Position numbers and translations under genes: made by a program. The notes under the pieces were generated by a model. It worked only from the letters and a program-made list of their open reading frames with translations. It ran no database searches and was not told where the DNA came from. From the NCBI RefSeq assembly GCF_028583425.1, contig NC_072793.1, positions 173,205,681-173,269,680 on the forward strand: 64,000 bases of DNA. Reading direction: 5' to 3'. This DNA is from Eublepharis macularius (taxonomy: Eukaryota; Chordata; Lepidosauria; Squamata; Eublepharidae). Of this stretch, positions 1 to 64,000 are shown in pieces (position 1 is the stretch's first letter; every line of letters begins with the position of its first letter).

Positions 1-590
1 AAATAGGGAAGAGCCTTGATGAGATAAGCCAGGGGTTTCTTGGAAGAACTTATTGTGTAACTTAAGTGCTTCTCCGGGATGTGGACGGGTTGTCAGTCAA
101 TTGGCCACTCTGACTCACCTTCTGGTAATTTTCCAGCCTCCTGTTCAGCTGGTATCTGCTCTCGGCCAGGCAGTACCCTGGGCTGATGGCATATAAACTG
201 CCCTTTCCAGCGTGACTGCTAACAATACCCTCCTACCTTCTGGCTGCCTTATAAAGATTGCTGGGTTTTCCCTTCCAATTGTAAAAGGAACTCTTCTGGA
301 GGGAATGGCGCTTTTCCAAGGCTGTGTGTATCAACTGGGCTAGTGAGTGTCCCTAAACTATCAAGACCCTCTGCCCAGCTGCATTTCTCATCCATGATAG
401 GGTCTCACTAGCTTTCCAATACACATTCTGACAACTTTTCTAACTTCCAGTTCAGCTCAAAGAAGGCTCTCCCTGATAATAAGAGTCACAGGGAAAAGCT
501 ATTGCTCAGTAATTAATATTAACTACTGATAATCTGTAGTTAAGCACTGTTATTTTAATTGTTTTCATACCAGGTTTGTGTTTCTTTCAG
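1..590 (+). other. Intron upstream of gene A finger exon
   Basis: This is the last part of the intron preceding the gene A zinc-finger exon. It ends in a pyrimidine-rich acceptor (TTTCTTTCAG, 581-590). About 230-590 aligns with the intron in front of gene B's finger exon (about 14990-15334), so the duplicated cassette continues past the left edge of the window. No coding sequence is visible here. The KRAB exons of gene A should lie to the left of the window. Confidence 0.7.
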
Positions 591-2065
591 TGGGAGAGAG
601 ATGGGAGTCAGTGAAAGAAATGGAAAAGCATGAGGTGATGAAGACAGAAGAAAGCGTTCCAGATGTAAAAGAGAAAACTGGATTTTACAAAGGAGTGCAG
701 AAGGAGGAAGGAGAGCATCCGCATACAGGAAAAAATCCTTGCAGTCTTTTACAGGGCGATAAAATTCCACTACAAAACATATGCAAAGCAGAAAGCAGAA
801 GTGAGTGTGCTGCAAGTGAAAAAATAACTTCTGAAAAATCCGATATGAATATGCCTTTGAAAACCCACAAAGGAAAGAAAAAGTGTAAATGGCTGGACTG
901 TGGAAAAACTTTCAGTCACAGTGGACACCTTAATATCCATCAAAGAATTCACACAGGGGAGAAGCCATATAAATGCCCAGAGTGTGGAAAAAATTTTGGA
1001 CGGAAATATAACTTAACATCCCATCAAAGAATTCACAGAGGGGAGAAACCACATAAATGCCTGGAGTGTGGGAAAAGCTTCAGGGAGAAACGGAAACTTA
1101 CAGTTCATCAAAGAATTCACACAGGGGAGAAACCATATAAATGCCCAGAGTGTGGAAAATCTTTCATTCACAGTGGAGACCTAACTGTCCATCAAAGAAT
1201 TCACACAGGGGAGAAACCATATAAATGCCCAGAGTGTGGAAAAAACTTTGGACGGAAAAATAGCTTAACATCCCATCAAAGAATTCACAGAGGTGAGAAA
1301 CCACATAAATGCTTGGAGTGTGGGAAAAGCTTCAGTGAGAGAGGAAAATGTACTGTCCATCAAAGAATTCACACAGGGGAGAAACCCTATAAATGCCTGG
1401 ACTGTGATAAAAGCTTCAGTGAGAGAGGAAAGCTTACAGTCCATCAAAGAATTCACACAGGGGAGAAAAGATATAAATGCCCAGAGTGTGGAAAATCTTT
1501 CATTCACAGTGGAGACCTAACTGTCCATCAAAGAATTCACACAGGGGAGAAACCATATAAATGCTTAGAGTGTGGAAAAAATTTTGGGCGGAAATATAAC
1601 TTAACATCTCATCAAAGAATTCACAGAGGGGAGAAACCACATAAATGCCTGGAATGTGGAAAAAGTTTCAGTCACAACGGTAACCTCACTTCACATCAAA
1701 AAATTCACACAGGAGAGAAACCGTATAAGTGCCTGGAGTGTGGAAAAAACTTCAGTGCGAGAGGAAAACTTACTGTCCATCAAAGAATTCACACAGGGGA
1801 GAAACCATATAAATGCCTGGAGTGTGGAAAAAGCTTCAGTAAGAGCGAAAACCTTACCCGCCACTACAGAATTCACACAGGGGAGAAACCATATAAATGC
1901 CTGGAGTGTGGGAAAAGGTTCAATGAGAGAGGAAAACATACTGTCCATCAAAGAATTCACTCAGGGGAGAAGCCATATAAATACCTGGAGTGTGGGAAAA
2001 AACTTTGGGAGGAAATATACCCATACTACCCATCAAAGAATTCACACAGGGAAGAAACTATATAA
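591..2065 (+). CDS. Gene A: C2H2 zinc-finger terminal exon (KRAB-ZNF, 5' exons outside window)
   Basis: The terminal exon starts after the TTTCTTTCAG acceptor in phase 1, so its first codon is split with the missing upstream exon. An acidic, lysine-rich linker of about 95 residues is followed by thirteen C2H2 units with TGEKPYKC-type linkers. The first unit is degenerate: Trp replaces its first zinc-binding Cys (WLDC). The next twelve are canonical CX2C-X12-HX3H. Three linkers read RGEKPH instead of TGEKPY (after fingers 2, 5 and 9), and fingers 4 and 8 are identical, which points to copying inside the array. The frame is lost in the fourteenth unit at about 1997-2005, where a G/A run is one base longer than in gene C. 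The protein then ends at 2065 with a short off-frame tail. Nuclear DNA-binding repressor by family; targets unknown. Confidence 0.93.
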
Positions 2066-2575
<510 letters not shown>

Positions 2576-2613
2576 AAAAATGCTGGTCAAAGTGGACGCC
2601 TTGCTTTCCATCA

Positions 2614-2619
2614 AATAAA
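2614..2619 (+). promoter_or_regulatory. Candidate polyadenylation signal, gene A
   Basis: AATAAA lies about 45 bases after the last finger remnant of gene A. The same hexamer is kept at 17296-17301 behind gene B. Inference only. Confidence 0.4.
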
Positions 2620-2662
2620 TATAATACCAATTAAAACAAAAGGATGACCATGTTATCTATGT

Positions 2663-2912
2663 AGAGCCAGTTTGGTGTAGAGGTTAAGAGCACGGGACAC
2701 TAATCTGGAGAGCTGGGTTTGATTCCCCACTCCTCCACTTGAAACCAGCTGGCTGACCTTGGGCTAGTCACAGTTCTCTGGAGCTCTCTCAGCCCCACCC
2801 ACCTCACAGGTGTTTTGTTGTGGGGATAATAATAACATTGTAAACCGCTCTGAGTGGGCATTAAGTTGTCCTGAAGGGCAGTATATAAATTGAATGTTAT
2901 GTTATTATTATT
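2663..2912 (+). repeat. tRNA-derived SINE
   Basis: It has a tRNA-like head with A and B box motifs (GTGTAGAGGTTAAGAG and GGTTTGATTCCCC), then a CTCTCTCAGCCCCACC body and a tail of TTATT repeats. This layout is typical of squamate tRNA SINEs. It has a counterpart at 17345-17606 in the second cassette. Confidence 0.85.
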
Positions 2913-4020
2913 TTGTGTCTCCTAAAATAAGGTGAGACATCTCCAAATTGGCCACCTGCTTCTGGGTGGTGATGGGATTTAAAAATGAAGGGAATAACAA
3001 CTCCCTGGACAGGTTATGACTGGAATTTCCGTTTGCTGTTTGCAGTGGAAGGAAAGTTTTTTTTCTCAAGGATCTAGGAAGGGCAAGCAGCACAGACAGG
3101 GAAGATGGAAAATAGCCCCTTCCGTGGGCTTAACGACTTCACTGCCTTATCAGAACCTGTGTGGTGTAGGGGTTAGAGCTTCTGATTAAGATCTAAGAGG
3201 CCCAGGTTTGAATCCCCAGTCTTCCACTGAAGGTAGTTGGCTGACTTTGGGACAGGCCTACCCTGTTCATCCTAACATACCTCACAGGACAAGAGAATGA
3301 TGTAAACTTCTTTGGGTCCTTGGTGGGTGGGTGGGAAGGCAGCACCACCAGGGAGGGTGGAAAATATTCCCTCCTTTAAAAAACAAAGAGGATTTCAGGA
3401 CACCTCCCTGTGATACTGAAACCAATGTGGTGTCACATTTAGAATACCGGACTAGGACCTCTGAGATCCAGGTTCAAATCCCGTGTCTGACATAAAATGT
3501 TCCTGGCTGACCTTGAGACCTTGTATTTTTTAATCTGTTGTGGTTCTTGACTTCTAAACCTCAAAAGGCTGAAGCCAATGTCTTGAACGAAAACCAGCTA
3601 CCTGGCAAAACTTTGTTGAGAAACTCTACTTGCAAGCAACCCATGCAGGGTAGACTTTCTGGTTAATTTTCCTGAAGAGCCAGGAGATTTGTCCTTTTGC
3701 TCCTGTGCTGGGGGATAAATAAAATGGACTGGAGGCAGCTAACAGAAGCTGATGTGAGAGCAATCTCTCATTGGCAATTTTGTAACTTTGCTTACTACGG
3801 AGTGGGTGCCCTGCATGCACTTTTCCCTGACTTGGGGTAAAGACAGGTGGTGGTCCCCACTCTTGACAGTGCTACAATATCTTTTGTGTTACTGCAAAAG
3901 TCATATGAATTCGTGAGGAAAAATTTGCAATCCTCTAGATCTGATTTTTTCCCGGTACCCAAATTAGACACTATCTTTTCACTTCCCTTGACTGTAGTAG
4001 GACCCAACTATGCAATTTTT
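2913..4020 (+). other. Intergenic block with two older SINEs (A-B interval)
   Basis: About 2915-3130 aligns with about 42385-42600 behind gene D, so it is an old part of the cassette rather than a recent insertion. Degraded tRNA-SINE copies lie at about 3145-3330 and 3418-3530, each with a recognisable GGTTTGAATCC or GGTTCAAATCC B box. The whole block (about 1.1 kb) is missing from the B-C interval, where sequence jumps directly to the equivalent of about 3995. No gene seen. Confidence 0.6.
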
Positions 4021-4205
4021 GAATACTTAATCTTTAGACTTTTGCTTCAGTTGTGTCTTCAGATTTAAGGTTGGTTCCAGATTTCTACATTCCTAATCCT
4101 ATTGTTTATTGGATGTCTCATCCTGTTGTTTGTACTGACATCCGCCTTGAGTGCCATTGAGAAAGGTGGACTATAAATCACATAACTTCTTCCTTCCTTG
4201 TTTTT
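4021..4205 (+). repeat. LINE (L2-type) 3' tail
   Basis: The element ends in the phrase CGCCTTGAGTGCCATTGAGA then GGTGGACTATAAAT, a 3' end shared with the larger L2-type copies at 50.4-51.4 kb and 60.9-62.2 kb in this window. Only the 3' UTR remains. Confidence 0.6.
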
Positions 4206-4984
4206 GGATTGCTAAAGGAGAGGACAGACTGCAGCTTCTCCTGCTTCTAAAGGGCCTGCCCCTCATCAGAGGTGCGAACCTCTTGCCTTGAGCACAGGTG
4301 CTGTTCACGAGTGGCTCTTCATTTATTTATTGTTTGCTCTTCCCACAAGTGGACTCAGAGCAGATAACCACGTTTGAATCTACATAATATTACCATTTAA
4401 ATCATAAAAACTTACAATTTAGCAATAAAAGGAACAGCTCTAACAGTCAGCCCATATTACCCATTTCTGAAATGTTTCTGGGAGTGGTCCAACAGGTGGA
4501 AGGAAAAAAAGAAAAAGGGAAGGGTCCCTGTCTAGGTGGCCGGCTGGAAGGCTCATCCATAGCCCAGCCTCAACCATATGCATCATGAAACCTGGGCCCA
4601 GCCCTTGCCTGCACCTAGTGGAAAGAGCAACCCCACTTGCGTGCCTGGAGATCAGAAGCAGTTGGCATCAGACGACGCTGGTGAGACCACACAGGGATGG
4701 ATACATTGCAGCTTGTAGCCCTGGAATGTTTACGGTTTCCTTGTGACGTATTGTGAGGCATGTTGAATGGGAGTTACTAGTGGTGTGTTTTAGTGGTTCT
4801 GGGGGCAATTATTACCTAGAGTTGGATGTATGAAGAATGCACCATTCCAGTGCGGATGGGAGCTCATAGCTGTAAGGGCAGCAGTGATCAAAGATGGCCA
4901 GTATCTGGCATGGATGCTCTCTGCCTATCTAATTCTGTAGCATCCTGAACATTGATGGTACAAGGGCCGCTCTTTTCCCCCTTG
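4206..4984 (+). other. Intergenic, no gene recognised
   Basis: Unique-looking sequence shared nearly unchanged with about 17813-18580 in the second cassette. I see no conserved exon, splice pair or repeat that I can name. Confidence 0.4.
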
Positions 4985-5150
4985 GTTGCACTAATACTAT
5001 GCAATCCCAGATCAGCCCTGGTCAGTATTTGGATGGGAGTCCACCAAGGCAGGCCAGGGTTGCCACACAGAGGCAGGCAATGGCAAACCACCTCTGAATG
5101 TCCCTTGCCTTGAAACCCTGCATGGTCATCGTAAGTTGCCTGGGACTTTA
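4985..5150 (+). repeat. 5S-rRNA-derived SINE fragment
   Basis: GGTCAGTATTTGGATGGGAG matches the internal promoter end of vertebrate 5S rRNA. It is followed by the GGCAATGGCAAACCACCTCT body seen in opposite orientation at 7050-7265. The 5S part is incomplete, so it is a SINE and not a 5S gene. It has a counterpart at about 18580-18740. Confidence 0.7.
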
Positions 5151-5838
5151 AAACTATAAAAGGAGTTGAAAGGGGAGGGACAGAAGCGAGGAAAGGAGAT
5201 GGGCAGGGTGGGCACAAGGCACCAATCACTGCACGGTGGGCAGGTCAAGGTAAATTTTTAGGGTGTAAGCTTTCAAGAGTCAGAACTTTCTCCAAAAACA
5301 GATGACCCCTCTTGCCTTTGCTTCTTCCGGGATTGCTATTTCTCTTTCAGGCAGAGGCAGGACTGTGCCTTCAATATTCAGACGATCCTTAAACAATGCA
5401 AGCACAGGGACCTGCCGGATTAGCAATTGGAGCCAACAGGCACAGTTCTAGTTTCCAAAGAGATTTAATCCCCAGGGTTAAACCTGGAGCAATTGGATGC
5501 CAGGGTGAGGAGAGGGCCCAGCATTTTCCCCAAAGGCCCTCATGGATGCCACACACAGATTTTTAAAAAGAGTTTCTCGTTCATGTGGTTGCAAGGGTGT
5601 GCTCAACGTTGCCTCCTGAAATCCCAGAAAGCAGAGGAGATTCGGAGAGATCCCCGGCAGGGAATGGGTAAGCCAGTTTTTAAAGGGAGGAATGTTCCTA
5701 AGGAGACCAGCTTTCTGGCCTCCCATCCGGAAGCCAAAGCCTTTTATGTAGCACTTGCTTTTGAGTTTCCTCTTAAGGATTATTTCTTTGGAAGGTTTTA
5801 AGAAGAGGCGATATGGCCATCTGACAGCCATGCTGCTT
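5151..5838 (+). other. Conserved cassette sequence upstream of gene B leader
   Basis: About 5455-5590 aligns with 19060-19180, 31190-31320 and 43005-43140 in the C, D and E cassettes. It therefore belongs to the ancestral unit. I see no coding potential that is kept between the copies. Confidence 0.45.
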
Positions 5839-6135
5839 CTATGACTGTGCATGAATTTTGGCAGGTTGCGAGGCGTCCAGGAAGGAATGAGCTGCTGCTA
5901 GGCTCCTGTGGCCCTTATCCTCCCCTGGCAATGCTGATTGCCCAGCATGAATTTGCCTCCAGGACAGGCTCCACTGGCCAGGGGTCTTGGAAGCTGTTTT
6001 CCTCACGGGCAAAGAGTAGCAGTAATGGGGGGGGGGGAGGGAATGGAGAGCGGTAGATGTGAATTTCCTGAATTTTGCAGGAGGTTGAAATAAATGGCCC
6101 TTGAGTTCCCTTCCACCTCTATGCTCCTGTGTTTC
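5839..6135 (+). repeat. CR1-like LINE 3' tail
   Basis: The phrase GTGAATTTCCTGAATTTTGC followed by a short poly-purine stretch and CTTCCACCTCTATG resembles the reptile CR1 3' end, also seen intact at about 52790-53095. Copies lie at about 19400-19705 and 31555-31800. Confidence 0.55.
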
Positions 6136-6329
6136 TTTTTTTCTCGTAATGTTTTCATTTGGTGCCAGAAGTCCTTGAACAGAAAGACAAAGCCCAAAAA
6201 AGTGTGTGTGGGGGGGCATCCTAAAGCTGCTCACAGACCCTAAAAATGAAGAGCTTGACGGAATAAAATCAAACCCCGTGCATTCTGTTCATGAATGAAT
6301 GGATCTATTCATTCTCTCTCTCCCTCTCC

Positions 6330-6490
6330 CTCCCCTTTGTAACGGCTGCGATTCTATCCAAGGGTTAAAGGGAGGGAGGTCACAATCCTAGAGAGGCCAG
6401 AGAGTGGGGCTGGGCGAGCCGTTTCCTGCCCCTCCGATCGCAGCAGCCGCCTTTGGTTTTCTCCGGTCGCTGCTTGAATGGCTGAATCTG
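6330..6490 (+). promoter_or_regulatory. Gene B putative promoter and non-coding first exon
   Basis: A GC-rich block with GGCTGCGATTCTATCC, GGGTTAAAGGGAGGGAGG and CCGTTTCCTGCCCCTCC motifs is kept in all four complete cassettes. It ends at a strong donor (CTG then GTGAGC at 6491). No TATA box is visible. The start exon acceptor is 3.7 kb downstream. The exon call rests on conservation and the donor only; the transcription start is not resolved. Confidence 0.5.
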
Positions 6491-7045
6491 GTGAGCTTGG
6501 AGGGGCGTTCGGGGGGGAGATGTGGGGTGTGTGTGGGGTGTTGCAATGCAGAATCGCGAACAAAGAGAAAGGAGGGGGTGAGGTGGGAGAAAGCACCCCC
6601 CCCCCCCCGGGGTCCTTCCTCTTGGATCAGAAAGAACCAAAGAAATGCCTGGGGAATAAAAGAGCTGCAGGCGGCACGAAGAAGAAAGGCGTTGTGCTTA
6701 TTGGGGGTTTGGACCGGGCCGGGGAGCAAGAGATCGAGGCTGGGGAGCAGCGGGAAGGGCAGCAGGAGATTTGTGCGAGAAAGCGCCCCCCCCCACACAC
6801 ACGCACACCCCTTCTGCCCCCTCTGCCTTTTTTTTTAGCCTGTCCCCGGCGGGGCTTTCCTTCTTTCCTCTGCAGTCTCCTCAACAATATTCCCCAACAG
6901 TAATTTTTTCGCTCTTTCGAAAACTGATGCAGGTGGGTTTGAGAAGACAGCCCCCTCCCCTTCTCTTGAAGTCCTCTAATGTTGGAGTTTAACCCCCTCC
7001 CTCCTCTGTGTATATATGGAGGGGGGATCCCTCCGGGTTCCGTTA
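6491..7045 (+). other. Gene B intron 1, conserved G/C-rich leader region
   Basis: Homopolymer-rich sequence (runs of G, C, T and a CA stretch) is shared with the C, D and E cassettes. It produces several long frames on both strands, but none is conserved as protein between cassettes because the homopolymer lengths differ. Treated as non-coding. Confidence 0.5.
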
Positions 7046-7049
7046 GATC

Positions 7050-7265
7050 AGGAGTCCACTGTGTGGTTTGTGTGTGGTGAGAGCACTCAAGTCAGTGTTG
7101 ACTTATGGCGACCCCTGGTGGGGTTTTCATGGCAAGAGACTAACAGAGGTGGTTTGCCATTGCCTGTCTCTGCAACTCTGGTCTTAGTTGGAGGGGTGCT
7201 GTCCAGTTACTAACCAAGGCTGACCCTGCTTAGCTTCTGAGATCCGACAAAATCAGGCTCACCTG
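7050..7265 (-). repeat. 5S-rRNA-derived SINE, reverse orientation
   Basis: ACCCTGCTTAGCTTCTGAGA is the reverse complement of the 5S rRNA internal promoter region. It is preceded by the GACTTATGGCGACCCCTGGT body typical of reptile 5S SINEs. The copy in the second cassette is at about 20757-20990. Confidence 0.75.
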
Positions 7266-7604
7266 GGCTATTCAGGTCAGGGTCCACAGTGTGGGCACCT
7301 CTGAAATTCTGACAGGGGATGGTGGCCACATCCACAGGAGGTGGAGCTAACCATAAAATGGTCGCCACTGAAGCCTCATGAGGCAAATTTCAGTAACAGT
7401 TAGGTGTCATTAACTCCTATTGAAATCAGTGGGACATAAATCAGTAATCAAGACAAAATCTTATTATTTTGCTGGGATTGTGCCTTATGTGTTCTGACAT
7501 TACCCTTCTTGCGTCGTTTAAAAAAGAAACTAGTGCTTTAAAACATTGTCTTGCAAACACACAAAATAAGTATACCTGTTGAGCTAACTAAGAAACCCTC
7601 GTTG

Positions 7605-7785
7605 GGCAGTTTCAGGTGGGTAGCCACGTTGGTCTGTAGTAGAAGGGCAAGATTTGGGTTCAGTGGCACCTTAAAGATGAACTAGATTTGCAGAGAATGA
7701 GCTCTCAAGAGTCGGAGAGTCAGCTCTGACTCGAAAGCTCATACCCCGGAAATCTAGTTGATCTTTAAGGTGCTACTGGATCCAC
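7605..7785 (+). repeat. Penelope-like element fragment
   Basis: This fragment carries GACTCGAAAGCTCATACC followed by CTTTAAGGTGCTACTGGATC, the signature of reptile Penelope-like terminal repeats. The CUGANGA half of a hammerhead core is not recognisable here. Copies lie at about 21318-21500 and, shortened, at 34735-34850. Confidence 0.55.
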
Positions 7786-8825
7786 TTGTTCCTCTGTCTT
7801 CATTTTGCCGGCATTTAGCACACTTGCAAGAGGAAAAGGGACGACTGCTTCGTCATCTGGCTGTCTCCTTTACATGAGCCCTTCTCTCATGAACCCAGCC
7901 ATTTTGAATGTGCGCAATTACTTGTAAGAATGCCATTTGGGGCGGAAAGGCTGGTGGGAGCTCCTTGCAGACGTGTGTGGTAAGAGGGAGCTTGGCCAGC
8001 CTGGCCTCTTAGCCAGGCAGCCCAATCATTTCTAATCAGAACCAAGCCCCCTTGTACCTTTAGAAGATCACTCTGTTCTGTGCACAGATACAGTACTTTC
8101 CATAGAGGAGAGGCAGCTCTCTCCTGTATGGAGGCCACCTCCTGGCCTTCCGTCATGGTGCCAGTGGTCGTGGAGGGCCCTCCGTGGCCTCAGATGGGGA
8201 GTGAGGGGGCTGGGTTTCATCAACCCTTCCTCTCCCCTGCCTTTTGACCATCAGAATCTACCTTCCTCCCCAGCCAGGTTCTGGAGCACTCCTTTTAATC
8301 CCTGCCCTCATTTCACTACCCCCAACCCGTCCGGTCTCACCCCCAAAGTGCTGCACAGCACCTAAGCTAATGGTTGCAGCATTGCGCATCCCAGCCCTTG
8401 GCCACCCACTCCCACCTCCTCAGAGCCTTTGGTGGCTTCTGCCCTGCCTGCACCACAATTGCAGCTACACTCCTAAGGCTGTTCGGGGCCGGCTTCACTA
8501 CCCTGCTGGAGTGGGATCTGCAGCCTGGGATGGGGCTGGCACCCATGTCTGAGGCACCGCGGCATGTCAGCTCTTGGCATCATTAGGCAGCGCTCACTGA
8601 TTCCTGCTGTGGCTGCCGTGCCTGGGGATCACCGCAGCTGCTCAAAGCTGCCTGCCCTGAGGCTGGCCTCTTGGGGCTGGCCTGGCTCTGTCAGCCTCCT
8701 GGCTGTGAGAGAAGGCTACGTGGTCCTCCATAGGGTTGCTGTCCGGGCTCCAGATGGGGAGAGCAGTCGCTCCCCTGGCTGCATCTCAAGTCCAGGCCAG
8801 AACTTGTCTCCAACCTATGTCGGCC
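7786..8825 (+). other. Gene B intron 1, unassigned
   Basis: About 7887-8800 is GC-rich and nearly identical to about 21600-22530, and recognisable in the D cassette (about 34920-35440). Frames in it differ between copies. I cannot assign it to a repeat family or an exon. Confidence 0.35.
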
Positions 8826-9150
8826 CTATGAATGAAAGACCTCCTTTTATTGAGCCAAGCCATCTCGTTTTAGGTCTTCCTCTTTTCCTATTGCCTTCTA
8901 CTTTTCCTAGCATTAGTGACTTTTCCAGAGAATCTTGTCTGCTCGTGATGTGACCAAAGTACGATAGCCTCAGTTTTATTATTTTTGCTTCTAGGGAAAA
9001 TTCAGGCTTCACTTGATCTAGTACCCACTTATTTATCTTTTTGGCTGTCCATGGTATCCGCAAAACTCTCCTCCAGCACCACATTTCAAATAAATCGATT
9101 TTCTTCCTGTCTGCTTTCTTTACCATCCAACTTTCACATCCATACATAGT
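8826..9150 (-). repeat. BovB (RTE) LINE 3' end
   Basis: The minus strand encodes the C-terminal part of a BovB reverse transcriptase, with YGCESW, FEMWCWRRVLRIPW, YFGHI, DSLEKSLMLGK and RKRGRPKTRWL in order. A 19-base stretch present in the second copy (about 22555-22575) is missing here. Truncated at its 5' end and not functional. BovB is characteristic of squamates. Confidence 0.9.
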
Positions 9151-9835
9151 AATGGGGAATTACCATAGTTTGGGTGATATAATATGGATGTAATATGACA
9201 GAGGGGATACCATAAAACTCCACAAAGTAGTTAATATTGGCACATAATCAGCTGGAGCGGGGAAAGGGAGTTTTTTTAAAAATGAAGAGAAAAGACCCGG
9301 CAAGGGGGAATAAACAGACACATAAACTTAGAGAAAGTCTGAGTGGGGAGGGAAGATAGAGAATAAAAAAATAGAGAGAGGGAATGCTGGGGGGACGATC
9401 ACATACAGAGGAAGCCCAAGCTCAGGGGGGGAGGGGGGGAAGAGAGAAAATAAAAGGAACACAATGTTGATGGGGGGGTGGGGGGGGAATGGATTCCGAA
9501 TAGGAAGAGGGCCAAAGGCAGGTTTCCGTCGGAATGCTCAGCTCCAATCAGCGCTTCACACTTCCCCTTCTGCCGGCTCCCCTCCTCGCCCGCTTCGTGG
9601 CTTGCTCCCATTCAGGCAGGCCAACGTGGTCCTGGACCACAGCCACACTGGTGACAACAGGAAGGCGGCCAGCTTGAATGGGTAGGGCTTTTCTTTCCCT
9701 GCACATGCAGGGGGAGAACTAGGGAGGTTGCATTGCTGACTTGTGCAGCAGAGAGTTTTTGTTTCTCTCTCCCCATCCGACACTGCTTGTCCAGGCCTGA
9801 ATGGGTTGGAAGAAAGGTACTGTTCAAGATGCCTT

Positions 9836-10049
9836 ACTTTATTATGCAGCAACAATCCTGCCACTGTTGCTGCAGCTGCCTCTGAACCACGTTTTTAAAA
9901 TACCAAACACCCCATCTGACCTCCAATGGCCAATCAGAAGACCTGCTGGGGAAACGTCCTGACCCCGCCCACTTTTTTTACCCCACCCACTTTCTAAAAC
10001 CACTTGGTGGGCTCCATTGCGCCCGTGGGCACCATGTTGGGGAACCCCA
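9836..10049 (+). repeat. hAT-type MITE fragment (3' half)
   Basis: CCAATGGCCAATCAGAAG, the repeated CCCGCCCACTTT motif and the end GGGCACCATGTTGGGGAACC match the 3' half of the better preserved element at 61684-62048. Copies are at about 23508-23720 and 36737-36932. Confidence 0.6.
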
Positions 10050-10190
10050 CATTAGATCATTCACCAGACTTGCTGGACTAGGTTTGCCAACCCTCAGGTG
10101 GCGCACGGAGATCTCCCGGAATTACAACATCTCCAGAGATCAGTTCCCTTTGAAAAACAGCTCCACTTTCTTGCTTGTTTTCCATCCCAG

Positions 10191-10276
10191 GCCACAGCAG
10201 AAAGTCACCTTTGACATCTTCGCCATCGTCTCCTCCACGTGGTGAAATGAAAAGAGCCGCCATGCAGCCCACTCAG
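10191..10276 (+). CDS. Gene B start exon (coding 10247-10276)
   Basis: An acceptor (CATCCCAG) and a donor (CAG then GTACGA at 10277) bound an 86-base exon. The first ATG in the frame that joins KRAB-A is at 10247, giving the ten residues MKRAAMQPTQ and ending in phase 0. The same exon, boundaries and frame recur at 23862-23947 and 37066-37152, and in altered form at 48001-48086. Start choice is inferred from conservation; the frame is open upstream, so an earlier start cannot be excluded without transcripts. Confidence 0.75.
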
Positions 10277-10842
10277 GTACGAGGACGGGGGTGTCACTGG
10301 AGAGATGTGAAGCAGACGGCAGGGACGTCTCCATCTTTGTTACAAAGTTCTGTTACTATCAATTTTGCATTCTCATTTGGGGAGAGAAGAACTTCCTGAT
10401 GCTTGGGTACTCCTTCTCCCATGATCCCTGGTGGCAGGATGTGAGGTCATTCCTTCCCTGCTTCCGTGGAGAGGGAGGTCTCCTTTCTTCAGTTCTTTTC
10501 CTACCTCTTTGCGAGTGCAGGACTCTACTGGAGCTCTGACTGCTTGTAAAATGGATAAAATTTTGTTTCCTTTTTTATTTGTAATTCAACGTTACCTTCT
10601 AAAAGAATATATAGTTAAAATAGGTAACGGCAGTAAAACAACAGTTTTTAAAAACTAAAAAGGTGAAACCTAAAAACAAGAAAGCCAGCTCACGCGTTCA
10701 TTAACTGCTAGACTGAACCCACATTTAAACAACAAATCAATAAAACTGTAAAAAAAATTCACTGAAAGGAACCCCCCAGTGGTGCATACAAGTGAGCATA
10801 TGGATCTGCCTTTTACTTAATCAGAAGGCTGGCCTATCTGAG

Positions 10843-11073
10843 AGCGGGACCACAAGTGACGCCTGACACAGGTTGGACACTAGTCAGCTTCCCTCAAGTT
10901 TTGATGGGAAATGTAGGCATCCTGGTCTTGCAGCTTGGCTCTCTGACTGCTGTCCAATGGATTTTCAGCTGTCACTTGTCCAACATTCCGCCAAGCTGCC
11001 TACATTTCCCATCAAAACTTGAGGGAAGCTGGCAAGTGTCCAACCTGTGTCAGGCGTCTCTTGTGGTCCCGCT
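10843..11073. mobile_element. Non-autonomous DNA transposon (MITE) with 77-bp inverted ends
   Basis: The two ends (10843-10919 and 10997-11073) are reverse complements with 3 differences in 77. The element is flanked by CTGAG on both sides (10838-10842 and 11074-11078). The second cassette has the uninterrupted site at about 24508, with a single CTGAG. It therefore inserted after the cassettes split. Superfamily not assigned. Confidence 0.88.
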
Positions 11074-11514
11074 CTGAGTCTCCCTGAACTGGCAGCGGAT
11101 CTTTCCCATCACCTCCTACCTGAGACTTGGAAGGGGAGATGCCAGAGACTGGGACTGTATGAATGTATGCCAAGCAGGGGCTTTATCTTGGGGCCATGGT
11201 CCTTTACTAATGAAACAGTAAATGCTTGTGAAGCCAGAGGCGAGTGAAAGCTGCCCCTTCAGGGGAAGTGCAACCCTTCCAGGAGAGGCTGAATACTCAA
11301 GATGATCTTGACCAGCAGCACCTCAGCCTTGCCTAGGATCAGTTTATGGGCCTGGATCTGCCTGTGGACCTTCTCCCAGCCCCTGCTCAGGACCTCCACA
11401 GACTCACTGAGCTCCGCTGCTGAGGAGGAATAGCAATGGGTATCCCGCACTTGTTCATGGCTCCCCCCTCCAGATCTCCGAATGATTTCTCCCAGTGTTT
11501 CCTTCTCCTTCCAG

Positions 11515-11641
11515 AGTCCCGTGTCCTTTGAAGAGGTGGCTGTGCATTTCACCCAGGAGGAGTGGACCCTGCTGCGCCCAGCCCAGAGGGCTCTCTACAA
11601 GGAAGTCATGCTGGAGAATTTTGGGAACGTGGCCTCTCTGG
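11515..11641 (+). CDS. Gene B KRAB-A exon
   Basis: This 127-base exon is the standard size for KRAB-A. The acceptor is CTTCCAG and the donor is GTGAGG. It encodes [15 protein letters not shown], then [18 protein letters not shown] and GNVASL. The residues needed for TRIM28 contact in the family (EV near the start, EEW, MLE) are present. It enters in phase 0 and leaves in phase 1. It differs from gene C's KRAB-A by one base (His to Arg, AVHF to AVRF). Confidence 0.95.
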
Positions 11642-12012
11642 GTGAGGATCCTTTTCTCCTTGCTATGCAGAGTGACTGTAAGGAGGTCCTTAGTGAGGAA
11701 GGTCACAGTCCGGGTGTCTGCCCTGGGCCAATGGCTGATCTCTGCCCCCCTCCATGATCCTTCCTCTGAAATGGGAGGGGTTGTGGGTTCTCTTTGCAGA
11801 GAGGGAGCCCCTGCCTGGCAGTCCTGTGTCTCGGCCCCGTGAGATGCTTCATCTGGAGAAGGTGAAGCAGTCTAAGCAGGGGCTTCCTTCTGGTCTGGGC
11901 CTTGCCTTACCTGGGCTGAGATGTGAGTGTGGAGGGAACTCTGCTGGATTCTTTGCCCCTGATTTGTTCTCAATTGGCATCTCAATCATTCAAGTCGGGA
12001 GGGGGGGGGAAG

Positions 12013-12780
12013 TCAATGAATAAATATTGAATAAATATTTATAAATATATAATAAGTAGTGAAGTGCAAAGTGATAGTGCTATTAAATACAGTAAATACT
12101 AATTCAATAAATATTCGATAAATACAATCAGTGATACAGACCAAAGTGGAGCAACCGATTTCCACGCACCTAGAAGAAGAAATAAGCAAGTAACGTTATT
12201 GTAAGAACTTCAGACTGTATTACTTCTTTTCACTCCCTTAGAAGAAGAAATAAGAAAAAGACATTATCGCAAGTACTTTGGACTGTATTACTTGTTTGGT
12301 TTAGCTGTTGCCATTCCTATTTTACAATAATAATAATAACATTTGATTTATATACCGCCCTTCAGCACAACTTAATGCCTACTCAGAGCGGTTTACAAAG
12401 TATATCATTATTATCCCCACAGCAAAACACCCTGTGAGGTGGGTGGTACAGAGAGAGCTCCAGAGAACTGTGACTAGCCCAAGGTCACCCAGCTGGCTTC
12501 AAGTGGAGGAGTGGGGAATCAAACCCGGCTCTCCAGATTAGAGTCCACACTCTTAACCACTATGCCAAACTGGCTGTTCTATGAGGTTCTCTTACTATGT
12601 ATTGTACTACTGTTTGTTGAACTATTCCATAGATGTGAATTTTCTCTGTTTAATCTGACTATATTGATTGTATTTATTGAATGCTTATAGAGTTAGTATT
12701 TCCTATATTTATTAGCACTGTCACTTTGCACTTTACTATTTATTATAATTATAAATATTTATTCAATATTTATTCATTGA
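12013..12780. mobile_element. AT-rich inverted-repeat element with nested SINE
   Basis: Arms of about 118 and 116 bases (12013-12130 and 12665-12780) are reverse complements, beginning TCAATGAATAAATATTGAAT. Between them lie two tandem copies of a stretch of about 60-70 bases (from about 12173 and 12241, each starting AGAAGAAGAAATAAG) and a reverse-oriented SINE. Same structure at 25462-26229 in gene C. It sits in the KRAB-A/KRAB-B intron. Confidence 0.75.
12326..12575 (-). repeat. tRNA-derived SINE inside the inverted-repeat element
   Basis: Reverse complement of the SINE type at 2663-2912, with the tail end (ATTTATATACCGCCCTTC) first and the tRNA-like head last. It is also present in gene C (about 25775-26024), so it inserted before the cassette duplicated. 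Confidence 0.85.
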
Positions 12781-13048
12781 TTTATTTTCCCTTGACTTGT
12801 GGGTAACCACTTTGTTTCTTGTCAGTTTCGAGTCGGGGAGGCTTTGTTCTGGTTCTGGCATTTCAATCTCAGCTGGGCAGGGAGCAGGCACAGAACTGCC
12901 AGTACCAGGTGGGTGATTCTTGACCTCCATCCCAAACCTATTGCTTGTCTTTTTTGTATTTTTGGAGGACTACAGACAACCTGGCTTGGAATCCTTGGAT
13001 GTATGTGCATACGAGAAATAATTATTTCCTTTTTTTCTGATTAAAAAG

Positions 13049-13141
13049 CACCTCAGATTGCAAAACCTGACCTCATATCCTGGCTGGAAAAGGAGCAGGA
13101 GTTGTTTCTCCTGAGCGCTAATGAAGAGGAGGGATTGGCAG
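13049..13141 (+). CDS. Gene B KRAB-B exon
   Basis: A 93-base exon entering and leaving in phase 1. It encodes PQIAKPDLISWLEKEQELFL then SANEEEGLA, the reptile form of the KRAB-B box (KPDLISWLE core). The donor is CAG then GTAGCT at 13142. Compared with genes D and E the exon ends 12 bases earlier, because the ancestral donor position reads AT instead of GT. Confidence 0.88.
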
Positions 13142-13339
13142 GTAGCTGTTTTGATCTGTCTTGGGACTGTGACCTGCCTGTGCTTCCTTCCATGGGCTAG
13201 TTGGTTTCTCATTTGCTCTGAGATCCCTTTAACTGGAGGTGCTAGATATTGAATAGGGAACCTGGTGCATGGAAAGCCAAAGAAACTTTAGACAGCACCC
13301 ATGTGCTCCTGCATACATCTATGGTGTGGAATACCATGG

Positions 13340-13975
13340 GCAGTTCTGGTCACCACATCTGTGAAAGGACATTGCAGAGCAGGAAAAAGTCCAGAAGAGG
13401 GCAACTAAGATGATTAGGGGGGTGGAGCACCTTTCCTGTGAGGAAAGGCTGCAGAGTCTGGGACTTTTCAGTTTAGAAAAGAGACAGCTGAAGAGAGGGG
13501 ACATGATAGAGGTTTATAAAATTACAGATGGGGTAGAGAGGGTGGACAGAGGTAACTTTTTCTCCCTCTTCCAAAATATTAGAATTCAGGGGCATTCCAA
13601 AAAGCTCATGGACAGTAGATTCAGGAAGGACAAAAAGAAATTCTTTTTTACAGAACGGTTGATTAAAATGTAGAATTTCCTGCCCAAGGATCTCAGGATG
13701 GGCACAGGCACGGACGGCTTTAAATGGGGATTAGACAGAGTCCTGGAGGAGAGATCTGTCAGTGGTAACTTACCAGCCACGGTGACTGAAGGGAACCTCC
13801 ACATTCAGAGACTGTGAACATCTGAATTAGCAGTGCAGGGGGGCAACTTCAGGGGAAGGCCTCGGCCTCTGTGCCTCGTGGCTGGCCCTCCAGAGTAGCA
13901 GGTTGGCCGCCGTGTCAGCAGGATGCTGGATCTGACGGCGCACTGGTCTGATCCAGCAGGGCTGTATGTTTGTTC
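13340..13975 (+). repeat. CR1-like LINE 3' region
   Basis: A frame with CEERLQSLGLFSLEKRQLKR then GDMIEVYKI matches the conserved 3' segment of CR1-type elements of birds and reptiles. Gene C keeps only pieces of it (about 26785-26995) after several deletions. Confidence 0.7.
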
Positions 13976-14189
13976 TTCTGCCAGCAAAGCAAAGCATGTG
14001 CTTTACTACAGAGACATGACTCCAGACATTGCTCCCATAAGTGCAATTTTTCTCCCCCAGCATAGAGCAGTGTTGTAAGTGGTACTGGAGAGCCTGGTAC
14101 AAAAATACACACTCTGAAGAGAAACCAAGCATTGCACATAAATATTTGTCAACAGGATAGAACACCAATAGAAAATTCAACTTCTTGCA

Positions 14190-14420
14190 GAGGAATAATA
14201 GAATCGTAGAATTAAAAATGTTGAGAGGGGCCAAGAGACCCTCCAGTCCACACAGCAGGATGACCTAAAGCATCCCTGAGAAATAATCATCCAGTCTCTG
14301 CTTAAACACCACCAAAGAGGGAGAGTCCACCACATCTCTAGGCAACTGATTCTGCCACAGAGCTGCCATGGTTAGAAAGAGTTTTCCCAATATTCTGCCA
14401 ATACCTCTGTATTCTCCTGA
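14190..14420 (+). repeat. CR1-like tail fragment
   Basis: GAATCGTAGAATT, AGACCCTCCAGTCCACACAG, CCAGTCTCTGCTTAAACACC and CTAGGCAACTGATTCTGCCA follow the consensus order of reptile CR1 tails. The last part persists at about 27000-27130 in gene C. Confidence 0.55.
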
Positions 14421-14614
14421 AAATAACAGCTATTCCTATACTTCAAAATAATAGTCATATTTCCTCTCAAAGACTGCTGAAATTGAGTTTATATGCATGT
14501 TTGGAACAATAGACTCTACCCCCCCAGGTTGAATCGATACACAAGATTTTTCTCCCATTACAGATGCTAATTTATTGCATTTTGCACCCCTGCTCTGTCA
14601 AGCTTCTATCTTTT

Positions 14615-14700
14615 CCCACTCATGTCTGAGGAAGGGAGCTTTGACTCTCGAAAGCTCATACTCTTTAAATCGAATAGGCCTCTAAGGTTAGTAACTTGGT
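14615..14700 (+). repeat. Penelope-like fragment with hammerhead-type core
   Basis: CTGAGGA (14626-14632) fits the CUGANGA box. A GGGAG/CTCTC stem follows, then GAAA (14650-14653) and GCTCATAC. This is the layout of the hammerhead ribozymes known in Penelope-like elements. It is followed by the family's CTCTAAGGTTAGTAA-like end. Confidence 0.55.
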
Positions 14701-15334
14701 GAAACAGATTCTGGGCATCCTCCCCCTCGTCCGTCCCTGGCTGGAGGTAGATGGATGGGTGTTGGCATGGCATGGCATGCTGGTCCTTCTGTATTTTCTG
14801 CTGATCGTCAGAAACAGACAGGATCACACACATTTCCATACACACCTCACACAAACGGTCAGCTCCTTTTCTGATCTCCCACCCCCATGTGAGAGAAAAG
14901 AACCGTTAGCCAATCTGGGTCTTGAGTTCTGGAGTCCAAAGCCCGCCAGAACAAGCGGGCCCAATAGAGAGGAATTAACAAATGTAAGGATTGCTGTGTT
15001 TTCCCTTCCAGTTGTAAAAGGGACTCATCCGGAGGGCATGGTGCTTTTCCCAGGCTGTGTTACACAACTGGGCTAGTGAGTGTCCATAAACTGTCAAGAC
15101 CCTCCGCCCGGCTGCATTTCTCATTCCTGATAGGGATTCATTGGCTTTCCCGTACACATTCTGGCAACTTCCAGTTCAGCTTAGAGAAGTGTTGCTCTGC
15201 TAATAACAGTTGCAGAGAAAAGCTTTTGCCCAGTTATTATTATTAACTACTGATCATCAGTAGGTTAAGTTCAATCCCTAGTGTCATACGCTCTTATTTT
15301 AATTGTGTTCATATCAGGTTTCTGTTTCTTTCAG

Positions 15335-16728
15335 TGGGAGAGACATGGAAGTCAGTGAAAGAAATGGAAAAGCATGAGGTGATGGAGAAAGAAGATACAT
15401 TTCCAGGTGTGAAAGAGAAGGCTGGATGTTATGAAGGAGTGCAGAGGGAGGAAAGACACCACCGGCATACAGGAAGAAATACTTGCTGTCTTTTACGGGG
15501 TGATGACATTCCACTGCTTCAAAAAAGATGCAAAGCAGAAAGCAGAAATGAGCGCAGTAGAAGTGAAAAAAGAACCTCTGAAAATCCCCATATTAATATG
15601 CTTTTGAAAACCGAGAATGGAGAGAGAATGTGTAAATGGCCAGAGTGCCGAAAAACCTTCAGTCACGTTGGACACCTTAATATCCATCAAAGAGTTCATC
15701 TAGAGGAGAAGCCATATAAATGCCCAGAGTGCGGGAAAAGGTTTGGACAGAAAGATCATTTAACATCCCATCAAAGAATTCACACAGGGGAGAAACCCTA
15801 TAAATGCCTGGTGTGTGGGAAGAGCTTCAGTGAGATCAGAAAACTTACAGTCCATCAGAGAATTCACACAGGGGAGAAACCATATAAATATCTAGATTGT
15901 GGGGAAAGCTTTGCACAGAAACATATCTTAGTGTTCCATCAACTAATTCACATAGGGGAGAAAACATATAAATGCCTGGGTTGTGGAAAAATTGTTAGTC
16001 ACACTGAAGACCTCACTATCCATCAAAGAATTCACACAAGGGAGAAGCCATATAGATGCCTAGAGTGTGGGGAAAGCTTTGGGAGTAAAGCTAATCTAAC
16101 ATCTCATCAAAGATTGCACACAGAGGAGAAACCATATACATGCCTAGAGTGTGGAAAAACCTTTAGATATAACGCTAAACTAACATCCCATCAAAGAATG
16201 CACACAGGGGAGAAACCATATAAATGTATAGAGTGTGGAAAAAACTTTGGATGGAAAGCTAACCTAACATCCCATCAAAGAATGCACACAGGAGAAAAAC
16301 CATATAAATGCTCCGTGTGTGCGAAAAGTTTTGCGTGGAAAGATAAGCTAACTTCCCATCAAAGAATGCACACAGGAGAAAAACCATATAAATGCTCCGT
16401 GTGTGCAAAAAGTTTTGCGTGGAAAGATAACCTAACTTCCCATCAAACAATTCACAATGGGGAGAAACCACATAAATGCCTAGAGTGTGGAAAAGCGTTC
16501 AGGCAGAAGGGAAATCTTACTGTCCATCAAAGAATTCACACAAGGGAGAAGCCATATAAATGCTTGGAGTGTGGAAAAAGCTTCCGTGAGAGAGGAAAAC
16601 TTACTGTCCATCAAAGAATTCACTCGGGGGAGAAGCCATATAAATACCTGGAGTGTGGGAAAAAATTTTGGGAGGAAATATACCCATACTACCCATCAAA
16701 GAATTCACACAGGGAAGAAACTATATAA
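15335..16728 (+). CDS. Gene B: C2H2 zinc-finger terminal exon
   Basis: With the exons at 10191, 11515 and 13049 this completes a 547-residue KRAB-ZNF protein. The linker ([15 protein letters not shown] onward) is about 100 residues, then twelve finger units. Unit 1 lacks its first Cys (WPEC) and unit 4 has Tyr for Cys (YLDC); the other ten are canonical. Fingers 9 and 10 are near-identical tandem copies (AWKDKL and AWKDNL). Fingers 3-8 match gene C fingers 12-17, so nine fingers present in C are absent here. From about 16635 the sequence switches to match gene A, including the same one-base-longer G/A run and off-frame tail ending at 16728. Likely nuclear repressor; targets unknown. Confidence 0.95.
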
Positions 16729-17240
16729 ATGCCTGGAGGGTGGGAAAAGCCTTGAGGGTGGGAAAATGCCTGGAGGGTGGGAAAAGCCTAGTGTTCCATC
16801 AACTAATTCACATATGGGAGAAAAGCTATCAACACCTGGAGCATGGAAAAACTTTCAGTCACAGTGGAGACCTTACTCTCCATCAAAGGATTCACACATG
16901 GGAGAAGCCATATAAATGCCTACAGTGTGGAAAAGGCTTTGGATGGAAAGCTAGCCTAATATCCCACCAGAGAATTCACGTGGGAATTACCACATAAATG
17001 CCTGGAGTGTGGAAAGAGCATAAGTGAGACTGACAGTCTTATTGTACATCAAACAATTCACAAAGTGGGGAAAGTATATAAATGCCTGGAGTGTGGAAAA
17101 AGCTTCGGGTGAAAAGATAGCTTAGTGTTCCATCAACGAATTCACATGAGAGAAAAGATATAAATGCCTGGAGTGTGGAAAACATTTCAGTAACAGTGGA
17201 CACCATACTTCCCATCGAAGAATTCACATGGGGAGAAAAA
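16729..17240 (+). pseudogene. Abandoned 3' zinc-finger remnants of gene B
   Basis: Finger-like units behind the gene B stop match those behind gene A almost base for base. One local difference is a small tandem duplication of a GGAGGGTGGGAAAA motif at about 16733-16790. They are read out of the main frame and several lack zinc ligands. Confidence 0.75.
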
Positions 17241-17295
17241 CAAATACCTAGATTGTGAAAAATGCTGGTCAAAGTGGACGCCTTGCTTTCCATCA

Positions 17296-17301
17296 AATAA
17301 A
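17296..17301 (+). promoter_or_regulatory. Candidate polyadenylation signal, gene B
   Basis: AATAAA at the position equivalent to 2614-2619 behind gene A. Confidence 0.4.
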
Positions 17302-17344
17302 TATAATACCAATTAAAACAAAAGGATGACCATGTTATCTATGT

Positions 17345-17606
17345 AGAGCCAGTTTGGTGTAGAGGTTAAGAGCACGGGACACTCATCTGGAGAGCTGGGT
17401 TTGATTCCCCACTCCTCCACTTGAAACCAGCTGGGTCACCATGGACAAGTCACAGTTCTCTGGAGCTCTCTCAGCCCCACCCACCTCACAGGTGTTTTGT
17501 TGTGGGGATAATAATAACATTGTAAATCACTCTGAGTGGGCATTAAGTTGTCCTGAAGGGTGGTATATAAATTGAATGTTATGTTATTATTATTATTATG
17601 TTATTA
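17345..17606 (+). repeat. tRNA-derived SINE
   Basis: Second-cassette copy of the SINE at 2663-2912, with the same head and a longer TTATTATTA tail. Confidence 0.85.
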
Positions 17607-17611
17607 TTAGT

Positions 17612-17812
17612 AGGACCCAACTATGCATTTTTTACATTATTGAATACTTAATCTTTAGACTTTTGCTTCAGTTGTGTCTTCAGATTTAAGGTTGGTTCCA
17701 GATTTCTACATTCCTAATCCTATTGTTTATTGGATGTCTCATCCTGTTATTTGTACTGACATCCGCCTTGAGTCCCATTGAGAAAGGTGGACTATAAATC
17801 ACATAACTTCTT
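17612..17812 (+). repeat. LINE (L2-type) 3' tail
   Basis: Second-cassette copy of the tail at 4021-4205. It directly follows the SINE because the 1.1-kb block present between A and B is missing here. Confidence 0.6.
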
Positions 17813-19400
17813 CCTTCCTTGTTTTTGGATTGCTAAAGGAGAGGACAGACTGCAGCTTCTCCTGCTTCAAAAGGGCCTGCCCCTCATCAAGTGCTGTTCA
17901 CGGGTGGCTCTTCATTTATTTATTGTTTGCTCTTCCCACAAGTGGACTCAGAGCAGATAACCACGTTTGAATCTACATAATATTACCATTTAAATCATAA
18001 AAACTTACAATTTAGCAATAAAAGGAACAGCTCTAACAGTCAGCCCATATTACCCATTTCTGAAATGTTTCTGGGAGTGGTCCAACAGATGGAAGGAAAA
18101 AAAGAAAAAGGGAAGGGTCCCTGTCTAGGTGGCTGGCTGGAAGGCTCATCCATAGCCCAGCCTCAACCATATGCATCATGAAACCTGGGCCCAGCCCTTG
18201 CCTGCACCTAGTGGAAAGAGCAACCCCACTTGCGTGCCTGGAGATCAGAAGCAGTTGGCATCAGACGACGCTGGTGAGACCACACAGGGATGGATACATT
18301 GCAGCTTGTAGCCCTGGAATGTTTACGGTTTCCTTGTGACGTATTGTGAGGCATGTTGAATGGGAGTTACTAGTGGTGTGTTTTAGTGGTTCTGGGGGCA
18401 ATTATTACCTAGAGTTGGATGTATGAAGAATGCACCATTCCAGTGCGGATGGGAGCTCATAGCTATAAGGGCAGCAGTGATCAAAGATGGCCAGTATCTG
18501 GCATGGATGCTCTCTGCCTATCTAATTCTGTAGCATCCTGAACATTGATGGTACAAGGGCCGCTCTTTTCCCCCATGGTTGCACAAATACTATGCAATCC
18601 CAGATCAGCCCTGGTCAGTATTTGGATGGGAGTCCACCAAGGCAGGCCAGGGTTGCCACACAGAGGCAGGCAATGGCAAACCACCTCTGAATGTCCCTTG
18701 CCTTGAAACCCTGCATGGTCATCGTAAGTTGCCTGGGACTTTAAAACTATAAAAGGAGTTGAAAGGGGAGGGACAGAAGCGAGGAAAGGAGAGGGGCAGG
18801 GTGGGCACAAGGCACCAATCACTGCACGGTGGGCAGGTCAAGGTAAATTTTTAGGGTGTAAGCTTTCAAGAGTCAGAACTTTCTCCATAAACAGATGACC
18901 CCTCTTGCCTTTGCTTCTTCCGGGATTGCTATTTCTCTTTCAGGCAGAGGCAGGACTGTGCCTTCAGTATTCAGACGATCCTTAAACAATGCAAGCACAG
19001 AGACCTGCCGGATTAGCGATTGGAGCCAACAGGCACAGTTCTAGTTTCCAAAGAGATTTAATCCCCAGGGTTAAACCTGGAGCAATTGGATGCCAGGGTG
19101 AGGAGAGGGCCCAGCATTTTCCCCAAAGGCCCTCATGGATGCCACACACAGATTTTTAAAAAGAGTTTCTCATTCATGTGGTTGCAAGGGTGTGCTCAAC
19201 ATTGCCTCCTGAAATCCTAGAAAGCAGAGGAGATTCGGAGAGATCCCCGGCAGGGAATGGGTAAGCCAGTTTTTAAAGGAGACCAGCTTTCTGGCCTCCC
19301 ATCCGGAAGCCAAAGCCTTTTATGTAGCACTTGCTTTTGAGTTTCCTCTTAAGGATTATTTCTTTGGAAGGTTTTAAGAAGAGGCGATATGGCCATCTGA
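17813..19400 (+). other. Intergenic B-C interval
   Basis: Near-identical to 4206-5838, including a 5S-derived SINE fragment at about 18580-18740. No gene recognised. Confidence 0.5.
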
Positions 19401-19705
19401 CAGCCATGCTGCTTCTATGACTGCGTATGAATTTTGGCAGGTTGCGAGGCGTCCAGGAAGGAATGAGCTGCTGCTAGGCTCCTGTGGCCCTTATCCTCCC
19501 CTGGCAATGCTGATTGCCCAGCATGAATTTGCCTCCAGGACAGGCTCCACTGGCCAGGGGTCTTGGAAGCTGTTTTCCCCACGGGCAAAGAGTAGCAGTA
19601 ATGGGGGGGGGGGAGGGAATGGAGAGCGGTAGATGTGAATTTCCTGAATTTTGCAGGAGGTTGAAATAAATGGCCCTTGAGTTCCCTTCCACCTCTATGC
19701 TCCTG
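19401..19705 (+). repeat. CR1-like LINE 3' tail
   Basis: Second-cassette copy of 5839-6135, nearly identical over its length. Confidence 0.55.
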
Positions 19706-19891
19706 TGTTTCTTTTTTTCTCGTAATGTTTTCATTTGGTGCCAGAAGTCTTTGAACAGAAAGACAAAGCCAAAAAAAGTGTGTGTGGGGGGGGGCATCCT
19801 AAAGCTGCTCACAGACCCTAAAAATCAAGAGCTTGACGGGATAAAATCAAACCCCGTGCATTCTGTTCATGAATGAATGGATCTATTCATT

Positions 19892-19999
19892 GATGCAGAG
19901 GAGTTAGCCGTGTTAGTCTGTGGTAGCAGACTAACTAAGAGAACTTGATTCTCGAAAGCTTATGCTACAATAAAATTGGTTAGTCTTAAAGGTGCTACC
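19892..19999 (+). mobile_element. Penelope-like fragment inserted next to gene C promoter
   Basis: A 108-base insertion flanked by a perfect 13-base duplication GGATCTATTCATT (19879-19891 and 20000-20012). Gene B has the empty site at about 6300-6312. It contains TCTCGAAAGCTTATGCTACA and GTCTTAAAGGTGCTACC, the Penelope-like signature. It lies about 35 bases in front of the conserved promoter block of gene C. Confidence 0.85.
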
Positions 20000-20033
20000 G
20001 GATCTATTCATTCTCTCTCTCCCTCTCCCTCCC

Positions 20034-20189
20034 CTTTGTAACGGCTGCGATTCTATCCAAGGGTTAAAGGGAGGGAGGTCACATTCCTAGAGAGGCCAGG
20101 GAGTGGGGCTGGGCGAGCCGTTTCCTGCCCCTCCGATCGCAGCAGCCGCCTTTGGTTTTCTCCGATCGCTGCTTGAAAGGCTGAATCTG
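20034..20189 (+). promoter_or_regulatory. Gene C putative promoter and non-coding first exon
   Basis: Near-identical to 6330-6490, with the same GGGTTAAAGGGAGGGAGG and CCGTTTCCTGCCCCTCC motifs and the donor GTGAGC at 20190. Its upstream side differs from gene B by the 108-base insertion. Confidence 0.5.
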
Positions 20190-21317
20190 GTGAGCTTGGA
20201 GGGGCGTTCGGGGGGGGGGGGAGATGTGGGGTGTGTGTGGGGTGTTGCAATGCAGAATCCCGAACAAAGAGAAAGGAGGGGGTGAGGTGGGAGAAAGCAC
20301 CCCCCCCCGGGGTCCTTCCTCTTGGATCAGAAAGAACCAAAGAAATGCCTGGGGAATAAAAGAGCTGCAGGCGGCACGAAGAGGAAAGGCGTTGTGCTTA
20401 TTGGGGGTTTGGACCGGGCCGGGGAGCAAGAGATCGAGGCTGGGGAGCAGCGGGAAGGGCAGCAGGAGATTTGTGCGAGAAAGCGCCCCCCCACACACAC
20501 ACACACACACGCACACCCCTTCTGCCCCCTCTGCCTTTTTTTTAGCCTGTCCCCGGCGGGGCTTTCCTTCTTTCCTCTGCAGTCTCCTCAACAATGTTCC
20601 CCAACAGTCTTTTTTTCGCTCTTTCGAAAACTGATGCAGGTGGGTTTGAGAAGACAGCCCCCTCCCCTTCTCTTGAAGTCCTCTAATGTTGGAGTTTAAC
20701 CCCCTCCCTCCTCTGTGTATATATGGAGGGGGGATCCCTCCGGGTTCCGTTAGATCAGGAGTCCACTGTGCGGTTTGTGTGTGGCGAGAGCACTCAAGTC
20801 AGTGTTGACTTATGGCGACCCCTGGTGGGGTTTTCATGGCAAGAGACTAACAGAGGTGGTTTGCCATTGCCTGTCTCTGCAACTCTGGTCTTAGTTGGAG
20901 GGGTGCTGTCCAGTTACTAACCAAGGCTGACCCTGCTTAGCTTCTGAGATCCGACAAAATCAGGCTCACCTGGGCTATCCAGGTCAGGGTCCACAGTGTG
21001 GGCACCTTTGAAATTCTGACAGGGGATGGTGGGCACATCCACAGAATAGCTTCCACAGGAGGTGGAGCTAACCACAAAATGGTCGCCACCGAAGCCTCAA
21101 TTCCAGTAGCAGTTAGGCATCATTAACTCCTATTGAAATCAGTGGGACATAAATCAAGAATCATGACAAAATCTTATTATTTTGCTGGGATTGTGCCTTA
21201 TGTGTTCTGACATTACCCTTCTTGCGTCGTTTAAAAAAGAAACTAGTGCTTTAAAACATTGTCTTGCAAACACACAAAATAAGTATACCTGTTGAGCTAA
21301 CTAAGAAACCCTCGTCG
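20190..21317 (+). other. Gene C intron 1, leader region with 5S-derived SINE
   Basis: Matches 6491-7604, with homopolymer length changes and a reverse 5S-derived SINE at about 20757-20990. No conserved coding frame. Confidence 0.5.
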
Positions 21318-21500
21318 GGCAGTTTCAGGTGGGTAGCCACGTTGGTCTGTAGTAGAAGGGCAAGATTTGGGTTCAGTGGCACCTTAAAGATGAACTAGAT
21401 TTGCAGAGAATGAGCTCTCAAGAGTCGGAGAGTCAGCTCTGACTCGAAAGCTCATACCCCGGAAATCTAGTTGATCTTTAAGGTGCTACTGGATCCACTT
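21318..21500 (+). repeat. Penelope-like element fragment
   Basis: Copy of 7605-7785, with the CTCGAAAGCTCATACC and AAGGTGCTACTGGATCC motifs. Confidence 0.55.
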
Positions 21501-22529
21501 GTTCCTCTGTCTTCATTTTGCCGGCATTTAGCACACTTGCAAGAGGAAAAGGGACGGCTGCTTCGTAATCTGGCTGTCTCCTTTACATGAGCCCTTCTCT
21601 CATGAACCCAGCCATTTTGAATGTGCGCAATTACTTGCAAGAAGGCCATTTGGGGCGGAAAGGCTGGTGGGAGCTCCTTGCAGACGTGTGTGGTAAGAGG
21701 GAGCTTGGCCAGCCTGGCCTCTTAGCCAGGCAGCCCAATCATTTCTAATCAGAACCAAGCCCCCTTGTACCTTTAGAAGATCACTCTGTTCTGTGCACAG
21801 ATACAGTACTATCCATAGAGGAGAGGCAGCTCTCTCCAGTATGGAGGCCAGCTCCTGGCCTTCCGTCATGGTGCCAGTGGTCGTGGAGGGCCCTCCGGGG
21901 CCTCAGATGGGGGGTTAGGGGGCTGGGTTTCATCAACCCTTCCTGTCCCCTGCCTTTTGACCATCAGAATCTCCCTTCCTCCCCAGCCAGGTTCTAGAGC
22001 ACTCCTTTTAATCCCTGCCCTCATTTCACTACCCCCAACCCGCCCGGTCTCACCCCCAAAGTGCTGCACAGCACCTAAGCTAATGGTTGCAGCATTGCGC
22101 ATCCCAGCCGGCCACCCACTCCCTCCTCCTCAGAGCCTTTGGTGGCTTCTGCCCTGCCAGCACCACAGTTGCAGCTACACTCCTAAGGCTGTTCGGGGCC
22201 GGCTTCACTACCCTGCTGGAGTGGGATCTGCAGCCTGGGATGGGGCGGGCACCCATGTCTGAGGCACCGTGGCATGCCAGCTCTTGGCATCATTAGGCAG
22301 CGCTCACTGATTCCTGCTGTGGCTGCCGTGCCTGGGGATCATCGCAGCTGCTCAAAGCTGCCTGCCCTGAGGCTGGCCTCTTGGGGCTGGCCTGGCTCTG
22401 TCAGCCTCCTGGCTGTGAGAGAAGGCTACGTGGTCCTCCACAGGGTTGCTGTCTGGGCTCCAGATGGGGAGAGCAGTGGCTCCCCTGGCTGCATCCCAAG
22501 TCCAGGCCAGAACTTGCCTCCAACCTATG

Positions 22530-22880
22530 TCGGCCCTATGAATGAAAGACCTCCAAAACGTCCTATCATCGCTCCTTTTATTGAGCCAAGCCATCTCGAT
22601 TTAGGTCTTCCTCTTTTCCTATTGCCTTCTACTTTTCCTAACATTAGTGACTTTTCCAGAGAATCTTGTCTGCTCGTGATGTGACCAAAGTACGATAGCC
22701 TCAGTTTTATTATTTTTGCTTCTAGGGAAAATTCAGGCTTCACTTGATCTAGTACCCACTTATTTATCTTTTTGGCTGTCCATGGTATCCGCAAAACTCT
22801 CCTCCAGCACCACATTTCAAATAAATCGATTTTCTTCCTGTCTGCTTTCTTTACCATCCAACTTTCACATCCATACATAG
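22530..22880 (-). repeat. BovB (RTE) LINE 3' end
   Basis: Copy of the element at 8826-9150. The minus-strand frame is slightly longer (to RWLGSIKGAMIG) because the 19-base stretch lost in the first copy is kept. Truncated and non-functional. Confidence 0.9.
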
Positions 22881-23507
22881 TAATGGGGAATTACCATAGT
22901 TTGGGTGATATAATATGGATGTAATATGACAGAAGGGATACCATAAAACTCCACAAAGTAGTTAATATTGGCACATAATCGGCAGGAGCCGGGAAAGGGA
23001 GTTTTTAAAAAATGAAGAGAAGAGACCCGGCAAGGGGGAATAAACACACACATAAACTTAGAGAAAGTCTGAGTGGGGAGGGAAGGTAGAGAATAAAAAA
23101 ATAGAGAGAGGGAATGCTGGGGGGACGATCACATACAGAGGAAGCCCAAGCTCAGGGGGGGAGGGGGGAAGAGAGAAAATAAAAGGAACACAATGTTGAT
23201 GGGGGTGGGGAATGGATTCCGAATAGGAAGAGGGCCAAAGGCAGGTTTCTGTCGGAATGCTCAGCTCCAATCAGCGCTTCACACTTCCCCTTCTGCCGGC
23301 TCCCCTCCTCGCCCGCTTCGCAGCTTGCTCCCATTCAGGCAGGCCAACGTGGTCCTGGATTTTTCTTTCCCTGCACATGCAGGGGGAGAACTAGGGAGGT
23401 TGCATTGCTGACTTGTGCAGCAGAGAGTTTTTGTTTCTCTCTCCCCATCTGACACTGCTTGTCCAGGACTGAATGGGTTGGAAGAAAGGTACTGTTCAAG
23501 ATGCCTT

Positions 23508-23720
23508 ACTTTATTATGCAGCAACAATCCTGCCACTGTTGCTGCAGCTGCCTCTGAACCACGTTTTTAAAATACCAAACACCCCATCTGACCTCCAATG
23601 GCCAATCAGAAGCCCTGCTGGGGAAACGTCCTGACCCCGCCCACTTTTTTACCCCGCCCACTTTCTAAAACCACTTGGTGGGCTCCATTGCGCCCGTGGG
23701 CACCATGTTGGGGAGCCCCA
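23508..23720 (+). repeat. hAT-type MITE fragment (3' half)
   Basis: Copy of 9836-10049, ending GGGCACCATGTTGGGGAGCC. Confidence 0.6.
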
Positions 23721-23861
23721 CATTAGATCATTCACCAGACTTGCTGGACTAGGTTTGCCAACCCTCAGGTGGCGCACGGAGATCTCCCGGAATTACAACA
23801 TCCCCAGAGATCAGTTCCCTTTGAAAAACAGCTCCGCTTTCTTGCTTGTTTTCCATCCCAG

Positions 23862-23947
23862 GCCACAGCAGAAAGTCACCTTTGACATCTTCGCCGTCGT
23901 CTCCTCCACGTGGTGAAATGAAAAGAGCCGCCATGCAGCCCACTCAG
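23862..23947 (+). CDS. Gene C start exon (coding 23918-23947)
   Basis: Same 86-base exon as in gene B, with acceptor CATCCCAG, donor GTACGA at 23948 and coding MKRAAMQPTQ. It ends in phase 0 and joins the KRAB-A exon at 24950. Confidence 0.75.
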
Positions 23948-24868
23948 GTACGAGGACGGGGGTGTCACTGGAGAGATGTGAAGCAGACGGCAGGGACGTC
24001 TCCATCTTTGTTACAAAGTTCTATTACTATCAATTTTGCATTCTCATTTGGGGAGAGAAGAACATCCTGATGCTTGGGTACTCCTTCTCCCATGATCCCT
24101 GGCGGCAGGATGTGAGGTCATTCCTTCCCCGCTTCCGTGGAGAGGGAGGTCTCCTTTCTTCAGTTCTTTTCCTACCTCTTTGCGAGTGCAGGACTCTACT
24201 GGAGCTCTGACTGCTTGTAAAATGGATACAGTTTTGTTTCCTTTTTTATTTGTAATTCAACGTTACCTTCTAAAAGAATATATAGTTAAAATAGGTAACG
24301 GCAGTAAAACAACAGTTTTTAAAAACTAAAAAGGTGAAACCTAAAAACAAAAAAGCCAGCTCACGCGTTCATTAACTGCTAGACTGAACCCACATTTAAA
24401 CAACAAATCAATAAAACTGTAAAAAAAATTCACTGAAAGGAACCCCCCAGTGGTGCATACAAGTGAGCATATGGATCTGCCGTTTACTTAATCAGAAGGC
24501 TGGCCTATCTGAGTCTCCCTGAACTGGCAGCGGATCTTTCCCATCACCTCCTACCTGAGACTTGGAAGGGGAGATGCCAGAGGCTGGGACTGTATGACTG
24601 TATGCCAAGCAGGGGCTTTATCTTGGGGCCATGGTCCTTTACTAATGAAACAGTAAATGCTTGTGAAGCCAGAGGCGAGTGAAAGCTGCCCCTTCAGTGG
24701 AAGTGCAACCCTTCCAGGAGAGGCTGAATACTCAAGATGATCTTGACCAGCAGCACCTCAGCCTTGCCTAGGATCAGTTTATGGGCCTGGATCTGCCTGT
24801 GGACCTTCTCCCAGCCCCTGCTCAGGACCTCCACAGACTCACTGAGCTCCGCTGCTGAGGAGGAATAG

Positions 24869-25216
<348 letters not shown>

Positions 25217-25461
25217 TGAAGTGGCAGGGGTTGTGGGTTCTCTTTGCAGAGGGGGAGCCCCTGCCTGGCAGGTCTGTCTCTCAGCCACATGAGATGCGTG
25301 GTCTGAAGAAGGTGAAGCAGTCTAAGCAGGGGCTTCTTTCTAGTCTGGGCCTTGCCTTACGTGGGCTGAGATGTGAGTGTGGAGAGAGCTCTGCTGGATT
25401 CTCTGCCCCTGATTTGTTCTCAGCTGGCATTTCAATCTCTCAAGTCGGGAGGGGGGGGAAG

Positions 25462-26229
25462 TCAATGAATAAATATTGAATAAATATTTATAAATATATA
25501 ATAAGTAGTGAAGTGCAAAGTGATAGTGCTATTAAATACAGTAAATACTAATTCAATAAATATTCGGTAAATACAATCAGTGATACAGACCAAAGTGGAG
25601 CAACCGATTTCCACGCACCTAGAAGAAGGAATAAGCAAGTAACGTTATTGTAAGAACTTTGGACTATATTACTTCTTTTCACTCACTTAGAAGAAGAAAT
25701 AAGAAAGAGACATTATCGCAAGTACTTTGGACTGTATTACTTGTTTGGTTTAGCTGTTGCCATTCCTATTTTACAATAATAATAATAACATTTTATTTAT
25801 ATACCGCCCTTCAGCACAACTTAATGCCCACTCAGAGCGGTTTACAAAGTATATCATTATTATCCCCACAACAAAACACCCTGTGAGGTGGGTGGGGCTA
25901 AGAAAGCTTCTAGAAGCTGTGATTGACCCAAGGTCACCCAGCTGGCTTCAAGTGGAGGAGTGGGGAATCAAACCCGGCTCTCCAGATTAGAGTCCACACT
26001 CTTAACCACTATGCCAAACTGGCTGTTCTATGAGGTTCTCTTACTATGTACTGTACTACTGTTTATTGAACTATTCCATAGATGTGAATTTTCTCTGTTT
26101 AATATGACTATATTGATTGTATTTATTGAATGCTTATAGAATTAGTATTTCCTATATTTATTAGCACTGTCACTTTGCACTTAACTATTTATTATATTTA
26201 TAAATATTTATTCAATATTTATTCATTGA
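25462..26229. mobile_element. AT-rich inverted-repeat element with nested SINE
   Basis: Copy of 12013-12780 in the KRAB-A/KRAB-B intron of gene C. The nested reverse SINE is at about 25775-26024. Both copies carry the SINE, so both insertions predate the duplication. Confidence 0.75.
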
Positions 26230-26497
26230 TTTATTTTCCCTTGACTTGTGGGTAACCACTTTGTTTCTTGTCAGCTTCGAGTCGGGGAGGCTTTGTTCTG
26301 GTTCTGGCATTTCAATCTCAGCTGGGCAGGGAGCAGGCACAGAACTGCCAGTACCAGGTGGGTGATTCTTGACCTCCATCCCAAACCTATTACTTGTCTT
26401 TTTTGTATTTTTGGAGGACTACAGACAACCTGGCCTGGAATCCTTGGATGTATGTGCATATGCGAAATAATTATTTCCTTTTTTTCTGATTAAAAAG

Positions 26498-26590
26498 CAC
26501 CTCAGATTGCAAAACCTGACCTCATATCCTGGCTGGAAAAGGAGCAAGAGTTGTTTCTTCTGAGCGCTAATGAAGAGGAGAGATTGGCAG
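26498..26590 (+). CDS. Gene C KRAB-B exon
   Basis: 93 bases, phase 1 in and out, with the KPDLISWLEKEQELFL core as in gene B and EEERLA at the end. The donor is CAG then GTAGCT at 26591. It shares with gene B the early donor and the AT at the ancestral donor site. Confidence 0.88.
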
Positions 26591-27232
26591 GTAGCTGTTT
26601 TAATCTGTCTTGGGACTGTGACCTGCCTGTGCTTCCTTCCATGGGCTAGTTGGTTTCTCATTTGCTCTGAGATCCCTTTAACTGGAGGTGCTAGATATTG
26701 AATAGGGAACCTGGTGCATGGAAAGCCAAAGAAACTTTAGACAGCACCCATGTGCTCCTGCATACATCTATGGTGTGGAATACCATGGGCAGTTCTGGTC
26801 ACCACATCTGTGAAAGGACATTGCAGAGCTGGGAAAAGTCCAGAAGAGGGCAACTAAGATGATTAGGGGGTTGGAGCACCTTTCCTGTGAGGGGCATTCC
26901 ATAAAGCTCATGGACAGTAGATTCAGGAAGGACAAAAAGAAATTGGCTTCTGTGCCTTGTGGTTGGCCCTCCAGAGTAGCAGGTTGGCCACCGTGTCAAC
27001 ACCACCAAAGAGGGAGAATCCACCACATCTGTAGGCAACTGATTCTGCCACAGAGCTGCCATGGTTAGAAAGGGTTTTCCCAATATTCTGCCAATACCTC
27101 TGTATTCTCCTGAAAATAACAGCTATTCCTATACTTCAAAATAATAGTCATGTTTCCTCTCAAAGACTGCTGAAATTGAGTTTATACGCTCTTATTTTAA
27201 TTGTGTTCATATCAGGTTTCTGTTTCTTTCAG
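26591..27232 (+). other. Gene C KRAB-B to finger intron, shortened by deletions
   Basis: This intron is 642 bases against 2193 in gene B. At least four segments of the gene B intron are missing, three within or beside the CR1-like repeat and one of about 0.8 kb just before the finger exon. Short pieces of the CR1 repeats remain. Confidence 0.75.
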
Positions 27233-29385
27233 TGGGAGAGACATGGAAGTCAGTGAAAGAAACGGAAAAGCATGAGGTGATGGAGAAAGAAGATACATTT
27301 CCAGATGTGAAAGAGAAGGCTGGATGTTATGAAGGAGTGCAGAGGGAGGAAAGACACCACCGGCATACAGGAAGAAATACTTGCTGTCTTTTACAGGGTG
27401 ATGACATTCCACTGCTTCAAAAAAGATGCAAAGCAGAAAGCAGAAATGAGTGCAGTAGAAGTGAAAAAAGAACATCTGAAAATCCCCATATTAATATGCT
27501 TTTGAAAACCGAGAATGGAGAGAAAATGTGTAAATGGCCAGAGTGCCAAAAAACCTTCAGTCACGTTGGACACCTTAATATCCATCAAAGAGTTCATCTA
27601 GAGGAGAAGCCATATAAATGCCCAGAGTGCGGGAAAAGGTTTGGACGGAAAGATCATTTAACATCCCATCAAAGAATGCACACAGGGGAGAAACCTTATA
27701 AATGCCTGGAGTGTGGAAAAAGCTTTGGATGGAAAGATAACCTGAGATCCCATCAAAAAATTCACACAGGGGAGAAACCCTATAAATGTCTGGAATGTGG
27801 AAAAAGTTTCAGTGAGGGAGGAAAACTTACTATCCATAAAAGAATGCACACAGGGGAGAAACCATATAAATGCCTGGAGTGTGGAAAAAGCTTCAGTGAT
27901 AAAGGAAAGCTTACTGTCCATCAAAGAATTCACACAGGGGAGAAACCCTATAAATGCCTAAAGTGTGGGAAAAGGTTCAGTAAGAGTGGAAACCTTACTC
28001 GCCATCAACGAATTCACACAGGGGAGAAACCCTATAAATGCCTGGTGTGTGGGAAAAGCTTCAGTGAGCGAGGAAAACTTACAATCCATCAAAGAATTCA
28101 CACAGCAGAGCAACCATATAAATGCCTGGAGTGTGGAAAAGGCTTTGGCAGGAAAAATAGTTTAGTATTCCATCAGCGAATTCACATACGGCAGAAACGA
28201 TATAAATGCCAGGAGTGTGGAAAAACTTTCAGTCAGAATGAACACCTTACTATCCATCAAAGAGTTCACTCAAGGGAGAAGCCATTTAAATACCTGGAGT
28301 GTGGAAAAAACTTTGTGAGGAAATATACCCATACTGGCCGTCAAAGAATTCACATAGGGAAGAAATCATATAAATGCCTGGAGTGCAGAAAAAGCTTCAG
28401 TGACAGAGGAAAACTTATACTCCATCAACAAACTCATAAAGGAGAGAGACCATATAAATGCCTGGAGTGTAGGAAGAGCTTCAGTGAGATCAGAAAACTT
28501 ACAGTCCATCAGAGAATTCACACAGGGGAGAAACCATATAAATGTCTAGAGTGTGGGGAAAGCTTTGCACGGAAACATATCTTAGTGTTCCATCAACTAA
28601 TTCACATAGGGGAGAAAACATATAAATGCCTGGATTGTGGAAAAATTGTTAGTCACACTGAAGACCTCACTATCCATCAAAGAATTCACACAGGGGAGAA
28701 GCCATATAGATGCCTAGAGTGTGGGAAAAGCTTTGGGAGTAAAGCTAATCTAACATCTCATCAAAGATTGCACACAGAGGAGAAACCATATACATGCCTA
28801 GAGTGTGGAAAAACCTTTAGATATAACGCTAAACTAACATCCCATCAAAGAATGCACACAGGGGAGAAACCATATAAATGCATAGAGTGTGGAAAAAACT
28901 TTGGATGGAAAGCTAACCTAACATCCCATCAAAGAATGCACACAGGAGAAAAACCATATAAATGCTCTGTGTGTGCGAAAAGTTTTGCGTGGAAAGATAA
29001 CCTAACTTCCCATCAAACAATTCACACCGGGGAGAAACCACATAAATGCCTAGAGTGTGGGAAAGCCTTCAGTCAGAGGGGAAAACTTACTGTTCATCAA
29101 AGAATTCACACAGGGGAGAAGCCATATAAATGCTTGGAGTGTGGAAAAAGCTTCCGTGAGAGAGGAAAACTTACTGTCCATCAAAGAATTCACTCGGGGG
29201 AGAAACCATATAAATGCCTGGAGTGTGGAAAGAGCTTCAGTGAGAATGGAAGTCTCACTGTCCATCAAAGAATGCACACAGGGGAGAAACCATATAAATG
29301 CCTGGAGTGTGGAAAATCTTTCAGTCACAGTGGACACCTTACTTCCCATCAAAGAATTCACACCGGGAGAAAAACAAATGCCTAG
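27233..29385 (+). CDS. Gene C: C2H2 zinc-finger terminal exon
   Basis: This is the longest array. With the exons at 23862, 24950 and 26498 it gives an 800-residue KRAB-ZNF protein. The linker begins [15 protein letters not shown]. Twenty-two finger units follow. Unit 1 has Trp for its first Cys (WPEC). Unit 10 has lost Cys (YLEC) and His (TGRQ). The other twenty are canonical, joined by TGEKPYKC-type linkers. The stop follows GRKTNA, the same terminus still visible behind genes A and B, so this exon probably keeps the ancestral length. Unit 10 is the intact-frame counterpart of the unit where A and B lose frame. Likely nuclear DNA-binding repressor. Confidence 0.96.
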
Positions 29386-30500
29386 ATTGTGGAAAACAAA
29401 AACAAACAAGAGGCAGCCTTTGTCAAAACTGACAAAAACAACAGAGAGACCACCTCACTGGGGATATACTCATAAATAGCCAATCAACCCAATCTCATAT
29501 CGTGTATATCATTCTGTAAGCAAGTGCAATGATATTCAAGTGCTCTAGTTCTTATTTACAAAACAGTAGCCGTATACATGCAATGTCAAGATATTCCCCT
29601 ACTGGGATGCTAACTGACTATTTCAAAACTCCAAACAGTCTAGTTAAATACACAGTAGCATTCCTATATAATACAATAAATATGAGAATACAATAAATAT
29701 GGAGATACAATAAACTCAGTCCTGAATAAATATAATTAGTTCAGAGATAGATGACATTCACAAATAAATAGTCAGGCGGTGCATGTGGATAATAGTGCCT
29801 CAATAGAGCCAATGTTGTAGTATCACAAGCTACAGTCTTACAGGTTTAAGTGTGTGTGTGTGTGTGTTTAAATGCTTGGTGTGGTACAGATGAAGTGTGG
29901 GGGTGAAAGAGAGGGATGAGTAAGATGATTGGTTAAGAACTGAGAGTGTGGGCAGAGTGAATGCAGTTTTTAGTTACTGAGGGAGAAAAAAGTTTCAGTC
30001 AGGACAAGAGAGACAAGCTGTGTGCAGCCTTCGCATGTTTAAGCATTTCTGAGAAATATTGAGTCAGGGCAAGAGAGGCGAGCTGTGTGCAGCCTGAGAG
30101 TGTCCATGTATTTTTGAGAGAAAGGGAACCTGTGTGGAAGCGGAACTATGTGTGTCTGTGAGACACAGTTTGAAGCAGGCAAACTGTGCGCACCTAAGAA
30201 AGTCTATGTGTATTTGAGTGAGAGGTTGGTATCTGAAGCAGGCAAACTGTGTGTGAAGCCTGAGAGAAGATCTGTGTGACTGTGTCTATGAAAAGAAACT
30301 TTAAGAACCAATAACACTCTTTGAAACCATCAAGCTTAAGAAATAATATAAAACCGATATGCTTCTTATAAAAATAAAATGTTTTTAAATATATATATAT
30401 ATCCCAGAGTATCTGTCATTCCAATATCCTATTCCTATCCTCAGGGCCACATAGTACCACTAAGGAGCCTAACGCTTGGGCACGTTACTAAAGGGAAAAT
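29386..30500. repeat. Unassigned repeat-like region behind gene C (possible LTR-type fossil)
   Basis: This does not match the sequence behind A or B. It holds AATAAA hexamers at 29675 and 29692 that could serve gene C, a short TG repeat near 29852, and two or three loosely repeated stretches of 60-70 bases containing AGCTGTGTGCAGCC (about 30010-30250). The general look is of an old LTR-type element, but no ends or coding parts can be assigned. Confidence 0.3.
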
Positions 30501-30515
30501 TGAAATAAAATTTCA

Positions 30516-30556
30516 ATTGCTGCCACCAGGAATATAATATTCCTGGTGGCAGCAAT
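30516..30556. repeat. Perfect 20-bp-arm palindrome
   Basis: Arms 30516-30535 and 30537-30556 are exact reverse complements (ATTGCTGCCACCAGGAATAT) around one A. A second small inverted repeat (TTGAAAT...ATTTCAA) lies immediately upstream. Confidence 0.9.
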
Positions 30557-31140
30557 CTACCCAGAGGGTGTAAGAGAAAGATTAAACGCAAAATCTACCC
30601 AAGAGAAAGAAAGGGTCGTAACAGTTGTCTTTTAAGATATTTATTGGTCTAAATCTGTCTAATCACTCTTTAATTTATCAGGCATAAAAGAATCACAGTG
30701 ATACAAAAACATATGTCAATGATATCAGAAATAAAATCCATGTATCCTATCTTAAATCTAAAAGACTACTTTTAAGATCCTCAGCAAAGTGTTTTCAGAA
30801 AGATTAGATAGGCTCACGCAACCCAAGTTTTGAGTTATTCAAGGATATTTTGTGCAGCTATCTTCTAGAGGCCCAACTATGTGAAACCCGCAAGACCACA
30901 CCAAAATCTCCCAATTAGTCACTTCTGATGGTGTCAGCAGGGCACTTCTCTGAGCTCAGAAGAAATTTATGATATAAATGTATCAAAACTGGTGTAAATT
31001 CAATTTGTTCAGAGGGTTTTCTGGGCATCCGTCCATTGATTCAAAATTCTCTCTTCCCCAAGAATGGAACATTCAAAACATTTGCTGTGGCAATAAAACT
31101 TATTTATGTTTTGCAAATTTGGAAAGCAAATTTTCAAGAC
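30557..31140. other. Intergenic C-D interval, nothing recognised
   Basis: AT-rich sequence without a conserved frame or a named repeat. Homology to the other cassettes begins at about 31150. Confidence 0.35.
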
Positions 31141-31554
31141 TGCTTTTGTTCAGAACAAAGAAACCCAACTGGCACACCTCTGGTTTCCAACTTCCAAGGT
31201 TAACCCTGGAGCAATTAGATGCCAGGGTTAGGAGAGGGCTAAGAGTTTTCCCAAATGCTTTCCCAAAAGGTCCCCAGGGATACCACACCGATTTTTAAAA
31301 GAGTTTCTTGTTCTTATGGCTGCAAGTGTATGCTCAACTTTGCCTCCTGAAAACCCAGAAAGCAGAGGAGATTTGAAGAGATCCCCAGCAGGGAATATGT
31401 GAGCCAATTTCAAAAGGGGACAATGTTCCCAAAGAGACCGACTTTCTGGCCTCCCAGCCGGAAGCCAAAGCCTTTTACTCAGCACATTCCTTTGAGTTTG
31501 CTCTTAAAGATTATTTCTTTGGAGGGTTTTAAGAGGAGGCTATACGGCCATCTG

Positions 31555-31800
31555 ATTTGATTTTATGATTCAGTATGAATTTAGGCAGATTATGAGGAGA
31601 GCAGGAAATAACGAGCCAATGCCGATGGCCACGTTGGGGCCGGGAAGCTGTTTTCCTACAAGACCAATTGGCCAGGGAGTTTGGAGGTTTTTGCCTTCCC
31701 CTGGTCATAGAGTAGTGGTCACTGGAGGGGGGGGGGAGACGCGGATTTCCTACATTGTGCAGAAAGTTGGAATTAATGGCATTTGGGGTCCCAGTTCTAT
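31555..31800 (+). repeat. CR1-like LINE 3' tail
   Basis: More diverged copy of 5839-6135, in the gene D cassette. Confidence 0.45.
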
Positions 31801-31957
31801 GTTCCTATTTGTTTCTCTACACGAGACGCCTCAGTGGGTGTTCGTCAAGTGTAGGTGTCATGTCTGTGTTCAGTCGTGCCGTGATTGTCTGTACGTTGTA
31901 ACCACAATGCTCATTATTAACCTGATGTATTCTCTCCTTAGTACAAGTGTTACTTTT

Positions 31958-32334
31958 TGAGACCCAGAGCGGGCCTCTCCTGTTATCTTATAGAAATATG
32001 CTCCTCTAAGCTAGCACTGACCTTGGAGCGTGCAGATGCCAGCTCTTGCTACTTCACTCAGATGCTGGGAATGTATGATTGCATCCTGAATGTCTAGCCG
32101 TAACTAAAAGTGTTCTCACAGGACCCGTGTATACTGTGCGCCAAAACCTTAAGAGTTTTTGAGCGCAGGAAAATCAAGTATAACATAGAACTGCTTGCCT
32201 TCCCTTGTCACTTCTACCAAGCTCTGTGATGGAGTGCAGACCTGAACTGTAAAATCCTGAATAAAGCTTTTCTACTGGAACCAATGTGTGTTCACTGGAG
32301 AGGGGCTGAGGGATCTACCTGCCTGGAACTGACA
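31958..32334 (+). repeat. Possible solo LTR fossil
   Basis: A stretch of about 380 bases absent from the other cassettes. It starts with TG, ends with CA, and carries GAATAAAGCTTTTCTAC about 70 bases before its end, as many retroviral LTRs do. No internal region is present and no flanking duplication is clear. Family uncertain. Confidence 0.3.
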
Positions 32335-33094
32335 GTAGGGAGAAGCAGTGTTGATCAGGAAGTGTAGTTTTAAAAGACAGTCAACAGAGATTGCTTCTCA
32401 GAGAGTTTGTTCATTTCATCTTGCCTCCCCCCAAAGCATTGTCAGTTTCACCTCTCCAATCCAAAACAGTGTGGGATCGCAGCAAGAGGGCAGTGAGGAA
32501 TGGAAATGGGCTGGAGCTGCCTTCCAGAGACGGGCTTGGACCTGGAGAGGTTATAATAGGCTGAAGTTTCCCTTCTGGCATTTCACAGCCCCTTCACACA
32601 GCTCCAGTGTATAGCAAAGCCTTTGCCCTGCTGCCAGTTCTGTCTTTTTAAGCTACCCCTCCTGGCTAACCATACATCTCTGGACACATGTTCTTCGCAT
32701 GTCAGATGTCTCTTGTAGCCAAACTGTTTCTTTTTGTCATGTGATATTTTCGATTTGGTTCCCAAAGTATTTGAAAGGAAAGGCAACGCCTAGTAGGTTC
32801 AAAATGGAAAAGGAAAAGAAAGCCATCCTCTCACAGACTCCAAAAATCAAGAGCTTGAAAGGATAAAAGCAAAGCCCATTTACGGGGACGGAAAGCAACC
32901 CCAGCTGCCACTGCCGCCCCAGATGGTACATTACTCATGTACACGATTTGCTTAAACAGGCGTAATATAGCCAGGCCCTTGGATGCAGGACAGCTACGTT
33001 TGATGGATGCCGCGAGACATTTACACCCTGCCTTTTCCTCTGATGCTTTCTATGCATGCATGCAGTCAGTCAGTCATTCTCCCTCCCCCTCCCC

Positions 33095-33231
33095 CACCCT
33101 TGCAACTGGTGCGATTCTATCCAACGGTTAAAGGGAGGGAGGCCAAAATCCTAGAGGGCCCAGGGAGTGGGGCTGGGCCAGCCGTTTCCTGCCCCTCCTC
33201 TCGCCGGTCGCTGCTTGAATGGCTGAACCTG
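33095..33231 (+). promoter_or_regulatory. Gene D putative promoter and non-coding first exon
   Basis: Diverged copy of the gene B and C block, with GTGCGATTCTATCC, GGTTAAAGGGAGGGAGGCC and CCGTTTCCTGCCCCTCC motifs. The donor GTGAGC at 33232 is kept. Confidence 0.5.
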
Positions 33232-33269
33232 GTGAGCTTGGAGGGGCGTTCGAGGGGGAGATTGGGGGG

Positions 33270-34400
33270 GGGGGGTGTTGCAATGCAGAATCCCGAACAA
33301 AAAGAAAGGAGGGGTGGGGTGAGAGAAAGCCCCCCCCCGTCGGGGGGGTCCTTCCTCTTGGATCAGAAAGAACCAAAGAAATGCCTGGGGAATAAAAGAG
33401 CTGCAGGAGGCACGAAGAGGAAAGGCGTTGCGCTTCTTGGGGGTTTGGACGGGGAGGGGATCGAGGGATCGAGGCTGGGGAGCAGCGGGAAGGGCAGGAG
33501 TTTTGGGGGGAGAAGAGACCCCCCCCCCACACACACACACATTCCTTCTGCTTCTTCCGCCTTTTATCCAGCCTTCCCCCACCCCCTGCCGGGCTTTCCT
33601 TCGCAGACTCTCCAACAATGTTCCCAAGATAGTGTCCTTTGCTCTTTGGAAAACTGATGCGGGTAGTTGGTTGTTGTAGGGGTAGGTTAGAAGACAGCCC
33701 CCGCCCCCAGCCTTTCTTTTCCCTTTTCAGTTTTGAAATCCTGGTGCTCAAATTTGGGGCTGTTTTCCCGCCTCCTCTGGGCTTTTGTAAAGGGGAGTTT
33801 CTCCTTCCTGGCTGCCCGAGATTAACCAGCGTTGTTCAAAGAGGCTTTGCATATATGAGGTATATGGGAAGGGCTGCAATGCTAAAACCAAAGCAGAGAG
33901 AAAGGAGGAGATGAGGTGAGAGAGAGAGAGAGACACACACACACACACCCAGTCCCCTCCCTGATCCCCTTGGAGTCTCTCCTCCTGCACCAGAAATGCA
34001 CAAAGTATGCACAAAGCCAAAGAAATCCCTAAAGAGTGGCTGGGGAACAAAAGGGCAGCTGGAGGCACAGATAGGAAAAGGATCTTCTTGCACTTTTGGG
34101 GGGTTTGGACTAGAGAAAGGAGCCATAGGGAAAGGCTGAGGAGGGGCAGGAGTTTTGTGGAGGTGGAAGAGACCCCCAAATCCTTCTGCCCCCTCGGCTT
34201 CTTTTCTTCGGCCCCAGCAGGGATTTCCTTCTTCCTCTCTTGGTTCTTTGCACATCAGGTCCCTGAATGACTCCCTTTGAGAACCTGTTGTAGGTGGGTT
34301 AGAGGACAGCCCCCCTTCTCCCTTTTCTGTTTTGAAATCCTGGTCCTCTAAACTTGGGGCTTCGTGTGTGGAGGGGGGGGGGGTCCCTCCAGGTTCCGTT
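33270..34400 (+). repeat. Tandemly doubled leader region in gene D intron 1
   Basis: About 33280-33770 and 33885-34380 are diverged tandem copies of the same leader sequence. Each runs from a CCCGAACAAAAAGAAAGGAG-like start, through GGGGAATAAAAGAGCTGCAG or GGGGAACAAAAGGGCAGCTG, to a GAAATCCTGGT end. Genes B and C have one copy. Confidence 0.65.
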
Positions 34401-34734
34401 ATATCAGGCGTCCAGGGTGTGAGCACTGTTAGAACTCTGACACGGGGTGGAGGGCACATCCACGGAACAGCTGCCACAGGAGGTGGAGCGAACCACAAAA
34501 TGGCTGCCACAGAAGCATCATGAGGTAAATTCAACAGCTGTTAGGCATCATTAACTCCTGTGGAAATCAATGGAACATAAATTAATACTTACTATTACTA
34601 ATACTTACTATTAATACTTAATAGTAAGACAAAATCTTACTATTTTGCTGGGATTGTGCTCAAAAACATTGTCTTACAAACACACAGAATAAGTATACTT
34701 ATTGAGGCAACTAAGAAACCCTGATCAGGCAGTT

Positions 34735-34850
34735 TCAGATGAGTCGCCACGTTGGTTTGTAGTAGAACAACAAAATTTGGGCCTTGTAGCCCCTTGAAGA
34801 TCAACTAAATTTGCAGAGAATGAGCTTTCAAGAGCCAGAGAGAGTAAGAG
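34735..34850 (+). repeat. Penelope-like element fragment
   Basis: Shortened copy of 7605-7785, interrupted at about 34845 by an unrelated GAGTAAGAAGGTTTAATTG repeat. Confidence 0.45.
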
Positions 34851-35449
34851 TAAGAAGGTTTAATTGTATATGGCCAAAGGCCGTCACAATACAAAGTTAA
34901 GCCAGAGACAGTCAGCTCTGTTTAATCAGAAACAAGCCCCCCTGTATTTTTAGGATATCGCTATGTTATTGGCACAGATAAAGTACTTTACATAAAGGGG
35001 TGGCAGCTCTCTGGCATGGAGGCCACCTCCTGGCCTTCCGTCATGGTGCCAGTGGTCCTCGAGGGCTCCCCCTAGCCTCAGATGTGGAGTGAGGGGGCTG
35101 GGTTTCATCAACCCTAGCTACCCCTTGCCTCCTGGAGGGTGGCTTTTGACCAGCAGATCCTACCCTCCTCACCTCCCCAGCCCACCCTCATCTGCTATCC
35201 CTTGGCCCACCCTCCAGGCCTTGCCCCAACACACTGCCCAGCACCTGGGATAATGGTTGCAGCACTGCACGCCCCAGCCTCCAACCACCCACTGCTTCCT
35301 CAAAGTCTCAGGTGGCTTCTGCCCTGCCAGCTACACCCCTAGGCATATTCGGGGCCAGCTTCACTACCCTGCTGGAGTGAGGTCTGCAGCCTGGGATGGG
35401 GCTGGCAGTGCGTCTGAGGCACAACTTTTGCCTCCAGTGGCATGCCGGT

Positions 35450-36190
35450 GTAACCTGTTTTGTTCAAGGAACAACATCAAATAAATAGATGTATCTAATT
35501 TGAGAACTGGGAGAGTTCATCATGTCTATGACAGTGAGATCCCACCTTGTGACACTTGCATTTATAAAAAATAACAATGAACAAACTTGGAAAAGAAAAC
35601 ATCTTATTTGGAACAATACAATAATAGAGCATATGCAACAATCATGTTACAAAACAGGCTTGTTTTGCTCAAGCAGACCCAGGTCTCCGTCTTTCTGACA
35701 TCCATTAGCTAGCCCCTTGAACTGCAGCAACTTGTAGCTGTGCTCTACGTTGAGGTGCCTTCTGTTCTTCACAGGAGTCTATAACATTAATAGAGAGTTC
35801 ATGAAAGGAGTGCTTCTGAGGAGACAGCACTTCTCCCTGCAGTTTCAGGCCCTCCAGTCTCTCAAGGAAAATTGCACCTTTTTTTTCCTTATTAGGTATA
35901 CCCCAACTCTTTATCTCCCTCTGGTGGACAAGGGTTACACCAGCTCTCAGCATCATTGGGCAGCACTCACTGGCTCCTATTGTGGCTGCCGTGGGTCTGG
36001 CCTCTTGGGGCTGGCCTGGCTCTGTCGGCCTCCTGGCTGGGAGAGGAGGCTCAGTGGTCCTTCGCAGAGTTGCTGTCCGGGTTCCAGATGGGGAGAGCAG
36101 TGGCTCCCCTGGCTGTGTCTAAAGTCCAGGCCAGCCGCCATTGCTTGCTCCAGACAAAAGCCACCACCAGCATCATACTAAAAACTCAAA
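35450..36190. other. Gene D intron 1, unassigned insertion
   Basis: About 35460-35920 has no counterpart in the B and C cassettes. Homology returns near 35950. No coding or repeat family recognised. Confidence 0.35.
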
Positions 36191-36736
36191 CCAGGTCTGT
36201 GCCATGATATAATATTAATATAATATATTGAGGGGATACAATAAAACCTCACAAAGTTGTAAATATTGGTACCTAATGGGCAGGAGGGGGGGAGTGAAAT
36301 TTTAAAAATGGAGACAAGAAACCCAGCAGGGGGAATAAACATACACATTGACTTAGAGGAAGCCTGAGCAGGGAAAGACGAGAGTGAATTAAAAAAAAAA
36401 ACAGAGGGGAAGCTGGGCAGGTTTCCTTTGGAACGTTTAGCATCAATCAACGCTTCACACTTCCCCTTCTGCCGGCTCCCCTCCTTGCCCGCTTCGCAGC
36501 TTGCTCCCATTCAGGCAGGCCAACTTGGTCCTGGACCACAGCCACACTGGTGACGACAGGAAGGCGACCAGCTTGGATGGGAAGGACTTTTCTTTCCCTG
36601 CACATACATGGGCTGCAGGGGGAGCCCCGGAGAGGTTGCATTACTGACTTGTGCAGCAGAGAGCTTTTCTTTCTCCCCGCCCCCGCCGGCCCAGTCCTGA
36701 ATGGTTTAGAAGAAGAGTAATGTCCAAGATGCCTTA

Positions 36737-36932
36737 CTTTATTATGCAGCAACAGTCCTTCTACTGTTGCTGCAGCTGCCTCTGAAGCAAGTTTTTAAAA
36801 ACCAAACACCCCATCTGACCTCCAATGGCCAATCAGAAGCCCAGCTGGGGAAATGTCCTGGCCCTGCCCACTTTCTAAAACCACTTGGTGGGCTCCAGGA
36901 AAGGTGCCCGTGGGCGCCATGTTGGGGAACCC
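36737..36932 (+). repeat. hAT-type MITE fragment (3' half)
   Basis: Copy of 9836-10049 in the D cassette, ending CGCCATGTTGGGGAACCCTG. Confidence 0.55.
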
Positions 36933-37065
36933 TGTATTAGACTTGCTGGACTAGGCTTGCCAACCCCCAGGTGGGGCACGGAGATCTCCCAGAATTACAT
37001 CCCATCAGATGTCAGAAATTAGTTCCCCTGGAGAAAATGGCTCCCTCTCTTTCTTGCCCTCCCAG

Positions 37066-37152
37066 GCAGCAGCAAAAAGTCACCTTTGACACCTTCAGCC
37101 ATCATCTCCTCCACGTGGTGAAATGAAAAGAGCCGCCATGCAACCCGCTCAG
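37066..37152 (+). CDS. Gene D start exon (coding 37123-37152)
   Basis: Acceptor CTCCCAG, donor GTACGA at 37153. ATG at 37123 gives MKRAAMQPAQ, ending in phase 0. One residue differs from genes B and C (Thr to Ala). Confidence 0.75.
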
Positions 37153-37517
37153 GTACGAGGACGGGGGGTGTCACTGGGGCAATGTGAAGCAGAGGGCAGG
37201 GACGTCTCCTTCTTCGTTACAAACTTCAGTTTCTGTCAATTTTGTGATAGAAAGTTTGCATGTTTGCATTCTCTTTTACGGAGAGGAGAACATCCTGATG
37301 CTTGGGTACTCCTTCTCCCATAATCCCTGGTGGCAGGATGTGAGGTCATTCCTTTCCCGCCTCCATGGAGAGGGAGGGCTCCTCCTTTCTTCAGTTCTTT
37401 TCCTAACCTCTTTACGAGTGCAGGACTCTGCTGGAGCTCTGACTGCTTGTAAAATGGATACAGTTTTGTTTCCTTTTTTAATTTGTAATTCAATGTCACC
37501 TAAAAGAATATATATAG

Positions 37518-37769
37518 CAATAATAATAATAACATTCAATTTATATACTGCTCTTCCGAACACTTAATGCCCACTCAGAGTGGTTTACAAAGTATGTTAT
37601 TATCCCCACAACAATAATCATGCTGTGAGGTGGGTGGGGCTGAGAGAGCTCCTAGAAGCTGTGACTGATCCAAGGTCACCCAGCTGGCTTCAGGCGGAGG
37701 AGTGGGGAATCAAACCCAGTTCTCCAGATTGGAGTCTCGCGCTCTTAACCACTACACCAAACTGGCTCT
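37518..37769 (-). repeat. tRNA-derived SINE
   Basis: Reverse orientation, tail first (CAATTTATATACTGCTCTTC) and tRNA-like head last (CACTACACCAAACTGGCTCT). It lies between the start exon and KRAB-A of gene D and is absent from this position in genes B and C. Confidence 0.85.
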
Positions 37770-37797
37770 ATAGTTAAAAATAGGTTAAAAACTGTAA

Positions 37798-38103
<306 letters not shown>

Positions 38104-38545
38104 TGATGTCTGCCACCTTCCGTGATCCTTCCTCTGAAGTGGGAGGTGTTCTCAGTTCTCCTTGCAGGTTGGAGCCTCCAGCTTTATAGCCCTGAGGAGG
38201 TGCCAAGCAAAGCTTGGCCTAGAGAAGGTGGGGTGGTCTAAGCAGGTACTTCCTGCCAGTCTGGGCCTTGCCTTTCCTGGGCTGAGATCCAGCAGTGGAA
38301 GGAGCTCTGCTGGTTTTTCTGCCACTGATGTATTCTCAGCTGGCTCTTCAATCTTCGCTTGGCAGGGAGTAGGCATAAAACCCCAGGGCCAGATGCATTA
38401 TTCTTGACTGCATACTGTACTCCGGCTGGCTGCTATTACTTGTCTGTTATATATTTCTGGAGGAATACAGCCACCATGTCTTGGAATTGATGAGTTTATG
38501 TGCAATTGAAGAATGGTAATTTTCTGTTTCTTTTCTAATAAAAAG

Positions 38546-38650
38546 GACCTCTGATTGCTAAACCTGTCCTCATATCCTGGCTGGAGGAAGAGGAAGAGCA
38601 GTTTCTCCTGATCTCTGATGAAGAGGAGGGAATGGCAGCTAGCAGCCTAG
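38546..38650 (+). CDS. Gene D KRAB-B exon
   Basis: 105 bases, phase 1 in and out, encoding LIAKPVLISWLEEEEEQFLL then ISDEEEGMAASSL. The donor is GTAGGA at 38651. Val replaces Asp in the KPDLISWLE core. This exon shows the longer, probably ancestral 3' end. Confidence 0.88.
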
Positions 38651-40414
38651 GTAGGACTATGTCCTACCTGTGCTTTCTTCCAAGGGCAGGGACTTTACCT
38701 TCACAGCTTCAGCTTCTCCTCAAATGAGCTTGGATGAGTTATGAAAGCTGAAATGGTTCCTGTAGATCTTGAAGATACAAAAATAGGCAATGTCCTCCAG
38801 GTGGGATCGCTTATGCCAAGTCTTGCCAATTATTGCCCACTCTGAGTGGTGTTTGGTCTTTGGCAAGTGTTTTCCTGCCCCCTACATTTTACCACAGTCA
38901 AGACCCAAAGAAAGTTCAGACAGCACTCATATGAACATACTAGCTTGCTACCCGTGCTTCACTATGGTATTTAATTACTTTAAATCCAGTTAAATCCAGT
39001 TATGGATATGTAACATTTTTTGGTTTGTGTGTGTGTATTTAGTTGGATTTATAGTATAATAGCATAGTATCTGAGCTTAACAAAGGTTTGAATAAAGCGA
39101 AGTGTGTTGAGGGGATGAGGTGTGGAATGCTGTGAGCCCCAATCAGCTCACATATGCAAATCACCTTGAAAGGCTGGTCCAATCAGGGAAGAGTGGCCAA
39201 GGTGGCAGTGGGTGCAGAGGCAAGCAGGCAGCAGCCTGCCAGCCACACAGGGAAGCTGTATCCCTTTGGGAAAACACATTTCACCCATTTTTACCCCCTT
39301 GAGGGGTCTTGCAGAAGAAATCCTGGCTTTCCCAGCATATTGTAAACGTAGTCAGGAATGGTTGTTGTGGATTTTCCAGGCTGTATAGCCGTGGTCTTGG
39401 CATTGTAGTTCCTTACTCTTACAGGATGACTCTTACAGGATGACTCAGCCCAACCCCACCCCTCCTGAGTAGATATAAATGACCTGCCAACATCTTTTCC
39501 ACACTGTGACACTGAGAGATCTCTGTCTTTTGGTGCTACACCTCTGAAGATGCCAGCCACAGCTGCTGGCAAAATGTCAGGAACTACAATGCCAAGACCA
39601 CGGCTATACAGCCCAGAAAATCCACAACAACCATCGCTCTCCGGCCGTGAAAGCCTTTGACTGTAGTCAGGAATGATCTGGCTAATGGCTGATTCCATGT
39701 TGTCTGAACAGCTGCTCAGGAACTTGATTTAATACTCCCAAGAAACATTCAGAAGTGTTGTGAGCAGAGCAAGGCAAGACCTGCAAAGAAAATAACCTGG
39801 CAGAGGGTGAGGAGGATGATCAGTTGTCAGTCAGCTTAAAAGGGCAGCCTGTCTGGTCTCGGGTTCAGCTGGATGTAACCCAGTCTCTGGGAGAAAAGCT
39901 GTCCTTCTAGGGAGGCAGGACTGCTTCTCCAGCCAATGGAAATGGAAGGCTGTGGCAGCCATTCTTTCTGCTGCTGGTGGAACTGGAGATGGACAGGAAG
40001 CAAAGTTGTCTCTGTGGTAAGGGACTTCTAACAGCAACCAGAGAGGGGGAATACAGAATACAGTACAGAGCACAATACATGGACTTGTTGAAGCAGCCTT
40101 AATGGAAAGAATCACGTGTTCTTCATCAAGTCCCACTTCTTGTGCTTAATGGCAGGAGGAGGAAGGATGTGGGTTCTCTTACCAACCTCCCAGTTCAATC
40201 CTCTGATCTGTTCCCGCATAGAGAGTCACTGGCTTGCTCCTACACCTTCTCGCAGCTCTTCTGATTTCCAGTTAACAGCAGAGAATGGTCACTCTGCTAT
40301 ATCCACTACTGATTATATTCGCTACTGATCAGCAGTAAATTTAATTCAGTTCCTATTGTCACACTCTGCTATTTTCACTGTGTTCATACCAAATTTCTGT
40401 GTTTTTTTTTTCAG
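38651..40414 (+). other. Gene D KRAB-B to finger intron
   Basis: It contains a reptile repeat beginning GCTTGCTACCCGTGCTTCAC (about 38940-39330, family not named) and a foldback element at about 39360-39632. About 39730-39800 still matches 53630-53680 in gene E. It ends in a T-rich acceptor, TTTTTTTTTTCAG. Confidence 0.6.
39361..39632. mobile_element. Foldback element, 53-bp arms
   Basis: Arms at 39361-39413 and 39579-39632 are reverse complements with two differences over 53 bases (for example GTGGTCTTGGCATTGTAGTT and its complement). About 165 bases lie between them. The outer sequence CGGCCGTGAAAGCCTTTGAC (to about 39661) belongs to the same family. Likely a non-autonomous DNA element. 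Confidence 0.65.
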
Positions 40415-42060
40415 TGAGGGCAACTTGGGAGTCAGTGAATGAAATGGAAAAAGATCAGATAGTGGGTAAAGAAGATAAGTTTCCAGATGTGCAAGAAAAC
40501 ACTGGATATTGTGAAAGATGGTGGAAGAAGGAAGAAAATCAGATGTATAAAGGAAGGAATAATTTCACTCTTTTACAAGGGGATGAAATTCCACTTCTTC
40601 AAAAAACATACAAACGAGACAACAGGAATCAGTGCAATACAAGTGGAGAAAGAACTTCTGAAAATCTGACCATGAATCTGCATTTAAATACCTATGATGG
40701 AGAAGAAATGTTTAAATGCCTAGAGTGTGGGAAAAGCTTTGGGAGGAAATATAAACTTACTGCCCATCAAAGAATTCACACAGGGGAGAAGCCATATAAA
40801 TGCCTGGAGTGTGGAGAAAGCTTTGGATGGAAAAATAAGCTAATATCCCATCAAAGAATTCACACAGGAGAGAAACCATACAAATGTCTGGAGTGTGGGA
40901 AAAGCTTTGGTGCAAAATACAAACTTTCTGCCCATCAAAGAATTCACACAGGGGAGAAACCATATAAATGCTTGGAGTGTGGAAAAGGCTTCAGAGAGAG
41001 TGGAAATCTTACTTCCCATCAAAGAATTCACACAGGGGAGAAACCATATAAATGCCTGGAGTGTGGGAAAAGGTTTGGACGGAAAGATAGCCTAACATCC
41101 CATCAAAGGATTCATATAGGGGAGAAAAGATATAAATGTCTGGAGTGTGGAAAAACCTTCAGTCATAGTGGACACCTTACTAACCATCAAAGAATTCACA
41201 CTGGTGAGAAGCCTTATAAATGCCCAGAATGTGGGAAAAGCTTTGGACGGAAAGATAATTTAATGTCCCATCAGAGAATTCACACAGGTGAGAAACCATA
41301 TAAATGCCCAGACTGTGGGAAAAGGTTTGGATGGAAAAACAATCTAACATCTCATCAAAGAATTCACACAGGAGAAAAACCATATAAATGCCTGGAGTGT
41401 GGAAAGAGATTTAGTGAGAGCGGAAGCCTTACTTCCCATCAAGCGATTCATACAGGGGAGAAACCATATAAATGCCTGGAGTGTGGGAAAACGTTCAGTC
41501 AGAGTGGAGGCCTTACTTGCCATCAAAGAATTCACTCAGGTGTGAAACCATATAGATGTTTGGAGTGTGGAAAAAGCTTCAGTCAGTGTGGAGGCCTTTC
41601 TTCTCATCAAAAAATTCACATAGGTGAAAAAAAATATAAATGCTTGGAGTGTGGAAAATGTTTCAGTCGGAATGGACATCTTACTTACCATGAAAGCATT
41701 CACATAGGGCAAAAACCATATAAATGCCTGGAGTGTAGTAAAAGCTTCAACCACAGTGTAAGCCTTATTATCCATCAAAGCATTCATATGGAAGAGAAGC
41801 CATATAAATGCCTGGAGTGTGGAAAAAGCTTTGGACGGAAAGATAATTTTATGTCCCATCAAAGAATTCACACAGGGGAGAAACCATATAAATGCCCAGA
41901 GTGTGGGAAAAGCTTTGGATGGAAAGATAACCTAACATCCCATCAAAGAATTCACACAGGGGAAAAACCATATAAATGTCTAGAGTGTGGAAAAAACTTC
42001 AGTCAGAGTGGAAGCCTTACTTATCATCAGAGAATTCACACAAGGGATAAAAAAATATAA
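40415..42060 (+). CDS. Gene D: C2H2 zinc-finger terminal exon
   Basis: With the exons at 37066, 37849 and 38546 this gives a 635-residue KRAB-ZNF protein. The linker ([17 protein letters not shown] onward) is of the A/B/C type but diverged. Sixteen C2H2 units follow and all keep the four zinc ligands, including the first, unlike A to C. Finger 14 has Phe for the core Leu. Linkers are mostly TGEKPYKC, with [16 protein letters not shown] and MEEKPYKC variants. The protein ends right after finger 16 (TRDKKI). Likely nuclear repressor; targets unknown. Confidence 0.96.
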
Positions 42061-42340
42061 ATAACTCGAGTGTGGCAAAACTTCCCATCAAAATTCACAC
42101 CTTCCTCCCCCCTCTTCAAATTCACATAAAAGAAAAAAAATATAAAAGCCAGGAGTGGGGAAAGCTTTAGGTGGACTGATAATCTAATATCCCCGGAAAG
42201 AATTCACATTGGGTTGAAAAAATATAAATGATTGGAGTGTGGAGAATGCTTCAGTAGGAGTGTAAACCTTACTTATTAAACAATTCACACAGGGAAAAAC
42301 CACCATAGATATATTCGAAGTGTGGAAAGAAAATTGGGCA
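42061..42340 (+). pseudogene. Degraded finger remnants behind gene D
   Basis: Two to three units on the 84-bp period (for example GGAGTGTGGAGAATGCTTCA at about 42234) carry frame breaks and stops. They are old 3' fingers now outside the coding region. Confidence 0.65.
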
Positions 42341-42366
42341 ATAAAAGTAATACTGCTAACAATAAA
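42340..42366 (+). promoter_or_regulatory. Candidate polyadenylation signals, gene D
   Basis: Two AATAAA hexamers (42340-42345 and 42361-42366) lie about 300 bases after the stop. Confidence 0.4.
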
Positions 42367-42639
42367 AAGATGTCCCTGTCTTTTTGTCTCTCTGAAAATA
42401 AGGTTAGGAGTCTTGAAAATGGCCCCCTGCTATCTGATGATGATGGAATTTACAATGCCAAAATGAATGGAATCAGAATTTAGTGGCCAGGTTATTTCGA
42501 TATTTTCCCCTTGTTATTTGCCATAGAAACAAAGGTTTTCTCACAAGAAGCCGGGAAGGGCCATTAGCACAGACAAGGAGGGTGGAAAATAGCCCCTCTG
42601 TAAAAAAACTATGGGATGGCATTAACACCGTACTCAATC

Positions 42640-42840
42640 AGAGTCCATGTGGTGTACAGGTTAGGATCTAAGAGATCCAGATTCGGATCCCACCTCTGCC
42701 ATGGAAGCTTACTGGGTGAACTTGGCCCCTCTAACATGCCTTGCAGGATTGTTGTGAAGATAAAATGGAGGACAGGAGAATAATGTGATTAACTTTGGGT
42801 CCCATTGGATAGAAAGGCACAGGTTATATTATAAATCTCA
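42640..42840 (+). repeat. tRNA-derived SINE, old
   Basis: Head with GTGGTGTACAGGTTAGGATC, body with CATGCCTTGCAGGATTGTTG and tail with GTGATTAACTTTGGGTCCC. It sits at the place matching the SINE at 3145-3330 behind gene A, so it may be the same ancestral insertion. Confidence 0.65.
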
Positions 42841-44530
42841 TTGTGGATACAGTTTGGAATGCTGTTGCTTCATCCAGCATTATTCAGTTGTTTTGGCAGG
42901 AGGCAGAACTTCTCATTCAGTAGACTAACTGTCCTTAAATATAGTGAGTGCAGCTAGCTACAGGTTTTGCGAGCAGATCCAATGGACATATTTATATTTT
43001 CCATACTGATTTTATCCCAGTGTTAAACGTGGAGCCATTCGCTGCCTGCCAGCATGGTAACAGGCTCTCTTTGAGAGGGCTCAGCATTTTCTGAAAGGCC
43101 TCTCTGATGTCATACACAGCTTTTAAAAAAAGTTTCTAGTTCTCATCACCAATGTGATTGGCTGACATAGGACTGCTGTAGATGACTGACACGGTTGCCA
43201 ACTCTGGCTTTGGCCATTGTTGGAGAATTGGTGTAGTACCATTGCAGAAGAACACACGAAGAGGGTTAGGGAATGGTGTTGTCAGGCAATTCATCCGGCT
43301 CTGAGGATTTCTCTGCGGGCCTAAGGGAGGCACAAGAGCCCAGACTCACACCTGTGGGAGGGTGAAGGGAGGAAAGAGTGGATGTGGGGTTGGAACAGGC
43401 CTGCTAGAATCCATGGGGCACTGACCTCCACTGTTTATGTCTCACAGGAAATCATGGTGGAATCCTTCTTCCAACTCAGACCCTAATTCCTCATGGTAAT
43501 GTGTGCCTCCCCCAATCTCAGATATATCTTTATTTGAGGTAATGTCTGTTCACAGCAACCATAGGGAGGGGAGACGTGAGAGGAGGGGGCTGGAAAATTG
43601 GGGGTTGCAGAAAAAGGAGCACAACAGTCCAAAGCAACAGTCCATGGAAAGGAGCAGCTGTTCTGTTGGCCCACTCCAGAAGCATTGAGGCGAGCCAAGG
43701 AGATTTTGGCACCCCCTTCAGCCCAGCAAAGGCCCAGAAGTCATCAGATCGCTTTGACTCACTGTGAGGGGAACACGGCCAGGGAACCTGAGGGTTCTGC
43801 AGCCCTCTTCTCCTTCCATTCTGACTGAATTTCATAGGCTTGACTGCTGGTTCCCCCCACCCCAAGTCAGTGTTTGGATTTGATGGTGTGTGCTACAGCT
43901 TTGGCAAAGCTTTGGCCTGTGTTTGTGTGTGGGGGGGGAGGCTTCTACCCCTTCTTGGCCAAGGCAGTGAGGCTGAGGGGCCACTTCCTTTCCTTCCACA
44001 GCAGGTGGCCTACTAGATGCACAGCAGATGGGCCGTGGTCCAGGCTGAGGCTGTCTCCCTGGCATCTCCCTACTGCATTTGCTTTATCTCTGCCATCTTT
44101 TCTTTAATTCACCCATTTTTGTGCCTGGGGGCAGCTGCCCCTGAGAAGGATGGGGCTTGCCAGGATCTTCAGTGTGCAGAATAAGTTTTGAACCACCAAG
44201 CCCACTCAGGAAAAAGTATCCACGCTGGCCTCAGGTCCCTCTGAATGAAGCCCACTTCTTCCCTCCTAGGAAAACCTCCTTCATGAGGCCTCCCCATTCT
44301 TTTCATTATTTTTGGGAAGAGCTGAAGTTTTGGGTGTGAACATCCGCCATGAGGGAAGGGGGGATGAGATATGAGGGAATGGAAAGAAAGATGGGGAATT
44401 GAAAATTTGAGGATCATTTACTGAGCAAAAAGGGGGGAAAGGCAGGCCAAAGGAGACAGGAGATTGTCCCGTCTGGGAGGGATCTGCTAGAACTGAGAGA
44501 ACAGTTCAGAGCTCCCCTGTTCTCTATGAA
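42841..44530. other. Intergenic D-E interval
   Basis: About 43005-43140 aligns with the conserved cassette block at 5455-5590. The rest shows no conserved exon. Long frames between 43480 and 44100 overlap on both strands without protein-family features and are discounted. Confidence 0.4.
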
Positions 44531-44536
44531 TTTGCT

Positions 44537-44960
44537 CTTCATGGCCTTGGTCCAGCATACCTACGTACTGCCTCCCTCGCTATGTCCCTCCACGGCAGCT
44601 TCGCTCATCTGAACAGGGTCTCTTGCAGGTGCCAGCCTATATATGGGAGAAACCAACAGCAGCCCATACACAGGCTTTCTCTGTGGTGGCCCCTACTCTA
44701 TGGAACAGCCTGCCTGAGGAGGTCAGGAGAGCCCCCATGCTCCTGGCTTTCTGCAAACAATGCAAAACCAAATTATCCAAAAAGGGTTTTTTTCTCACCT
44801 AGGAGGGCGGTATTGTAGAGAAGAGGTCCCAGATGTTTCACTAATGAGTTAGGAGCCATAGATTTCACCATTATGTTGCCTTACGTGTTATCTGTTGCTT
44901 TAAATATGTACTCCTATATACAACCTGTGCTTCATGCTGTTTAATGTAAGTCCTATAATG
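44537..44960 (+). repeat. L2-type LINE 3' fragment
   Basis: CTTTCTCTGTGGTGGCCCCT, ATGGAACAGCCTGCCTGAGG and CTGAACAGGGTCTCTTGCAG follow the same order as the L2-type C-terminal coding region seen at 61260-61400. Confidence 0.65.
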
Positions 44961-45660
44961 TACCCCTCTCCTTATTAACTTTCACTCACAAAGTTTTTCA
45001 ATGACCTTATAGAAGGTGATAAGAGCCTAGAAAATCATATCAAGCTCCCCAGCAACCAGCCTCTTCCTCTGCGGCTAAGCTCCATACGTTGACTCTGCCC
45101 CAGCTAGTTCTTGCAGATTACAGGCCCACCTGAGAAAAGGCCCTGATCTCGCCATAACTGGTCCTAAGGGGGAGGCCATCTGCAGAATGTAAGGCCCCCA
45201 GAGTGGTGCCTGGCATGTAGAGACGCCCTCTTGGTTCTTGGCTGCCATTTTAGGTTGCCATGGCAACCCCCCCCTCAGTGGAACATCAGCCTAGAGTTGA
45301 GCAATGCTCATTTAGTGCCCTCTGGCAAGCTCCCCCCTCACAGATGTGGCCATTTTGTCCCCCCTCTTTGGGCACTGGAGGCAGCAGCCAGTGATGAAGG
45401 TGGGCCTTTTCTTTATTTCTTTACTACGTTTATAGTTTTCCACTGAACCTCAAAGCAGATCCCACAATGCAAATCCCAGAGGGGGGGTGAGGGTGAACAG
45501 GGGGAGTGACATTATTATGAAGTGACAACTAATAAGCAATGTGCTAGGAGTAGGAATCCAAACATCTGAGTAAGCATTGCCTGTTAGATACGATACAGAG
45601 TGCAGATATGAGTGTTAGATATGATACAGAGTGCAGATAATGCAGAAAAGCTTATACAGT
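44961..45660. other. Intergenic, nothing recognised
   Basis: No conserved exon, splice pair or identifiable repeat apart from a near-exact duplicated phrase (GTTAGATA-GATACAGAGTGCAGAT) at about 45585-45640. Confidence 0.35.
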
Positions 45661-45661
45661 C

Positions 45662-45664
<3 letters not shown>

Positions 45665-45732
<68 letters not shown>

Positions 45733-45733
45733 T
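45665..45733 (+). repeat. (TC)n(AC)n microsatellite
   Basis: About 27 TC dinucleotides run directly into about 7 AC dinucleotides. Confidence 0.95.
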
Positions 45734-46076
45734 GTGATGTTCTCATTTGGTGTCTGAAGTCCTGAGGGACCTTTGAAAGAAAAGGCATAGCCCAGATTCA
45801 AACTGGAAAAAAGGAAAAAGAAAGCAGAGACTCGTGGTCTTCTGTTAAAATAAAAATAATCCTCACGGCATCTTCCAGGCTCCAAGAAATCAAGGCTGGG
45901 AATGGATAAAATCTGATTTTCCACAGTCTCGTTAAAAATCGGCACAATATCGCCTGCCCCTTGAAAGTGGAATATCCTTATAGTGGTATATCCTAAACAG
46001 AGTTACGATCTAAACCCATTCTAAGCCAATTGAAATCCCCAGTGCAATCTTAAGCAGAGTTACTCCAGTCTAAGAG

Positions 46077-46170
46077 TAAAGAGTCCAGTAGCACCTTTAA
46101 GACTAACCAACTTTAGCATAAGCTTCGAGAACCACCGCTCTCTTCGTCAGATGCTCTTCGTCAGATCCAG
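46077..46170 (-). repeat. Penelope-like fragment with hammerhead-type box
   Basis: On the minus strand CTGACGA (complement of 46144-46150) is followed by a GAGAGC/GTTCTC stem, GAA, GCTTATGC and TTAAAGGTGCTACTGGACTC. The CTGACGA box is duplicated at 46158-46164. Confidence 0.6.
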
Positions 46171-46264
46171 TCCAAGAATAACTCTTCTTAGGATTGCACT
46201 GTTAATTTATTTGATGCCGGCGCAGGACGTTTCTCCGCCTCGGAGGCGCCCTTTCCTTCCTCTC

Positions 46265-46430
46265 TCCCTGGTCACTTTTGCACTGGAGTGATTCCTCGCC
46301 AAGGGTTAAAGCGAGAGAGTCCAAACTCCTAGACTGGGGGGGGGAGAAGGAGAGCCATTTCCTGCCCCTCCTTGCAGAAGCCGTCCTTGAGTTTCCAGGC
46401 TGCTGCTTGAATGGCTGGGAGGGATTTGAT
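46265..46430 (+). promoter_or_regulatory. Gene E putative promoter and first-exon region
   Basis: Diverged copy of the promoter block, with AAGGGTTAAAGCGAGAGAG, CCATTTCCTGCCCCTCC and TGCTGCTTGAATGGCTGG motifs. The donor used in B, C and D reads ATGAGC here (46429) instead of GTGAGC, so a different donor must be used. One candidate is CAG then GTAGAG at 46585. Confidence 0.45.
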
Positions 46431-46584
46431 GAGCTCAGAGGGGCTTTGGAGTGGGGAGGGGGCTGCAATGCAGGACCCAAAGCAGATCGGAAGTGGGAGA
46501 GGGGCGATGCAGCAGTGGGGGGCAGAGAGCCCCCTCCCCCCATTCCCACACTGCTTCACCTGGGACTCGCTCCTCCGGCCCCAG

Positions 46585-48000
46585 GTAGAGCCTCTTGGCC
46601 CCTTTGTGCAGAGCCACGAGGTCCTCGCAGTGGACTTAAGAGCAGGATCCGCACCCAGCACCTTTGGAGGTTGGACGGGGCTCATGCGGCTTCAGGTTCC
46701 ATAGCGGCACTTGGGAAGAAGAGGAGGAGGGAGGAAAGCTGAGGGGGAAATGGGGGGTGGATGGAGCAGATATAGGGGGAGGAAGGAGTGGGGGGTTCAG
46801 GGTGGGAGAGGATGGAGCCGATGTGGGGCGGGGCTGAAGAAAGGACCTAGGGAGAGGAGAAGGGGGCGTGCTAACTGGGAGACAAAGACTGCAGCCCTTG
46901 ACCTTGAGAAAAGCCACACAACTAGTATCTAACGGGGCTTCCAGTATCAATACTGTGCCCTCCCCCTGTTCACCCCCACCCCCCTCTGGGATTCCCTCTT
47001 CTGCTTCAGAAGAGCCACTTCCTGCAAAGCCAAAGGAATCCCCACAGAACAACGGGAAATAAAGGCGTTTTAGATTTGGGCTGGGGAGGAGAGCAATGGC
47101 TCAAGGGTGGGGGGAGCAGGAGAGCCAAAAGACTGGAGGGGGGAGAAAAAGGAGACACCCCCACTCCTCCTTCTCCCTCCTCCACTTTCCAGCACAACAC
47201 CATATCCTTTGCTCTCTTTGGAATACGGCGGCGGGTGTGTTAGAGGATTTCTCCCTGCCTTTCCCCTCTCTTTTCCATTTTGAAATGCTAGTCTTCTAAG
47301 TTGGGGGCTGTTTTGCTACTCCCCTGGCTGTGTGGGAAGGGGGAGGGGTCCCTCCAGGCTCCCAGAAATTACAAACCAGAGTTCCAGAATACTGTCAGGG
47401 TCTGTTGCCAGGTGCTGGATAGGATAAAAAGGGATAAGACCCACCCCTGGCATGCCTTGAAGATCCTTTGAAGGTGTCTCACCTGACTCTTACAAGCAGG
47501 GGGAGTAGACAAGCTTTCTCCTTCCAGTGCTGATTTTCTGTGTGCAGGGAGTTTTCCCATGATGCAAAGAGGCATTTATAGTGGCCATGATCAGGGCTAA
47601 AATCGCCCTCCTGCCCCCCTGAGCCCGGATGTCCAATTCTAGCCCCTCAGGGCCTTTTCCACCTCCTGATATCTCAATGTGTGGAGGAGGCCAAAGGGTC
47701 TTGGCATCTCCCAGAGGGGAGGCGTATGTGGCTTCCAGCAGGGTCAGGTATCCAGGGCCCAGGAATGGATTCAGCAAGATTGGGAGGAAACAAGGCCAGG
47801 AGGGGAGGAGGACGGACAGATGGATAATCAAAAATGGAAGGATGTTGGGCTACCAACTCCAGAGCCTTCCTCGATCAAACCCAGGATCTTGAATTGTACT
47901 TCAAAGCAAATCTAGAGTGGGTCACATCAAAGGACTGGCACAGAAAATGTGACTGCAGCAAAAAAAGTTTTCACACCATTTCCCTTTGTTACTCTTCCAG
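46585..48000 (+). other. Gene E leader intron
   Basis: G/A-rich and homopolymer-rich sequence. Parts match the leader region of D (for example about 47210-47360 with CCATTTTGAAATGCTAGTC and GGGGTCCCTCCAGG). No conserved frame. Confidence 0.4.
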
Positions 48001-48086
48001 GCAGCAGCGGAAAAACACTCGTGATGCTTTCTCCGCCATTTCCACCATGTGGTGAAGGGAAAAGCACCTCCATGAAGCCAGCTCAG
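48001..48086 (+). CDS. Gene E start exon (coding from 48024 or 48072 to 48086)
   Basis: 86 bases, acceptor CTCTTCCAG, donor GTATGG at 48087. The ATG used in B to D has mutated. Two in-frame ATGs remain: 48072 (MKPAQ, equivalent to the second Met of the other genes) and 48024 (MLSPPFPPCGEGKSTSMKPA and Q). The longer start gives 672 residues and the shorter 656. Both join KRAB-A in phase 0. Confidence 0.65.
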
Positions 48087-49610
48087 GTATGGGGGGGCGG
48101 GGTTATGTCACTGGGAAGACGTACAGCCGAGGACAGGAATGGTTTATTCTCTGTTGCATGGCTCAGAGGATTGGGCGCCTTGCCCTTCGTTCTGGTCACA
48201 GCCTGTTTTGGATTACATGTGGAAAGAAAGCCCAGCCGAGACAATAAAACAATACTTGTTACCAACCTCCAGGCAGGGCCCGGAGTTCTCCTGGAATCAA
48301 CACCGAGATAATGGCATCCCTCTATCCCCACAAATCTTCCTAAACTCTACCCTCCTCAGGCACCACCCCAAAATATTCAGGAACTTTCGAAGCCATAATT
48401 GGAAACCCTAGCGGAGGGCTAGCTCTTGAGTGATGTGGAAAGTTCTTTGGCCAAACCAAAAAGCTGTGTGTGTGAGGGGCAGAGTTATGTTCTTGTTAGA
48501 GGGCCGGGTAGAAGCCTCATTTGCGATACTTGAGGGTCTGAAGATGGCGGTTGAGAAGACTCTTTACAAAAGTCTTGTCAGGATTGCTTGTGTGTATCCA
48601 ATACAATCCAGGATTGTACCAAGGCATGATGGGGTAAAGAAGCAAGGATGCTGCCCCTTGGAAATAGAAAAGTCGGAAGATCCAGAACTTACTGTGGGAT
48701 GAAACACTTTTCAGGCGAACCAAAGGATGTTTGTCTTGTTCTCGAAGACCCTAGTTTTTAGCAGAGAGACAAGCGGTCTGAAATGCAGGTTCTGTGGGCA
48801 GTCTGGGAGACAATTATTAGGAGATGGATCCGAATGTTGCCCAATCCAAAAGAGCTCTTGGAAGAAGATCAAAATGGCCTGTGACCTTTGTTCAGTGATT
48901 TGGATATAACTTTGTTGGGCATGTTCATGGATATTCATACAGCAACCTTTGGTAGGTCCCATTAAATGGAATTTGATGCTGATCTAAAAATAATTTTTGG
49001 TATACACACACCCAAAAAGGAGGGGGGGGGAGACAGAAGCATCCGTCCAGAGAAGGTCCCTCTTCTCAGCACATCGTCCCATCCAAAAAAAGGCAAGAAA
49101 GAAGCCTCCAACCGCATCTCTCCTTCGGCAATTGTGTTGACTGATCTGCCCCTCTCACTGCTTAGAAGAAGCAGCTCTTCAGACAAACTCCTGCTGTCAC
49201 CAAAAGGGGATGGGCCACTCTTGCCCAACCCGTTGCCAGTTCAGGTGGGGAGGGCGTTAAAAGCCTCCCAGAGAGCAAGCCCAGGCCCTCCTGTCTACCA
49301 AATGTCAGTGAACTTTTGCATCCTCAAATGCTCCTCTCTGTGGGAGGGCCTTCCTCTCAGAGGTTGAGCATGCTATTCACATCTATGTAGGGCGAAGGAA
49401 GCATAGGACAGACTGGTAGCCCCCTATGACTGCTGGCTGAACTTCTGGCCCCAGGATGCCTCCAGAGGGAGCTAGGAAGGGAAACCCTCAGGGCTCTGAC
49501 CCTGTCCTGGCTGCTGTTGTTCTGGAATTGTTTTAATATCCATGTTTGGATTTTTTCCCCCCTCATGGACTCATTTCCTATTGATAAAAAGAAATGCTTT
49601 CTTTTTCTAG

Positions 49611-49937
<327 letters not shown>

Positions 49938-50419
49938 TGAGAGGGCATCGGAAAAGGGGCCAAGCGATGCTTGATTTGCAGAAGGTGGGAGGGTCTAGGC
50001 AGGGGCTTCTCTCCAGGCTGGGCCTTCCCTTGCCTATGATGAGGAAATACGGCTGGCTTCTCTACCGGTTTTTTATTTCTGAGTTCACAACCGTGGTGCT
50101 AGAGATGCCTAGACTGATTGTTCTGGGGCACTTCCAATGTCTACGCCGAGGGGATTCCTTTACGAGAGCCAGCCCTGGTTTTTGTCGCTTCTTTGGCTTC
50201 CATGGGCCTCTCTCAAGTCGTGACCGGCCAAAAAACATGGAAAATATCACACATTGGACTTCACTTTTTGCACTGAGCCTTTCAGGGAAGATCTGGCATT
50301 GAGGTTGGAGGATAGGCCCCTCCCATGGTCTACACTGTCTACGAAAGTCAGGGAGATGCAGGCTGGAAAATCCCTCTTAATGTTCAGCCTCTATGTAAAG
50401 GCCTGATTAGAAATCATTC

Positions 50420-51420
50420 GTAGCTTTGGAATTGTGTCTCATCAATATGTTGGTGACACCCATCTCTGTATCTTTCTGTCCAAATATCTTGATGATGCAT
50501 TCGAGCAGTAGTTCCTAACCTGCAGGCTGGAAATCCCTGGGGAACCACGGACTTATTGCAAGGAGTCTGTGAACCCATCCTTGACATGGCCGATCTGGCC
50601 ACCTGGCAACATCAAGACTTGATTGCTGTAATGCACTGTACATAAGACTCCCCTTAAAGTCAACTCAAATACTCCAGTTGGTACAGAATGCCACAGCTGG
50701 ATTGTTATCAGGAGCTAGGTGGAACGTGCATTTTACACCCACCGTCATTCGATTGGGTACCCATCAGTTACAGAACTCACTTCAGTAGATATGGGCTATT
50801 ACATGTAATGCCTTGCATGGCCTGTACCCTCATTTTCCACACTGGCCATACATGTGCATTCTCTGTGGTTGCCTCCCACCTTGTGGAATGGCTTGTCGGA
50901 GAAGGTCTGGAGGGCTCCCACACTCCTGTCATTCCTCAAACTATGTAACATGGAGTTGTTTAGGAGTGCTTTTGAGGCACAATGGCAAACCACCTCTGTT
51001 AGTCTCTTGCCATGAAAACCCCAGCAGGGATCGCTGTAAGTCAGCTATGACTTGAGGGCCCTCTCCACCAATAGGGCTCTACTACAACAGAATGGCCCAG
51101 GTAGGAATTTTCTAAAGCGAAAGGGATGGTGAATTATATCACTGTACAGGACATGTGACCAGTTTACTGCATGTATTATCCTGTTACTGCTTCATTGTTT
51201 TCTACGAACATAATACTATTTTTATAGTATCATGCCTAATACGCTCCGCTCCTTCATAATTCAATAATTCTGGTAAGTTGTTTGTATTGATTGAATTGAC
51301 ATAGACTGTGCTTATTAGATGTCTCTTCATGTGGAAGGTTATCAACTTATACTTCGTAATCTCCTTTGAGTCTCAGTGAGAAAGTCACCCTCTAAATACA
51401 ATGAATGCATGAATGAATGA
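50420..51420 (+). repeat. L2-type LINE 3' fragment, interrupted
   Basis: YVGDTHLC at 50437 is a decayed reverse transcriptase YADDTQLY box. It is followed by the ALYIRLPLKSTQILQLVQNA region of L2-type enzymes and, at about 51290-51420, the GAGTCTCAGTGAGAAAG tail with ATGAATGAATGA. A reverse 5S-type SINE fragment interrupts it at about 50975-51065. It lies in the KRAB-A/KRAB-B intron of gene E. Confidence 0.75.
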
Positions 51421-51552
51421 ATTTTGCACTTCAGCTGGGCAGGGAATAGGCACAGAAATGCAAAAGCCAGATGGATGATGCTTGAGGCATATTTAGGGAT
51501 GCCAATAAACTAGAGAAGAAATATTGTGACTCCTCAATACAGGTGTACGTGT

Positions 51553-51730
51553 GTGTAAAGTGCCATCAAGTCACAACTGACTTATAGCGACCCCTGCTGG
51601 GGCTTTCAAGGCAAATGAGAAGCAGAGGCGGTTTGCCATTGCCTTCCTCTGCAGAGTCTTCCTCGGTGGTCTCCCATCCAAGTAGTGACCCAAGTAGAGT
51701 TCTGATGTGGTCAAGCTATCCCATGCCACC
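51553..51730 (-). repeat. 5S-rRNA-derived SINE, decayed
   Basis: GACTTATAGCGACCCCTGCT and GGTTTGCCATTGCCTTCC body motifs are clear. The 5S-like part (CCCATCCAAGTAGTGACC) is decayed. Confidence 0.6.
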
Positions 51731-52021
51731 TTCCCTCCCCAATACATGCTTAATGAGATGTTATTGATGGGGTGACGTTGTTGACTTCCATGTCATGAAA
51801 AACTTTACCTGCCCATTTTCACAGAGAAAGCCTCTATTCAAAAAGTGGGACGTTTCTTCTCCAGGTTGTTGGCCACTGTACCCATGGTATAGTCCACATG
51901 CTATCCCATCACTGTTACTCACCTGTCGTGTCTAGAGGGATAGCGTCAAGCTGGCTTAAAATTGCCCCATTGATAAGCACAGAGAAGTATTCTAATTTTG
52001 TGCTTTTCTCCTGATGCAAAG

Positions 52022-52126
52022 GGCTGCTCACTGCCAAACCTGACCTCATATCCTGGCTGGAAGGAGTAGAAGAGCCGTTCCCCCTGTTCTCTGAGGAAGA
52101 GGAGGGATTGACACACAACTGTTTAG
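52022..52126 (+). CDS. Gene E KRAB-B exon
   Basis: 105 bases, phase 1 in and out, encoding LLTAKPDLISWLEGVEEPFP then LFSEEEGLTHNCL. The acceptor is TGATGCAAAG and the donor GTCTGT at 52127, a weak consensus match. The length equals gene D's exon. Confidence 0.82.
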
Positions 52127-52261
52127 GTCTGTAGTGGGACTGTGTGTTGTTTATGCTTCTTTCAAAGGGCTGGTGGGTTTCCATGGTCGTGGTTATCCTC
52201 ACAGTTGCATCTCCTCTAAAGTGCTGGGATGTGTTGTGAATGCTGAAATGGTGCGTGTATC

Positions 52262-53095
52262 AATCATAGAATCATAGGACTGGAAGGGACCTCTAGGGTC
52301 ATCTAGTCCAACCTACTGTAGATCTTGAGCTTCTGCGCTGCTGATCTCTGCACCAGCCATCACATCTTTGCAGCAGCAGGCAGCCTTGCCAGGCCCTGTA
52401 CTACACATTCCTCACCTGCAGGGGACCTTGGGCAGCCTTACTTCCTCCAGAGGAAGGCAGTGGGCGTGGCCCAGATATAGCTTGGCTAGTCAGCAGCCTG
52501 TGCCTGGAGAAAGCAGGCCCTAGCTGCCTGGAGCAGCGTTGGAACCCAAGGTGGTCTAGGCACTGCCTAGGCTGGCAAGAATGCTTTAGGCTGATCCTGC
52601 ACTGGGCAGGGGGTTGGACTAGATGGTCTGTATGGCCCCTTCCAACTCTATGATTCTATGATTCTAAGAAGCCTCCAACAGCTTGAGCCTGGAGGAAGCA
52701 GGCCCCAGGGCAGCAGGCAAGCTAGGAGGTGGGGCTAGGCTAGCCTGAACAGGGAGTGGGTGGGCTGGATGGCCATTTGACAGCAGTGCTGATTCTGTGA
52801 ACCTAGGCAGATCATGAGAAGGAGGGCAGGAAGGGTTACATCAGTGCTTTGTTCTCGTGGCCCCTTACACGTCCAGGGTAAGGCCAGTCACTACTTTGGG
52901 GTCAGGAAGCAATTTTCCCCAGGCCAGTTTGGCCAGGGATCCTGAAGGTGTTTTGCCATCTTCTAGGCATGGAGCAGGAGTCACTGAAGGTGTGAGGGGG
53001 GGGGGTAGTTGTGAATTTCCTGCACTGTGCAGGGAGTTGGACTAGATGACCCTGGAGGTACCTTCCAACTCTATGATTCTATGATTCTTGAGCCT
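52262..53095 (+). repeat. CR1-like LINE tails
   Basis: Three pieces carry the reptile CR1 3' signature: AATCATAGAATCATAGGACT at 52262, CCAACTCTATGATTCTATGA near 52650, and a longer copy at about 52800-53095 ending in the same phrase. They lie in the last intron of gene E. Confidence 0.65.
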
Positions 53096-53149
53096 ATTGG
53101 CTAACAGCCTACTATTGCCAAACTCAAAGAATCTTTGGTTCATAAATAG

Positions 53150-54570
53150 ATTCTTTTTCTGTGATTCTTCTACGTCTTCCATCTCAAGATGGCTCTTTTG
53201 CAGTTGTAGTATCTGGAATGTTTGATCAGTATGTTTTTCTTTGGGCTAAATCTCTACTTTTTTAATCCTTCACTTTCTACTTTCTCTCTCCCTTTATTAA
53301 TGTAACTTTATTACATTAATAAAGTTCATTTTAAATTAATGTTTGTTTTAAGATCTGTGTTTCCATCTCTTTAATGCACCTGTATAATATCCGAAACGTT
53401 CTTATGGAATTGTGGTTTTGCTTACATGTATACAGTTTTCACACGCTCAGTATTTACTCTCTTTTTATCAAGTTTCTTAATTCTGTTTTTAACAGTAATT
53501 TCCCCCCCATTTTTTAATTTACATTCTTATAGATCCCCCCTGAAGAAGCGTAGGCAAAACTCAGAGGGATAATATAACAGAATAAAATAATTTTTCTTTC
53601 AATGGTACAACTTTTTTTTTTGCTTAGTACCCCAAGAAATATTCAGAAGTGGTGTAAGCAGTGGAGTGGAGGGCAGTCTCTACAGCAGAGATCCCGGCAT
53701 ACCAGGGAAGAGGGGCACTGAGCAATTTTTGGTCCATGTGGAGTGGCAGCCAGGCTGGCCTAGCACTGACTCGGAGATAGAACAGACTCTCGGTAAGCAA
53801 CTCACCGATGTGGGAGGCAGGAGTGCTGCTCCTTTCTCTGGCAATACAACATAGACAGTTGCCAATATTTCTGCTGATGGTACAACTCATGGTGAATTTT
53901 TGAGGCTGGCTTCTCTTTTTGAATGTAAACATGACCCTATATTTTTCCCCCATTCCTACTTTCTCCCCATGTTTAATTGCTTAAAAAAACAGAGGTGCTG
54001 GAGCGGAATCCATTCGAGGGGCCTCCACCTTTATCCTACTGGAAGAGTAGAGCAAGGAGTTGTGCTCTAACATTGCAGGGTGCACTTCTGAGGAAAAGAG
54101 GACAGGTTGTTCCAGGTCTAGAGGGGAGGACTTTGTGGTTCAGAGATTAGAGGCAAAAAATTACCCCAATTCTATTATTTCCCATTGACCTAGGAGGAGC
54201 AAATACTCAAGCCACCAGAGAGCTGGATAACTGCCTGAGGAGAAGCTCACTGGCTTGTGGCTTCATTTGCTGGCAGCCCTCTGATGTGCAATTAGTGTCA
54301 AGGAAGGATCTGCCAATAACTGTCCCAGGGAAATGTTATTTCTGTCTATTTGTGACAAAATGCTAATCTGTCAGTATAATATAGGCTCTTACTTATTCAT
54401 TATTATTTATTTGATTTCTAGGCTGTCCTCCCCACAAGTGGGCTCAGGACAGGTTACAGCAATATATATAAACTAGCAACAGAGCCCGTTGTGGGGAAAA
54501 ATACAATGGGCTCTAGAAAAGGGAGGACAGATAGGCAGGCATTCCCTCCTCCTCCATCATTGATCCTGGC
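53150..54570. other. Gene E last intron, mostly unassigned
   Basis: AT-rich sequence with no conserved exon. About 53630-53690 aligns with the equivalent intron of gene D (39740-39800), so it is ancestral intron sequence. Confidence 0.4.
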
Positions 54571-54579
54571 CAGTGAAGG

Positions 54580-55115
54580 AGGGAGCGGGCATTGCCACCT
54601 GCTCCATGCATGATCTCGGCCACATGGGGGGTGGGCTTTGCTACCTGCTCTGCTCCTAATACCAACTTGGTTAAGGCAGGTCCTAATATTAACTGGGTTA
54701 AGGTGGGTGTGGGCATTGCCACCTGCTCTGCTCCTAATAACAGCTGTGTTAAGGTGGGGGTGGGTATTGCCACCTGCCCCACTCCTAATACCAGCCAGGT
54801 TAAGGTTGGGGGTGGGCTTTACCACCTGCTCTGCTCCTAATACCAGCTTGGTTATGGCAAGGGGAGGCATTGCCACCTGCTCTGCTCCTAGTATTAACCG
54901 GGTTAAAGTGGGGGTGGGCATTGCCACCTGTTCTGCTCCTAATACCAGCTTGGTTATGGCAAGGGGAGGCATTGCCACCTGCTCTGCTCCTAGTATTAAC
55001 CGGGTTAAAGTGGGGGTGGGCATTGCCACCTGTTCTGCTCCTAATACCAGCTGGGTGAAAGTGGGGGGGCTGGTATTGCCACCTGTTCCCATCCTGATCT
55101 TGGCCTGGCCTTCCT
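54580..55115. repeat. Minisatellite, 51-bp units in 102-bp pairs
   Basis: About ten imperfect units contain CATTGCCACCTGCTCTGCTC followed by a CTAATACCAGC-like or CTAGTATTAACC-like half. Two adjacent 102-bp dimers at about 54841-55044 are nearly identical. Because 51 is divisible by three, long frames stay open on both strands. They are not taken as genes. Confidence 0.88.
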
Positions 55116-55479
55116 GCCATGACACATTTTCTGGAGGGACATGGTGCCTTGCCTGGGCTTCCCTCTGTGGCAGCTCCCTCTGGTGGTGAACCAGGGTATA
55201 AAGTGAGTCATCTGAAACACGCTTACTCAATTATATAGTCAGAAGATACAGAGAATAAAAAACATTTAAAACACAATAAAATCAAAATTATCAAACATAA
55301 ATTCCAGATTCCAAGTGGGAAGCCCATTTCATTCTTCCCTACTAACTGTACATGGGGAAGGAAAAGGAGCATGCAAGTTGGTATAGTCATACTGTGACAT
55401 CACATGTGGGAGGGGGCAGATGGCTATATAGCCCCCTCCCCAATGGGAGACCGGTAGGGAGGCATATTTTATGGATATA

Positions 55480-55679
55480 GAACTGGCCTCAACCATATGC
55501 CTGGCAAAACATCTCCATCTTACAGGTCTGCCAAAAAGATAAGAGGCCCTGGCAGGCTTCGGTATCCTCCAAAAGAGAGTTCCACCACGTTGGGGTCAGG
55601 AAGCCCTGGCCCTGTTCGAAGCCAGTCGAGCCTCCCTGGGGCTAGGGACCACCAGTAGGAGTTTACCTGCTGATCTAAG
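55480..55679. repeat. Reptile LINE-type repeat fragment, split by a MITE
   Basis: CAACCATATGCCTGGCAAAA, GTTCCACCACGTTGGGGTCA and CTAGGGACCACCAGTAGGAG form a common reptile repeat that resumes at 56113 (TATTCTCCAGGGTACAT). A related piece lies at about 58430-58700. Family not named with certainty. Confidence 0.5.
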
Positions 55680-56104
55680 CAGGGGTCATTTTGTAAAAAA
55701 AGAGCTGGGGGGCTCATTAACATAACTCATTAGCATATGCCATGCCCCTTGCCATCACCGGCAGTGCGTCATTAGCATAACTGATTTGCATATGCCACTC
55801 TCCCTGACATCACCTATCCTGGCTGTTTTGGACCCAATCCTGGCCATTCAGGGCCGAAATTGGACCCAAAATGGCAAAAAGAGGCTGAAAATGGCCAAAA
55901 AGGGGCCCAAAATGGTCAGGATCAGGCCACTGCTGAGTGGGAGAGTGATCTACCACCTGTCAGAGGCTCAATCCGGGCTGTTTCGGTCCCAATCCAGGCT
56001 GAAACGGGCCCAAAATGGCAGAGAGTCAGGTGGGTGTGGCCACCTGACATATGATCTCTTTGGGGAACTGCATTCCTGTGCGTTCCCCCTCAAAATGAGC
56101 CCTG
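55680..56104. mobile_element. hAT-type MITE with 8-bp target duplication
   Basis: Ends CAGGGGTCATTTTG and CAAAATGAGCCCTG are inverted with one difference. GATCTAAG flanks both sides (55672-55679 and 56105-56112). It is 425 bp and inserted into an older LINE-type repeat 182 bp before the gene E finger exon. Confidence 0.88.
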
Positions 56105-56285
56105 GATCTAAGTATTCTCCAGGGTACATACAGGGAGAGGCGGTCCAGATTCCCAAGAAAGACTTTTGAAAGCATGTTCAGAGACCAAGTTTGAATTCTT
56201 GTGCTATCTATAGCAGTTAGTCCATTCACTAAGGTTCATGCTCCATCCTTTCACACTGTTCATGCCATGTTTCTTTTTCTTTCAG

Positions 56286-58009
56286 CAGGATATATGGAAA
56301 CATTCTACAGAGGAGAGAAAACATACAAAAGTTTGGAGTGTGGATATAGTTTAATTCAGAGGGGACATCTTACTTCCCATCAAAGAATTCATACAAGGGA
56401 GACGTTGTATAAATGCCTGCAATGTGGGAAAGGCTTCAGACAAAAGGATAAGCTAATTTGCCATGAAAGAATTCATACAGGTGAAAAGCCGTATAAATGC
56501 CTGGAGTGTGAAAAAAACTTTGGGCGGAGAGATAGCCTAATGTCACATCAAAGAATTCACACAGGGGAAAAACCATATATATGCTTGGAGTGTGGAAAAA
56601 GATTCAGTTACAGTGGACATCTTACTTCCCATAAAAGAATTCACACAAGGGAGAAACTATATAAATACCTGGATTGTGGAAACGGCTTCAGTCAGAATGG
56701 AAAATTTAATTCCCATCAAAGAATTCACACAGAGGAGAAAAAGTATAAATGCCTAGAATGTGGGAAAAGTTTCAGTCAGAGTGGACAGTTTAATATCCAT
56801 CAAAGAATTCACACAGGGGAAAAGCCATATAAATGTCTGGAGTGTGAAAAAATCTTTGGGCGGAAGGATAGCTTAATATCCCATCAAAGAATTCACACAG
56901 GAGAGAGACCATATATATGCTTGGAGTGTGGAAAAAGATTCCGTCACAGTGGACATCTTACTTCCCATCAAAGAATTCATACAGGGGAAAAACCATATGA
57001 ATGTCCGGAATGTGGAAAGGGCTTCAGAGAGAGTGGAAACCTTATTTCCCATCAAAGAATTCACACAGAAGAAAAAAAATATAAATGCCTAGAGTGTGGG
57101 AAAAGCTTCAGACGGAGTGACAGCCTTATTTACCATAAAAAACTCCACACAGGAGAGAAACCATATGAATGCCTGGAATGCGGAAAGAGCTTTAGAGAGA
57201 GTGGAAACCTTACTTCCCATCAAAGAATTCACACAGGAGTGAAACCATATAAATGCCTGCAATGTGAAAAAAGCTTCACTCACAGTGGAAGTCTTACTTA
57301 CCATGAAAGAAGTCATACAGGGGAGAAACCATATAAATGCTTGCAGTGTGGAAAAAGTTTCATTTACAGCAGAAGCCTTACTTACCATGAAAGAATTCAC
57401 ACAGGGGAGAGGCCATATAAATGCCTGGAGTGTGGAAAGAGCTTTAGTCGCAGTGACAGCCTTACTTCCCATCAAAGAATTCACACAGGGGAGAAGCCAT
57501 ATAAATGCCTGGAGTGTGGAAAGAGCTTCAGTCATAGCGGACACCTCACTTCCCATCAAAGAATTCACACAGAGGAGACACCATATAAATGCCTGCAGTG
57601 CGGAAAAGGCTTTAGACAGAAGGGCAAACTAACTTCCCATGAAAGAATTCATACAGGGGAGAGACCATACATATGCTTGGAGTGTGGAAAGAGCTTCAGA
57701 GAGAGTGGAAGCCTTACTTCTCATCTAAGAATTCACACAGGGGAGAAAAAACATAAATGCTTGGAATGTGGAAAAAGTTTCAGCCGCAGTGGAAGCCTTA
57801 ATTCCCACCAAAGGATTCACACTGGGGAGAAACCATATAAATGCCTCGAGTGTGGACAAAGCTTTCGACGAAAGGATAAATTAACTTCCCATCAAAGAAT
57901 TCACACAGGGGAGAAACCATATAAATGCCTGGAGTGTGGAAAAAGCTTCAGTCAGAGTGGAAGTCTTACTTTCCATCGAAGACTTCACACAGGGGAGAAA
58001 AAAATATAA
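56286..58009 (+). CDS. Gene E: C2H2 zinc-finger terminal exon
   Basis: The acceptor CTTTTTCTTTCAG ends at 56285; phase 1 matches the KRAB-B exon. Unlike A to D there is almost no linker: about 15 residues ([15 protein letters not shown]) precede the first finger. Twenty units follow. Unit 1 has Ser for its first Cys and Leu for the core Phe, and unit 5 has Tyr for Cys; the other eighteen are canonical. Units 3-4 and 7-8 are near-copies (GRRDSL/SYSGHL and GRKDSL/RHSGHL, both with [10 protein letters not shown]), which suggests an internal four-finger duplication. It ends with HTGEKKI just after the last finger. The full protein is 656 or 672 residues. Confidence 0.95.
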
Positions 58010-58092
58010 TGCTTAGAATGTGGGGAAACCATTGGACAGAAAGATTCCCTAACTTCCCATGGAAGAATTCACAGAGGGAAGAAACCATAGAA
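58010..58092 (+). pseudogene. Single decayed finger behind gene E
   Basis: GCTTAGAATGTGGGGAAACC begins a unit that continues to GAAGAATTCACAGAGGGAAG and then a stop. One old finger lies just outside the coding region. Confidence 0.7.
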
Positions 58093-58149
58093 AAGTCTGT
58101 AGTGTGGAGAGGCATTACATGAAAGTGACCTGAATTTAGAAAGCAGTGC

Positions 58150-58155
58150 AATAAA
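58150..58155 (+). promoter_or_regulatory. Candidate polyadenylation signal, gene E
   Basis: AATAAA about 140 bases after the stop of gene E. Confidence 0.45.
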
Positions 58156-58289
58156 ACAGCACAACACACACACTAGATAATGTAGTAAAAGTGCCTTAAA
58201 AAAATCTATAATTAAATCATGTCCTTACTGTCTTCATAAAAATGCCCTCAAAAACTATTTTGTTTTACACACTCTGTGGAGTGCTGAAA

Positions 58290-58720
58290 TTGTGGGTGGG
58301 GTTGTGACCCCGTCAGGCAGGCCATTCCCCCAAGTCAGAACCACAAGAGAGAATCCTCTACATTCAGCTGTCCATCTCACCTATTATCTTTGCTTAGATG
58401 AGGAATTGATAACAGCAGATCATATCAAGGGGGGAGGGGGCAGTCCTGTATATCTGTCAGATCATGGCTCTGAAAGACTTTGTAGGTAACAGCCAGCACT
58501 TTGAAATGCACCTGAAAATTACACAGTCCCCATAGGGTGACTCAAGATGTGTGTCATATGAGTTGTATGCCTCATCTTGAATAGTAATCAAGTTGCTGCA
58601 TTCTGCTGAAGATCCTGAATTTAAGGGGAGATCTTGACTTCAAGGGCACTGCAGTAGTCTGGCTGCATGGTTACTCTGGATTCAACTTTCCTTGTGTGTA
58701 TTGAGTTTAATGTGAGCCTT
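58290..58720 (-). repeat. Reptile LINE-type repeat fragment
   Basis: GGCAGTCCTGTATATCTGTC, GTAACAGCCAGCACTTTGAA, AGTTGCTGCATTCTGCTGAA and CACTGCAGTAGTCTGGCTGC follow the order of a widespread reptile repeat whose family I cannot name with certainty. Orientation is uncertain. Confidence 0.5.
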
Positions 58721-58859
58721 TATGGCTGTTGCATTCATTGTATTCCAAGGAAAACCGAGTGTTGCTTCAGTTGACACTCTGACGTTTTAACATTCGAATT
58801 GTTAACGGGGTTTCTGGTCTGTGGTGTAAGCAGCAGCGCTTTGAGTTGCAACTGTCTTT

Positions 58860-59340
58860 TTTGCAAAACAACTAATTCGGGAGAAGCTATAAATCGGTAT
58901 TTGAGTTATCTGCCATGCTGTCACGCCCATTCTACAAACACTCCAGTAACAATCAGTTACTGGGTTCAATTCAAAGTTCTGGTTATCACCTTCAAAGCCC
59001 TGATTGGCCTTGGGGTCGCAGGGCTGCATCCCTTGCTATGCTCCACCGTGCCTGCTTTGCTCATCCAAGCAAAGTCATCTTGCATGCAGGCAAAGTCAAC
59101 AGCTACCTCTCCACACCCTTTCTCTTTAGTGCCTCCTTCCTTGTGGAATGGCCTGCCGGAGAAGGGCAGGAAGCCCCCACACTTCTACCATTCTGCAACA
59201 TTCGCAGAACTGCAATGTGCTGGCGGGCATTTTTAGAAAGGGTTTAGAACTGTTGCCATGTTTATTGCACAGGTCACCTCCCGCGTTTATTGGAATGTCC
59301 TCTGCCTTAGTAACCCTCTCTCTTCATTGTGTTATAACAT
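58860..59340 (+). repeat. L2-type LINE 3' fragment
   Basis: Translated phrases such as FKVLVITFKALIGLG and SLWNGLPEKG correspond to the C-terminal region of L2-type reverse transcriptases, also visible at 61140-61400. Confidence 0.7.
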
Positions 59341-59715
59341 GCCTTAGACAACGTCTTTGAAATCACAGTTCGTAACACAGCAGAACAGCAGTTGTCAAGT
59401 CACTTGACTGGGCTTCAGTAAGTGGCGAGTAAAACTAACGCAACAATGTGATGGACCAACACTGGACTCCTGCAAATGACTTTTTTCGTCGATGGCTTGG
59501 GACATTCCTGGTGATTTGGGAACAGTGCCTGGGGAGGGCATAGTTTGGGAAAGGGGAGGAGATCAGCAGGGATGTTACTGCCATAGAAGAAACTGAAGCC
59601 CCAGAACATCTTCCTCTTATACCACTCTAGAACGACCATTCCTCCTAGACTCTTTGATATACCATAGACGGCCTACTTTATAACTAGATGGGTTGAAAGG
59701 GTGATGAATGAGTTG
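59341..59715. other. Intergenic, nothing recognised
   Basis: No conserved exon, splice pair or repeat could be identified. Confidence 0.35.
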
Positions 59716-59723
59716 GGTGGAAT

Positions 59724-60053
59724 CAGGGCTTTTTTCCAGCAGGAATGCGGGGGAACAGAGTTCTGGCACCTCTTTAAAATGGTCACATGGCCGGTGGCCC
59801 CGCCCCCTGATCTCCAAACAGAGGGGAGTTTAGATTGCCCTCTGTGCTGCTCAGCGGAGCGGAAAGCAATCTAAACTCCCCTCTGTCTGGAGATCAGGGG
59901 GCGGAGTTACCGGCCCTGTGACCATTTTTGTCAAGGGCAATTTAAACTTTAAAAAACTCTGCCCTTGTTCCAGCTGACCCAAAGTGACATCATTGTGTGG
60001 TCTTGAGTTCCACCACTGAGTTCCACCACCTCTTTTCCCAGAAAAAAGCCCTA
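59724..60053. mobile_element. hAT-type foldback MITE with 8-bp target duplication
   Basis: It starts CAGGGCTTTTTTCC and ends GAAAAAAGCCCTA. GGTGGAAT flanks both sides (59716-59723 and 60054-60061). Inside, GGGGAGTTTAGATTG and its complement about 50 bases later form a large hairpin that includes GGAGATCAGGGGGCGG on one arm. 330 bp, no coding capacity. Confidence 0.88.
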
Positions 60054-60061
60054 GGTGGAAT

Positions 60062-60525
60062 GCTATAGAGAGAACTGTATTTTTAGGCAGCCATTTGCTA
60101 TTGGCTATTATGAATTAATTTACTATGCATTTTGTTTAGTCTATACTGTATTTGCTCTTAGCCTTGAAAGCTCCATTTTATAAACTATTTTGATGCTGTT
60201 TGTGTAGTAAATAGCTCTGCCTTTATCTGTATTGATACCTGTATCTAAACATTCTTGGCTCTTATATTTACTGCATGCCTTGGAGAACTGAGTGTTGTGT
60301 TTTAATAAACTATACAATTGGTTTGTTAAATTACTGTTTGTTCCTTACTTGTTGGGTGTGGCCAGCTGGTTGCGGCTTTTCAAGGAAAGATGTCTCTTAA
60401 GCTGCAAAAAGTTTTTCATGGCATCTCATCGATACAATCCTTGGAGATGCCAGAGAGTCCAACTTGGTTCCTTTACATATAGGAAACAAAGATAAAAATG
60501 AAGAATATTATTTATGTTCAGCTAA
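60062..60525. other. Intergenic, AT-rich
   Basis: No feature that I can support. Confidence 0.35.
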
Positions 60526-60529
60526 AAGA

Positions 60530-60842
60530 TAAATCGTCTACGAGTCCCATGGCACAGAGTGGTGAGCTGCAGTACTGCAGCCCAAGCTCTGCTCACGACC
60601 TGAGTTCGATCCTGGCGGAAACTGGGTTCAGGTAGCCGGCTCAAGGTCGACTCAGCCTTCCATCCTTCTGAGGTTGGTAAAATGAGCACCTTGTTTCCTG
60701 GGGGTAAAGTGTAGATGACTGGGAAAGGTAATGGCAAACCACCCCATAAAAAGTCTGCCAAGAAAACGTCGTGATGCGACGTCTCCCCATGGGCCAGTAA
60801 TGACTTGGTGCTTGCATAGGGGAATACCTTTACTTTTACCTA
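60530..60842 (+). repeat. tRNA-derived SINE of the Sauria type
   Basis: The head carries GGCACAGAGTGGTGAGCTGC and a GAGTTCGATCCTGGCGGAA B box. The body has AAGGTAATGGCAAACCACCC and GCGACGTCTCCCCATGGG, and the 3' end GTGCTTGCATAGGGGAATAC then CTTTACTTTT, which resembles a BovB-type tail. Confidence 0.75.
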
Positions 60843-60929
60843 AAAGATAAATCAATCCAAATGAGTATTAAGAATGACCACATGTGAAATAAACAACACA
60901 TGTAAGATGAGTTATGTCTGAATGAGTTA

Positions 60930-62215
60930 AACTCTATGTAAAGCCTTTAGGAGAACTCATTCGCAGCTATGGAACTGGATGCCATCAATATGCAGATGAC
61001 ACCCAACTCTATCTTGTTACCCAAATCCCCTGGTGATGTAGAATTACTGAGTTGTTGCTTGACAGTTGTGGTCAAATGGAGACTCCAACTGGTACAGAAC
61101 TCTGCCGCTTGTTTATTCTCAGGAACTAGACAGCATGTATGTCATTCCCATTCTGCAGTCACTCCATTGGCTTCCCATCAGTTATCAGGCTCAATTCAAG
61201 GTCATGATTATCACATTCAAAGCCCTTCATGGCCTCAGTCCCTCATATCTGCACAACTACCTCTCCCCTTTTGTTCCACCATGGCAGCTTCAGTCATCTG
61301 GGCAGGGCCTTCTGCAGATACTGCCCTGCAGGTGGGCAAAATCAACAGCTGTCCACACACTTTATGAAATGGCCTGCCTGAGGAGGTCAGGAAAGCTCCC
61401 CCTCTCCTGGTTTTCTGCAAACTAAGTAAAACTGAATTATTCAGGAGGGGTTTCTACCCAGATTATAGGGCTGTGTCATAAGAAGTAGCTCAAAGAGATG
61501 CATTGGTAGAGACAGGGACTATATGCTACTGTGCTGGGTACTGTCTGTTGATGCAGACATGCGCCTACTAGAGTTTCCACATTGCTAAACATGCCATGTA
61601 AATTAATTATGCTTTGAGAAAGATTTCATCTCTATGCTTGGCTTTATGCTTATTTTCAAATTTTCTGCTACCATACCCTATTGCAGAGGTTCCCAACATT
61701 TTTCAGCTTGCGGGCACACTTGGAATTCTTCTGACATGGTGTGGTACTCTCATCAACAACATGGCTGCCACAAAATGGCTGCTGCAGGAGATGAAGCCAG
61801 CCACAAAATGGCTGCTACATCTTACCTTCAGTCACACAGTGAAGATCCTTTTGCTTTGGAAGCAGTTTCAGATAAAGCAATGTTTTTTTTTAAAATCTGC
61901 ACAGTCAATCAATACTTCAATGGCCAATCAGAAGCCATGCTTTGTAAAAAGCCCCACCTGACCCCACCCACTTTCTAAAAATGATGTTCACCAGAAAAGG
62001 TGTTAGTGGGTACAACTTTGCCCACAGGCACCATGTTGGGGACCCCTGAGCTATTGTTTCTCTTTCACTGAACGTTCTAACTGTCCTTAGTTATTGTACT
62101 TTGCTCGGTGTATGTCCTAGCTGTTGACTATATTGTATTTTCACTTCCACTGTGTAATCTGCCTTAATCTCAATGAGAAAGGTAGACTATGAATGAATGA
62201 ACGAACGAACGAACA
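60930..62215 (+). repeat. L2-type LINE 3' fragment, interrupted by a MITE
   Basis: It begins near a QYADDTQLYLVT reverse transcriptase box (about 60990), then LHWLPISYQAQFKVMIITFK and ALHGLSPSYLHNYL (about 61150-61260), and an untranslated tail ending CTCAATGAGAAAGGTAGACT with an ATGAATGAACGAACGAAC run. A hAT-type MITE sits inside at 61684-62048. Truncated and frameshifted. Confidence 0.85.
61684..62048. mobile_element. hAT-type MITE inside the L2 copy
   Basis: Ends CAGAGGTTCCCAACATTTTT and CACCATGTTGGGGACCCCTG are inverted. The flanks CCCTATTG and AGCTATTG agree at six of eight bases, a decayed target duplication. It is the full-length relative of the fragments at 9836, 23508 and 36737. Confidence 0.75.
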
Positions 62216-62339
62216 AGTGCATGGGCCAGGACATTCCAGTTGCTGTTATGTTTGGCACTGCAACTAACACTGGTGGCAAATTTTGAAGCACCTAGCTTTA
62301 TTTTTGGATGAATTATGTCTGCCCCAGACAAACTGACTG

Positions 62340-62590
62340 ACGGACCGAGTGTTTTATTTATATAGCTTTATTTGTAGTCTGATTTCCTGCACAACGGAAG
62401 CCCAAAGCACTTTACAGCATTATTCTCCCTTCTATTTTACCCTTACAACAACAACCCTGGAAGGCGTGTTAGACTGAAAGGGTATCACTGGCCCAAGGTC
62501 TCCTGGTGAGCATCCATGGCAGGGTGCGGATTCTGAGATTCCCGACCGTAGGCCGACACTCTGACCTCTCCTTCATGCTGCTTTCTTGAC
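62340..62590 (-). repeat. tRNA-derived SINE, old
   Basis: Reverse orientation. The tail comes first (TTTATATAGCTTTATTTG), then CAAAGCACTTTACAGCATTA and CCCAAGGTCTCCTGGTGAGC, with a decayed tRNA-like head at about 62540-62590. Confidence 0.55.
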
Positions 62591-63440
62591 TGAACTGGTT
62601 GGGTTGTAAAGGAGCGAAAAGATTCGATGGATTCTGCTGGAAGAGACCAGAGGGGTGACTCCTCTGAGAGCCCTTGTTATTAGGAGAGAAGTGTGTGTGT
62701 GTTGAGGTGGCCAGAGAAGAGCTGGCCTAATATCCCTCACCTTCAGGACAGGGAAAGATCAGCCATGATGCTGCTTCTGCCATTTCTTGGCTATGCTCTT
62801 TCCAATTTCCCAGCCAGCAGCTGCCCGTAGGAAATCTACCATGACATATGCTGGACTTGCTGACTCAGGTGAGTGAGTGATCATCCTTTCCAACTCAGGG
62901 AATCTCATCTTTCTGCTCATACAGATAACATAATGGAGAGAACTCTTATTTCATTAAAACGACGAGTGAAGAAGAACGTGGGTTAGGCAGGGCGCTGCTA
63001 TTTCTACCCTCCTTTCCAAGCTCCTCCCAAAGATGGTGGGGCAACCCGCCGCAGGTGAAAGCTCCTTTCGACAGCTCGGGTGGACATGGTTGAACTCAAT
63101 TGCTTGTACGGAGATGAGTGTCTCCTCTTCCCACTCCTCTCGAGGGTCCAGGAACTGTTTCAAATTAAGTGGACTAGAGCCCATGCTTTTGTATCACTCT
63201 GTCAAAAAACCTGGATTCCACCATGCTAGGGAAAAAAGATGCACTTTTCCCAAGAAGGACATTTATATGTTTACAGGCATTCTGTTGTATTTAGCATTTA
63301 TGGAAGGTTTTAATGATCCAGAACCACAATACCTGCTGCAGGTGTTTAAAGTCTGAGTATTGGAAATGGAGAAAAGATGGCTAACAACCGGAAATATCTA
63401 GGCTATTTTCTCTCTCGTGCTGCATGCTGGGGACCTGAGC
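62591..63440. other. Intergenic, nothing supported
   Basis: A possible splice donor (CTCAG then GTGAGT) at about 62870 follows a short ATG frame, but its phase does not match the KRAB-A exons of this cluster. No gene called. Confidence 0.3.
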
Positions 63441-63545
63441 TCTTGGCCATGTGCCAAGTTTGTTTAAAAGAGTGTTTTTGTAAGCTGTTTGGGGTCCCCA
63501 TTGGAGAGAAAAGTGGGATAAAAATACACTAAATCAATAAATAGA
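63441..63545 (+). repeat. tRNA-SINE tail
   Basis: TAAGCTGTTTGGGGTCCCCA and GGAGAGAAAAGTGGGATAAA are the 3' end common to reptile tRNA SINEs; the head is not preserved. Confidence 0.6.
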
Positions 63546-64000
63546 TGGATAATCCAGGGAAGGAATGGTGGGCAGGAAGCAGCCTATCAAACACACTTGC
63601 TGGTGGGCAGGAGTAAAAGAGGATTAGGCGAAACACCAAGTGACCAGCAGTGTCAAAAGTTCACAGGCAGATAATTGAGAGCAGGTGCAGTGGCTGGAAA
63701 CTGCATGTCATGCTTATGCATTCCACCAACTGGGAACTATCAGATAAGATAACAAGTCAACATACCGAGCAGTTCCAGATGTTTCAGGCTCTCAAAGATA
63801 CACAGTCTTGTCAGAGATTCATCGTGGGATCAGTGCCTTTCAGTCAACTTTGGTCTCCTTGCAGAAGCTCTCACACTAGCTCAGATAGTACGGTAAAGGT
63901 TATCTGCTGTTCATCACTTTACCTTCGCTTACAGTCGCTGGTAACAGGTAATTAGGAACCTTCCTCTGAGAAGCCCCAAAACGGAGCATCACCACCACCA
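63546..64000. other. Intergenic, nothing recognised
   Basis: No exon or named repeat. Confidence 0.3.

Follow-up and report, generated by a model that had tools for sequence, protein, structure and literature searches.

A same-strand cluster of KRAB zinc-finger genes

The window analyzed here, a stretch of 64,000 nucleotides (C4:173205681-173269680) from an assembly of 2.24 Gb in 72 contigs, is one part of a cluster of KRAB zinc-finger genes that share the same strand. Five finger exons (A to E), each made of 84-bp fingers, lie within it. Given as stop-to-stop frames, those of genes A and C, the putative parents of the right and the left part of gene B, respectively, occupy positions 533-2065 and 27148-29385 of the plus strand, and those of genes D and E positions 40345-42060 and 56195-58009; in gene A, decayed fingers run on beyond the frame to ∼2615. 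The finger exon of gene B, the hybrid, extends from the splice acceptor to the stop codon at 15335-16728 (plus strand; stop-to-stop frame 15247-16728). Pfam zf-C2H2 matches were found in A, B, and C, each of which carries a tandem C2H2 array in one exon. KRAB-A exons were identified by a motif pattern, in the same orientation as the finger exons, to which their splicing is predicted. The motifs of genes B (11521-11646) and C (24956-25081) were both read over 42 codons on the plus strand; that of gene B is preceded by a polypyrimidine-AG and has GT at its end, the likely donor GTGAGG lying inside the last of the 42 codons read. The motifs of D, E, and A were located at 37855, 49617, and -2926, that of A being outside the window. 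With a finger array in one exon and a KRAB-A motif upstream on the same strand, genes A, B, and C can be classified as predicted KRAB-C2H2 genes. Unit A5 of gene A (1142-1225) equals A9 (1478-1561) over all 84 bases, inside a 336-bp internal repeat of that gene. The cluster is adjoined by a ∼195-bp tandem satellite (-96333 to -87761 and -79422 to -77853), the copies of which are ∼95% alike.

The intervals that separate A from B (3995-13443) and B from C (17608-26892; both plus strand) were 95.6–98.5% identical, in line with an earlier interpretation of this DNA (hereafter the sequence-only reading), which had called them near-identical. They belong to two collinear copies of one block, which extend, with gaps, from the position in A that corresponds to the switch described below to the switch in B, and from there to the corresponding position in C. 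Unaligned stretches of the block are 2913-3994 and 13444-14304, the latter facing 105 unrelated bases in copy 2. Copy 1 alone holds a 230-bp palindromic element (10843-11072, plus strand) with the target duplication TCTGAG, which was inserted later than the duplication, and copy 2 alone holds a 121-bp insertion (19892-20012, plus strand) with the 13-bp target duplication GGATCTATTCATT. Such copy-specific insertions with target duplications indicate that the two copies have aged independently. As part of the stretch 14494-15285 is common to A and D, this stretch was most likely lost in gene C.

A switch from C-like to A-like sequence within the finger exon of gene B

The initial MAFFT alignment of A, B, and C was dropped because it placed gene A two fingers out of register; around the join, an ungapped register was used instead (A = B minus 14663; C = B plus 12570). 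Between 16482 and 16626, A is distinguished from C by 23 sites, and gene B agreed with C 20 times, with A twice, and with neither once. C-like sites end at 16626, where B and C both read CTCGGGG and A reads CTCAGGG. At 16635, A and B share AAG and C has AAA, a single transition that is weak evidence when taken alone; site 16646, with TAC in A and B and TGC in C, is stronger because both A and B have lost a zinc-binding Cys codon here. Maximum likelihood placed the switch, C-like to the left and A-like to the right, at 16627-16635 (plus strand), with 16602-16646 lying within 5 log units. The log likelihood was -67 for one switch, compared with -351 for derivation of the whole from C and -257 for derivation of the whole from A. 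The matching positions, 1964-1971 in A and 29197-29204 in C (both plus strand), constitute an 8-bp match between the two genes. When the comparison was made per 84-base unit, all 13 units of B left of the switch (B1 being the linker before the fingers) were best matched by a unit of C (76–84 of 84 bases), and B14 was best matched by A15 (83 of 84). Even when the best-matching unit of A was used for every comparison, the sites that differ between A and C were C-like 154 times, A-like 8 times, and neither 6 times in B1-B13, and A-like 45 times and C-like once in B14. This C-then-A mosaic of the B units is far beyond chance. Derivation of B units from D or E was rejected, none of B1-B14 being best matched there. 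Likelihood and unit matches agree with the sequence-only reading, according to which B follows C up to 16626 and A from 16635, with the switch in an interval of about 9 bases. The one sharp switch it had predicted was likewise found within the exon: several alternating A and C tracts were rejected, the best extra tract being a single base with a gain of 5 log-likelihood units.

Over the heads of the genes, identity amounted to 98.3% between B and C, 80% between A and B, and 82.5% between A and C. Over the tails, A and B were 96.5% identical (853 bp), and alignment of the tails of B and C, or of A and C, gave no match. The tail of gene B, which is of the A type (16645-17601, plus strand), comprises a broken last finger, the stop at 16728, decayed fingers, and a SINE; its sister in gene A (2066-2918, plus strand) holds decayed fingers and a SINE. 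When the genome was searched with a 543-bp tail probe and 40 of 665 candidates were scored (176 matches), one other near-identical copy was found, which is that of A (99%); the next-best among the matches listed was only 79% identical and corresponded to fingers. At 16740-16800, the tail of B shows a small local rearrangement, with a short GGGTGGGAAAA-type repeat in place of A's sequence. The 17 bases at the join (16621-16637) have one further exact copy in the genome (C12:57882733-57882749, minus strand).

Gene B also differs from C in finger number. At 15795-15821 (plus strand), its match jumps from the region of the third finger of C to C13, the C register changing from +11898 to +12654 (minus nine fingers), and at 16354-16363 (plus strand), B has one finger more than C, B10 consisting of the head of C19 and the tail of C18. 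The reading frame is intact across all three joins in B. Units A12 and A13 are best matched by C6 and C7 (78 and 72 of 84, respectively), two fingers missing from B, which suggests that the nine-finger difference is a loss in B. Over 415 codons, B and C differ by 21 nonsynonymous changes in 1002 sites and 10 synonymous changes in 243 sites; the resulting pN/pS of 0.51, obtained without a significance test, is compatible with constraint. Unit B5 is without its first Cys (TAT for TGT at 15889). The notion of the linker as a preferred break site was dropped because many columns of the finger are conserved (60 of 84 have a base common to at least 80% of 80 units) and because the three joins fall at differing columns (67-74, 75 through 17 of the next unit, and 46-55). 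Three layers of exchange are found in one neighborhood: between genes, within the array, and, as described below, next to the KRAB exon, where a local conversion appears to have occurred.

Divergence of the block and a tract beside the KRAB exon

Left of the switch, B and C differed at 31 of 1301 positions (2.4%), and right of it, B and A differed at 17 of 910 (1.9%; Fisher p=0.46); the latter count omits B's local rearrangement (16751-16800), with which a different alignment gave 26 of 931. Over the 234 bases that precede the switch, divergence was raised (11/234) because B11 and B12 are less C-like than the other units (80 and 77 of 84). The raw divergence of the block was heterogeneous over eight segments (247/11373; chi2 p=1e-6). 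Uniformity was obtained for six segments (194/11102 = 1.75%; p=0.14) only after exclusions made post hoc, with the data already seen, namely the KRAB-intron tract at 11650-11990, the SINE-tail cluster at 12440-12480, and the 50-bp local rearrangement at 16751-16800. Equal divergence on both sides, which the sequence-only reading had taken as the mark of a single crossover, was thus found beside the switch and not in the raw block. The substitution rate of reptiles is near 1e-9 per site per year, and at this rate the age of the block would be of the order of ten million years.

The same order of A, hybrid, and C would be expected if two haplotypes of one A-interval-C locus had been joined end to end during assembly. 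However, such a join would rest on 8–19 bp of identity, the window contains 0 Ns, and the two copies differ not only by ∼1.75% of their positions but also by several large indels (two of them with target duplications) and in finger number. Considering, in addition, the contiguity of the assembly (72 contigs for 2.24 Gb), an artefact of this kind is very improbable.

In a tract beside the KRAB exon (11659-11974, plus strand), B mostly equals A rather than C. Between 11550 and 11990, 431 of 440 positions were identical between A and B, 407 between B and C, and 410 between A and C. At 11100-11300, B and C agreed at 197 of 200 positions versus 140 of 177 for A and B, and at 12843-13443, at 590 of 601 versus 491 of 574; in the KRAB exon itself, A, B, and C are 98–99% alike. 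A first reading of the tract as an A-to-B conversion was given up when a genome search made C the likelier recipient. The divergent tract of gene C (25094-25441, plus strand) is 97% identical to C4:172015555-172015901, 1.2 Mb away on the other strand, compared with 92% for gene A and 91% for gene B. Over the 513 bp upstream, this distant relative matches over just 86 bp (93%), whereas B matches at 99%, which is why C is regarded as the likelier recipient. The simplest reading is that gene C was probably converted there by the gene 1.2 Mb away; alternatively, the tract may result from an A-to-B conversion plus a conversion from C to the distant gene. Polarizing 33 differences between B and C with D as the outgroup gave 16 changes derived in B, 13 derived in C, and 4 undecided. 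Alternating tracts, by which the sequence-only reading would have recognized gene conversion, are absent from the exon, while a further A-like tract, probably reflecting conversion of C, lies beside the KRAB exon.

That conversion appears to be active here lends some plausibility to conversion as the sole cause of the mosaic, in which case C would have replaced the left and A the right part of an older gene B. This would, however, require two independent tracts that meet at one site and, in addition, conversion of the ∼10-kb interval, all at similar age; one duplication explains everything. Conversion alone is very improbable.

Origin of gene B and comparison with other systems

Gene B is best explained, with a probability of roughly 0.7, as the junction gene of a tandem duplication that arose by unequal exchange between C and A in their finger exons. 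The ancestral chromosome would have carried A, the interval, and C. Two misaligned copies would then have undergone exchange within the finger exons, that of C on one and that of A on the other, in finger register and at a linker, to yield A, interval, C-left/A-right hybrid, interval, and C, the gene in the middle being B. Gene B would have received its KRAB exon from the C side, as judged by its position in the block (at 98–99% likeness, the sequence is uninformative), and nearly all of its fingers as well (C-type up to C21). Gene A would have contributed the truncated last finger, the stop, and the 3′ end, with the loss of C's last two fingers, so that A's decayed 3′ part became the 3′ end of B. 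Ectopic exchange is visible in the DNA, in which the mosaic, the tandem block, equal divergence on either flank of the switch, and a tail whose sole near-identical match found is that of A were observed. The claim of the sequence-only reading that exchange between a C-like and an A-like exon produced the order of A, hybrid, and C is supported to this extent; we infer that finger homology guided a crossover here, in place of replicative template switching. The sample is a single assembly.

Finger homology could have aligned the partners, as the arrays hold most of the long matches between A and C: between the 6-kb neighborhoods of the two genes, 54 of 66 exact matches of at least 24 bp and 21 of 22 of at least 30 bp are located there. 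For this very reason, the join site is unremarkable. It is among the better-matched sites and not the best; the short stretch across the switch is identical between A and C at 54 of 57 positions, 98 of 23772 in-phase 60-bp windows match more closely than any window across the join, and the longest matches (51 and 48 bp) are not those used. To the left of the join, A and C agree at 45 of 50, 168 of 200 (84%), and 315 of 400 positions, and to the right, at 33 of 50 and 48 of 100. For LINE-mediated nonallelic homologous recombination (NAHR), a minimum identity of 96% is given in PMC4344489. This classical criterion (∼96%, set for LINE pairs) exceeds the identity of the present-day sequences on either side (168/200 and 48/100).

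Because parental identity at the join is below the minimum for LINE pairs, a serious rival is the same duplication with its junction formed by replication-based template switching, or other short-homology repair, instead of a reciprocal crossover. Consistent with it, uninterrupted identity of A and C at the switch amounts to just 8 bp (19 bp if 16635 changed later in C), preceded by 24 bp of identity just to the left, within surroundings matched at 168 of 200 and 48 of 100 positions. Moreover, 960 of the 2076 exact matches of at least 8 bp between the 6-kb neighborhoods stem from the arrays, 855 of them in finger phase, so that events driven by short homology would frequently be in register as well. 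Yet the strict finger register, the zero inserted bases, and the two further in-register joins in the same exon fit a homology-driven process, and template switching is the less probable route. The products of both routes are identical in sequence.

A crossover between the finger exons of C and A, as preferred here, invites comparison with hemoglobin anti-Lepore, where a hybrid, its 5′ part derived from the right gene and its 3′ part from the left one, stands between the left and the right gene. The B locus has the same left-hybrid-right order and, as in the anti-Lepore layout, a hybrid middle gene, tandem block copies, and the same age beside the join. It differs in that the repeat in which the exchange at B took place is coding, short, and of lower identity, the globin parents of anti-Lepore being more alike than A and C. 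A Lepore-type deletion counterpart was not seen for the B locus in the one assembly.

The repetitive fingers of KRAB-ZNF clusters have been proposed to catalyze growth of the cluster and to be prone to illegitimate recombination, and the speculation is reported that KAP1/H3K9me3 over the 3′ ends guards against such exchange (PMC4592553). Also described are duplication, the gain or loss of fingers, and short conversion events (PMC5363842, PMC2604467). In its tandem genes with KRAB and finger exons, and in its finger duplications and deletions between paralogs, the locus resembles the known growth of such clusters by segmental duplication, as portrayed in these sources (PMC4592553, PMC5363842, PMC12575710). 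In the mouse Chr4 cluster, recombination scars are reported at chimeric LINEs and ERVs that lie at the boundaries of duplicated portions (PMC12575710); in contrast, B's join lies within the finger exon itself. Turnover of finger number within arrays, as outlined for zinc-finger genes (PMC2604467) and PRDM9 (PMC5351255), involves gain and loss of whole fingers, like the minus nine and plus one of B, but at B, it is combined with exchange between neighboring genes. Among the matches listed from the open-access literature (titles and abstract starts), there was no account of this locus or of a KRAB-ZNF hybrid with a join resolved to the base within a finger exon. Six recombination terms are absent from the text of PMC2865497. 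Hybrid formation by exchange is a known route of KRAB-ZNF cluster growth, and what is new is a locus resolved near the base pair. It represents a clean natural example in which the join is located to within ∼9 bp and both parents and the sister intervals are preserved. The predicted product, in which fingers of one parent are combined with the truncated end of the other, is testable.

It is tempting to generalize that finger arrays recombine as coding repeats at ∼84% parental identity and that the finger exon, rather than interspersed elements, is a recurrent site of exchange, which builds in-frame hybrid repressors with the register kept. If true, exchange would occur well under the ordinary NAHR floor, but this generalization is doubtful. 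A second recent tandem duplication of finger genes was found on the same chromosome (C4:179840001-179880000, minus strand), with a period of ∼15.5–16.4 kb. Its intervals are 95.5–98% identical and the stretch with the finger array ∼91%; as identity changes from 89% on one side of an unaligned gap to 98% on the other, its unit boundary appears to lie between genes. The KRAB motif pattern was not found in the 40 kb examined there. Of the two recent tandem gene duplications seen (264 kb and 40 kb examined), the present one has its join in a finger exon, the other apparently in intergenic sequence, which implies that the finger exon is not the only site; that it is a site of recombination in general, as the sequence-only reading had proposed, was not established. 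Upstream of the window, gene Z (-18060 to -13800; KRAB at -17855, fingers from -15741 to -14901) looks like another mosaic. Its 5′ KRAB region is A-like (84.6% over 1432 bp), and both the head of its finger exon (84% over 585 bp) and its tail (77% over 784 bp) are D-like; the change from one to the other falls in the intron, at a point between about -16626 and about -16384.
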